Made by a program: the position numbers and the translations under genes | Shown here: positions 1-64,000 of the stretch, piece by piece | How the letters are laid out: each line of letters starts with the position of its first letter | How positions within the stretch are numbered: the first letter of the stretch is position 1 | The notes under the pieces: model-generated | Databases searched by the model: none | Told to the model about the DNA's origin: nothing | Seen by the model: the letters and a program-made list of their open reading frames with translations, nothing else | Assembly: GCF_026914265.1 (NCBI RefSeq) | Contig: NC_069132.1 | Location: 35,706,932 to 35,770,931 of the forward strand | Reading direction: 5' to 3' | DNA: 64,000 nt | Source of the DNA: Mya arenaria | Taxonomy: Eukaryota; Mollusca; Bivalvia; Myida; Myidae

Positions 1-75
1 GCATGTCAAAGTGGAACATGTTGCCACACCTTTCAACAACAGAAACCAGCCAGTTTGACATCTTTTGTTCATTTT
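1..75 (-). CDS. possible partial exon at left edge, unrecognised
   Basis: On the minus strand a T-rich acceptor ending TTTATTTGCAG is followed by an open frame to the window edge. The reading after two bases of phase begins NEQKMSNWLVSVVERCG, then NMFHFDM. No protein family was recognised, and it does not resemble the missing VPS54 C-terminus. The stretch is only 75 bases, so it could be chance. The downstream exon would lie outside the window. Confidence 0.25.
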
Positions 76-129
76 CTGCAAATAAAACTAGCACAATGAT
101 CAAACTTAAATATTTTTGCAGATTTTATT

Positions 130-235
130 TTCAAAAAAGTAGGAATAGTAGGAGTTTTTTAGAAAAAATTAGGAAAAAGTAGGAAGCTGTTAAAAAAGTA
201 GAAAAAAGTAGGAAAAAGTAGGAACGCTGGAAGGC
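130..235. repeat. AGTAGGAAAA simple repeat
   Basis: Low-complexity tract built from repeated AGTAGGAA(A)n units, purine-rich on the plus strand. It lies just upstream, in the minus-strand sense, of the putative edge exon and would form a pyrimidine tract for it. Confidence 0.7.
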
Positions 236-2785
236 CTGCATATGGCATTATAAGCCAACCAGTCACTTTTCGGTGGCTGACTGTCTTGTCCTTATAATGT
301 CATATGACCCTCAGTGGTGTGTAATATTTCTTAAATGGTACCTTTCTCAGAATTAAATATAGTACCTTACCAAAGAATATCTAAAAATGCACAAATTTGC
401 TTTTTTACCCTGACATCTATTTAACTCATTTAACATAATTCAACTCAATCATCGGCAGTTTAATACGAACGTTCTGTCACATTCTTATAGTCAGATTCTG
501 AACTTTGTTAGCATACTATTTAAAATCAAGGTAATCATCTGGGCTAATCAGATAAATCCGAAGTGTTAAGTACCAAATTGTAGCAATTAAGGTCCAAGTT
601 AAATTATGTTAATTTTACTTACATAAACATGTACCGGTAGCTAAATAGAACATGGATAACAGATCTGAGAATGAAACAAGTCATCGAAACAATTGAATTC
701 CATAGGTCAACAGTTTTTTAAATCCTAAAGTGCAAGTTGAATTATTTTCACAGGTCAAACACACTAAATACCACATGTCTTATTGTGGAACTATTTGTTC
801 GAACAAAAACACTGAAATCAGATTGTAATATTTTGCTTATTAGACATGAATAGAAGCTTGCATGTCCTCATGATATGAATATGAATGCAAAAGCGAAGCT
901 TTTTTGGCACAGGTAATGAAATCTTGCATATTTTGTGCTGCAAAAGTGGTTCCATCTAGTTCTGCATATTTTCATGTATATAACAGCTACTCTTTTTATT
1001 TTTTAATGTCCGGTTAAACTTACATTGAACCAATATAATGTAACAATTGACAGGAGCGAAATGGACACAATCTGTTTCAATGGTACAGATTCCATTTAAC
1101 CCTCAACACACATAATGATAAAACAACAATAGATTTTTTAATGTTTCTATTGTCTGAGGAACTGCTTAAACAGAAGGAGTAAAACAATTAAGATTATTGT
1201 TGGAGTGACCTAGATTCATAATATTGACTTCATTGAATTCTATTCTTACATCTATGGCCATAATAGTGTGGACAAACTTATTATGCATTGAATATAAAGC
1301 AATTTATTTTTTGAAAGCTCACTGAAATATCTATATATATATGTTACCAGTGTCCCTTTGACAATGCTTATCTTAACTTTAAAAAATGAAATTTGTCCCA
1401 AGAAAAGCATAACATCAGCGCCATTTGTTTAAAGTGCACCCACTCAGGCTGCTGACATCTTGCATATAAACCCATGCCCTTTCATGAAAGTAAGGTTACA
1501 CACAACCTACACCGATAACATTTCTCAATCTTGCCAAAAAGTGTGTATTGAAATTCAGCAATGGGAACATCTCAGCCATTTTCCATCGAAAACAAATTTT
1601 ATAATAATAATATTAATTAATTGTAGTATTTTAATGTGTAATAGTCTTTTTAGGCTTAACTGCAAAATAGAAATTACTATGTGATTTATTTGCAGCGATT
1701 TACTTGCAGCATAGTTAAATGCAAAGAATTCTGAAATAGTTAACCTTCCATATACATCCGAGATGGTTTTCGATGGAAAATGGCCGAAGTGTTCGGACTG
1801 AGTATTCAGTGGATTATTTTATTCATTTACACACCAGAGGGTGTATAAAGCTATGCTGTAGCGGATATTGATTGTTGATTGGTAAGTGACAGACTCCACC
1901 TACCTTCTAGTTGATGGGTAATTGTGACAAGCATAGTCGGTATAGACGGTATGACAAGCATAGTCAGTTTGACAAGCAAAGTCGGTATTTTGTATTTATG
2001 ATTCTATTAATAGCTGATCATAAAATTTAGCTGAATTTAAATAGTTTGTTAAATGCACATAAATGGATCTAACTTAGCGTCCGAGCCAAAATTTCATCTT
2101 AAGTCCCTTATAACAGGGTCAAGCTCAGCAAACTATTTTTGATTTGATATAAATTGTGTAATATTCTCTTTATAAAGATTTTTGAGGCTTTTAAAGGAAA
2201 TAATATTTGAGATAAATTAGATAAATTACTTTTCGTTTTATAAAATCATATTTAAGTAAGTAATTTTGATAAATGAAACAAGATACTTAAGTGGGTTATG
2301 CTTAAGATTTTTTGAGAAATTTGGACCGGGGTTCTCAAAAAAACATGGGCCATTCTAGTCTTATAGGACCTTCACAATTTGAGAGCACTTTTGGTGACAC
2401 TTAATGGGTTTGTCCAGAGATAGGTCAACGTTGGTGTTAAAAGATAACATTGTTATTACAAACAAAAGACAACATGACAGGCACTTAAAAACTTCACATT
2501 TCCATTAATGACTTATTGTGAGTGTATTGAATTATTTTTTTCATTTTCTCGATCCCACTATGGCAACTGTTATTTGAACTGATATTGTGCCTATTTGAAC
2601 AATACAATCACTTCATGTATTATTATTACAAATGGTTATTAAGCTCAAAATATTCTCCCAGAAATAATGTTCTGTGATGGCGAGATAAACCTGCTAAAAA
2701 CATTTTCTGGTTGCCATTTACTAGAAAAATAGTAAATAACTATAAATCAGAAATTCTAAAGCTTAGTTATTGTCAAAACTGTAAG
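236..2785. other. non-coding stretch upstream of the GR-like locus
   Basis: AT-rich sequence with only short, compositionally poor reading frames. The only structure I can support is an imperfect inverted repeat at about 1564-1593 and 1764-1793. The segment 2500-2785 probably holds the promoter or 5' leader of the first GR-like exon, but no clear TATA box or splice site was identified. Confidence 0.5.
1564..1793. repeat. inverted repeat, arms about 30 bp, possible miniature element
   Basis: The left arm contains CCATTTTCCATCGAAAAC at about 1576-1593. The right arm at 1764-1793 is its reverse complement (GTTTTCGATGGAAAATGG) with a few mismatches further out. The loop is about 170 bp and non-coding. 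This looks like termini of a small DNA element, but a target duplication was not resolved. Confidence 0.5.
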
Positions 2786-3844
2786 ATGGAAACAAATGGT
2801 TTTAGCAAGTTCTCCAACATGAAGGTAGATTCTCCAGAAAGGCAGAGTGCAAATGAGAGCCATTTAAAAGGGGATAAACAGGAAATGGCCTGGATTGAAG
2901 AGGACCAGAGAAAGAACACGTCTTGTATTCGGAAGTTACTGAAGCCCTTTCTTGTGGCCTTGGCTATCGGTGGTTGCTTCAACTTCTGTGAAATAAACGC
3001 GGCAGCAAATGGCAAGAGGAGCAGACGGAATAAGAAATACATCTTGTCAATGATGTACCGAATATTCTGTCTGTTGGTGACACTATTGCTGATATCGAAA
3101 TACATTGTGTCCATTTTCTTTCTCCCCCCGGAGGTCAGAGTATCAGTTTTCCTTTCCTTGGTATGGACTACCAGTGTGACATGTTATTTGTTAGTATTTT
3201 TCAAAGCTACAAGTACAAGATATGGCAATATGAACAAGGCTATGGAGGAATGGGACAAAATCATAACTGAGATGAAAAACCTTGGTATGAAAATTCCAGA
3301 GGGCACCATAAAGAAACGAATAATCGCAACACTAGTGGTTGCAGTGTTGTATGTGTGTTTCAATATGGCTGGATTGACCTTTCGGGTTGAAATGACTTCA
3401 AATATTTATACATTTCCCATGAATGGAACAACAGCAGCAAAAATTCTTTATTTGTCAGTAAACACTATCCTTACTTTCACAAGTATTATTGCACTAGTGT
3501 ATATCGTGGTAATTTCAAAGTGCATGACCAAGTTTTTCAAAATGTTTAATGAGTACTTTGAAAACCAGGTCCTTAACAACCAAGACCCTCTCCAAGAAAA
3601 TTTCAACAGAATGAAGAATCTACATTTCCGTCTGTGCAAGCTCGTAGAAGTCCATGACAAAGACATAGCCTGGATTTTGGCAGCTAACATCGTGATCAAT
3701 TTGTTTCTGGCCATCTTCTGTCTCTACAATATTATGAAGACACCCATGGACAATATGTCTATGATAATATCGCTGTTCTGGTTATTCACCAGTCTTACAT
3801 TTGTTGGAGTTGACTCTGCATTTGCAGCATCCACACATGAAGCG
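2786..3844 (+). CDS. gustatory-receptor-like 7TM protein, large first exon (GR-A)
   Basis: One exon encodes 353 residues from the first in-frame ATG at 2786. The frame is open further 5' but only from a TTG. After a hydrophilic, charged N-terminus the protein has hydrophobic segments compatible with TM1-TM6, for example around YRIFCLLVTLLLISKYIVSI, IIATLVVAVLYVCF, FTSIIALVYIVVISK and WILAANIVINLFLAIFCLY. Layout and length match the insect gustatory receptor/GR-like family (Pfam 7tm_7), which also occurs in molluscs. It is homologous to the exon at 7323-8345, and both end in a WL...F segment followed by a phase-0 donor (GAAGCG|GTATGT). No TM7-encoding 3' exon is visible between here and 7322. 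It may splice to the exons at 10286-11722 or be a 3'-truncated relic. Ligand unknown. Confidence 0.75.
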
Positions 3845-3897
3845 GTATGTATGAAATTTGAAGTATCTATTAGGGCCGCCGCTAGACTAGATTATTC

Positions 3898-5190
3898 AAG
3901 TCCAGCTACGCACCTAGGGGAGTAGCTAGGCAGTAACAGATCCAGCTAGGCACACTGGGGAATAAGTAGGCTAAGACTGATTTAGTAAGCTGACCTTGGG
4001 CATAGCTTAGGCTGTAACAAATCCGGCTATGTGACCAGGGGTGTAGGTAACGCTATAACAGATCCTGAAAGGTGACCAGGGGCATAAATAGGCTATCATA
4101 GATCCATTTAGGTGACCAGGGGCGTAGGTAGGCTATAACAGATCCTGAAAGGCGACCAGGTGCATAAATAGGCTATCATGGATCCAGCTAGGTGACCAAT
4201 GCTATCATACTTCATAGAGCCAGCTAGGTGATAATTAGGCATATCTTGGGTTATCACAGATCCTGACAGGTGACCAGGGGCATATACAGGCTATCACAGA
4301 TCCAGCTAGGTGACCAGGGACATAGCTAAGACTTTTACAGATCTAGGTAGATGACCAGGGGTGTAGTTAAGGCTATCTCAGATCCAGTTAGGTGACCAGG
4401 GGCATATACAGGCTATCTCAGATCCAGCTAGGTGACCAGGGGCATATACAGGCTATCTCAGATACAGCTAGGTGACCAGGGGCATATACAGGCTATCACA
4501 GATCCAGCTAGGTGACCAGGGACATAGCTAAGACTTTTACAGATCTAGGTAGATGACCAGGGGTGTAGTTAAGGCTATCACAGATACAGCTAGGTGACCA
4601 GGGGCATATACAGGCTATCACAGATCCAGCTAGGTGACCAGGGACATAGCTAAGGCTTTTACAGATCTAGGTAGATGACCAGGGGTGTAGTTAAGGCTAT
4701 CTCAGATCCAGCTAGGTGACCAGGGGCATATACAGGCTATCTCAGATCCAGCTAGGTGACCAGGGGCATATACAGGCTATCTCAGATACAGCTAGGTGAC
4801 CAGGGGCATATACAGGCTATCACAGATCCAGCTAGGTGACCAGGGACATAGCTAAGACTTTTACAGATCTAGGTAGATGACCAGGGGTGTAGTTAAGGCT
4901 ATCACAGATACAGCTAGGTGACCAGGGGCATATACAGGCTATCTCAGATCTAGCTAGGTGACCAGGGGCATGTTTAAGCTATCACTGATCTAGCTAGGTG
5001 ACCAGGGACATAGCTAAGACTTTTACAGATCTAGGTAGATGACCAAGGGTGTAGTTAAGGCTATCACAGATACAGCTAGGTGACCAGGGGCATATACAGG
5101 CTATCTCAGATCTAGCTAGGTGACCAGGGGCATGTTTAAGCTATCACTGATCTAGCTAGGTGACCAGAGACAAAGCTGAATCATGGGTTT
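3898..5190 (+). repeat. about 40-bp minisatellite with higher-order structure
   Basis: Roughly 30 tandem copies of a unit of about 40 bp whose core reads AGCTAGGTGACCAGGGGCAT. It begins about 53 bp after the GR-A splice donor. From about 4300 onwards, variant units (GGGACATAGCTAAGAC, GGGGTGTAGTTAAGGC) recur in fixed order, giving a higher-order repeat of several units. This indicates late block amplification. No conserved coding frame. Confidence 0.95.
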
Positions 5191-5619
5191 ATTAGACAAC
5201 AACACAGCTGCTGGCTAAAGAATTTTTTTTATTTTTTCAAAAAAAGTTCTGAATATTCGAGTACTGATTTTTACATTTAATTACCAAACATTTGATCAAA
5301 TATTCAAATTGATGTTTCCGTCCCACCTTCAATATTAATGAATACAGAATTTATTTTTTTTCAAAGATATCATTAATTAATTTATTGATATTCTCATACC
5401 TTCTGTCATATGAAAAATAGAGTCATTATCTCACCTATATATAAGCAACAAATACTTCTGGACATTCAGTACTGTTCCATGTCAATTAATTAATCAAGAC
5501 TACTCCATACAAAATCAATCCCCTTGGTGGCTGTTTTACTTCCAGTATTGGAAGTAATTAATATGAATTATGAGCATACAAAACAATGAGGATAATTTAC
5601 AAGAACCAAACTAATGTGG

Positions 5620-6380
5620 TTATCCCTACCATAGCACAGGAAAAGAGCCATTAATAAGGCCGATACCCTCACCTTAGAACAAGACACATGCCATTAATAA
5701 GGTTTATACCTCCATGATAGAACAGGAAAGGAGCCATTAATAAGGTGGAAACCCTCACCATTAAACATGTAAGGAGCCATTTATAAGGCATTAACCCTCA
5801 CCATAGAAAAGCACAGGACCCATAAATAAGGTGGATATCCTTACCAAAGCAAAGGGGCCATTTATAAGTTGGATACCCTCACCATCAAACAGGTATGGAG
5901 CCATTTATAAGGCATTTACCCTCACCATAGAAAAGCACAGGACCCATTAATAAGGTGGATATCCTTACCAAAGCAAAGGGGCCATTTATAAGTTGGATAC
6001 CCTCACCATCAAACAGGTATGGAGCCATTTATAAGGCATTTACCCTCACCATAGAAAAGCACAGGACCCATAAATAAGGTGGATATCCTTACCAAAGCAA
6101 AGGGGCCATTTATAAGTTGGATACCCTCACCATCAAACAGGTATGGAGCCATTTATAAGGCAGTTTACCTCAACATAGAAAAGCACAGGACCCATTAATA
6201 AGGTGGATATCCTCACCATAGAACATGAAAGGAGCGATTAATAAAGGTGGTTTCCTTCACCATAGAACATGAAAGGAGCGATTAATAAAGGTGGTTTCCT
6301 TCACAATAGAACATGAAAGGAGCCATTAATAAAGGTGGTTTCCCTCAGAATAGAATATGAAAGGAGCCATTAGTAAAAAT
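5620..6380 (+). repeat. about 41-43-bp minisatellite with 124-bp higher-order unit
   Basis: Tandem units centred on GGAGCCATTAATAAGG and CCCTCACCATAGAA. In the middle, a three-unit block recurs exactly every 124 bp, seen from the CATAGAAAAGCACAGGA motif at 5802, 5926 and 6050. Lies between the two GR-like first exons. Confidence 0.9.
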
Positions 6381-7322
6381 GGTTTTTTTTTCTTGCGTTT
6401 ATGCTGTAGGAACTCAGTAGGGCAAGCGAGCAAGGGCTAGCAATACTTATATTTGCATTTTAAAAGAAATATTCAATGTGATTAGCAGTATCTTCTGCAA
6501 TTGAGTATTTGTTTTTAAAGAAGTGTAACAGACAAGATATGTTTGTATAAAGGAATAGCTGCTGGTTAAATGATGTTGCGCTTATCCAATTGGAGCAAGA
6601 TATTGAAATAAGCAATGACATCATAATACCTTGTGTGTTATACAATATAAACGTCAAGTTTTATCTACACAAAGGACAAGGCGAATGTAAATATATGATT
6701 TTAATTGCTTTTTATATGGAGACACTTCAGGGATGTGTTACAAAAAAGCATGTTTTCGTTCCGAAGCTTTAATATTGCCTTAGACAGCTGAGCGGTTGCT
6801 TTTATAAAACCAACTTTTGTAGAAAGTATGCTATCAAGCGCCAAAGAGCAAACTGCCAACGCTTCTAGTTGCAGTCCTGGTATTTTGTTTCTCTCGGACT
6901 TGAACAATGCTTATTTCGATTGAAAAATACAGTGTCCCTAAAATCGAACAAAATGCCAAACTTCATCATTAAACCCTGGCTACTGTCGAACTTTTTCTAT
7001 GAATTAGTCCATTACCGGTGAAGTGGACATTTTCCTGTTTTGAGTGCCTTGAATACAATAACAATACCACAAATTACATAAAACAGAGCTTGTCCATTAC
7101 GATGTGATACAAAATCAATATCAGTTGGAAGAAATAACTTTTTTTTATGCAAACAACAAACCAGAGGGGGTCATAAAAATGATTACATAATTTGCTAAAA
7201 CAACAATTCTGTTTTTGAAAGGTCTTCAGCCATTTTAGGTGATACAAGTCAGTGGTCTGAGCGGAAATCATCATTAATATTACGAGTTTGGATTTATCAC
7301 GAAGGTGACAACAGAGAGCAAA
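6381..7322. other. non-coding stretch between GR-like first exons
   Basis: AT-rich. I searched for a GR-A-specific set of small TM7 exons equivalent to those at 10286-11722 and found none. Short frames on both strands have no recognisable similarity. Should contain any promoter for the second GR-like exon, but no clear element was seen. Confidence 0.5.
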
Positions 7323-10300
7323 ATGGATAAAGACACTATACAAGAAGAAACAAATAAAAAAGAAATAACAAAGGACAACATTGAAAATGATGAAAGTGTG
7401 GAAACTTGTAATGATATAAAGTATTTCTGTTTGAAACAAATCTTGTTAATTCTTACAATAGGTGGTCTATACAGCTTTAAGGGAAAACATCAAATGCAAA
7501 ACCAGAAAAAAGAAAGGTTGTATAGATGCTACAGGGTTTTTGTTCTTCTTGTGCTGTGCCTTTACCTCGCGCATACAATTGCTGGCTTCTTTTACACTGA
7601 CCAGTCGAGTATGTACAAACGTGGGATAATATCTTCATGGATCGTTGGTGCCTTCATTAACTTTTTACTGTGTCAAAAATCTGGTAGTTTAAAATATGGA
7701 CATCAAGACAAAGTGTTCCAATTCTTCAATGAAAACTTGATGGTCGACATGAAACAGAAAGGGATTCCATTCGGAAGTAAAAAATTCAAGAAGCAACAAC
7801 AGTTCCTGTGCATTTTAGTCTGTTGTCTCGTTCTGGGAAACACTGGTTATCATGTGTGTGTATTAACTGGTCTATTTGGACAAGATGCAGAATTATTTGA
7901 GACGACTCCATTTCCTTCAAATGTGTTTACTAAAATCTTATCAACCGTAGCGAAGTTCTACGCAACATTAGCCTACATGACTCCACTGTTTTACATCATA
8001 ACAGTATCGCTGCTAATGAAAACAATACTGGATGATTTCAATAAGTTTTTTACTAATCAAACATGCCAGGAATCGTGCAAAATTCCAGAGGACATACACA
8101 GCATTCGACTGCTCTACACAAAAATCTGCAAAGCCATCTCAGATTTGGACAAAGACTTCAGTTATTTTAATGGAAACATATTTTTCTGGAATATTGGACT
8201 GGCGCTGTTTATCCTTTATGTCATCTTGAAAGGCCCCTCAGCTGTAACTGAATCATTTGAAGTTGTCATCTATGCCTATTGGTTATTGATGACCTTTGGT
8301 TTTCTGGCAGCGTTGTCAGTGGTGGAGGCGATGGTCAATAGTATGGTAAGAAATGAACTTCTTTCTGAAGCTACAGACGCTTCTTTCTGAAGCTACAGAT
8401 GCATCTTTCTGAAGCAACAGATGCATCTTTCAAAAGCTACGGATGCATCTTTCTGAAGCTATGGATACCTCTTTCTGAAGCTACGGATGCATCCTTCTGA
8501 AGCTACAGACACTTCTTTCTGAAGCTACTGATGCATCTTTCTGAAGCTATGGATACCTCTTTCTAACGCTCCAGATGCATCTTTCTGAAGCTATGGATGC
8601 TTCTTTCTGAAGCTACAGACGCTTCTTTCTGAAGCTACAGATGCATCTTTCTGAAGCTACAGACGCTTCTTTCTGAAGCTACAGATGCATCTTTCTGAAG
8701 CTACTGATGCATCTTTCTGAAGCTACGGATACCTCTTTCTGAAGCTACGGATGCATCCTTCTGAAGCTACAGACACTTCTTTCTGAAGCTACAGATGCAT
8801 CTTTCTGAAGCTACAGACGCTTCTTTCTGAAGCTACTGATGCATCTTTCTGAAGCTACAGATGCATCTTTCTAACGCTCCAGATGCATCTTTCTGAAGCT
8901 ATGGATGCTTCTTTCTGAAGCTATGGATACCTCTTTCTGAAGCTACAGATGAATCCTTCTGAAGCTACAGACGCTTCTTTCTGAAGCTACTGATGCATCT
9001 TTCTCAAGCTACAGATGCATCTTTCTAACGCTCCAGATGCATCTTTCTGAAGCTATGGATGCTTCTTTCTGAAGCTATGGATACCTCTTTCTGAAGCTAC
9101 AGATTAATCCTTCTGAAGCTACAGACGCTTCTTTCTAAAGCTCCAGATGCATCTTTCTGAAGCTATGGATGCTTCTTTATGAAGCTATGAATGTATCTTT
9201 CTGAAGCTATGGATGCATCTTTCTGAAGCTACAGATGCATCTTTCTGAAGCTATGGATGCTTCTTTCTAAAGCTATGAATGTATCTTTCTGAATCTATGG
9301 ATGCATCTTTCTGAAGCTACGGATGCATCTTTCTGAAGCTATGGATGCTTCTTTCTGAAGCTACGGATGCATGCGTCTTTCTCAAGTTACAGATGCATCT
9401 TTCTGAAGCTATGGATGCATCTTTCTGAAGCTATGGATGCATCTTTCTGAAGCTGCAGATGCATCTTTCTGAAGTTATGGATTCATCTTTCTATAGCTAT
9501 GGATGCATCTTTCTGAAGTTATGGATTCATCTTTCTATAGCTACGGATGCATCTTTCTGAAGCTTTTGATGCAGCTTTATCTTTCTCAAGCTATGGATGC
9601 ATCTTTCTGAAGCTATGGACGCATCTTTCTGAAGCAATGGATGCATATTTCTGATCCTATGGACACATCTTTCTGAAGCTATGGATGCATCTTTCTGAAG
9701 CAATAGATGCATCTTTCTGATGCATGTTGACCAAAACCCTAAGAACTACAAATCTTTTTCTCTTCACGTCATTGATGGACATAATTGATTTTTCCAGTGA
9801 ACTCATGTTTTACTAACTGTTCCAAAGCGATTATCCCATCATTTATTGGTTAAGCTATTTTGATGTGTGTGTGGTCTGTTTGTGGTGTTTGCATTTGTGT
9901 ATGTGGTGTATATACGTTTGTGTCCATGGTTCACTGTAATATTTATAGCATTATTACCTAACATGAGTAAATATGGTCAGCAAATATGAAGTCATATGGA
10001 CAGATATAACAGTGGAGGTCAAGGTCATCTATTGGCTTTTAAAACCATGTGCTTTTAATTATTGACGAAATATATTTCCCATATTGGTCGATTAAACAGT
10101 TTAATGACATCCAAGTGCTGTGTTAATTATCTGTATGAAGCAAAATGTCATGGTAACAAAAGGACTCTTGAAAGGTTTGTTTTACACGGCATAGTCTAAT
10201 AGCTGTGTAAGTTGTAAGGTTTTTGTATAAAATCTAAACACAAATCTTGTTTCACGAGGTCAATAATTCTGTTGAATATTTTCAGGCCCACGCACCGCTG

Positions 10301-11722
10301 GACACAATCTACTACATCAATGTTCAGGACATCACAGTAGAAAAACTAGCTCAGGTAGGTCAACCATTTGTGCCTCGGACTATTATCATATCAAGCATAT
10401 TCAAACATGTATTGCATGTGGGATTTCTCTAATTTGATTATTTCCTCTGGGTCTGGAGTAAGTTAATACTTAATTTTAGGCCAAATAATGTTGGCAATTT
10501 AGAACAATACAGAGTTTATTTATTCTGACTAGTCCCGGGTCAGTTTGACCACACCTAGTTGGAATGGATGAATTCTGTATTGTTCTAAATTAGTCTAGTC
10601 TTTTACATGTATGTCTCAAACAATAAAACAAAAACTACAGGGACAAGCCCAGTAGCTAAACATTTAATTATAACCCTGTTGAAAGGCTCATGGTCAAAGA
10701 CCAACACACACTTGAAGTGAGACAAGCAAGGTACAAAAGAACACAGACAGACCAAACACAAATTCTATCTTGATAAAACAATGAAAACTACAAGTCAAGC
10801 CCAGTAGCCTTATATTTTATAATAACCCTGCTGGAAGGGTCAAGGTCGGACACCACCACACACTTACAGAGAGAACACAATGCACAAAAAAAACTCAGAT
10901 AGATCACGCAAAAATTCTAACTCGATGAAACAATGAAAACTAGAGAGATGAGCCCAACAGGTAATCATTCAACAATAAAAGGACAAGCCCAGTAGCCAAA
11001 TATTTAATAATAACCCTGTTGAAAGGCTTAAAGTCAGAGACCAACACACACTTGAAGTGAGACAAGCAAGATACAAAAGAACACAGACAGACCAAACACA
11101 AATTCTATCTTGATAAAACAATAAAAACTAGAGGGACGAGCCCAACAGGTAATAATTCGACAATGAGCTAGTTCAAAGGCACACGGATTAAAAAAGCTAA
11201 AAAAGACACACAAGCCACTAGATCACATTTAATTCCAAACTAGCTATTTCTTTAGCCTCATTGTCCATAAGACCAACAAAGTGATGTATTGTAATGTCCA
11301 ATATATTTCAGCTGAACCTGTTTCTGTCCAAGCTGACGGGGACCCAGGTGGGATTCACTACATGTGGACTGCTGACTATCACAAAGGAGTTCATACTCAC
11401 AGTAAGACGAACATTCAGAACCAAGCTTTATCAATGAAACTGTAATAATTCCTGATATAAAAGTCATGGAAGCTAATCGACAGTTCTTCATGAAACTGAG
11501 ATTCATTTCAACACAAATTGTTTTATTGGTCAGTGAAGGCAAAATTCTGATTCTAAAATTTGAAGTAAAATATCTCATTAAAATGCCTCTTTGCTATCAG
11601 AAGTTTGTTGCAAAAATAAACATACTAAGACAAGTCTATGCATTAAGTAAGTAACTGTAACATTGTGATTTCAGATTGCAGGGGTGTTCCTGACCTACTT
11701 TGCTGTTCTCTACACACTGTAG
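7323..11722 (+). CDS. gustatory-receptor-like 7TM protein, complete (GR-B)
   Basis: Four exons: 7323-8345, 10286-10354, 11312-11401 and 11675-11722. All junctions are phase 0 with GT/AG sites, giving 409 residues. The ATG at 7323 is the first in frame; the upstream open codon is a GTG. Exon 1 holds an acidic/lysine-rich N-terminus and six hydrophobic segments. The small exons encode an intracellular loop (starting AHAPLDTIYYINVQD), the TM7 approach (TGTQVGFTTCGLLTITKEF) and the C-terminus GVFLTYFAVLYTL. The pattern of a large exon plus tiny 3' exons, and the TY motif in TM7 (insects: TYxxxxxQF), support a 7tm_7 chemoreceptor. Expected at the plasma membrane; ligand unknown. An AATAAA lies at 11799. 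Introns 1 and 2 contain large tandem arrays. Confidence 0.85.
8358..9730 (+). repeat. 22-bp minisatellite, about 60 copies
   Basis: Nearly pure 22-bp tandem repeat with core TTTCTGAAGCTACAGATGCA, starting only about 12 bp after the exon-1 donor of GR-B at 8345 and running about 1.37 kb. Variants (CTAACGCTCCAGATG, GAAGCTATGGATGC) are arranged in blocks that recur, so larger segments were also duplicated. No spacers, so not CRISPR-like. Open frames in it are a by-product of periodicity. Confidence 0.97.
9731..10285. other. intron 1 remainder of GR-B
   Basis: AT-rich intron between the 22-bp array and GR-B exon 2, including a GTGT-rich tract near 9860-9930. No gene or mobile element identified. 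Confidence 0.5.
10496..10591. repeat. 96-bp inverted-repeat (hairpin) miniature element
   Basis: Perfect 17-bp terminal inverted repeat: AATTTAGAACAATACAG at 10496-10512 and its reverse complement at 10575-10591. The loop is about 62 bp. Located in GR-B intron 2. Could be a very short MITE. Confidence 0.65.
10625..11175 (+). repeat. about 155-bp tandem repeat, 3-4 copies
   Basis: Diverged tandem units containing ACAAGCCCAGTAG, AACCCTGTTGAAAGGCT and AACACACACTTGAAGTGAGA recur at about 10643, 10795 and 10980, with a shortened unit near 11132. Non-coding, GR-B intron 2. Confidence 0.85.
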
Positions 11723-13318
11723 CGGGATACAGAACCATAACATGGATTGAGGGGAAGATCCAATGGTTGATGTTGCATGGGTGTAATTTGGAAGCGCAAA
11801 TAAAGAGTGAAAAATTTAGATTATAACAGTTTAAAATGGTGTATTTTAGTGTATATATGCCTACCAAATTGTCATAAAATATCAATTGGGCAATTTTAGG
11901 GTCGGTGTTAGGATGGGGAGGAATGCCATGAATCCATTAGTGGGATATATGTAGACTTTTTTCCTCTACAAAGACATGCTCCAAATTCTTTTTGAGAATG
12001 TATGAAACAATTTTGGAAGTGAAAACTTTTTTTTTATGACATGATAAAAGTGTTGTTATAGAACTGTTGACCATATGAAAACAATTTATACTTGTTGTGT
12101 TTGTGAATAAGGTCGTTATTGGTGTTGTGTTTTTAATTTCTGCATGTTTTAATCATTCAGTTATATGTATTAAATCTTTGAATACAATTTGGACCGATTT
12201 ACTGCTTGTAAATTAATGACAGAGAACATTGCACATCAATTATTTACAATATCCATCAATTAAAACATACCTGAGTTTATTTTTTCTGTCTTCATGGAAC
12301 TTGCTGACAAATCTGCAAGCCTGAAATAATAAAGTCATGAAAGCTTTTTGAGTTGAGATTTTCGCTATTGCGCCAACGCAACGAATTTATCGTCTGTCCG
12401 CGTTCCTCGGAGTTTGAATTTAAGGCCCTCGGAGGGGGATTAGTCGGCCGAAGAATGACGAACGCGGTGTTCCACGGAGGGGTAACCTCCGCGAAAGTCT
12501 GCGGACACTTAATAAGAATCTACGCTTAAGTTATTTTTTTTATTAAAAATTTCCAATCGATAATGACGGCTTCAGTTAATTGCTATTATTCTTTTTCCTC
12601 TGCCCATTTTACATGAAGTTAGCTTACCACAAGAATGCAGTCGTATTTCACTATTTGCACACGCATCTTATAAACATATTTTTACTAATGACTAGGTTAC
12701 TTATGACACATTTTCGGAAAATCAGGAGGTCAAACACAAATTCAAAGTTCACAGCGCATGGTTGAAGCCTTCTTGCCTCGTTTTCTGTGGAAAAATTCCC
12801 TAAAACGTCATAGCTATTTTTAACCACCAATAATAAAAAGTATATTCTATTATATGTATTAAACACGCGTGATGTCAGAGGTCATGGTTCAGAATCGTGT
12901 AAAATGTCGGCTGTTTTATAATGCAATACAATTAGTGACAATTTATCAATGATTCAATGTTTAATATCAACAAGTCAAGACAATATTCAATTAGCGTTTT
13001 GGGACACAAATACAAATTAAACACTGGTAAGAATCTTGTACGATTAATAATGTACATAAGCATAAAAAAACAACTTCTGAACAAGAGTGATTTCTTGCTT
13101 ATCTGATTAGACACAGAGTTCTGCTGAGGGGTCATAAAATCGGACGATTTTCAACGCTATCGTTCATATTAAACTCGGTGGTAAACCAGCCACTTGGAGG
13201 AACTCGGGGGCATTTTTAGCGAGGGCAACAGTTTTACCCTCAGAGGAAGTTCGCGATCATCGACTTTATCCCTCAGAGTGAGCGAGGAAAGTGGGTCTAA
13301 CTCGTTGAGTGTACTGTA
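11723..13318. other. stretch between GR-B and visible VPS54; no VPS54 3' exons seen
   Basis: Contains the GR-B 3' untranslated region and two CpG-richer blocks (about 12360-12520 and 13140-13310) that stand out from the AT-rich background. I looked on the minus strand for the expected VPS54 C-terminal exons and did not find them. The CpG-richer blocks have no recognised coding potential. Confidence 0.5.
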
Positions 13319-13650
13319 GCCTTGATCTGATTCCGACAGTGATATAGCCTTGATCAGATTCAGACAGTGATATAACCTTGATCAGATTCCGACAGTGATA
13401 TAGCCTTGATCTGATTCCGACAGTGATATAGCCTTGATCTGATTCTGACAGTGATATAGCCTTGATCTGATTCCGACAGTGATATAGCCTTGACCCAAGG
13501 ATGATATAGCCTTAGTCCAAGAGTGATGTAGACTTGATCCAAGAGTGATGTAAACTTGATCCAAGAACAATGTATACTTTGTACAAGAGTGTTACAGCTT
13601 TGATTCAAAAGTGAAATAGCCTTGATCTAAGAGTTATGGTCCTGATGGAA
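13319..13650 (+). repeat. 28-bp minisatellite
   Basis: Tandem units with core CAGTGATATAGCCTTGATCT, about 28 bp per unit, then degenerate units (TGATCCAAGAGTGATGTA). Lies about 170 bp downstream, in the VPS54 sense, of the last visible VPS54 exon. Short minus-strand frames here are periodicity artefacts. Confidence 0.9.
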
Positions 13651-13820
13651 GTTCGATATAGCTTAACATTAATTATAAGCATAAGGCATCCCAGATCTTT
13701 TCAAGATTTTCACAAAAAGGTGTGTCAAACTTGTCTGTAATTCTAAGTCCTTTCAAACAAAGGTCTCTACATCCAATAGGATGATTTATCTTTCCTTATT
13801 TCTTAAAAAAACACTCCTAC

Positions 13821-16800
13821 CTGACTCTGAACAGTAACCCGGAGTGACGTGCTTTTCCTGCCGCACACCTCCTCACAGTCAGAGACAAACTTTTCAATCA
13901 GCCGTGACAGGGTCACAAACTCTGCAGATGACAGTCGCTCGAGAAACCCATCCTGAGAAAAAGCAAAATGCATGTTGAATTTAAACCACAAGAATAAACT
14001 GTGTAATCATGAACTTTGGCTGCGATCAAGATTTTGCTCCAATGAACAAGGATCATTTTACCATTTTAAAAGTGTCAATTAGTTCTTACTTATCTTAAAG
14101 TATTACCGTAAATGACTGGGTATTAGACACCCTTTTTTCTCTCAGATTTCGATGCAAGAAATGCTTGTGTATAATACCCAGTAACAATTTTTTTAACTTT
14201 TTTTCTGAGGTCAAAGTTGGGCACTGTCAAAATATATTTTGTCAGTTATATGAGAAGGTGTGAAAAACTAGACTGCCTTTAACCTGTTTAACATACCAAT
14301 ACTACAAACTGTTGCGATAATGGTCTTGTTTTTTCGCACTTTGTCACATTCTTTATTCTTTTCTGTAGGTGTTGACATTTTGAGAACAAACCCGTACAAT
14401 ATAAGGTTTTTGCATAACTTAGCTTTTCATTCTCGACAGTTTATCATTGTATGGTTTTAAAGATAACCGTCGCCATTTTCACGAATTTTTTTTTTTATCA
14501 CTGTCAACAAACATGGTGGCCGAAAATGCCAGACGATTTGACATCTTTTCTATGCATCTTTTAACCAAAAACATAGATTAAAAGTTTTTTTCTTGGACTT
14601 TTCACCGATTTTTTCCCCTGCGTCTAATACCCCCTATCGTCTTATACCCAGTCATTTACGGTATGTGATTTAAGAACATACGAAAATGTGAACATTCTGT
14701 GCATGGCAAAATTTAAAGCCCCTAAAATATTCTTTTAAACAGTATAAATCAAACTCCACCCACCTTTCCTCGTGCTGTGAGAACCTTACAGCAGCGGTCA
14801 TGTGCGTGGTCACAGACAGCGATCATCAGTTCTTTGAGTCCTGCTACAGCATGACCGTACTCCTCACTGCTTACCATAACATCTACATCACCACTCCTGT
14901 ACGGATAGATTAGGGATGTTACGGTATTCAAAAGATTTTAATACTAAGTAAAATGGTATCACTGCCCCCACCAAACTCCTCACTGCTTAACATAACATCT
15001 ACATCACCACTCCTGTAGAGAAGATTTGAGATGTTATGGTAATTGAAAGACTATAAGAAAAAACGTAAAATGGTATCACTGCCCCAACCAAAAAAGATTA
15101 CAAAAAAAATGCTGTCATTGCCCCACCAAACTCCTTACAGCAATTACATCTACATCACCCCTCATGCAGGCATGGATTAGGATCTTACGGTAATCAAAAG
15201 ATTATAAGACTATTAGGTAAAATTCTGTCATGGCACAACCAAACTCCTCAACTCCTCACTGCCATAACATCTACATCACCACTCCTGTAGGAATAGATTA
15301 GGGATGTTACAGGTGAGGAAAACACTTACACAGGGACATAAGGGTGTTTTGGCTCCCAAAAAGGGAGGGGGAGTCTATTATAGGGTATTTGTAGGTGGGG
15401 ACAAAACTTACAGAGACGTTAAGGTGTATTAGCTTCTCTAGGGGGAGGTGGGAGTCTTTTGTAGGGACAATACTTACACAGCGACATTAGGGATTTTTGG
15501 CTCCTCTAGTGGGAGGGGGAAGTTTGTTATAGAGTATTTGAGGCTGTGGGGACAATACTTACGCAGAGACATTAGGGTGTTTTGGTCTCCAGGGGAGGGG
15601 AAGTCTATTGTAGGGTATATGAGGGGTGGGGACAATACTTACACAGATACATTAAGATGTGTTGGCTCCTCTAAGGGCTCGGGGGAATCTGTGGTCGGAG
15701 ATTGGAGGGGGGTGGGGACTTTGGTTCGTCCTGCAGCTATGCCCACTACATCGGTCACAATACCATGGAATGCCTGAAATATAAATTAATACACTTTGTC
15801 ACGCTCATTTACTTAACCATGAATTTTCAATCTTAAATTTTTAAGTTCATAAAAATGATAACCCTATAGCTCAATGCATTTACAATGCAATGCTCTATTT
15901 CAACTTGACAGACGCAATTTAACTATACAACAGAAACCACCTAGACAGCCATATCATATTAAGTACACTCCAAACCTAATACATTTGTCAATTGTTTCTC
16001 TTTAATTTGCCAAGCTGATTAACAGCACCTTTTGCCCTTTGTTACAGAAACAGTCTATGTTGGACCAAAAGTTTAAAAGACTACAGGCAAAAAATAAGGC
16101 TAACTTTTGCTCGTTTAAGGATGGTGAGAAGGTTGTTGAAGATATTCTCCATCAGGGCCGACCACTGGCGGTAGTTCAACAGCCGCATCTGGTCCGCCAA
16201 ACTGGGGGGAAATTGTGCATCAGTTAAATATTATTTGGGCTAATAAACTAATCAGACTACAGACTCAATTTTTGAAAGCAATGACATGTATTTCATATCC
16301 CAACAAAATTTTGAGAATATTAACTTGTATCAAATCATGTTTTCATCCACAGAGTTAGATTCCTTTTAAACATGACTGTTAAAATAGTATTATAAGTAAA
16401 ACACACTCTAATTTGGCAAATAAATTGTTCAAAACAAATCAACAAAAAAGAATGTCTATTTGTCAATGCCAAGCTATTCCATTAAATGCAGTGTTTTATC
16501 AGTAGCAACAATTTAAGCATTTAGCATTGTCCTTAATGTTTGTCATCATTTCCCATGGCCCTATCATTCTAAACAATTTTCAAAGCAGATCAGTTTATGG
16601 GAATTTGTCTTCATAGCCTCATTCCCATTTTAGTCGCCACTTGAGATTGTGTGAGTTGTGCACACTATAAGTGTAGCTTTATCAAGAATAATACTAAATA
16701 CTAAAGCATCATTGAGCGATGAACTAGAAGATTAAAGAACATTTTTTCAAACAGTTAACATGTGATATAGATATACACATCTACCATGTATATGTATTAT

Positions 16801-19800
16801 AGAATAACTGATAGTGCTATGATTGAACTGAGTTAGTAAAAAAGGAAGAAATAACAGTATCTAAATACACTTAAAATCAATTTCAGATATGACCATAGTT
16901 TAATGCATCTTTATTTGACAATCACAAGGTATGAGAGAATATCTAAGGTTCCTAAAATACAACTATAGATACACTGTATGACATTGCCTTAAAGGGGCAC
17001 AATAAAGCATATACTTCAAAGATGCAAAAAAAAAATATTTATTTGTGATACATTATTATATTTAACTCATCTGTCTTTAATGTTGTTTTAACTGCACACA
17101 AATCATACACCTTTTATATGTTTTTTTTTTCCATTAAGTCAAACTAGTTAAACATAATAATGCATCAAGATTAAAATTATCTTTCAGTTGTAAACCCATA
17201 TTCTACCCCTTGCACATCATGTTTACTCACCTGGAATTGTTCTCTGTGTCAATATCATCGGCCTCACATACAGCTACTATTACAGTCTGCGAACATACAA
17301 CAGAACGTATGTTATTCAATTTTTCTATCCTTAAGCATTTACAAGTGATATCATACACATGTATTTTATTGTTTTTCAGTAAAATAATAAAGGTTGATGA
17401 AAATCAATTATGGATTATCATAATTGATTATAATCAATGTTGGGAGCCCATTAACTAGTATTTGGTTATAATAAATCAATTATCATATATAATAAAATAA
17501 TCATCAAAGGGCACCCAACATTGATTATTAGATTATTTACAATTAAAGTGACACTTGTTTTTAAAATCAATACAAACACATGTATAACAAACATAAATTT
17601 TGAGTGAATTTTAACCTTTAACTACTTACTTAATAATGCATTTATGGAAAAAAATAATTACTGATAACAAGATTGTAACTGTGCATTAAAAAGCTGAAAA
17701 CGCACAAATTTTAATGATTGGTGAGTGCTAAAAGACTTACAGTGATCAACTATCGTCTCATAAGGTAGAAATAGCGTGTTTTCTGCACATTTCTTATCCT
17801 TCATAAGAACCATTGTTTTTGATATTCATTCATCCTTTTCAGGAAATGAATACAATTGCATTAATTGTGGTAAATCTGATTTGGGAGTAAGAGTGCATCT
17901 TTAACGTTCCATCATAACTAGAAACCATATAAATGTCATACCTGTTTGACAACTGCTTTCATGCCAGTGAAGGTCTCATCCCTGTATACATCCAGGAAGT
18001 CCATCTTGTGTAGTCGAAGCATACCAAACAAGATGGCAACCAGTTTTTCCTATGTTTGGTAAAAAACAAATGCTCACAACACAATATTTATACAATGAAA
18101 TAACAATAACACAATTTATCCAAGTGGTACGATTGATAATCAACATATCACAAATTAATTTTGGATTTTATTTTTTTTAAATACACAGGTAATAATGGTA
18201 GAGTCGGCACCTATTTCAAAGGCAGGGTCCAGCTACCCGCACTAGTAGAATTTTTTTTTAGGCTTCAAAATACAGTGGAACCTCACTAAACCGGATCTCC
18301 ACAAAACCGGAATCCTCGGGATACCGGACTTTTTTCAGAGTCCCGATTTTCCCCTTCTATTTTTAATGTAAAATAATCCCCACAATACCGGAACCTCGGA
18401 ATTCCGGATACCGGACAAAAAATCGAGGAAATTTGTTAGTTGTCAACGTAATTTTACCTCGCAAAACCGGACATATATTTGTTCAAACATGTCAAAATGA
18501 TTTTGTGTATTAGGAATTCGCGAATCGCGTGTCACTTTGTCACTTTGTTTTGACACCCGGTGCGTCGTTAAATATTGCACCTTTGATGTTGTGATAACTC
18601 GATAATCGATAATGATGATTGCGCTGTGGATTGACTGCCGCGCGATAATCAAACGTTAATCAAACTTGTGAAAAGAAAATTGATTGAAACATTAATTTGT
18701 TTGCTGCAGTGATCATTTTGGAGCGTTGTTTTATCTAAAGACATCTATGAGTGAATCAAATTAGAGCGGTGCGTTAATTAAACTATCAAACATACTTAAC
18801 AAGCATTAAATTACGCGAGTTGTTTTATTTTTTTAGACTCGGAAAAAAGATGTAATAAATACGCAGAATTATGTTTATCACTTTTGCATGTGCTTTAATC
18901 ATGTCTCAACCTCCGTCTAAAACTGTATAAACTGTATCTGTAATGTACATTGATATATAAATGAATATACATGTATACTCTATGCATTATTTCAAGTTAC
19001 TTGAACCATCGTTGATGTAAAATAAATGTTATCTTTATGTGTTTTTATTTTATTCCAATTTCCAACTTCCCTTTAAAGGTTAACTCAGTTAATATTTTCA
19101 GTAAACTTACTCCGTACATCAAATCCTCACTAAACCGGAATCCTCACTAAACCGGAAATTTTGCCCAGTCCGGACCTTGTCTGGTTTAGTGAGTTTTTAC
19201 TGTAACTATGATTGCTTGCTTATGAAGCATGATGATTCGAAAAAAAGTCACTGTTTTCTCAATAGCACTCATTTTCCCAGACGATGTCAGATATATTTCT
19301 TTACCTTTTCTTGAACAATTGCGCCAATTTCTTAATGACATGTTGCCGCATGATATTTGTAAATGCTAACCTCGTCCATAATTGGTGAAGTATCTGAGAC
19401 GGGTCTGTTGAGCTCGTTGGTCACATGTTTATGGAAGTCTTCCTGGATCATGATATCTATCAACTTCTGTAGCTCTGCCAGCTGTGAACCCAGATGCCTG
19501 CAAATACAGGGTTGTGTGCACTAATTGTTGCAGTTTTGCATACAATGAAAAGCAAATAGTCTCAACTAAACAATATGCCCATTTCAGCATTTCCCGAGTC
19601 ATATTTCTTCTTTTTTCTTGTTGTGGGAATTGCCAGTATATAGCGATGTTGAGGCTGAGGAAAATATGAATGTTTTGTCATCTGTGACAATCCTACAGAT
19701 TTAGATTTTTGAAGCATTGATCAAGATAGTTTGTTGCAACGAGCCCGAAGGCCCCCACAAAAACTCATTGGTCAACAGAAAGGTATACATATACCCTCAC

Positions 19801-22800
19801 CTCAACCTATTTATGCCAGCCAGCATCCGCAAGGGCACCAAGAGACTCACTGCTAGACAGAAAGGTATACATATACCCTCACCTCAAACTATTTATGCCA
19901 GCCAGCATCCGCAAGGGCACCAAGAGACTCACTGCTAGACAGAAAGGTATACATATACCCTCACCTCAAACTATTTATGCCAGCCAGCATTCACAAGGGC
20001 ACCAAGAGACTCACTGCTAGACAGAAAGGTATACATATACCCTCACCTCAAACTATTTATGCCAGCCAGCATCCGCAAGGGCACCAAGAGACTCACTGCT
20101 AGACAGAAAGGTATACATATACCCTCACCTCAAACTATTTATGCTGGCCATTATCTGCAAGGGCCCCCAGAGACTCATTGCAGTGTTTCAATGGTGGTAT
20201 ATTCAACCACCTAGTATACAGTATGCCCTCACCTTAAACGGTGTACCCCGGAGAAACTCTTGGTATACATCAGGTCCAGGGTTAACAGAAACTCGTTGAT
20301 TGACAGCAGTGTTTGAATGATGGAACAATAAACCACCTTGTATACATTATCCCCTTACCTCAAACTGTGTACCCCGGCCAGCTCCTGCGACAGAACCTCT
20401 TGTGTGGTAAATATGGTCCAGGTCCAGTGCCCCATCGAACTCATTGGTAGACATCAGTGTTTGAATGGCATAATAATATTAAACCGACTAGTATCATGTA
20501 TTCCTTACCGAAATAAATCTAAGAATACAGTATCCCCACACCTCAAACTGTGTACCCCAGCCAGCTCCTGGGAGAGAACCTCTTGTGTGGTAGATATCAG
20601 GTCCAGGGCCCCCACAAACTCATTGGTAGAGAGCAGTGTTTGAATGGTGAAATAATAAACCACCTTGTATACATTATCCCCTCACCTCAAACTGTGTACC
20701 CCAGCCAGCTCCTGGGAGAGAACCTCTTGTGTGGTAGATATCAGGTCCAGGGCCCCAACAAACTCATTAGTTGACAGCAGTGTTTGAATTGTTGGCTGGG
20801 TCTGATGTACAGTGGCCATCAGCTTTAACTACAAATGGCATCCATTTACTGTAGATGGCTTTAAATCCTTGTGGGGTCATATTAGGTAAATTTTATATTT
20901 TGGCTGTTGTCCTGAAGTTATATGTAGTAATCATGATACAATACTGATATGAATCACTTTAGAATACTAGGAAGCTTTTCTTTCATAATGTAACAAAGTT
21001 TGAATTCATGCTTGAAGAGCACTACAAAGGGATGCCATCTTTGATTTTCACAGTTAATCAAGGCCAAAAAACAAACAAATTGTGTGGTTAGGGTGTCCAA
21101 AAACAGGTAGGATTATATTTTTTTATTACCGGCAGGCTTTATGTTAGAACGTTATTGTAATAATTTGGTAAAGGTATATAAGTGTTTTCAACCACATAAA
21201 AAAATACATATTTTATTTACAATAAGTGTTTTTTAGCCGACAATTGCTACCGGTATTTCATAGGAAGGGTCGGGTTACTCGAACTAGAAGTGGGTTTTTT
21301 TAGGCCCAAGGGATGTAACTAAACAAATATACTTTCTCTAGAGTAAAAAACAAGAAGCCCAAAAGGGCCTATGCTCAACTGGCATGGCTTTTGTGGTCAT
21401 ATCAAACTACAGCATGTATGTATGGGTAAAAGGCAACAGACATACAGTTTATGTTTTGTGTTTGGGTTACCTGAAAACGTAGCACGTTCAACATCTGAGC
21501 CCAGAAAGTATTGTAAGCAGATTAGTTGCATGAACTATTTTAGTATATGCCAAGTAAGTCATCTGACAAAAAAAAATGCTTTCAAAACTGTACTCATAGT
21601 AAAAAATTCTGTAGTTTTAAAAGTTAAAAAAAAGCTGGTCAAAAGGTCAAAGTCAAGGGCATCCTAGGACAACATTGATCAATTTGAACAAACATTCACA
21701 ATCAATTGTGCTGAGATGGATGCACAAACACAAAAAGATTTTCAAACCTGTGAACCCTGGGTGTGGCCAGTAATGACACCAGGTGCATAACTTAAACATT
21801 CACAACCAATTTTGTTAAGATGAATGTGCAAACTACAGACCTTAAAACTAAAAAATGGCCTTTGGTCTTTCAACAAGAACATGGCAGAGTAATTCACAAA
21901 ATCAACTGCAGAAGCAAAAAGCAAATTTTCTCTCAAAATCCTAGACTTGCAAATTGTCTCCCTTAACTCTAGACTTGAATTTACATGTACATGTAAACAT
22001 GGCTAAAAATAGAATTTGCTCATGCAGACCTGGCTAAAAATAGAAAGCATTTCTTTAAAACTTTCATGGCCCATAATCTAGGCATTTATGGGCGGATCTG
22101 GCAGGTTTTCGAAAGAAACGGAGCTCTAATGACTATCTAGATACTGTACAAGTTTCATCGAGATACAATCAAAACTGAAGACTGTATCGTGTTCACAACC
22201 AATTGTTTACAGACGCATGAACACACGACCGCACGGACGCACGGATGCACATACTACGTACACATTACCATCGCATAATCTCTTCTGGCCTTTGGCCAGT
22301 AGAGCTAAAAACATACCAATCTAATCATTTTAACAACCTATCAACCTATAAATCTCTAGAAAATCAATATTGCAGACACACTATGGCCAAATATAAGAGT
22401 ATCAGAGATTATAATTAAAAACTATGCTTCATCAATGGTTGTTATATACATATCAAATATATCAACAATGAACTAACCTTATTGTGAAGTTGTATATAAT
22501 TGCACCTTGACTTGGTTAACCTCATTATTTTCAGAGAACCTCTCGCCATTAGATTGTCCATACTGTTCATTTTATCCCTGCAAAGAGTATCACTAAACTG
22601 TATTTAATTTGCACTTGCATAGAAATAAAATTCAGAACATGGCACTAACCAAACCAGGAATTTCATTCCTATTTACATATGAATACAAAACTCTATTAAA
22701 ATATCCCATAATCTTTGAAAAAAAACAACAACACCATACAATGTATACATATCATATTCCATGTTAAAGTGGTAAGGCGCCAGCAAACCAAAATCTTGTT

Positions 22801-25800
22801 AGCAGATACCAACACTCTTTTTTTTTTTTAACCCTTTAGCACATAGGCAAGTGGCCAGATTACACCTCCCAGTCAGTAGCCAACTTACTGATAAGCAGTC
22901 CTTATCTGTATAGGAATTTTAAAGAATCGAAAAAGAGCAAATTATTATAGCAGTATGTCCTTAAACTTGATATAACTCCAAATAATTGTGGCCCCAAATA
23001 TTTTTTATGTGAATACATTTTTTATAGATAATTAAATTATCTAATAAATGGTGTCAATGATGAAATATAAAATTATTTTATTTCATCTGTGAATGCATTT
23101 CCAAGATGGAATTATTACATTTCTATAAAATCGATCTAAATTTCATTACCCCTATCATAAAAAAGACCCATCTGGATTAAAAAGCCGACAATCGATGTTC
23201 TCGTGTATAATACACAGAAATATGGCAGGAATATCCGGTGTCATCCAGCTGAGAGATCCAGTCCAGAGTGTCTGTTTAACTTTATTACCCCCTCATAAAA
23301 TTGTTTACAAAAAGAAAACTGATAAATGTTTTCCCAGTATGAATACAAAGATCTAGACCAATGCTTGAACTATTGTGTTTACCTGACCTATTTTCGACCG
23401 GAACCATGATGGCCATCAATTAGCTCAGCAGAAAATTTACTCATCATTTTCTCAGCTACTTATTGTTTCTATTGTATGTTAGACAAAATATTATCTGATA
23501 ATAATAATAATCTTTATTGATTTAATGGTAAAATAAACTGACATAATAATATTCAATGATTTACGCATCAATGCATTTGGGGATTTTCAATACAGAACTC
23601 AGCCTCTATGTTTTATTACGTCACAGTGGATCTCACACCTGCGAGTGGCAGTATAAATACCTTCAAATTTTAGCAGACGATATTTTCAAGGTTTAAATCA
23701 ATACACAAAAGGCCTATCTTGTATACATGCGCTAAAGGGTTAAGTTCATCTAGAATGACAGCTCATTAAAGTGTTATCGTCCTCGTCTTTTACGTATACT
23801 TTCATTAGTATCATGTGTAATAAGCTTCATATGAATACCTTGACAAGCTTGTGACTTACAGTGCCATAGTTAAAGTCTTTGCACTAGACAACACAAATGC
23901 TATTACAATGCCTTAACTATTTTGTTAAAAAACAGACAAGCAAAAAAAATTGTCAATATTCCTGCAAACCCCAAATTCTACCTGAGGTATTTAATGCGTC
24001 CACAAGTTGTCTTCATTCGCTCCTGGAGTTCGTCATGTGAGGTCATGGCGTGAAAGAAGGCCTCAGACCGACGTGAGATCTGCTGGGCTATCTGCACCTC
24101 CACTATATCGAGATAGTGGCTCATCTGTTAAAAAATTAATCAATATTTGAGTATATACATAATGAGAGGTCATGGCATAAAAGAATGCCTTGGACCAATG
24201 TGAGACTTGCTGGGCACTAACTACAGCGTGTTAGACACATACCTTCTCCTGTAGCAGTTTGGATGAATGCCTGGCCCCGGGGGTGTCCACCTTGCTCTCT
24301 TCTACCTGTGTCCATGGAAATACCGCGCTGAATGTGGATGGGTTCTCCAAGTTAAATGTTGGCATCAAGAACAACTGAAATCAACCACATCAAGACATTG
24401 TAAGACTTTATATTGATTTGAGTTTAGGAAAGATACTTCCTATTGATCGAAATTTTATTTCGAGTTCAAACATAATTGTTTGCATTAAAATTGTATTACT
24501 TCTCGAAAATGCCATTCAGCCAGTCTTTTTGAAGAGACAGGATGCTGCAGTGAAGGGATGATGTCTTAAGGGAAAGAAGGACACATTATGTTGGGCTGAA
24601 AAGAATTTAAACATTGTGAATTTCACAGAAAAAGTAAGGAATCGTGCTTGAAGATGCTTAAAGAAATTTTAGGTCTCAAAAATTATGACAAGTTTGTATG
24701 AATTTTTATAATCACACACAAGTTTTAATCAAAACAAAAGAGATATATGATTATATTAAGCATTTAATTCTCTGAAGGCAGGAGGGTGCACATGCATTTC
24801 CATGAGGGCAGAAGCTTGCTTCCATAACAGGACAGGGTGCAACACCCTTCCATAGCTCTTTAGCCCATTACAGAATTACTAGTCTCAAACTATATGTTTT
24901 ACAACTTCACATGCTCAGTGTAAAGCGGGACTGTTCAGTTTACTTTTTATTTTATTTCTGCATTTCCTTCTATAAATCATTCTTGTTGTTGAATAACAGA
25001 CAGTATTATCAATATGAATATGTTTTAGATGCATCTTTTTATATATTTAACAGTCATAAATATCTGAAAATCTGAGCAACTGAGTCTTGAGGTATAAAAC
25101 TTGTTAAGAATACAATGAGGTATTTGTTAAGGATATCTAGAGTAGTGATTTTTATTTGTGAAACATTATCAGGTCCTTTGAGAGGCCTATAAAAAATTGT
25201 TTGTTTCTGGAAACTCGACCCTCCCTTATATTTTTGACATTTGCAAGAAAAAGCACTATTTACAAGAAAATCATCTTGACATAAAGTATCTTTGAAAAAA
25301 AAATTCAATAAAAAAAAATAATAATCCCTACCTTCGCTATCTAGTAATTTTGGGGATTTTACCTTAAACAAACATTTTTTTTTAGGCCTGACTGACATTA
25401 AGAAAGATTAAATATAACTGTAGTTTAAGAATAAATGGTATCATTAAAATATGTAAGTTAACATAATGCATTTGCGACACAAACAGATGGATGACACGTG
25501 TGCAAGAGTGTCTGTGAAAGAGTTCAAGGTAGAATGTGTATTAACATATTCAATGATTAATTCTAGGACAGTAAGTCAATTATAATGGACCATGTCAACA
25601 CCTTGTTACAAGCAATAAATCATATCATTTGATACCAGTACTGAAAAGGCTTCGACCAGAGAAGTAGAGACCGCCATTGTAAAAATAATGCATACAGCTG
25701 CATATTAATTTCATTGATAGCTCTGTAGGCATTGTTTACAAGGTGACATATGTTGGCTGTCTAGAACTACTGAACATGACTCATTCTCACCCGTTCCTTG

Positions 25801-28800
25801 CCATTTGCCAAAGGCATCAGGTTTAATATGATTAATAATCTACTTTAGTTTAAACTTTAGCACAAACAAAAAAATTGTACATATTTTGTAGTCCTCAATG
25901 CATAAGTTTTCTTGATGTATTTATACACAACTATATATTTATAATGTAGAATAAGAATTAATTCTTCAAATTTTAAATGCCCAGATTACAGACCAATCAA
26001 GTGGCTGGAATTCAAATAATAGAAGCATATATGATTTCATAAGGGGTGTCAAGTCAAAAATAAATTTCAATTTTTTCTGCCTACCATATGTTTAATCAAG
26101 ACCTTGGATAACAACTAAATACATTTAGTTTAAAAGTCCCATTCAAATTTTCTAATGACATATACATTTCTATAAGAGTTGTAACAAAAATAGACATTAG
26201 GTCAACTGTTCAGTACTTTGTTTAAGTTTACAACATTGTAAACAGCATTGTTATTAACTTTTAATGTGAAATAGTTTACGATGTACTGAAGTTTAATTAA
26301 ATAAACCAGGTGCTGATATATTTAAATAAAACATGCACAGTTGTCTCATAATGTATAAAACAAGTACTGCAGACCACAAGTGTGTACATTTACCCTCATG
26401 AGAAGTAAAGATTAAAAAAGTTAACAACGATGAAACAATCAGACCATCTATGTCCTAATAGTATGTCCTTTAGACAATATATATTAACAATACTCAGTAC
26501 ACCATTCACTGAAGGGGCTTAAGAATTTGAATATTTTCCGAGTGTTTAGCTCTAGCCTTATAATATGGTGCAGAATAAAGTGTGCCTCAGAAATGTCAAT
26601 TTCTATTATAAATGTTAAATATTTCATTTATGCGGCTAGGCAACAAAAATTTGGAGAAGGGAAAATAGCAGTTTTCTCTGTGCACAATTTGTATAACAAT
26701 GCTCAAGGCATGTATGTTAAAATATGGTAATTGCTGCAATTTGTTACATTACATTAGTTAACAGACATTATCCCAAAAGGACACATACAATATCTCCAAA
26801 TATGAATATAATTACCTTCGGAATTTGCTCCAATTCTGTTCTGTTCTTTTCTGTAAAGATAAATAAAGTGAGACATATAATGTTTTAATGTCTTCAAAAG
26901 ATAACATTCCCTCTACCTATACTTATAGACTCAACATTAATTTCTTTACAAAAACAGAGATCAGCACTGCTTTGTAAAAAGGCAAAGCCATTTAGCATCC
27001 AACTTGAGCATGGTGCAGTAAAAACTGTCTAGTATTTTATCAAACCATAGAGTTGAGAATAATCACTATAGTCGGAAATGTGTGAGTCCAAAAGGCAGGT
27101 TTCAGACAAAGTATGTGGCTATATTCTTTAATGTTGACAGAGAAATTTATAGTGTGGGTCCAGGGATTCTCAAATGTGAGTATGTGAGAACACTGCTTTA
27201 ACCTGTCTTTGCATCTTAACAAATAAATATTTTTCCCTACCATTTTTATGCACAGGGTCTGGGCCCTTAGAATTGGGGAAATGTGTACATACCATTTTGT
27301 ATAATTTATACAAAGCAAAGCTCCCTTTAAGATCACAGATTTGAAGAAATTTAAGAGACTAAGACTGCATTTAAACCTATATTTACTAGTTTTTCTAGTT
27401 AAGTGTTGAATATTTTTGTATGTATTCTTAGCTTAGGATTATGATTTTTGAGTCTAATATTGTGAAAAAAGTTTACTTTTTGTGGTTGTGAATGGGGCTG
27501 ACTTTTGGCCTCATATTCAATCGAAAAAACAACAACAACACATACTGAAAGGCAATAAAATAACTGCCTACCTGCCTGTCTGACAGTCTTGGTCAGGTGT
27601 GTTTCTGGTTTTCCATTCAATGTCTCCAGCTCTTTGTTGTGCTTTTTGTAGCGCTAAAAAAACAAAGCAACACACAAGTCAGTTGTTTATCAGGTGAAAG
27701 CTTGTTTGGTTTTCAATATGAAAGACTTATAAGCCTTAAATATGTAAACATTTGTTTCAGGAAAATTGGTTTATTTTATAAACTTTAATAAAGTGGGAAA
27801 TAATGGAAAAATGATATGTTTTTACATATTTAAATAGCTAGACACAATCACTGACTGTCTCTGAGGTACTCATTGCTGTTGGTGGTCAAAATAAACAAAA
27901 ATCAATAGATACTTACTGCAGATGTTTTCTTTACGTAACTATCAAAATGAGACCAGTTGATTTCTTGCAAGTATGGTGAAACAGGTAAGTGTGTTTTGTC
28001 ATAGAAATCTACACCCCATGTTTTTGTGAAGAAATCAGTCTCCCTTTTCAAGAGTCTCGGGTCATTGAGAGCTGCAGGAAGGTTGACTTTGGATTTGTAA
28101 ACTGTCCATTTGTGTTGGTCTTCCACAACAGACGGCTCTGATGGAGGTTGTGGGCGTCTTGGTGTTGTGTGTAGTTTTTGTAGAGCTGACATTGTGTTTT
28201 CTAGCAAATAAACACAAAACATTGGTATTTGGTAATATTGGTAACATTTATATCAGTACAACTGTTTTCTATGTTAACCTCAATTAATGGCACTGAAACA
28301 GCACTACCTTTACAAAGTTTAGTCAAACAGATTATATTGTCCAGTAGTGATAGTTAATCAGACAAATTTTTACATCAATTATCAAATAAATATGAAACCC
28401 ATTTGTAATCGATCATCAAATATGTATTTCCAATATAAATATTGGTATGAAAATACTCCGATATTTATGCCTATTATATTTTTAATTGACATAAAATATG
28501 GAATGACAGATTTTTTATGCCTATTATATTTTTAATTGACATAATATGACAGAAGGATAAATTCTGTACATTCATACCATCAACTAAGGCATGTCATGCT
28601 ATTTACAAGTATCAACTACTGGTATACATATATATACTTATGTTGTCATACGTAAAATGTTCCATGAAAATTTGAAATGGATTAATATAAAGGATTGTCA
28701 CCAATGTTGAGGCTTAGCAATGATGATACTTGATAATGACGCCAACACTCATATTGCTTAACAATAATCTGTTCTTACCTGCACTTTGATTTACATGATC

Positions 28801-29028
28801 TCTCATGATATGTTCTTCATAATCCAAGTCACTGACACCATCTACTGGCAGCGAGGGGCAAACACCATTCCTTCCATACCTACACACATAAGATCCACCC
28901 TCACGTGTGCAGTGAAAGTCTCTTAAATGACGACAAAAATCTTTAGGTGTTTTGAAATTGATTTTTTCTTGACACCAGATGCACTTGTTCCAATTTGCCT
29001 GTTGTCGCGTGTTGACAGTCAAGCTCAT
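13821..29028 (-). CDS. VPS54: VPS54, GARP complex subunit (C-terminal third not visible)
   Basis: VPS54 is a subunit of the GARP complex (VPS51-54), which tethers endosome-derived vesicles at the trans-Golgi network. Fifteen minus-strand exons join in phase to 651 codons: 29028-28779, 28200-27917, 27653-27572, 26850-26816, 24374-24243, 24124-23982, 22577-22478, 20828-20686, 19497-19371, 18049-17942, 17286-17231, 16201-16105, 15773-15643, 14896-14764, 13952-13821. Hallmarks resembling human VPS54 include KVNLPAALNDPRL, FFTKTWG, SEAFFHAMTS, LKLMATVHQTQPT, EFVGALDLI, LADQMRLLN and CGRKSTSL. Exon 1 encodes two C2H2-like modules (CIWC...HLRDFH and CRYGRNGVC...H) ahead of the conserved core. The frame reaches QSQ at 13821 with a good donor, but roughly the last 300 residues (Vps54 C-terminal domain) are not found downstream in the window. 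Transcription diverges from HSP70. Confidence 0.92.
14104..14663. mobile_element. 560-bp MITE with 20-bp TIRs
   Basis: Terminal inverted repeats TACCGTAAATGACTGGGTAT (left) and its reverse complement (right, ending at 14663). The similarity continues imperfectly inward (TTAGACACCC / TTAGACGCAG). TA at each end suggests a TA target duplication, as in Tc1/mariner-like elements. No transposase. It fills most of VPS54 intron 14. Confidence 0.8.
14858..15310 (-). repeat. tandem copies of the VPS54 exon 14 acceptor edge
   Basis: The genuine exon 14 acceptor (TACAG|GAGTGGTG at 14896) and the first part of that exon recur, with about 60 bp of adjoining intron, near 14973-15020, 15127-15175 and 15240-15295. 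Copies keep CATAACATCTACATCACC (plus strand) and an adjoining CTGTAG or CTGCAGG acceptor-like edge. Spacing varies from about 113 to 154 bp. This array occupies one half of VPS54 intron 13. Confidence 0.85.
15311..15660 (-). repeat. tandem copies of the VPS54 exon 13 donor edge
   Basis: The exon 13 3' edge and donor (plus-strand ACTTAC|ACAGATACATTA at 15643) recur about four times at roughly 15319, 15404, 15468 and 15550, with spacing of 64-85 bp. Each copy has ACTTAC (donor GTAAGT in the gene sense), a diverged exon tail (ACATTAGGGTGTTTTGGCTC) and G-rich sequence. Fills the other half of intron 13 and meets the exon-14-derived array near 15310. Confidence 0.85.
17430..17528. repeat. 99-bp hairpin repeat in VPS54 intron
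   Basis: Arms ATAATCAATGTTGGGAGCCC (17430-17449) and GGGCACCCAACATTGATTAT (17509-17528) are inverted with one mismatch; the loop is about 59 bp. AT-rich flanks (ATTGATTA, GATTATTA) add weaker symmetry. A related ATTACCCAATGCTAG motif occurs near 45718 beside PHF10 exon 8, suggesting a dispersed family. Confidence 0.6.
18273..19202. mobile_element. non-autonomous pogo/Tigger-like element (930 bp)
   Basis: The left end TA|CAGTGGAACCTCACTAAA and the right end, which read inward gives TA|CAGTAAAAACTCACTAAA, form about 25-bp terminal inverted repeats flanked by TA duplications. The CAGT..AACCTC start resembles pogo/Tigger (Tc1/mariner superfamily) termini. Subterminal ACCGGA motifs recur. No transposase frame is visible. 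Inserted in the VPS54 intron between exons 9 and 10. Confidence 0.8.
19739..20828 (-). repeat. graded tandem array derived from VPS54 exon 8
   Basis: The intact exon 8 (20828-20686) is followed downstream, in the gene sense, by copies of its 3' part, donor and adjoining intron. Donor edges recur near 20535, 20350 and 20225. After these come five 82-bp units with GTATACATATACCC at 19783, 19865, 19947, 20029 and 20111. The 82-bp unit keeps the donor edge (CCTCAC|CTCAAACT on the plus strand), CCAGCCAGC and ACTCACTGCTAGACAG, but has lost about 40 bp of the middle of the exon. Copies nearest the true exon are longest and most similar. None of the copies retains an obvious acceptor. Confidence 0.88.
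21349..22310 (+). mobile_element. interspersed element with hairpin termini (Helentron/HINE-like?)
   Basis: Starts AACAAGAAGCCCAAAAGGGC, with a GCCC/GGGC mini-hairpin, and ends CTGGCCTTTGGCCAG followed by TAGAGCTAA: a 6-bp-stem hairpin a few bases before CTAA. A terminal hairpin near CTRR recalls Helitron/Helentron 3' ends, and the layout resembles non-autonomous HINE (pearl-like) elements of bivalves. That assignment is inference. No ORF of note. Lies in VPS54 intron 7. Confidence 0.55.
22828..23743. mobile_element. non-autonomous piggyBac-like element with TTAA duplication
   Basis: Left TTAA|CCCTTTAGCACATA and right GCGCTAAAGGG|TTAA give short terminal inverted repeats (CCCTTTAGC) inside perfect TTAA duplications, the signature of piggyBac-type insertion. 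About 0.9 kb, no transposase frame. Inserted in VPS54 intron 6. Confidence 0.78.
24375..26815. other. VPS54 intron 4, unannotated
   Basis: About 2.4 kb of AT-rich intron. I see no supported gene, inverted-repeat element or tandem array in it. Confidence 0.5.
28466..28550 (+). repeat. short direct duplication in VPS54 intron 1
   Basis: The string GCCTATTATATTTTTAATTG occurs twice about 50 bp apart, with the following ACATAA and TATG.ACAGA preserved. A recent local duplication. Confidence 0.8.
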
Positions 29029-29725
29029 TCTACTTCAATAGATGGCATTACAAATTAAACCTATACACTTTTATCAGAGAGATAGTATTCAAATTAAAGT
29101 AATAAATTAACATAAATACTGTAGACTCCACGAATCCTAAATTTACCGGAAGAGGGGTGAAGGTCGTTTTAAACATTGAGTCAAAACGGCTAATAACGAT
29201 TATTTGCAAACCGGTTATTATTACCTATTAGCAGGAAGTATGATTATTATTGGTCCCAGCTATTAGTGAAAGTCAATTAAAAAAAACTGTTCATATGTGT
29301 TCATTTATTGCAAATTATCTTCATTAAAAGTTTCCAAATGTGTCAGAAATACACGTTATTGCAAATTATACATGATACCGCGTTGAAAATATAGTAATTC
29401 GATTATTCTCCCTTGTAAACAGTAAAACTCGATTACCTCCCTCGAGCCGTTTCTATATCTTGCTTGTTCTAGATTGTTCTCAAGCCACCGAGTACATGGT
29501 AGATCTACGAGATATTTTTAGAACTGTTGTTCTCGAACACTTGATCAGACTATATAAACCGAAACTCGAAAGACCAGTTTATGTTCACGAAGATAAGTGA
29601 AAATAAATACGAAACTACTTAACTAGAAAAAAACACGTCTATAAGGAAACTTGCGATAGGATTTATTTGCGATATTGTTTAAGTGCAACACAAGCGTAAT
29701 AAAGACAAGTGGAATAAAAACAATA
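29029..29725. promoter_or_regulatory. divergent VPS54 / HSP70 upstream region with heat-shock elements
   Basis: Only 697 bp separate the VPS54 ATG (minus strand) from the HSP70 ATG (plus strand). Toward HSP70 there is a three-unit heat shock element GTTCTAGATTGTTCT (29466-29480), a two-unit element GTTCTCGAAC (29529-29538) and a TATA box TATATAAA (29551-29558), implying initiation near 29580. HSF trimers bind alternating nGAAn/nTTCn units, so HSP70 is expected to be heat-inducible. A TATA box for VPS54 was not seen. Confidence 0.8.
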
Positions 29726-31651
29726 ATGAGCGTAAACGGACCAGCAATCGGTATCGACCTGGGAACGACTTACTCGTGCGTTTCCGTATTTCAGCACGGG
29801 AAAGTGGAGATAATCGCCAACGACCAGGGCAACCGTACGACGCCCAGCTATGTCGCCTTCACGGACTCCGAGCGACTGATCGGGGATGCCGCCAAGAACC
29901 AGGCGGCAATGAACGCACAGAATACGGTTTTCGACGCCAAGCGCCTGATCGGTCGGGACTTCAGTGATACAAGCGTCCAGAGCGACATGAAGCACTGGCC
30001 GTTCAAGGTAATAAACGTAGGAGGCAAGCCTAAAATCCAAGCCGAATACAAAGGGGAGACTAAAACTTTTGCGCCAGAAGAAATCAGCTCGATGGTGCTG
30101 ACCAAGATGAAGGAAACTGCAGAGGCATATCTCGGTAAGACGGTAAAAAATGCCGTCGTTACTGTACCAGCCTACTTCAACGATGCACAGAGACGCGCTA
30201 CTAAAGATGCCGGTGCTATCGCCGGTCTCAACGTAATGAGGATCATAAATGAGCCCACGGCCGCCGCTCTGGCCTACGGACTTGATAAAAATCTGGGAGG
30301 TGAGAAGAACATACTGATATTTGACCTCGGTGGCGGTACGTTCGACGTATCCATTCTTAACATTGACGAAGGCTCATTGTTTGAGGTGAAGTCCACGGCC
30401 GGCGACACGCATCTGGGAGGTGAGGACTTCGACAACAGAATGGTGAACCACTTTATTCAGGAATTTAAGCGGAAATATAACAAAGACATCAGCAAGAACA
30501 ACAGAAGTGTCCGCCGCCTGCGAACCGCCTGTGAACGTGCTAAGAGGACTCTGTCCAGCAGCACAGAGGCTAGTCTCGAGATTGATTCCCTGTTTGAAGG
30601 AGTGGACTTTTATACCAAAATTACCAGAGCGCGGTTTGAGGAATTGTGTGCGGACCTATTCCGGGCCACCATGGAACCAGTTGAAAAGGCCCTCCGTGAC
30701 GCCAAGCTCGACAAGTCCAAGATTCACGAGGTGGTGCTCGTCGGTGGCTCTACGCGTATCCCTAAAATACAGAAGCTTCTCCAGGACTTTATGAACGGCA
30801 AGGAGTTAAACAAGTCTATCAACCCTGATGAGGCCGTGGCGTATGGGGCTGCCGTTCAGGCCGCTATTTTGTCGGGGGACAAGTCGGACGCCATTAAGGA
30901 CGTGCTGCTGGTCGACGTGACGCCACTGTCATTGGGTATCGAGACGGCCGGTGGCGTCATGACGAAGCTAATTGAGCGGAACACCAAAATCCCGACAAAG
31001 GCCACCCAGACGTTCACAACATACTCCGACAACCAGCCAGCGGTGACCATACAGGTTTACGAGGGTGAGCGAGCTATGACTAAAGACAATAATTTACTGG
31101 GGCGGTTCGACCTCAACGGAATTCCCCCAGCACCGAGAGGCGTCCCTCAAATCGAAGTTATTTTTGACATTGACGCTAACGGCATTATGAACGTTTCAGC
31201 GGAAGACAAAAGTACAAGGAAACGTAATAAAATTACAATCACAAACGACAGTGGGCGTCTGTCAAAGGCAGATATCGACAGAATGGTGAACGACGCTGAA
31301 AAATACCGAGAGGAAGATGAAATGCAACGACAGAGGGTAGAGGCTCGCAATAAGCTAGAGAACTACGTATTCAGCGTTAGACAGGCGGTAACTGAAGCTG
31401 ACGCCAGTAAAGTGTCGGCTGACGACAAGGCAAAGGTCATCCAGCTGTGTGAAGAGTGCACGAAATGGTTGGACAGTAACTCGTTGGCTGACAAGGAAGA
31501 GTTTAACCACAAACTGGACGAATTACAGAGGCAGTGTTCCCCGATCATGGTGAAACTTCACGGTGGCCAACAGCAGGGACAGCATGGAAGTGGCCCCGCT
31601 GGTGGTCAGCCAGGCGGATGCCAGGGTCCTACCGTTGAAGAGGTCGACTAA
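29726..31651 (+). CDS. HSP70: cytosolic heat-inducible HSP70 (HSPA family), intronless
   Basis: ATP-dependent chaperone of 641 residues with no intron. The nucleotide-binding domain carries the three HSP70 signatures [20 protein letters not shown] and [14 protein letters not shown]. The interdomain linker is [13 protein letters not shown], followed by the substrate-binding domain and a C-terminal EEVD that recruits TPR co-chaperones and marks the cytosolic/nuclear class. The start is the first in-frame ATG; upstream open codons lack one. The tail before EEVD is G/Q-rich and lacks GGMP repeats. Substitutions relative to typical HSC70 include CVSVFQHG (usually CVGVF) and [10 protein letters not shown] (usually STGKENKITI), suggesting a divergent inducible paralogue. 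It is more GC-rich than its surroundings. AATAAA lies at 31957. HSEs and a TATA box lie upstream. Confidence 0.97.
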
Positions 31652-32618
31652 ATGTGTTTTGGGCTGTACATAGCGAAACAATTAATGAACTTCCACGATT
31701 AAGTTAAATGCATTTTTCCGATTTTTTTTTACCAGCGCCTAGTCATTTCATGGCATTTTGCATAATATAACTATTAGGAGTATTGCAAAATATCCTATAA
31801 TGTTTTACCATTACGTATTGTTCAACCTTCTGACGTCATAAATATGTAAATATTATTGAGATTATTTAAAGTAAAATGGTTTTATATGCATACTTCGATG
31901 TTATGTGACATTGCTGTAATTTTCTGTGATAACTGTTATATTATGATTATAGTCTTAATAAAATTTGAATAAAAATATATATCGATGTTAATTTAATTTA
32001 TATAACCAATATAAAACATCATACTCAAGATTAAGTGTATTAAGTCGTACGAGATAATTATTTGTGTTCTATTATACACCCGATGTAACGCAACAAAAGT
32101 AAGAAATGTGACTCTTACCCTAAATGAATGATATCTTAACATCAAACAGAGAATTTAGACTAACAAATATCTCCTCGATTCAGACCCTTGTATTTTGACA
32201 AGATGCGGGGAAAATTCGAAGTGACATTCTGTCCCTGACACGTGGACCTACATAGTCGTTAATGATCATGCGAATAAAGGAACGCTGCACTCAAAATAGC
32301 TTAGCAACAGTTTGTTCATGAATAGATCGGAACAGAGAGTTTATAAGACTAATACCTTTGTACACCGTCTGAATACATATAGTTACACATATAAATATTT
32401 TCACGAACAAACACTATCCGTCCCTTACCTGTATCACAAGTTCTGTGCTGCCATAGCTGGCACCAGTCACAGTCCATATAGCCTGCTAACGTTGCCTATA
32501 ACTTCATTCGAACACATAATACAAGGATACATGATAAAAACTAAACATATAACAAACCATAATATCACGGAATTCTTTCATTTTAATATACTCAATGAAT
32601 AATAATATGCTTTGAAAC
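31652..32618. other. HSP70 3' untranslated and intergenic region
   Basis: AT-rich. AATAAA at 31957-31962 and a second at about 31969 are likely HSP70 polyadenylation signals. Beyond about 32000 I see no supported gene up to the hAT terminus at 32619. Confidence 0.6.
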
Positions 32619-35561
32619 TAGGGATGAAAACCGGATACATCCATTGTGCGTCATATAAATGTGTCAAAATATTAATAGGCATACCAATGAGTTTTCTAGA
32701 ATAATGTACATATGTGCCCTTGGGATGTTTGTAAATGACGATACTCTGTAATGTACTGATTTAACACTTTTAATTCACCTCAATATTCGTTATTGACTTA
32801 TTGTTCATTTCATTTCCTTTTCATTTCAGATTTCAAAAAAGAAAGAAGACGTGAATACAGATAATTTCATTCATTTAATTTTTACCTACATGCCTTTATT
32901 TAGACACAAACGTGTACAAACATAATAACATGTAATAACATAACATGCAAATACATTAATTATAAAAATAATATACATACTACATACTTAGAACTAGACG
33001 CACTAAACGTGAGTAGTTACAGAACGTTCTTGCATTTACATGCAGTTATTTACTTTTCAGTATTCATCAATTATTCACACAGTTCCGAATACACTATGCT
33101 TTCATTATCAATGGCAATCACTGTTCATCATATTTCACTCAGTGTCACACTTCACAGAACGCATGTTCTTGTTTAGGAACAAGATGGCATCAACAATGTC
33201 ACTGTTAAGTCTGTTGCGCAACTTGTTCAGAACAAGCCCGGCGGACGAAAATACGCGCTCCGATGGCACAGATGTAGCGGGAACCGCGAGGACGCTACGG
33301 GCCACGTGCGCGACCTTCGGAAAACGGTTCTCGTTGCGCCGCCACCACTCGAGGGCTGGTGTTGCATCATCCATCTTCTCGGCAAGGTACAGCTGAAGAT
33401 CATCCTCTACCGATGACTCCGGGAATGTGACCATGAACTCAAGCCGTGGTCGCTTAGCAGGTGTGGCACAGTCACCGTCATCGCACGAGCTGTCCTTGAG
33501 CGGGACATCGTCAAGGCGGCCCTCCAGCATGGTGTGTGTCCTTCGTCGTAGCTGCCTGGGCAGGAAACTTAACTTCTTATATCGAGGGTCCAGAAGTGAG
33601 GCGAGCATCGGGAGGGACTCGGCAGTTTCATCTCGGCCTGGCTGGAACCTCTCCGTCATCTCATCCCGGAGAGTTGTCTTCATCGAGGCGACCAGCGCTG
33701 TGTCATTGTTGCAGGGCTGCAACACTGTCCCAACCAAACTATACACGATGGGAAACATCTCCCCGATGGATACGTCCTTGTCCTTACTCATGAAGGTGGT
33801 CACGTGGGTGAACGGCCCAAGGACTGTGCATATGTCGGCAACGATACCCCACTCGCCGTCTCTCAGAAGGAGATCGCGGTCGGCCTTCTTCGTGACGTCA
33901 TCGTCAAGCATGATGTCAGTGACCGGCGTAGCTTGTCGAGGCGGTTACACATCAGCTGCGTGGAATTCCACCTCTTGGGGACGTCCTGGATGAGGGCCAG
34001 TGTCGGTTGCTTCTCGCCCTCCTTCTGCATCCGCTCCTGGCGACGGTGTAGCTCAGCGGTGACTGTCGTTGAGTGCTTGAAATGCCCTACCAGCTTTCGA
34101 CACTTGCCCAGGACCTTGGAGACAGAAGGAAGTTCGAGGACTGGCTTGATGCAGAGCTGGAGGGTATGGGCGAAGCAGGAGTGGTCTCCCCACTCTGGAC
34201 AGAGTGTGCTGGTCTTCTGTATGTTGCAGGCGTTGTCATGGACGCAGCATTCAACCTTGCCCGTGAGACCGAACCCCCTTACGCATTCTTGTAGGCGGGA
34301 CGCGATGTTCTCGGCTGGGTGACGCTCTGGCATTGCTCTGGTCATCAAGACGTCCGAATGGAGGATCCATTCGGCGTCAAGGTAGTGGGCTGTCACGGTG
34401 ATAAAACTCTCGGTAGAGTTGGACGTCCACGTGATTGTCGTGAGGGAGACAGACGTCGCCTTCTCGAGCCGGGAGATGAGGTTGGAGCGTTCGTCGGCGT
34501 ACCTCTTCTCAACCCTCGCACGAACTGTCGGCCGGGTAGGTACCTGAAATATATCATAGTTATAAAAGTTGCTTCATTATCCTGTACCGGAATCGTCACG
34601 GACCTCTAATACACGTGCAGTACATGTATACAATACATTTGTATAACACTTACTGTATAAGACGGTGCCGCCAAGGCCATCATATCACGGAACCCCTGGC
34701 CGTCGACGACGCTGAGTGGAAGGCAGTCACGTACGACCCAGTCCGTCACCGCACAAGAAACGGTGACGTCAAGTGTCGTCTGCTTCAGGGGGGTCTTAGA
34801 CGGAGTTGATGGCGGACTGCACACAGGATGCTTCTTCATGTGATTCCTTAGATTTGAGGTCCCACCACAATACACAAGTTTCACACTACACAAGTTACAC
34901 ACAACACTTTTACCATCCTCAGTTTTAGTGAAATACTTCCAAACACTAGAAGTCACTTTCGGAGGCATAGTTCCAGTTTTGACAAGATTGCTCTATTGAT
35001 AAACTTTGAAACGATGTTAACTGATTGGGAAAAAAATAGAAATGAAACGGGTTTTTTTCTAATAATTTTATTCAGACATCAATACTTGATTTATGCATAT
35101 TCATTAAGATAATTGATTGGTTAATAATCTACTGACTGCATGACGTTACTTTGTGATTGGACAGTTAAATCGTATGGATTAATGCACATATCATACACGT
35201 CATCATTGATGTCAACTACTGCCAATTAGTGCCAATTAGCCACTTCAGAGACCATAAACAACACTTGTTTTCATAAACAGGACCATGGACCCTTCAAAAG
35301 ATGCAATCTCGCGCCTTGTGCAAACAACCAATTAATAGCAGACGGTTTATGACACCCATCACGCTTCGCCAATCAGTCTGTGCAGCACCTGAAACAGTCT
35401 AAACGCTAAGATGTTTAAGACCTACACTAATTAATCGACCATTTTAACCGCATAATTTATACAAAATATATTAAGAAAATTATACGAATACCCGAATACC
35501 TATTCTAGTATCCGAATACCAATCTAATATCCGGATATTCGGATATTCGCTTCCATCCCTA
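32619..35561 (-). mobile_element. near-intact hAT transposon (2.94 kb)
   Basis: The termini are TAGGGATGAAAAC at the left and, read inward, TAGGGATGGAAGC at the right, giving short inverted repeats. Flanking 8-bp sequences TTTGAAAC (32611-32618) and TTTGGAAC (35562-35569) match at 7 of 8 positions, the target-site duplication length of hAT elements. The minus strand encodes a BED-finger transposase. GC-rich coding DNA stands out from the AT-rich host. The right subterminal region has repeated ATCCGGATATTCGGATATTC-type palindromes that could bind transposase. Confidence 0.9.
33135..34968 (-). pseudogene. hAT transposase (ZBED-like) with one intron and one frame break
   Basis: Exon 1 (34968-34654) encodes a BED zinc finger (VWKYFTK..., CNLC...NLRNHMKKH). 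A 110-bp intron with donor GTAAGT and acceptor TTTCAG joins in phase, SYT|VPTRPTV, to exon 2 (34543-33135). Exon 2 shows hAT landmarks: CCVHDNACNI, CFAHTLQL, DVPKRWNST, and at the C-terminus the hATC dimerisation segment VPATSVPSERVFSSAG...NKLRNRLN. Total about 590 residues, close to family length. The reading frame changes once near 33935 (between DKLR and PVTDIMLDDD), which could be a single-base indel or a sequencing error. Otherwise no internal stops, implying recent activity. The high-scoring plus-strand frames here are antisense shadows. Confidence 0.88.
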
Positions 35562-36799
35562 TTTGGAACACATTTATAATAAATAAGTACTTATATTGCT
35601 ATCCGCTTTAATTCAATTGCCCTAGTAATTCTATATATTTCCAATACTAAAAAGTGTCTTTCAAATTGTTTAGTTCTTAGCAATATAATTCAGTAGTTCT
35701 AATAAGTTTTTAAACATCATTAGCATCCTTTGAAGTGTTCAGATCAAAGATGTTTTCGGCGTTTACTTTAACACTCTATGTACAGTAATACATTAACGGC
35801 CCCCAAAAATCCGTAAATTAGGTGTGAACAATATAATACCAAACGGCATTCCAAAGGCACACTTTCTTTTAAAAGTAGGCCGCAAAGGACTAGGCCGATT
35901 TGGACCAGGCCGAAAAGGTAATTGGGCCGAGTTGACCCGAGACCGTTTTAAAGCCTTGCACCACAGTTGCGTTGATGTCTGTAAACATGGACATGTACAT
36001 GTATATACAGTAGTCGGTAAACTGATACTTCATTGTGTCAAACTTATTTATAACAAAAAAAACAACAACAAAAACAGGCCAACGTCTCACTTGGGCTACT
36101 ATATCCGATGTACGATGATCGACCACGAACATGTTATGTACAAATAAAAAGCACTGAACAGAATTTGATATAACACAATTTTGAGCAATTCATGGAGCTT
36201 AATCCGGCATGATGATTTGACACAACAGGAAGAACTATTTCAGTGGCGCAGTCATGGGTGGAAATGGGACAAATTATATTTTTCTGTGATTATTTAAAAA
36301 CTCATTCTGCAATACGGTGTACGCAAACTATACGGTGCACTGCAACCGTCGTAGATAGTTATCACCCTTGACTAGTCTTCTAAACGGAGGTAGCGGCTGA
36401 ATCTAAACAAAGTAGTCTGACGCCGACTTTTTTTCGGGTATTTAAATTGATATCATTTCATTTCCTTTGTTCTAATCGCAGAGAAGCATACGTTTATTCA
36501 GGTTATTTGGGTTGCTTCCTTGTTGCGCATAATCTAATGCCCAGACATATATTTTTTTGAAAAAAAATGATTATCAGTGAAACACTCAACAATTCTTGTT
36601 TAAAACTTAAGAAGCTGCAAATTTAAAATTCTCAGTTTGTCCTAACATCAACAATAATCATTTGAAAGTCTAATATTTTATCCCCGAAAATCACAAGTTT
36701 ACGTAGAAATGTGGAAAAATCAATGTTTTTTTCAATAAACAAACCTTATCATATTCTATGTTTTATCTAGTTCCATTACCGGTCATACATGTATGTATG
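35562..36799. other. intergenic, no supported gene
   Basis: AT-rich stretch between the hAT element and the next inverted-repeat element. A 70-bp block at about 35875-35950 has a recurring GGCCGA/AGGCCG theme and looks like a fragment of an interspersed repeat. No gene supported. Confidence 0.45.
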
Positions 36800-37960
36800 C
36801 AGGGGTGTAGAAATTAATTTAAGTAGCAGGAAAGATCCCAAAAGTAGGCGGGGGGGGGGGGGGGGGGGGGGGAGTCTGCGTGTCCTCCCCCAGTTAGGAT
36901 CAAGGGGCCAATGCCCCTTGTGGGATGAATTTAAGCCTTTTTTAACCAAAATTTCTAGTGTTCTGGTGCATGTTTATTTTGTAACAGGGACACAGGGAAA
37001 CTTATGTACTTGAATGTGATACTGAGTCTGAGAACTACCCCACTGAAATGAATCTGAATACTCCCCCCCCCCACCCCACCCCCACCAGTGAGGGCTAACT
37101 AATAAACCAAATAACTGTCAAATTCAGATTCAGGATACTATTAAAACATTCCAGACCACATGCCTTGCCATTTGCTAGCAATTCCCTCCTAATCGTATAT
37201 GTTATTTCTTCTCTATCAATTATATACTTTCAGCCACTGAATCTCTGTGATCCTCTGTAAAATTAAACATCTAACTTCATTTTCTGTGGTTCTAGATATT
37301 TCACCTGCAGCTAACTTATTCCGTTTTAACACCCACACGAAATATCTGGACACTTTGTGATGTTCAAAGCGTACAAAATTTCACCAAAGGTACATGTAAA
37401 ATTCATCAAAATAATGGATTATTTTTAGCAGTGACATCACCGCAAGCTTGTTTCATTTTGTTTACATCCGGGTAACACGCGTATATTAAAAGGAATGTTG
37501 CGTAAATGGTAATAGGACTAACAGAAGGCCAGACACGCTCATGTTGCAAACTTACTACGCTTTTTGATGTCTGGAAAAAAATATTCTTTTTTTCACCCTC
37601 CATTGCTTCGCAAATCATAAACTTCAAAACATCCCCATGGGGGATGCGACTAAAGAGGTCATGTATCGAGCTAATGTTATTGTATTCGGAATACTGGGAA
37701 ACCCAAACCTAGAACTTGAAAACATCCCAGAGGGGGGTGCGACTAATGACGTCACGAATCGAGCTAATGCTGTATTGTAGTCCGAACGCGCGGAAACCAA
37801 AATATACAATACCATCAGTCGGGGTTTTAAACTGATGTTAACATAAAAACATGACAAAAATAACAGATTTTATTTTTGTTGATACGGAGAAAATAGCCGG
37901 GTGAAGATGCTAAAGTAACCGGGTTATTTTACCGGCTTCCGGCCCATTTCTACACCCCTG
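36800..37960. mobile_element. non-autonomous element with CAGGGGTGTAGAAAT termini (hAT-like)
   Basis: Perfect 15-bp inverted repeats CAGGGGTGTAGAAAT at 36800-36814 and reverse-complemented at 37946-37960. The CAGGG start is common in hAT elements. Flanks are GTATGTATG-type sequence on both sides, so an 8-bp duplication is plausible but cannot be phased. It contains a run of 23 G at 36850-36872, a C-rich tract near 37062-37085 and an internal direct duplication of about 100 bp (37625-37850). No transposase. Confidence 0.75.
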
Positions 37961-38516
37961 TGTATGTATGTATTTCTTTAAACCTTTCGGTCAAGGATAA
38001 CCCGTGAAAGTGCAAGCACTTATTTCCAACGGGGTCCTTTGTTTTTTGCTGAAGGGACAGCACGCTGAAGAGACAGTGGTGGGATACAAGGAAGACTGGG
38101 TGCGATACCCTAGACCCCTTGGTTTTTTACCTTCTCGGTGTAAAGCACCGATACACGGGGTACAACTTTCCTGGGTTAAACCAGTACTGAGTACACCACT
38201 ATTCCAAGCACTACCCTTTTATGCCGAGCGCCAGGCAAGGGAGCTACTTGTACCAATAGTCTAAAATAATAGACGTGTTATACGGGATTCTTCCAATCCC
38301 TAACGTCTAAACGGGAATGTGCAAAAAACGGGGGTGTTTTAAAAATATTGAAATTGTTTTAAGTGAAGTATTTTATGGTTGAAATTGATCATAAAGAGTT
38401 AAATTCATATTTTACCATGTAAGTGAAATGTTATTTTGCACTAAACAAGCATTTAATGCATTAAAACAAGTTGTTTACCTTTCCAATAAAACGAAAGTTG
38501 ACTGACACAGATAACA
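37961..38516 (+). other. unassigned block, probably interspersed-repeat fragment
   Basis: The segment 37990-38280 is more GC-rich than its flanks and contains an 86-residue open frame from 38004, but no domain was recognised and there is no splice context. I favour a fragment of a dispersed repeat over a gene. Confidence 0.35.
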
Positions 38517-38640
38517 ATTATGCGAAGGGGAACAGCTCAATACGATCGTAATAACTCGGCCTCCTCCGACAAAGCTTCGAGATAGACCTCGTTATACAAT
38601 CGTAACAACTCGGCCATGTCCGAAATGTTCCGAGCGATTT
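38517..38640. repeat. direct repeat pair TCGTAAYAACTCGGCC
   Basis: Two direct copies of about 40 bp (38545-38583 and 38595-38633) share TCGTAAYAACTCGGCC and a following TCCGA...TTC.GAG. CpG-rich, non-coding; possibly a remnant of a dispersed element. Confidence 0.6.
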
Positions 38641-38916
38641 AAAACTGTGCCCTGAAGCCTTGCAGGTGCCCTTCATGTATATATCGTTATGTTTTGACAG
38701 AATGAAATGAAGAAAAGCCGTCAAACTCATAATTATAAGTTGGATATTTTTTTGTGTGCGTACGGAACTAATATAAAATAACATTATCTGGTAATATTTC
38801 TTGTTTTTATGATATTTTATAGACGCTATATGCTTTAACCCGGAATCCTGATCGGAACAACTACCCACTTTTGATACTGAACAATTTGTACGTGAAGGAT
38901 TTGCCATATCAAAAAT

Positions 38917-39057
38917 CTAAAAAAAATCCCTCAACGTACAATTATTTGGACTACTTGTACCAACTTTTAACGTCTTTTGGTATGACGCAGCCAGGGATCG
39001 AACCCACGACCTCCTGCTCCTTAGGAGGACGCTTAACCACTAGGCCACGGAGACGGT
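38917..39057 (-). mobile_element. tRNA-derived SINE
   Basis: On the minus strand a tRNA-like head has an A box (TGGCCTAGTGGTTAAGC) and a B box (GGTTCGATCCC) about 30 bp apart. A non-tRNA body and an A/T-rich tail near 38920 follow. The head does not continue as a complete foldable tRNA with intact acceptor stem, so I call a SINE rather than a functional tRNA gene. Confidence 0.8.
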
Positions 39058-39612
39058 CTACATGTACTTACAGGTGTAATTACAATACATGTGGAATGCA
39101 CCCACAGGTTATTAGAGGCCATTTTCATTTGTTTACAATCTTTCCTGAGAATTGTTTAACTTCATTAAGAGTTTTTGGTCATTTCTAATTCTCTAAACTG
39201 GGAAATTTTATGCAGCAGCAAGATATAATGTATTTTAAAGCATGACATTGGTTTTCCTTTTACTGCCTCTTTGTTAATTTATTTACAGTAAAAATCCACT
39301 CTCACATTTAAAAATCAGCATGTTGATAACAATTCTGTTTCTTACATTATGTCATATTTACTTGCAATGTGTTCAGTAGTATGAGGTTGACAAAACGTAA
39401 ACAAACTTTTGTTTTGTTTCCCTATTGCAACACAGTGCTTACATTACAAGTGGGGAACCAAACAGCAAACGTTTGCCCAAACATGTTTACTGAACGCATG
39501 GCAGGTCTTCATAGATTGCATCCCATATATGCTTAAACTTTATTACAGTGCAATATACTTATTTTGTTTCAGGATTGTCATTTGGATGGCTTGGCTGTAG
39601 GCAACATTTATA

Positions 39613-42600
39613 ATGGAAGGTGGTGACTCGAATCAATTACCTGAAGTATGCCCTGATGATAAAAAGGCAGGCATAGGAGGCGAAGGTAAAGTAGTGTCCA
39701 AGCAAACTACAGATACAGTTGAAGCGATGGAGTGTGCAGAGCGGGAATCAACTTCAAGAGAAAATAGCAAACAAGACGAAAACAGCAAAGCAAAAGATGC
39801 TAAAGAAGAAGTTGCTGAACAAGAGGATGGCAAGAGTACACAACCAGCTGCAGGTCATGGTAAGGTCGTGTTTGGTTTAAACACCCAAGACCTGGAAGCT
39901 GGAGAAAGTAATGTCTCAGATCAGTCAAAAGACAACTATGTATCAGAGTTTCATAAGTTTTTACAAGCAGAAAATAAAGCTCACAATCAAGATACGGAAA
40001 GTGAAGTAAGTGGAAACAAGCAAGTTACATGTAATCTTGGGCCAGCTATTGAGGAAAGTTCAGACTCAAATTGGTATAAGATAAACAATGATAAAACAAA
40101 TAAACAAAATACTGTTACAATGTTACCAGATGACTCTTCAAATATGAGCCTTCCAGAAAATGTGTCTTTTATGGGCAGTAATATGGAATCATGTGCCAGT
40201 TTTCAAGAAAATAACTCAAACGTTGATGAATGTTCAAATCTAAGTATGCCTGCTACCCCAAAGTTTGCTGGCCACCAGCCTGTGTTTGATGAATCAGCAA
40301 ACATGAATGCACCCAGTAATAGTGGCTTTGCAAGGCCGGACACGCCGAACAGCGACCGGGACAAAAATGGATCAGAGACTACTCCACAGAAAAAGTACAG
40401 AAGAGGAACACTCCAGATAGCTGCTGAGGATGCCAGTGAACATGGACAGTAAGAAAATTTGCTGTCGTTTGTTTTTGTGAAAATGAAGTTCATGGTTTTC
40501 ATTTTTATGAAAGTATGCATTTGTTGATATTAAAGATTCTTCATAAATTGTATTCACTTTTCTTAAATCCATTTTTAAAGCCCAATGGCAAACTTAAAAA
40601 ATCTCTGCTTTAGTGTGTCAAAATATTTTTTCTGTATTTGGCAAACATACGACATGTACTGGTTAGTCTGGTATATGTATATACCTGAAATTTGGTGCCT
40701 CATTTGGAGAAGATGTTTGCATATCTGTAGTTTAAAATGTATTTACTCCTTTTAATTTTCGCCATAGTTTTACAATTATTGTAATCTGCTTTAGTGGACT
40801 GACGGCTGGTGACATATTTGAGTATCAGTGGCCGCAGCAGCCAGATGCAGACTTTTTCATGCTACAAGAACAGATCTCCATATTCCTGGATGTCACGTCT
40901 TTTAAGAGGAAATACCCAGGTATTAAATTCAATTATTATGATCGTTTAATGACATGTTATTTGTTCATGATGTCAGAGCAAAGCATCCAATTTTTAGCTT
41001 GTCTGCCTTTTTAAGAAAAACAGTTAGGTATTGTCATTGCTATGCCAGCCTTGTCGCATTGGCTTTATTGCCAGAGTGCAAGGACTTTAACCTAGTTCAT
41101 AACTCAAAGACTATTCCGAGATATTTAAACGAAACTTGTTGCACATGTTGTCAGAAACAATACACACATGTGGAGCAAAGCCCATAACTCTTGCTTTAAT
41201 AGTAATTGAAGTTTGCCCTTTTTTAATAGACTAGCATTTGCTTGCACTTCAGTTTAAGCCATGCATGGTCTTAATAGTTTACTTAAAATGCAGATTTACT
41301 ATGCAACAACCTAGATTAAAGCTAACAGCTTCAGAAATGCAAAATAAGCATGTTTTTCCTTCAGATTTGTTCCGAAGGGTGTGTGATAAAGAGGAGAAAG
41401 ACTTTCTGAGGGATCATGGAGTTGTCTCTGAGACCCAGAGTGATTTAGGTAAATGTGTCACTCTTTTCATGATTATGTAGGTCTTATTACAATCATGTGT
41501 CATTAATCGTGTGATATACTGGTACTGGTATTGTGCATGTAGATTTTATTTAGAATACTTGTTATCCATAAGTGATATTTCAGCTCTAGAGAGATTCATA
41601 CCAGATGATACAATAATGCTGTATTTGGTTTATCCATGTTGCGCGGTGGTTAGGGCACTCGCTTCTCGACTAGGCAGCCCGGGTTTGTTTCCCCGGCCTG
41701 AGCGCATGTGAGTTTTGTTTGTGGTCACCGAACTGGACAAGTGGGTTTCCTCCAGGTACTCCAGTTTCACCCACAACACAAGACCACACTCTCTCGTAAC
41801 ATTGTGCCAACAAGAGTGATTAATGTTGTAATAAGTTGTTTCACAATAGTTGTTTAACTTGTTTCACAATAGTTGTAACATAAATAAGTTTGAATTAAAC
41901 AAATGCTGTATAAACGAGACAATAATTTTACTGCAGGTCTGACTGCCCTGAAGGCAGACGAGGTCCATGAGCTGTTGGGAAGGGATTATCCTGCTAAGTA
42001 TAAGGTTTGCTTTAAATTATATATGATGCAGTGATTAAAGTATTGTTTTGTGAATTGTTTCAGCTGATTAGTTAAAAAACATTGTTGAAACATATCAAGA
42101 GAATTTTCCTTATTGCTTCACTACGTAATAGAAATGATAAAAAAAATGCATGGGATTAGAACTTGTGTTTCAAAACTCATCAGAAATAATTAAAACATGT
42201 TTCTAATTGATTTGCTTGGGTATGTGCTGAAGCAAGTTTTAAAAGGTATTAATAGAAGTTTGAGTCACCTAAATCCTTATCTGGAGCTCTGTGGCAATTT
42301 TATATGAAAGATTATTGATAAGAAGAACTAAAAAGGTACTTGCGAGTCACACAGACATTCGTAATGTTATTAGTGGCCTGACAACAAGGCACCTTGGCTC
42401 TAATAAACTTAGACATGTCGAAGCAAGTATGTTATAACAGTGTTGAATAAATATTGAACATAAGACAGTTATAAAAAATGAGTTAACTTGTATTTTTCAG
42501 GAGTTCTTGAAAGTCTTACAAGAAAGAGAAAAGCAGAGACTTGCTGACAAAATGAAAGAGTTCCATGCTGTAAGTTTAAGTTCGAGACGAGGTATTGCCA

Positions 42601-45600
42601 TAGCCTATGAGTCTTCATCCCTGTTGTTGGCATTGTCACTTTTTGGCAACCTTGGGCAGTGATCTGAAACTGTTCCAAGAAATTCAATGAAACTTGGTAA
42701 TCATGTTGGAAAGAGACATATATAACATACATGTATAAAAGACCTATAACTGTTGCTTTGATAATTGTTGAATTTTATCTCTTGTTAAACTGAAAAAAAA
42801 GAACAACAGGTGAGTGTTATGATTTTGATATTCATGATTTTTCCTGAATTGATCGTGACCCAAGTTTAAAGCATTGCAAAATATTATTTTACCAATGCTT
42901 TATAACAATTTGATAATAGCATTTTTTGCAAATTTTATACCTCGCAAAATTTGCATACAACAGAAGAAATCATATAAAAGAGTTCATGAAATTAAAACAA
43001 TCTACAAAAAGGTCTCTCATCAATTGTTTCATTATCCAGTTGAAGCTTGAGAAAGACAAGATGGCAGAGTACATGAGGAAGGCTCGAAAATCAGTGTCTG
43101 ACTGGAACAGAAACCTGCTGAAACAGCGCAATGAGGAGAGACGGGCATTCTTCGACATGCACACTTTTGTATGTCTTTGTGTCAATTGTTTTTTCATATA
43201 AAAATTAGATTGTACTGTGGGTGTCTTTTTTAGTATTTTTGTGTCGCCTGAAAAGACGACATATAGGGGTTACTTATGTCGGCGGCGGTGGCGGCGGCGG
43301 TGGCGGCGTCCGCGTCCCATTTTCGCTTGTCCGGGGTATATCTCCTAAACTATTAGTGGTATCAACTTGAAACTTCATATGTACATAGATCTAATTGAGG
43401 GCAAGTGCAGTGCACAATAACAGTAACTCTTGCTTTCTTAGTTTTAAAGTTATTGCCCTTTGTTAATTTTCATGCTTAAAGTTTTGTCCGGGGCATATCT
43501 TGAAGAATATAAGAGGTATCAACTTGAAACTTCATAGCTAGATAGATCTCATTGAGGGCAAGTGCAGTGCACAAGAACCGTTACTCTTGCTGCCATATTT
43601 TTAGAGTTATTGCCCTTTGTTAATTTTCTTGCTTAGGTTTTGTCCGTGGCGTATCTCGTAAACTATAGGAGGTTTCAACCTGAAACTTATTCCATAGGTA
43701 TATCTGATTGAGGGTTCAAATGCCACCTACACTTGAAAGTTAAATGGCAACATCATTGTCTATAAATGAATAAAATGCCAATCTAACAGCTATAATGTCG
43801 ACAGTAAATAATTCGTCAGGCGACACATCCGACTCGCGGAGTTCTAGTTCTACATGTATGTCTATTTGGTGTTCAAATTGCGTTAATACTATTTATATAA
43901 AATAGTTAACATTCTACATCCATGTACCAGTATGTCCCGGAAATAGTTATCAATAGTTTCATGTTGTCGCATATTGTAATTTCCGAATTGGTGTTGAAAT
44001 AGTTTTATTCCAATTTTTCCACTACTTCTTTTTATCTGCAAAATGCGATAATTATATCATTTCTCATTTAAATGGTGATCAAACAATGATAAAAATCTAT
44101 TTTAAATTCAGACATTCCAGTACCCAAAGGGAAAGTTCCGTAAACTAGATAGCAGCCAGACAGAGGTTGGAGCTTACCCTCTCTCTGTCATACCAGGACA
44201 GTTCTCTGACTATTACAAACAGTACGTACATATATGATAATGAATGATAATATACCTGATTTACTATTTAGGGTTTGAGCTTAAGAATTATCGAAGAGTG
44301 CTGAACCCTTTCCTTTTTTGGTAGCACGTCTTTGCCCTAACGGAGACCAGCATGTGCACCCTTCTTAGAACTTCATCATAAATCATCATTGAAACATACA
44401 AATTTAAAATATACATATGGTAGTTCAACCCTTAATCTACCTGAATTGAACACATTTCTAACATTTTTTAACAAATCTTAAATATTTAAGTTCTTCACAG
44501 CTGGATACGATGTGCCTTTTAAATCCTTACCACCCAGTCCCTTTTCTGCAGCACCCTGCCCTTTTTCAAACCTGGCTAAAAACCCTATGAAAAACCTGTT
44601 TAAATTTTTACATGTTGACAGGAACATGTCCTTCAATCATTTTCTTTCGAAAAAGAACAACTATGTTTTGGTTTTAAATATTTACGTATTTTGAGGTACA
44701 TTTTGTACATGCATTGAATTTTATGAATACCAGTGTATGATTTTCATTTGTATCATAAACACATTCTAGGGTTTCAGCCTAAGAGTTATCGAAGGGTGCT
44801 GCACCCCAACCTATTTTGGTAGCACCCTCCTGCCTTCATAGAATTAAGTGCTTTTATTTGATTAAAACTTGAAAAAATGTGATTATGAATTCAACCAAAC
44901 TTGACACATTTGGCAGTTGAAACCTAATATTTCCTTCAATTAAGCGCAGTTCCTAACATTTACTGTCAAATTCAGAAGAGTCTCATTATTCACATCCCAA
45001 CACAATGTATACTATTCTTCCTTAGCACCCTGTCCCTTTTCTGCTTTACCCTGCCCTTTATATTACCAAGCTACAACTTGACTCACTAAATGCAGTTTCA
45101 ACCATGTCTTTACCCTTGGCTGTACTGCTTAACATCAAAGACATTTTAAGTGTACATAAGCAAAATGTTATTAAGGACATATGATTGCCAACACTTCTAC
45201 AAAGTGATTGACTGAAAAATGTCTTGGCTAGGCAAGTGCAAACTACATTCTAACCTATCAATAACCAAGGTGTTAAATAGTGATGGCGTAATGATCAAGT
45301 ATAAACGAAACATGGTCGATGGCCATTTAACATATGCGACAAATCAATTCTGATTATCCATTATAAATTTTCATCATACTTAAAAAATCATGTGTCTTAA
45401 AAAACATTAAATAGATGTGCATTATCGAATTGTTGAGTGACTGGAGTTGTAAGATCATATATCAATTGTGCTATCAATGTTCAATGAAATTGTTTGTTGC
45501 TGTTGTTTTTAATTTATTCCTCTGTCATTCAACAAGTTGGGTCAATTTGAAAATAATATACATTTAATTTCATATTAAATTATCCATTTATATAAGTTAT

Positions 45601-48600
45601 TTTCAATCCAACATTGTGTATGGAAAAAAACACTTTATTATTTTTGATTATTTCTGTTTCGAAAATTGATTATGGTTGTCCATTTTTATTTGATTATTGA
45701 TAATGATCTTTTACCGATTACCCAATGCTAGTGTTAACCTCTATATTTAGGTACAAGATGGATGAGCTGAAATACTTGCCCCTGAATACAGCAATCTGCA
45801 ACCCGCCAAAGAAGAGGGACCCCAACCAGGAGGCTGACAGTGAGGGGGAGGTAGGTTGTTGGGGGAGTAGCTAGAATTTGTATCAGTATAATGTCATATA
45901 TGCATATATGCATGATATAAATTGCCAAAGAGAAAGAAAACTATATGTATTGCTTATATGTGTAAAATAGTTCTGTTATGATATGATTGAAGGTATAAAA
46001 AAATAAGGGACTATTTCTTTTGACCTATTTACTTCTTTGAAAAGAAGTTCTCCGTTGATCTATAAACAATGGTTAATTTGAAATGGGCTGAAACCTTAAG
46101 AAATATTCAAAATGCTTAATACCAGTTGCCATGTGTGGTAGAAAAAAATAGCCTGCAAGAAGTTAAGCGTGATATTTCCGAATGATTAGAAAATTTTCAA
46201 AATTGCTTAATACCATGTGCAGTAGAAACAGCCTGCAGAATTTAAGCCTGAAACAAAAGTGGGGAAATTGAAGGCAATGCGGATAAGGATATTTACTCTC
46301 TCTAGCTGCTGTGAACATCAAAATAGGCCTTCATTTGTTGAAGTCTGTTTTATAGAATTTTGAGGGTAAAATATCACCAAAACTCTTTGAAAATTCTTTA
46401 TTTAAGTCGGCAAGTTGTAAATGAAGGATGCCTCAATATCAATAAAGAGAAATAAAGGATTTTACAAATATACTCCAAGGAATAGTTACAGTGAAAAAAA
46501 TCTTTGAGTTTGCATCATGTTTCCAGTCAAGCAGTGGGAGTGAAGCTGACAGTAGCAGTGACAGTAGCAGTAGCTCGGAAGACAGTGAACAGGAAGGTTG
46601 GTTGTAAGGATTTTTTTCAGCTCATTTAATTTTTTATTTAAAGAAAAAAAGCCTTGTAGTTGTTCAAGTTGTCATCATTTTGGCATGCAGAAATTCAGAT
46701 ATTGAAAGGAGACTTAATTCAGTATGTAGTTGCCAGAGATAATAAACACATGTGTAGAAAGGTCCATAATATAAGGTTAAATAACAATTGAGTTTTGCCC
46801 CTTTTGAGTTTTGCCCCTCTTGAGTTTTGCCCCTCTTGAGTTTTGCCCCTCTTGAGTTTTGCCCCTCTTTTTAATTAAAAACAACCACATACAAACGTTA
46901 GCATCCACTTGCGATGCATTTGTCGTAAACAGGTTCGCTTGACTTAATGTTTTTATTGTGTCCTGTATTTTAGACAACCCTAGGAGCAAATAATTGATAA
47001 AGTACATGTTACAGTAATTGACCTTATGCCTTGTGAAATGTTTGCATGTCAAAGAATGATTAGACGGACATATGTCATAAGGCTTCAAGGGGACTCAAGT
47101 ACAAATTTTATTGCTGGCAACCATTTAACATACAAGTTATTTTGCTTAATTTTATCAACAAACAGCAAATGGCAGACACTCATTTGAGCAGAATGATGTA
47201 AATCATAGTAATAATTCAATTTTCTCTAGTGTTACTAAATAAAGAGCATTTTCAGTCACTCTTATAAATAATTATTAACATAAGAGCTCTTATTTGGACT
47301 TTTAATGATGTTTTATCATTAAAAAAAGCAAGCTCACATTTCACACAAAATTCTTTTTATTGATGTCTGACCTTATAAAACAAGAACAAATCCCTTTAAA
47401 GCTATCATGTTCATTGTCAGAGGCTCCAGCTTCAAATGTCACCAGGGGCAAGATCAAGAAGGAGAAGTCTTCCAGCAGGGAACTCAGTAAAGAGAAGTCT
47501 GAGGAGGTCAGTTTTACATTACAACTCAATTCAACTGAAAGCATGTTTAATGAACATTGAGCATTCATAAAAATGCAACAACATGAATTACACATATAAT
47601 ATAGAGTGCACACATCAATGATAGGTTATTGGGTACAATTTGTAACAAAAGTTCAAGCGGTATCAAATATTCCAGATTATCTTTTTAAATTTGATTAATT
47701 TAACACTCTGTTTTACTCTCAAAGTTAAAGGATGAGCGTTCTATTGTTAGATATCAAGATGTTTATTGTAAAAGCTATTTTATGGAGCATATTATTTTCT
47801 TCCTCAATAAAACCAATTTTTCGGCAATTTTCCACTTAGTTGAAAATTTTACTTACAGAGTAAGTTGATACATGAATATAGCCCCTATTATATGCCTTTT
47901 TAAAGAATATTGTATGATGAAAGATATGGATTTAAACATGGCATAAGCCGTATCTAAATCTGGCTTTCCTCTGTACAGCCGGTGATTAAGAAGGAGACAG
48001 AGTGTCGTATCTGTAAGGAGGAGCCTCCAAGCAAGTGGAAAACCGAGGAGGATATCATCGAGTGCTCCGAGTGCAAGAGCAAAGGTGAGTCTTGCCTGCA
48101 TCATTGATCTCTGTGTAGAAAATTTGTATGAGAAATTGGGGACCCTTTTCAGAGCTATTTCTCGCAGGATCTCGGATGATATGCTTACATGACCAGTAAG
48201 GTCCCAGGGTTATACACAGACATGTACAGCCTGATCATGTTTTTTTGTTCATATCCATTTCAATACATATCATTGTAAAATTGACAATTTTCATTTGGAT
48301 TTTTTACTCCTATAATTTACATGCTAAAACAGAACATTCAACATTTAATTTTGAGCAGTGTATGAAAATATGCATGTTATAACATTTTAACATCAGCTTT
48401 GTGTGACAAGAAATCTTTATGTTATGCTTCTTGTCTCAATGGCCAGGTCACCCAAGCTGCCTGGACCTTACTGAGGAGATGGTGAAAGTTGTGAAGACAT
48501 ACCCCTGGCAGTGTATGGAGTGTAAGACATGTGTACAGTGTATGGACCCGTATGATGAGGTAAGTACCAGTCAGTTGTCCTAGGTAGTCATTGTTGTGTA

Positions 48601-50346
48601 TAGAGGGTGAGAACATACCCCTGGCAGTGTATGGAATGTAAGACCTGTGTACAGTGTATATACCCGTATGATGAGGTAAGTACCAGTCAGGTGTCCTAGG
48701 TAGTCATTGTTGTGTATAGAGGGTGAGGACATACCCCTGGCAGTGTATGGAATGTACAGTGTATGGACCCGTATGACGAGGTAAGTCTAATGATGTTTTA
48801 TTGTGGTTAAATTATGTGAGATTGATTACACAAGTGATTTCATTGACGCTGCCATTGTTAAAACAGCCAAAGTTCGCTATCTTCAATCGTCTAAGAAGTA
48901 TTACAGCATTGAAGTGGATAATCTAAGAAAAACTTATAGCAAAAAAGGAGTGTAATTATAAACATTGAATATTTTAGAATTGGGTATCATCTGTGTATGA
49001 AAATATTTCGGAATTGCACAAATAGCTAATTTAGAAGATAAATAAACCATGCTCCAACAATGTTTTATTCATTCATGATCTGTCATGCTTTACTTAACAC
49101 TGGAATTAGGAAAAATCCCATATACAAATTTCTTTGATATTTCCCAGGACAAGATGCTGTTTTGTGACAAGTGTGACCGAGGCTACCACACATTCTGTGT
49201 AGGGCTGAAATCCCTGCCCTCTGGTCAGTGGGACTGCTTCAGTTGCCGTGGAGACACCACACCCATCAAACCACTCCCTAAACCAGCTCCCAAGGCAAAG
49301 TATGTTGTTTTGGAACATTCAATTGTTCTGTAAAATATTTAAACATGCTTATTGAATTGTTCTGTAGTATTTATTTTAAAATGCTAATCAACAAAAAATG
49401 TACTAAATTTTAAGCGTCTGTTATGCTTGTATGTTGTTTTTTTCGAACATCAAGAGTTATTGTCATAGTCTTGATGCCAGTGTACAAGACATTTGACAAA
49501 GCTATCTATAGGTAACTCTAACAAATATTAAAATTTTGCTTGGTATACAAGTTTTCAGAGTCAAAATGCACATTTATTGACAGGCCCATTACTCTTGCTT
49601 TAATAAATTTCAAATTATGCCCCAATTGGATTGAAAAATCAACAGCAGATATGCTAGCCCCCTCCAGTGACCTACTTTGAAGACCTTGTCAGGCGGGGAG
49701 TTTGACCAAGGCAATACATCTAATGCCAACTTAATTTTGATTCCACAGCGCTCTATTTTTTAGTAAGGCTTTGCATTTGATATTTTCTTGATTAGGAAAA
49801 TGTTATGATTGAAGTATATCATACCAATACCCCAATGGCATGAAAACACACACTCTTAATGCTTAACTTTTTCTTTCTACTCCCAGGCGAGGTCGAAAGC
49901 CGCGAGACCCTAACACTCCTCGAAGACCTCCGGGTCGACCTCCAAAGGACAAGACAAAACTCTTACAGCAGACACAAGCTGCAATGGCTGCTCAGGAGGT
50001 TGCAGACAGGAGTCGGGCTTCTTTTGACCAGAACGATACTTCCATGGTCAGTATGGGTGGAATGCATCGTCAGTTTCAGTGCCTTTTTTTAGGTTTAAAG
50101 TTTGTCTCTTAATTTATCTATTCTTTACAAAATTTGTAAAAGTATAGATTTTTTTAGAATTTATTCATTTTGTATTTTAAGACCAAAACTTAAAAGTTGA
50201 ACCTTTTTGTCTAACAAAAACTTCAGAACAGTTTTAAACATTTATTCTCCTTTCCTCAGATGTCAATGGACTCAAATCTAGGGGAGGAGGACACGCGTGA
50301 CACAGTCAAGCCAGAGGACATGGACACTGACACACAGGATAAGTGA
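39613..50346 (+). CDS. PHF10: PHF10/BAF45A, PBAF chromatin-remodelling subunit
   Basis: Fifteen exons join in phase to 764 residues: 39613-40448, 40795-40919, 41365-41448, 41937-42004, 42501-42569, 43040-43168, 44112-44221, 45751-45850, 46527-46596, 47421-47506, 47979-48084, 48447-48559, 49148-49299, 49887-50046, 50260-50346. The order is: a long acidic disordered N-terminus, the SAY-like core ([38 protein letters not shown], KRGxx-type basic helix, [21 protein letters not shown]), a Ser/Asp-rich linker, then two PHD fingers (CRICKEEPP...[12 protein letters not shown] and MECKTCVQC...[12 protein letters not shown]). The C-tail has an AT-hook-like stretch ([19 protein letters not shown]) beyond the vertebrate end. 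PHF10 reads modified histone tails in PBAF (SWI/SNF). It is longer than human PHF10 (about 500 residues) mainly at the N-terminus. AATAAA at 51043. Confidence 0.95.
41050..41260 (+). repeat. interspersed repeat fragment (ATAACTCTTGCTTTAATA family)
   Basis: Contains CCCATAACTCTTGCTTTAAT near 41184, preceded by GAAACTTGTT. The same phrase recurs in modified form in PHF10 introns near 42750, 43425, 43580 and 49590, showing a dispersed, highly diverged family. Confidence 0.6.
41638..41905 (+). mobile_element. tRNA-derived SINE in PHF10 intron 3
   Basis: The tRNA-like head has an A box (GTGGTTAGGGCACTCG) and a degenerate B box (GGTTTGTTTCC). A conserved-looking body (GTGGGTTTCCTCCAGGTACT, CACAACACAAGACCACAC) and a repeat-like tail up to about 41905 follow. 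The head-body structure resembles bivalve tRNA-headed SINEs. Ends about 30 bp before the exon 4 acceptor. Confidence 0.82.
43241..43852 (+). mobile_element. interspersed element with GTGTCGCCTGA inverted ends
   Basis: Begins GTGTCGCCTGAAAAGACGAC and ends with TCAGGCGACAC (43816-43826) plus about 25 bp. The two 11-bp ends are perfect inverted repeats. Inside are a GGC/GGT trinucleotide tract (43280-43308) and about three direct copies of a 155-bp unit carrying TTGAAACTT and GTTATTGCCCTTTGTTAATTT. No ORF. Located in PHF10 intron 6. Confidence 0.78.
44265..45070 (+). repeat. diverged direct repeat pair, about 300 bp each, spaced about 490 bp
   Basis: GGTTTGAGCTTAAGAATTAT at 44270 matches GGTTTCAGCCTAAGAGTTAT near 44770. 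TTTTGGTAGCAC follows in both, and later CCCTTTTCTGCAGCACCCTG (44535) matches CCCTTTTCTGCTTTACCCTG (45040). Both copies are non-coding and sit in PHF10 intron 7. Confidence 0.75.
46790..46870 (+). repeat. 16-bp tandem repeat, 5 copies
   Basis: GAGTTTTGCCCCTCTT repeated about five times with almost no divergence, just downstream of PHF10 exon 9. Near-identity implies recent expansion and probable length polymorphism. Confidence 0.93.
48486..48784 (+). repeat. tandem triplication of the PHF10 exon 12 3' half plus donor
   Basis: The 3' half of exon 12, its donor (GATGAG|GTAAGTACCAG) and about 50 bp of intron are repeated twice downstream with a period of about 117-120 bp. ACATACCCCTGGCAGTGTAT occurs near 48491, 48613 and 48731. 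Copy 2 keeps an AG acceptor-like edge (GTGTATAG|AGGGTGAG), an open frame and an intact GTAAGT donor. Copy 3 lacks about 10 bp internally and is out of frame. Confidence 0.93.
49440..49700 (+). repeat. interspersed repeat fragment in PHF10 intron 13
   Basis: Contains CCCATTACTCTTGCTTTAAT followed by ATTATGCCCC, matching the family seen at 41050-41260. Non-coding. Confidence 0.55.
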
Positions 50347-52931
50347 ACTCGGATTAGTTATTTGGGCCAGTGAACCAGGGGACTAGTAAAGATGGACTAG
50401 TGAACAGGGGATTGTGATCAGATATTAGTGAATAGGGAATTGTGATCTGTGACAAAAAAAAACGGCCTAACAGTGAGGGTGAGGAGCATAGAAGATGGAA
50501 GCTTGTGATGGAGTGCTTGTTAAATTTTAAGGGATTACAGGCTTGATTATGAATTGGAGCTAAAAATCGCATTGTTGAGCATCATTGTAGAACTTCCTTG
50601 TGGAGTGATCGTAAAATTAGATTGCTTTTAACTGTGCAATGAATTTGTGAGTTTGTAAAAACCTAGGTAATTGAGACCATTGCAGACATATACCAAATCT
50701 TTTGATTTGTTTTTAACTCTTGCACTTTAATTGATTTGACGCTGAACTGGATTAAGACCATCCTCTATAATTACCAACTTTACAAGGGTTATCAATTCCA
50801 TTGGTTTAACATTTGTGAATATTTACATCAGAGTGGTTCAGTGTCATGTCAATAAGATGATTTTGTGAAATGTTTTGTGTATTTAATATGCAACTGAATT
50901 ATTGGTATTTGTTTTAATGATCTGTTAATGATAACATTATTGAATGAAGTAGCAGACTACAATTCAGTAAATATTTATGAATTTCCTGAGTAGTGATGGC
51001 GAGACTTTTTTTTATATTCATACCAAATGTGTTCAGTATTGTAATAAATGCTTAAACAATATTTTTCTTCTCTATAATGCCAAGTAAGTAAGGAAAGAAT
51101 TCATTGTATAAGATATATTCATGTCTGTCCTCCCCTCACTTCTACCTTAATCAGTGTTGACATGGAGATCATAAAAAGTACAAAAATACTTTATACCAAA
51201 ACTGAAGTGCATATTTATGTTTTATGTAGGCCTGAAGATTTTTACATGCGTGTTGTATGCCATGGTCGAGCTTGTAGATTTTTGTTCGTCAATCTGTCCC
51301 ATTTTCATGTCCATTTCATCACTTTGTAACCACTGGTAGAATTTAATATCTGTATTAACTTGGCATAAATGCTAACCACATTGAGATGACTTTCAGAATA
51401 AGAGTTCAAGGCATTTCAATACAATGTCAAGGTGACTTTTATTGGTCAAAGGTCAGGTGGCTGCAGGTTTTGTGTCTGCTCCATAACTAATCCCAAGGAT
51501 TTGAAATACAATTAAAGACTAAGCTCACAGAGACTGGGTCTCTTCTAATAGCTAATAAAACGAAACAATGTATACATAGTTTTAGTTGTTAGATACATAG
51601 TCAAGTTTCTTGATCATATTTATGGCACACTATGCGAGGCTCTGATAAAATCTTTTTGTTAATGAACTTGTCAGGCATTAAGTCATTGGCAATAAACTGT
51701 GACCATTGCTTAATAATATATCACACTAAATCAGTTATAAGGGCCTCAAATATATGTATCAGTAATGGATAAGATACAGCTACCCGTAATTCATGGGACT
51801 GCCCAAATTCTTTGTATCAACAGGGATCTTTGCCTTTAACACAAATGTTCACCACATCGAAATTGGAGACAATGTGCAGAGCAATTTATTAGCCATGTCA
51901 TTTTCAGATGAAGGGCACATTGATGGGGTGAACAGTTGGATGTTTTTTTGTGCTTCATACATCCTCCACCATTAATAGTTTTGAAATACCTTGGCACAAA
52001 TGTTCACCACTTACAGATGATGTGCCATACACATGTCATTTTTAAGCCAAGGTCACTCAGGAGTTCAAATTCAGATATCCTTATCCTCTCTTACCCCTTA
52101 AACTACCAAAAAAAAATCCAACATTTTTATTTGAAATTTACTCGCATGATCATGACTTAAATGACTTTTAGAGCGCATATTCCAGTCACGTCATTTTAGG
52201 GTCAGAAGGTCATACTTTGGAGCCAGGTACTTCGTTAGTTTCTTGGTTCTAGGCCAAGTTCATACTTGTTTTAATAACAAGCGCATATTATATGGTCATA
52301 TTATAACACATATTATAAAACTCTTTCTTTAACAGGTCTGGACTTCACTGATACTTTGAGGTCCTAGGTCAGATAGCGGTTTGTGGTGTCTACCGGTTTT
52401 CAAAGAACTTGACAGAAATATTTAACATTTCTGAACAATATGCCTCACATTTAACAGGAGTTTTTCGTAAATATTTTCCACAAAACTTAACCATGTCAAA
52501 GAATATTGTTTCAGCTTTGTGCTTTTCCTTTCATTTTACCATTGGAAACTGATTTGACTATCTTGATACCACTGATGGTCCTGGTTAACTTTTTCATGTG
52601 TTAACAAGGGGCAGTTTGAATAAACATCACTTGTTTCCATTTTAATTTGTCACAGCAAAGAAAATTGATTCCATTTAATGTAAACCTTTTTATTCTTGCA
52701 ATATTTTGCCATATAAAAAACAGATCTAAATACTAAAACAAAAAATATTTTTTATAAGATCACAGACACATTGTAAAGATACAGTGTATGTATATTGAAG
52801 TACATGATAACAAGTGGAATTTAGCGTGATAACTATTCACATGATAAATGCAAACAGCAATGTGCATGTTCTCTTCAATATCACAATTAGTTGTAAAGAT
52901 TTATAAATAGTCTTTTGTCCAGCTTCATAAG
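50347..52931. other. convergent 3' intergenic region PHF10 / CFAP70
   Basis: Holds the PHF10 3' untranslated region with AATAAA at 51043-51048, and the CFAP70 3' side, where TTTATT at 52689-52694 is AATAAA on the minus strand. Between 51800 and 52060 two direct copies of ACAAATGTTCACCAC mark another interspersed-repeat fragment. No further gene supported. Confidence 0.6.
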
Positions 52932-55900
52932 CTAAAACTGAGGGTTTCCAAATCCAACTTCCTGTTGTGTTTTGATAATCTCATCTAAAAGTTCTGTATC
53001 TTCTAAATTAACCTGAAAGTGCAAAAAGAAGATTTTAAACAACGAGAAAAAATCATTACATTATGTTTAGCTAAGTTTTGGAAATAAAGACCTTCAAACT
53101 TTTTTGGATAGCAAGTCAAAAATTACTGCAAAACTGCAGGTCTTAACTTTGTAAAACATTTGCTATGAAAACAATCTTGAAACATAAACATGTCAACAGA
53201 ATTACTCATGCCACTTTTTGTTTGTTAATGTTTTTTTAATTTTTAATTGCTGTGAAAAAGCAGCCTTCGACATTAGTTAAAATAAACAAAATGTTGCGCC
53301 TTACATAATATTATTTTTCAATATCAGGCCACGATCGATAAACAGTTTGTTTGGCTTTACCCCACAGACTCACAAAAATATCCGTAACCCCTAATATTTT
53401 TTTAACCTCTCCGAAGGTCATAATTTTTGGTTGTTATTCATTTCACAACTTAGTTAGAAAGTGGTTACAAAGTAGAAAAAAATGCAATAAAAAAACGTCC
53501 CACCCCTCAAAAAATTGTTTTAATAGTGGCCAGATAATGATCAATATCACACCTTGATTGCATATTTGTACGCCTGTTCGGCCTCGAGCTGTCTGCTAGT
53601 TTTCAGGCAGACAAGGGAGAGATAGCCCCACACCTCTGGGTCACTGTTGTTCAGGATGTTCGCCTCCGATAACGCATCCTCAGCTTCTGCCAACTCACCC
53701 AGCTGACATAAAAATAGAAAAGAAGATGATTTTTTATGGGTTGTTTGAAAGCAAAAAATGTCTACTGACGTATTTAATGTAACTTCAAACTTTACACTTT
53801 CAATCATGGAATTTTGAACTCATTTATATCTAAAAAATGTTTTTTATATCATGACATAGAAACAAGAGTGTTGCAAAGCAAATGCCAATGCTCATTCATT
53901 GTTGTTTTTAAGTCAAACAAAGGGCGTAGTCTCACAATTATTAAAGTCAGAGTTATGGGCCTTGCTAAACATGAGCGTATTGTCTCTGGCAACATGATTA
54001 ATAAGTTTCATTTGAATATCTTTATATGAATATGTTTTTTGAGTTATGGCCAAGGTTAAACAATTTGCACAACCATGACGACAACAACAAGGCTATGACG
54101 ATACCTAAACTTTTTTTTTTGAAAATAGACAAGCTAATAATTCCCTTAAAATAGTTACAGTCCGACCAAGAAAATCATGGGTCAGTATTCAATATCATTC
54201 TTATCCTTAGATATGCCTCAGTGATTCCTTTCAGTCAATTAGCCAGTTATTTTTACAGTCCAATCAAACCACTTAGATTCTACTCTTAAACTTAAGTTAA
54301 ATCTAAGTTGGTTATTGAATAGTCAGCCCATTTTCTAAATCAGCAAATTAGGAGAATTTAAGAATGAAACCATTACGAAAGTAATTCTAACATAAATATT
54401 GTTACCCTATTATTTAACAAACCATTTCCCCCGTTTAATGTTATCTTACGTGAAATGTAAGTAATATCATGTAGCAAGGAAGGAAAAGATGGACAAAACT
54501 TTGAACACTGTACAAGTCAACATGTATATCTATACATTTTCAGTAAATGAAAATCCTTTACCCTATACATGTATAAGGCTTTTTAAACACTTTAAGCCAT
54601 TTTCCCCTGCATAACTCTCTTACCCTATAGCAGGCAATTCCAACCCCGAGCCACGATACACAGGATGGTGATCTCTTACAAGCCATCAGGAATGTTGTCT
54701 TTGCTTCTTGGAACTGCAAATCATCAGAAAACAGAAAGTGTAAAAAGAAATACCCAAAATAGGTCAGAGTATAAGTATGATAATCAATGTATACAATTTT
54801 TCAGTGGAATATACCTAGGTTCATATAAATATTTTGAACGTGTTTTGAGAAATGTCCAGCCTAATATATTTACACCATGATGTATATTTTATGACAAGAC
54901 CACAACATTAAATGGTTGTAAAATAGTCCAGCTAAAAATTATTCAATACGAAGTACTCACCCTTCCTTCCTGTAGGTATATAGATGCTAAGCGAAGATAT
55001 ATAGAATGCATCTCCGAGGCATCGGAGACAAATGAAATAGTTCTCTCATAGCAGTCTCTGGCCTCCGCTGTATCGTTTGTCAAATACTTGACATGGCCCA
55101 TCAGTGCCCAGGCATCGGGGTTCTGTAAAAATTAATATACAAGCTATGTTTTTTCAGGCAACCCAAGCTGAACATGTTGAACATTTCAAAATGACTTTCT
55201 ATAAATAAAATCAATGAGCTTTTCAGTGAAATCTTCATCATGCATAAGTGGCTAACATCGCTTTTCAATTTGCACCCTTACCTTATACTATAATAGTGTA
55301 AGTAGGAAGGTTTTAAACATATTTTTAAAATCTTAGAAGAATATGGTATCTTTTCCTTTCTTTTTTGGCCAGTTTTCTTTTATTATACAGAACTTGTAAG
55401 AATCTTACAATATATACAAAATCAGAAACTTGTTACGGAAAAATTATGAAGGCAATTTTGGAAGAGTTATAAAGCTTGCCAAAGGCTTGTTTTGTAACTT
55501 TTCTGAAACTTTTTTCATAAATGTTTGTATTAAATGGCAACTTAAGTTTGAACCCATACATACTACTCTATATATGGTCTACATAAATAGTAAAGTGAGC
55601 ATCTCTACCTGATAGTCAAACTGTAGGGCCTCATTGAGGCTCTCCTCGCCTTCCTCCAGTTCACGTTTCTGTAGTTTGACACGTGCAAGGGCAATGTGGT
55701 ACTGGGCTGTGGCTCCACCCATAGGGGACAATAGCTCGTGGGCTAGGGCTCGCTCTGTAAACTGTAAAACAGAATACTCAATTTTTAATCTTATTCAACG
55801 CAAAATAAATTCAGGAGTCAATACACATGTATTCTTATCTGACGTATTTAAAATGATACAAAACCCTTTCAAAGGCAGATGCCATTTATAAAACAAACAA

Positions 55901-58900
55901 ACAAAAAACATAATTTGAATTAAGCTACAAAAGGAAGAAAGTTAAGAATAGAGGATATTTTTTACATAGGGTGATATTCATGATGCATTTATCAAGAAAG
56001 TAGATTATCATACTTCTAACGGTAATTATTCTTTATTTGCATCAATAGTGAAATCACTTGAATCATATGCTTGAAATTTCTCTCTTAAATGGTGAAATCC
56101 TGACCACACTTACCGGTACAGCCTTAACTTCGAGGAGCCACTCAATGGCCTGCATGTAGATGGTGGATGTGGGTACGGGTGTGGGCTCCCGTGGGGGCTG
56201 CTCCTCAGTCGTTTCCTCAGGCTGTGGTGTGCCACGCTGGCTGCCCCGCTTATACTCGCTGCCTGGGCGAGAAAGGTTACTGTCGGACTTGTTACGACCT
56301 GGAATCATCAGGGATGGGTATGTAGAATCAAGGCTGTGTTTGCATGTTTATGACTAAATGATTGGCAGGGTTTTATCACATTAATAATGATTGACTGTAA
56401 AAAGAGAAAGCTGAAACAGCATGTAGAAACATTGCTAATCAATTGAAAATACTTTACATTGTTTATTTCTTAGTTTCATGTAATATGTTCACAATATATA
56501 CAACAATACACTATTTTTTTAAAAAAGCATTTCATTGATTTAAAATAAAACAAAAGTAGAATCACTAATATGTTACACTGCTGTTATATCATGCTATCTG
56601 AAAAATGCATGCACATGCAGTTATAATATTCAACAGAACATATTCAAACTAATCAAATTACTTAGTAGAAAATTCAAACATAAATAATAATGTTAAAAGT
56701 AAATAAACAAAGTCTTACATATATCATTTTTGTGATCTACATTAAAAGTAACAGCTGCTTTTTTAACAGTACAAGAAGAATGTACATAGATGTGGATATT
56801 AACTTTGTATACATGTTATTCATAATAAAAAAAAAAAAACATGGCTGACAAATGTATCGATCTGAAAGTATTGAAAGAAAGTAAATTATCATCATCAGAA
56901 TAATATAACAAGGCTGAAGAAATAACATGCAAGATATGAGACAGTACAAGATTCAAGAATATCATTGATGCGGATAAATGCTGTATTAAGAACATTGATT
57001 GAAAGTAAATGCATGCTGTATTATAATTGTTCATACATTGTAAATGCTATATTTAGTCCATACATTGTAAAGGTTGTATTAAGTTTATACAATGTAATGC
57101 TGTATTAAGCTCATACAATGTAAATGCTGTATTAAGTTCATACATTGAAAATTTAATGCATGCTGTATTATAAATGTCCATACATTGTAAATGCTTTATT
57201 AAGTTTATACATTGAAAATTTAATGCATGCTGTATTATAAATGTCCATACATTGTAAATGCTGTATTACCGGTAAGTTCATACATTGAAAATTTATTGCA
57301 TGCTTTATTATAAATGTCCATACATTGTAAATACTGTAATGTAAACGTCCATACATTGTGAATGCTGTATTTCGACCATACATTGTAAATGCATGCTGTA
57401 CTTTAAATGTCCATACATTGTGAATGTTGTATTAAGTCTATACATTGTAAATGCTTAATTGAGTTCATACATTGTAAATTTGATGCATGCTGTATTATAA
57501 ATGTCCATACATTGTAAATGCTTTATTAAGTTCATACATTGTAAATGCATGCTGTATTAATTACAAATGTATTATGAAGTTCATACAAGTCATGCAAGTG
57601 ACATCTTATTACCAGTTCTGGAGGTGTTGCGAGAGTCAGTAATGGACAAATGTCCACCTTTGTCCGCTGTTTAAATAAACACCATCATTTTTCATGCACA
57701 ACCTTTCACAATAAATTACTGAGCACAATTGTCATGCATTCTTGAATCAAATTTTGTTCTATTCCATCTACAACATAATCTTAAAGTCTACTTATTTAAC
57801 ATGAAATGCTTATATCTAGCATCCTATCTTAAGCCAAAGCTACATGACCATTCTATATAAAAAGGTCAAGGTTTATGTACAATAATACATAATATTGTCA
57901 CAAATTTTTCATCTCCTAAAGTCAACAACGATTTAATTAAAAGTAAGGAAAAGTAATGATTGTAACTGATGAATCTAAAGAGGACAAAAAGCCCCTAGCA
58001 TAAATGCATACCATAGCTAATAATTGGCAGTATTTTTTCTAAACTAAGTGGTTGCATTCAATATTCTCAACATATTTTTTGTTCAGATGAAAATTCTGCA
58101 TATAAACAAATTCCGATTATAATATAACTGTCACACTGTTTGTACATGTAAAGTCACTCATGTTAAGCTATGAGGTTAATGATCACAGCAGCTACCTGAC
58201 AAGGGCTGCTCGGACAGCCGTGATATGGCCACGCCCTCCTCCAACCCCTCCACAACCTGATAGCCTACATGTCCTGAAAAACCCACACAACCCCTCACAA
58301 ACATGGATACTACACATATGGAGTATGGTCACTCTGTGGTGGAACCATGGGCTATTTGTAAAACATAAGACCGTCAACCCAGGGGTTACAGGTCTGATCT
58401 TCTGCCTTACCATAATAACAAAACTAACCATCTTTCAGGAGGACATGTAGAGTAAGGTCACTGTATTGTGGAACCATAGGCTTTTTTATAAAACATAAGA
58501 CTGTCAACCCAGGGGTAACAGGTCTGATCCTCTGCCTTACAAAACTATCCATCTTTCAGTAGGACATGTAGAGTAAGGTCACTTTTTCGTAGAACCATGG
58601 TCTTTTAGTAAAACATAAGACCGTCAACCCAGGGGTAACAGGTTTGATCCCCTGCCTTATCATAAAAACAAAACTATCCATCTTTCAGAGAGACATGTAG
58701 AGTATGGTCACTTTTTCGTAGAACCATGGTCTTTTAGTAAAACATAAGACCGTCAACCCAGGGGTAACAGATTTGATCCCCTGCCTTACCATAAAAACAA
58801 AACTATCCATCTTTCAGAGAGACATGTAGAGTATGGTCACTTTTTCGTAGAACCATGGTCTTTTAGTAAAACATAAGACCGTCAACCCAGGGGTAACAGG

Positions 58901-61900
58901 TTTGATCCCCTGCCTTACCATAAAAACAAAACTAACCATCTTTCAGGAGGACATGTAGAGTAAGGTCACTGTATTGTGGAACCATGGGCTATTTATAAAA
59001 CATAAGATCGTCAACCCAGGGGTAACAGGTTTGATCTCAGTCTGGTTATGATAAATTGGGGTCCAATGTGACATGGCTTTACAATAGAGCTTGTTAAAAA
59101 ACCAAGAGTAGCTCTTAGACTGATACTCTCCATGAGGCTGACGCCCATGGATTGTCTGATGGTGTCATTTAAAAAATGCACACTCCCCCCTCCCCTTATT
59201 GTTGCTAACCCATATTTCCATCTCCAACTATCACATGTTTAAACCGGGTGAGAGTGGTCTTGTGGTAAAGGAGTCAGCCTCACAATAGTGAATGTGTGTT
59301 TATACCCAACCATGGGCACATTCCCTTGGGTGATAAATCCAGTACAGTTTCTACCAAGAAAATACTCATATGAATTATATCAGCTTATAGTTGTCTTCAT
59401 AATTCAGCTAAAAAATATCAGCATAAACTAAACTGTACCCTAAAACCTGTTCAGCGTAATCAAACCTGATATAGTCTAAAGTGCTGGATCCAATTTCCCC
59501 TAAACGTTCTAGAAGAATGAATCCAAATCAAATAAATCCAAAAGCCATGAATACAATATGCGCGCGAGCATTCATGCCCATTTAAGTATCATTCCTAAAC
59601 TGTTTTAAAAATTATACATGAAAGCAAATAAATGAATAGAAACTTTAAAATATCCCGTTGATGCTAAAAAAAATATAATAATAAAAAAACCCAGTAAGTT
59701 CCAAATCTCTACAAAGTCACTCACTGAGGTCTTGATACACCAAAAGATTGACCGCTGTAAAAAACATTGCCCGGTTCTTTTATCCATTTTAATAAAGATT
59801 TATTTAATATTCATTATCTAAAATAAACAGATATAATTCTCAATTAAAGCATTTATAATATGCATATCAATTTTTATGACTGCAGCTCTTAATCACGCAC
59901 TTACAGGATTTATTTTTTGTTAAAACTGAATGTGCAAATTTGCCCAAAATTAACTAAATGGTTCCTGGTCCTGAAAATGTTGTAAAATTTTGACAAACAT
60001 GGAAGAATACATAACATGAACCGATTGAAGCAAAATGCATGGTAAATGTGAATTATACAAGGATGGGAATTACGAAGCAAAGGCTGAAGGAATTGTTTGA
60101 ATGTGCAGTGAATGTTAGATGGTGACTATAACCTTTCTATTATGATGGAAAATGTTTAATTAGTATGCTTAAGCTCATTAATAATAAATCAGTACACAAT
60201 TATAATCTGCTTGAAAAAATAAAGAAAATACATTTATAAGAACTGGGTAAATCATTTGAAAAATTGAAATAAAAGCAAAAATCTTTCAAAACAATATAAA
60301 TCATTCAAAATCTGGGGGAACACACACAAAATTGAAAACAAAAATCTTGTTAAACAGATTTTGGAGTAAGAGTTGGACAGAAGATCTGCCCTTCACAGAG
60401 AATGGTACAAACCTGCTGATGAGCGTTTAGATGCCGAGGGTCTGCGGGCTGAAGAGAGCTTTTCGCTTGAGCGGGCCGAGCCCTGACCCCGCTCACTGGA
60501 CGGCGGGGTAGGCTGCTTTATGTCGGGCACCAGCGTATGGCTGGTGGGGGCTAGGCCTCCCTGTTCGTCTGCAAATGAACACAGCACCAACATACACATT
60601 AACATGGGGGCCACACATGGGAGCAAACTCTGCACGCACCAACAAGATGTTGATATTTCCAACCATCTGAGCACTGTTTGGTGATTTTAGGTAAAAAAAG
60701 GGTGTTTCTACGATCTTTGTACTAGAACTAAACAATTCTTTTCTATCATTAGCTTTTCTACACTTGTGATGATACCTTCCAGACTAGCAGCAAAGTCAGT
60801 ATTATGATAAGTAACAAGTGCCCCCTTGGAGCGTCAACTATTGTTTATTTCCGTCCCATTAAGGGAAATAACTAGACAATTATTAAAACAAGGGTTATGT
60901 GAATCTCTATTCAAGTGAGATTTGCCGATTGGCAACATGTAGTACCAGGTTTCATTTAAATATCTTGAATGGTTTAAGAGTTATGGCCAAGTTTTTGTAT
61001 GCTGATGCCCAGACCTTCTTTTCTTCAAACAATGGATAAAATAATAAAAAAATAGTGAAAAAAACTTCACTATTAAAGCAATGACAACATCAAAGGTTAC
61101 ATAAGTTTTGTGCATTTTTCAAAGCTGTATTTTTTATTACTGTTCTGTAAGGTGCTTCATATTCAGCATGCAGCCCCTAATATGACATAAAAACTTCTAG
61201 TCAAGATCAATCTCATCTTACAACAGTATTACTGTGGTGCTCAAACTTACAATGACCCCTTACCCTCTTGAATAGCATATAACTTAATTTTTAGGCCTTT
61301 GAGCCTTTTATTCATATCTGAAAAATGCAGTTTAATCAGCTGGTAAAAGATGGTATATAGGTGTAGTTGAGTTATATGCAATTATTAATTCCTTTAAAAA
61401 AATATCAGACTGGAATTGTTACTCTTGCATTTATAATATAATGAAAACATTGTACACTTATTTTTCTCCGTTAAATGCACAAGTTCCATAAATTGTTGCA
61501 CACTTTGAGAGCCAATTTCTTTATCAATAAACTTATTTTAAAATCAAACTATTGATTGGATTTATTCATTGAAAAATAAAAGAAATTGTGACAAAACAAC
61601 TCATAAGAAAGTCAGTGAATTGAAAATTGCAGCTTATCCTTGAGGACGTCCTAATTTCATCTTGTAACAACATGAAATTTGTCTTTAAAGGGATACCCCA
61701 ATATTGTTACAAGAAAAGGAGGGCAGCTCATGGATTCACTGTATTTCATGCATCACTGATTCATATATTTGAGGCCCTTATAGTATGATAGATTCATCCA
61801 AATATTTTTTTTTAATCAATGGTCACAGCCAATGACATCCAAACAAGTTTATCTAAAGATATATTTTATCGGGCCTCACTTAAGTGTTCTGCAATTATGA

Positions 61901-63482
61901 TAACTGACCATTTGCATCTAGTATTGAAAATTATGCATGCACTGTTTTAAATAGATAACCCAATGAAATTCAATGAGACCCAATGAAACTCAGTCTCACA
62001 GAACCTTTCTGTTAAGCTAATATGATGGCTTGAATTGAAAAGATTAAAAGCATTAATCGATATGTATCTTGTTTAACAGTTACGATGTTAGACAACTTTA
62101 TACATATGGTAACTATATACATTTTATTGGTCAGATAATGGCAGTGTTCAATAAGAAATGAAATGTTTCTGTTAATGTTATACTGTAAGGTTAAAGTACG
62201 TGCTCGTAAACATAGTTATATTTTTGCATTAGTAAACCTTCAATCAACTGCTATCGTTCAACTGTCAAATTTCTAACAAATAATTAATAATTTAAGCACA
62301 TTTATTTTGGTTATATCATGAAATGTTGCATACTAATTACTTAGGCAATATTAGGATTCTAGCTGCTGACTACAAAGAGCTAAATGGCCAAGAATTTTGA
62401 CTCTCATAATTTTCCAAATCAAGAAAAAAACAATCGTACCATTTTTAAGGCAAGCATTAATACTACTTGATCTAATGTGAAGACCATAAAGCTCTTGTCT
62501 TTGTAATTCAACAAACTCTATTTACAGAGGAGTATAAACAGCAGCAGTAATAAGCAGCAAGTGACCCTGGCAGCCCCATATAAAGGCAGTATATACATGT
62601 AGGTGGGTGTGGCAAGAGGGTGGTGGAGGGGGAGTGTACCTTTCTGTGTGTCTGTCTCACTCTCAGAGCGCTCCACCCTCTGTTTAGATAGCTCCTCCTC
62701 TCTAAGAGCGCGAGCCACCGCTACTGCCGCCTGCTGGTTCAGCTTGTTAGCCTCGATGTACGCCATCTCGGCTCCTATCTCATTCTGGACTGTGTCATAG
62801 AACAACCCTACAAAGATAGAAGAAATAATTTTGTTCCATATTGTTTCATAACAACTGATTTTAACACACCAGAAGCATACAATGAAAATTTGTAGTTATT
62901 TTTTTTAAGGTTTGTTTTAGGCAAAAATAATTTATTTTTGGTCAGTTGCTCTAATCTCTAAAACACTTAACAAAATTCACAGCCTTAATACTTTATTCTT
63001 ACGTATAAAATTTAACTGTTACAGCTTTGCCAGGGCCAGTTTTCAATTAAATCTTATCGTTATCATTAGACATGCCTCAGTGATTTCATTTAGCCTATTG
63101 GTCAACTAAATATACAGGCCAATCAAAACACTTTTTCTTAACTTGAATTTAAGTTCAATCTAAGTTGCTTATTGAATGGAGCTCCTGGTTGTAATAATTT
63201 AGACAGTTAAAGTCTGTTTCAACAGTGAAATCAAATCTTTTAAGAAAGCGGTTGCTTTTTGAATGGCAGTTTTGGTTTAAGCCAAAACTCAGTCTTAAAT
63301 CATATCTTCAAAAGGTCTTGTTAGTATCTTCTCGTACTAAACCACCATGCTTGAAAGTCATGTTACCTAGCATGGTCCAAGCTAAAATACTCCTGGGCTG
63401 GACATTTGTAGCTGCCTCAAAGAAAGTCTCGGCCACATCATGCTTCTCAAGCAGTGTACAAACCACACCATACAGTAGTAGC
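52932..63482 (-). CDS. CFAP70: CFAP70 (TTC18-like), C-terminal TPR part
   Basis: A ciliary axonemal protein; CFAP70 contributes to outer dynein arm function. Ten minus-strand exons join in phase to 437 residues: 63482-63367, 62807-62640, 60568-60413, 57666-57613, 56298-56114, 55761-55609, 55122-54961, 54713-54624, 53702-53553, 53012-52932. Tetratricopeptide features run through the chain: [103 protein letters not shown] and ending VGFGNPQF. The S/P/R-rich exons at 60413-60568, 57613-57666 and 56114-56298 insert a low-complexity linker between TPR blocks. The N-terminal part lies beyond the right edge; no further exon was identified between 63483 and 64000. Convergent with PHF10. Confidence 0.9.
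53855..54110 (+). mobile_element. interspersed element beginning AACAAGAGTGTTGCAAAGCA
   Basis: The start has a TTGC-AAA-GCAA mini-hairpin. The body includes GAGTTATGGCCAAGG and TTAAACAATTTGCAC. Related to sequences at 60812 and 63876, and in layout (AACAAG plus a small hairpin) to the element at 21349. Non-coding; CFAP70 intron. Confidence 0.6.
57030..57580 (+). repeat. compound minisatellite built on CCATACATTGTAAATGC
   Basis: Tandem units of about 27 bp (CATACATTGTAAATGCTGTA) grouped into longer blocks with ATTTAATGCATGCTGTATTA. Lies immediately beside the 54-bp CFAP70 exon at 57613-57666. Short frames here arise from the repeat. Confidence 0.9.
58300..59035 (+). repeat. 129-bp tandem array of SINE-head-like units
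   Basis: About six copies with CATGTAGAGTA at 58444, 58565, 58694, 58823 and 58952, a period of 121-129 bp. Each unit has TGGTCTTTTAGTAAAAC (A-box-like) and CAGGTTTGATCCCCTGCC (B-box-like, GGTTTGATCCC) about 30 bp later. The unit therefore appears derived from a tRNA-related SINE head that was amplified in tandem inside a CFAP70 intron. Confidence 0.82.
59243..59375 (+). mobile_element. degenerate tRNA-derived SINE
   Basis: The A-box-like GTGGTCTTGTGGTAAAGG and following AGTCAGCCTCACAA fit a SINE head of the same type as the array at 58300-59035. The B box region (GTGTTTATACCC) is decayed. About 200 bp downstream of that array. Confidence 0.55.
60812..61020 (+). mobile_element. interspersed element fragment (AACAAGTGCCCCC start)
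   Basis: Begins AACAAGTGCCCCCTTGGAGC and contains AAGGGAAATAACTAGACAAT and AAGAGTTATGGCCAAGTTTT, the latter shared with the element at 53855. Non-coding; CFAP70 intron. Confidence 0.5.
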
Positions 63483-63875
63483 CTGGAAACGAATATGTAT
63501 GTGGATTTGGAGCAGATTTAGATTAATTTATTAATTTAAAGGTGCACAATATAGGTTGATAATTTTTTTTATTTTTTATTTTAATGCAGTATCATGTTTA
63601 ACTCATTTGACTTAAATGAAATTTGTGGCATCGTAGCTATATATTAAAAAAACAAACATTTTTTAAAACAAACATTAATAAAGGTAATTACTTTTTTTAC
63701 CTATACCTAAGTCATTGCCTTTTTTGTTTTTATCATTAAAGTCAATAAGTTGAACATGATAAAGCATTAAAACTTAATTTTATTTTTTTTTATCAACTTT
63801 TATTGTGCGGCTTTAAATGAAAAATAAAGCCATTCATTTTTTTGCTTAACAAATGCATAAATCACAGTCACTGAG

Positions 63876-64000
63876 CAAACAGGAGTATAGCAAGCATATG
63901 CTAATGATCATCCCATTTTTTTTTTAAAGATTAAACAATTTGCACTTCGACATCACGCCAGCTTTGACAATAACCTCAGCATTTTCTCTCTTCAAAAACA
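63876..64000 (+). mobile_element. interspersed element fragment at right edge
   Basis: AACAGGAGTATAGCAAGC begins a segment with a TAGCA...TGCTA mini-hairpin and the phrase TTAAACAATTTGCAC shared with 53855-54110. Truncated by the window end. Confidence 0.45.

Follow-up and report, generated by a model that had tools for sequence, protein, structure and literature searches.

The VPS54 locus and intron 13

The analysed window of 64,000 nucleotides (C11:35706932-35770931 of the Mya arenaria assembly, a 1.216-Gb genome with 18 contigs) carries the genes VPS54 and PHF10. Contig C18, with COX1 at base 181, is probably mitochondrial, and the other 17 contigs are probably chromosomes; the published reference has 1.22 Gb and 17 scaffolds (PMC10663159). 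A human VPS54 protein sequence matched the minus strand exon by exon in the spliced alignment. A genome search with a 324-residue piece of the product detected 8 exon matches, all at this single locus, and found no second VPS54 locus.

Beside the VPS54 5' end lies an HSP70-like, intronless open frame of 663 codons (29660-31651, by eye), and hAT-type-transposase-like frames were seen by eye on the minus strand at 33135-34992. The last codons of ORF 2678-3925 (no Pfam match) resemble by eye the first copy of the following 40-bp array (3900-5167, 30.5 copies by TRF), which by eye overlaps coding sequence. The 22-bp array of 61 copies at 8341-9720 starts about 15 nt past a donor-like ATG/GTAAGA that ends ORF 7278-8390, for which there was no Pfam match. 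TRF also detected arrays of 27/67-bp units (57029-57548) and of 129-bp units (58314-59036), both in the neighbourhood of a minus-strand, TPR-like frame.

Exon numbers 13 and 14 are those of an earlier sequence-only reading and correspond to the 12th and 13th exons of the present VPS54 model, which begins at the first recovered exon and from which three false exons were removed. Exon 13 (15643-15773, minus strand) was placed by hand-corrected spliced alignment with an open frame across the junction, and exon 14 (14764-14896, minus strand) by spliced alignment and copy alignments. Intron 13, on the minus strand, starts with the donor GTAAGT at 15642, ends with an acceptor AG whose final base is 14897, and is 746 bp long.

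Two arrays of edge copies in intron 13

The sequence-only reading had described intron 13 as made of copies of its own boundaries, with about four donor-side and about three acceptor-side copies that meet near 15310 and fill nearly the whole 746 bp. Tandem repeats were found at that place, and the alignments bore out the description: we detected four intronic units of exon-13 tail plus donor (U1-U4, array B) and three of acceptor plus exon-14 head (V1-V3, array A), the two arrays adjoin at 15312/15311, and 322 bp of donor-side and 388 bp of acceptor-side copies account for all but 36 bp of the intron. The outermost donor with the first intron bases (GTAAGTATT, 15634-15642, minus strand) and the acceptor segment with the outermost acceptor (14897-14923, minus strand) are presumed to be the functional ones, according to the donor and acceptor positions and the frame test.

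Array B has its source in the last ~77 nt of exon 13 (within 15643-15773, minus strand, unit alignment). Its copies, located on the minus strand by repeat search and alignment, are U1 (15554-15633, donor GTAAGT at 15562), U2 (15469-15553, GTAAGT at 15477), the shortened U3 (15403-15468, GTAAGT at 15411) and U4 (15321-15402, GTAAGT at 15329), and a 9-nt residual of the next unit stands after U4 (15312-15320). Counted from the real donor, successive GTAAGT motifs are spaced by 80, 85, 66 and 82 bp. Identity over whole units is 69-76% to the real exon edge and 74-78% between copies, and in the unit alignment the authentic donor junction (U0) is the outermost member of the array. The motif GTCCCCACC, found at both unit ends, was largely generated by the copying itself; the residual TTCCTCACC at 15320, the sole pointer of its kind in array B, hints at earlier microhomology.

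Array A has its source in the first ~39 nt, perhaps ~89 nt, of exon 14 (within 14764-14896, minus strand, alignments). Repeat search and alignment located V1 (15191-15311, acceptor CAG with the exon-14 head from 15284) and V3 (14924-15038, acceptor CAG with the head from 15012) on the minus strand; V2 (15039-15190, same strand, alignment) has its head from 15163, an acceptor decayed to CAT and an extra internal insertion. Together with the real head at 14896, the spacing of exon-14 heads is 116-151 bp. Whole units are 72-80% identical between copies and 57-68% identical to the real edge, the V1 acceptor is 96% identical to the real acceptor across one 49-nt stretch, and the authentic acceptor junction (V4) is again the outermost member in the unit alignment. 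Past the 39 exon nucleotides, ungapped comparison with exon 14 gave 21/50 for V1 (p 0.0024), 16/50 for V2 (p 0.17) and 13/50 for V3 (p 0.50), while gapped local alignment of the spacer with exon 14 gave no support (p 0.85, 0.998 and 0.985 for V1-V3). An exon origin of the spacer is thus favoured by the ungapped comparison for V1 only, and the extent of the array A unit is uncertain.

With exon-only 120-nt probes the edge similarity of intron 13 is 26 on the donor side and 37 on the acceptor side, compared with a 99.9% point of 17 and a maximum of 20.5 in the cross-gene null.

Splice sites and reading frame

GTAAGT is present in all five donors, and AG was kept in three of the four acceptors. 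The five donors and three AG acceptors allow 15 pairings, of which 14 run into a stop; the frame stays open for a single one, that of the two outermost sites. With each inner donor the stop lies one codon beyond the junction, and with the two inner AG acceptors a frame shift leads to a stop. The automatic gene model had put three small false exons in the arrays and moved both real edges; this reading, with extra exons or exon extension, was rejected because the frame is open with the single splice 15642->14897 and closed with the 14 others. Scored simply against the consensus, the inner sites are at least as strong as the outer ones, the donor at 15562 and the decayed acceptor at 15163 excepted.

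Exon definition pairs the nearest splice sites across the exon, and would presumably choose the outer pair at both ends of intron 13; a first-transcribed-acceptor rule or a shortest-intron rule would not choose it. Five near-identical donors against three acceptors, with one open combination, make this intron a natural splice-site competition experiment.

Edge copies in other introns of the window and in other genes

We retained 158 introns in 14 genes from the models of a spliced protein-to-DNA aligner: 11 of VPS54 (intron 13 in its hand-corrected form) and 7 of PHF10 from the window, and 140 of 12 other genes (CCT1-8, HSPD1, MCM5, MCM6 and ATP5B). These 12 genes were located by Pfam families and picked without regard to edge copies; MCM5, MCM6 and ATP5B were picked for close-set exons, before any copy test. 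The second CCT1 copy (C13, near-identical to that on C10, 10 introns), 8 of the 15 PHF10 introns, poorly supported VPS54 introns, the first MCM5 intron and the first two ATP5B introns were left out, and the AAA and E1-E2 ATPase searches were not part of the gene set. The null for edge copies was formed by the introns of other genes within the same set.

The two near-identical CCT1 copies (C10:65896928-65908017 and C13:57383762-57392400) differ in one intron, of 3,205 vs 742 bp. Match scores point to further pairs that are nearly identical: MCM exons at 1.08/4.39 Mb of C11 and at 29.4/31.2 Mb of C10, and AAA exons at 80.45/80.82 Mb of C6. All these pairs are either recent segmental duplications or uncollapsed haplotypes.

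Among the 158 introns, exon-only 120-nt probes compared with their own intron exceeded the 99.9% point of the null at 11 of 312 edges and junction-spanning probes at 12 of 315, where ~0.3 were expected in each case; at the 99% point exon-only probes gave 15/312 edges against 3.1 expected. In the 12 other genes, copies of the own flanking exon exceeded the 99.9% point in 10 of the 140 introns (union of the probes; ~0.6 expected). The copy reaches the splice junction in seven of these ten (CCT7 4081; CCT2 5593 and 5275; CCT1 11217; HSPD1 10988 and 4386; and, marginally, CCT8 9266) and stops short of it in three (CCT1 8251; CCT6 1386; CCT8 4772, score 20.0). The copies in CCT6 1386, CCT8 4772 and CCT8 9266 are weak, and the CCT6 1386 gene model is doubtful, as it contains a 7-nt exon. 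The 32 introns of MCM5, MCM6 and ATP5B showed no edge copy above the 99.9% point.

Acceptor copies in CCT7 (35/35) and CCT2 (51/52) are identical or nearly so, and copies in CCT1 (49/63) and HSPD1 (73/99) are older; judged by these identities, own-edge copies in different genes appear to span a range of ages. CCT2 also carries a donor array of 19-bp units, and CCT1 three old donor-side copies with a fragment. In HSPD1 intron 10988-11534 (coordinates of the joined sequence) we detected two acceptor-side copies, both old (73/99 and 53/75), and on the donor side a weak one below the 99.9% point. Clear on the acceptor side and weak on the donor side, this intron may be another case in which both edges were copied.

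Within the window, the end of exon 20686-20828, together with its donor, recurs in the 1,188-bp VPS54 intron 20685-19498 (19735-20685, minus strand, by eye). Three long, five short and one truncated copy were counted by eye, filling ~0.95 kb of the intron, and TRF reports 82 bp x 5.0. In PHF10 the tail of exon 48447-48559 and its donor GTAAGT are followed downstream by two copies of themselves (48560-48786, plus strand, alignment). In a 118-bp VPS54 intron (24125-24242, minus strand), a segment lacking the acceptor copies part of the next exon at 78% identity (50/64).

The exon-intron junction compared with its surroundings

A positional profile was made for the 12 other genes with 60-nt probes seeking a copy in the same intron. 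For introns shorter than 1,500 bp a copy was found for 3/238 probes at the junction, 3/232 at 30 nt into the exon and 4/224 at 100 nt into the intron, and the rate is ~1-2% throughout the stretch between 30 nt on the exon side and 150 nt on the intron side; it was 8/122 at 200 nt into the intron and 1/176 at 70 nt into the exon. With all intron lengths included, the counts rise from 5/276 at the junction to 20/54 at 500 nt, with 1/203 at 70 nt into the exon. Copies scoring above 32 were obtained with 263 of 2,400 interior 52-nt probes (120 introns), compared with 7 of 252 junction probes.

A duplication hotspot at the junction is not supported: in short introns copies are about as frequent beside the junction as at it. 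Tandem duplication seems largely indifferent to the exon-intron boundary, with counts small enough to allow a moderate excess at the junction. A special edge-copying agent is unnecessary, since short-intron junctions are copied no more often than the neighbouring sequence and the pattern recurs.

Origin of intron 13

We consider it highly probable that intron 13 grew by splicing-shielded tandem duplication. Short tandem duplications would occur in this genome largely irrespective of where exons end. One that crossed a donor would give exon tail-donor-exon tail-donor, and one that crossed an acceptor would give acceptor-exon head-acceptor-exon head. If the outermost donor and acceptor stayed in use, as exon definition would ensure by pairing the nearest sites across the exon, the mRNA would be unchanged and the duplicate would join the intron. 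The inner copies, hidden from the protein, could then amplify by unequal exchange or slippage and decay, and such events at both edges would leave nearly all 746 bp edge-derived. What was observed are the copies with their order and divergence, the effects on the reading frame, the recurrence and the positional profile; the splice choice, exon definition, neutrality, the 45-nt ancestor and the mutational mechanism are what we infer.

The sequence-only reading had proposed an independent duplication at each exon-intron edge. The independence is consistent with the data: the spacings differ (66-85 bp between donors, 116-151 bp between exon-14 heads), no repeat family spans both arrays, and the real junction is outermost in each. 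What that reading missed is that the same pattern recurs at other introns of the window and of other genes, and that short-intron junctions are not copied more than the sequence alongside (small counts). That one intron has two arrays of similar age exceeds what independent rare events would predict, and this counts against the duplication model.

If the arrays grew by repeated duplication, the original intron is expected within a 45-nt core that the innermost donor (U4) and the innermost acceptor (V1) delimit (15285-15329, minus strand). This core includes CTAAT, which we take to be a branch-point-like motif, and is a possible remnant of the intron before growth. None of the 158 modelled introns is that short (the minimum is 84), and the array A unit is unsettled; the 45-nt ancestor is for these reasons uncertain and is put forward as a proposal.

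The inner sites might instead be functional decoys, kept by selection, for instance as additional U1/U2 binding platforms that improve exon recognition or adjust expression by way of nonproductive splicing. All four intronic array B donors are intact GTAAGT, and among 50 gapless 6-column windows of that array the donor hexamer alone is invariant (binomial P ~0.02, post hoc); the inner sites also match or beat the outer ones in consensus score, save 15562 and the decayed 15163. Across genes the retention is close to that of decaying sequence: a hand tally found GT or AG kept in 12 of 19 old copies (below ~85% identity, junction judgeable), where ~10 of 19 would be expected at 74% identity, and the site was lost in HSPD1 4386, CCT8 9266 and CCT1 8251. 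We read the inner sites as being in neutral decay with one local hint of retention, at the array B donor, and consider the decoy explanation improbable. Creation of intron 13 from exon repeats, with its present sites derived from the duplicated segments, would fit a documented mechanism (PMC3443670 and PMC4974935) and the exon-like character of most of the intron in the alignments. The arrays stem from two different exons, 13 and 14, each with an authentic splice site, so that the junctions probably predate the copying; no repeat family spans both arrays and the sites do not come from one duplicated exonic segment, which makes an intron gain very improbable.

The arrays could also be an older, unrelated satellite that resembles the exon edges by chance: TRF detects ordinary tandem arrays here and at many places in the window, and the units in intron 13 are tandem and of similar length. 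Both edge scores are above all 12,480 null comparisons, the repeat register takes in the authentic junction as its last member at both ends, the unit is related to the host exons and no other genomic copy was found, so that a chance resemblance is hardly credible. Haplotype mis-joins could be suspected from near-identical gene pairs in the assembly such as CCT1 on C10 and C13; as whole-unit copies differ by 20-43%, far above allelic or read error, an artefact is extremely unlikely for intron 13, and could apply in a few cases of young copies, CCT7 and CCT2. A dispersed element was also considered and rejected, as a search of the 1.216-Gb genome with the 803-bp stretch gave no match other than the stretch itself (among the best candidates, with very common words skipped). 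No terminal inverted repeats were detected, with 0 inverted pairs of at least 15 nt in 14700-15900.

Together with intron 13, the similar copies in several unrelated genes suggest that duplication of their own edges can lengthen introns in this genome. Edge copying may even be a general way for introns to lengthen here, with about 1 intron in 15-20 keeping a recognisable own-edge copy and some introns grown almost entirely so from near-minimal size; we give this tentative extension slightly less than an even chance. Exon definition, which takes the exon-proximal sites, would allow it.

Intron lengthening is usually credited to transposon insertion and generic indels, and a minority of the introns studied here keep a fossil record of another source of length, the neighbouring exons. 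Own-edge arrays make it possible to compare exon and intron definition directly between genomes: if edge copying is tolerated through exon definition, intron-definition genomes, which would pick the innermost sites, should purge such duplications. Exon-like sequence next to exons can also mislead gene prediction, as in the three false exons made here by the spliced aligner.

Comparison with known systems

Boundary duplication, intron gain by tandem duplication and splice-site arrays are already known. A literature search of mainly openly available papers found no intron built from copies of both its own edges, and within the same scope no account of introns growing in general by such own-edge copies. 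Intronic minisatellites are head-to-tail arrays with units of tens to more than 100 bp, and slippage or unequal exchange makes them longer; the VPS54 unit differs from theirs in that it consists of an exon edge of the host gene and the splice site there. The polyubiquitin gene UBC contains tandem splice-site arrays and, like intron 13, has repeated units each with a splice site (PMC10809524). The UBC repeats are coding and their AGGT sites serve as both donor and acceptor, whereas the VPS54 repeats are intronic with one kind of site per array.

Intron gain by tandem duplication (PMC3443670; Drosophila cases in PMC2891723, citing Gao and Lynch 2009) shares with the VPS54 case an internal genic duplication silenced by splicing. 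As described there, that model makes an intron within an exon, whereas the VPS54 arrays lengthen an apparently existing intron. A close likeness is found in the potato RNA-dependent RNA polymerase gene, where a direct tandem duplication spans an existing intron-exon boundary and carries the splice signals along (Ma et al. 2016, PMC4974935). A boundary-crossing unit of this kind is present in both VPS54 arrays, as their direct repeats hold exon sequence, the splice site and intron sequence. In potato one extra copy made a new intron and a new exon, whereas in VPS54 the exon chain is apparently unchanged and 4 and 3 extra copies, old and decayed, lie in one intron at both its edges.
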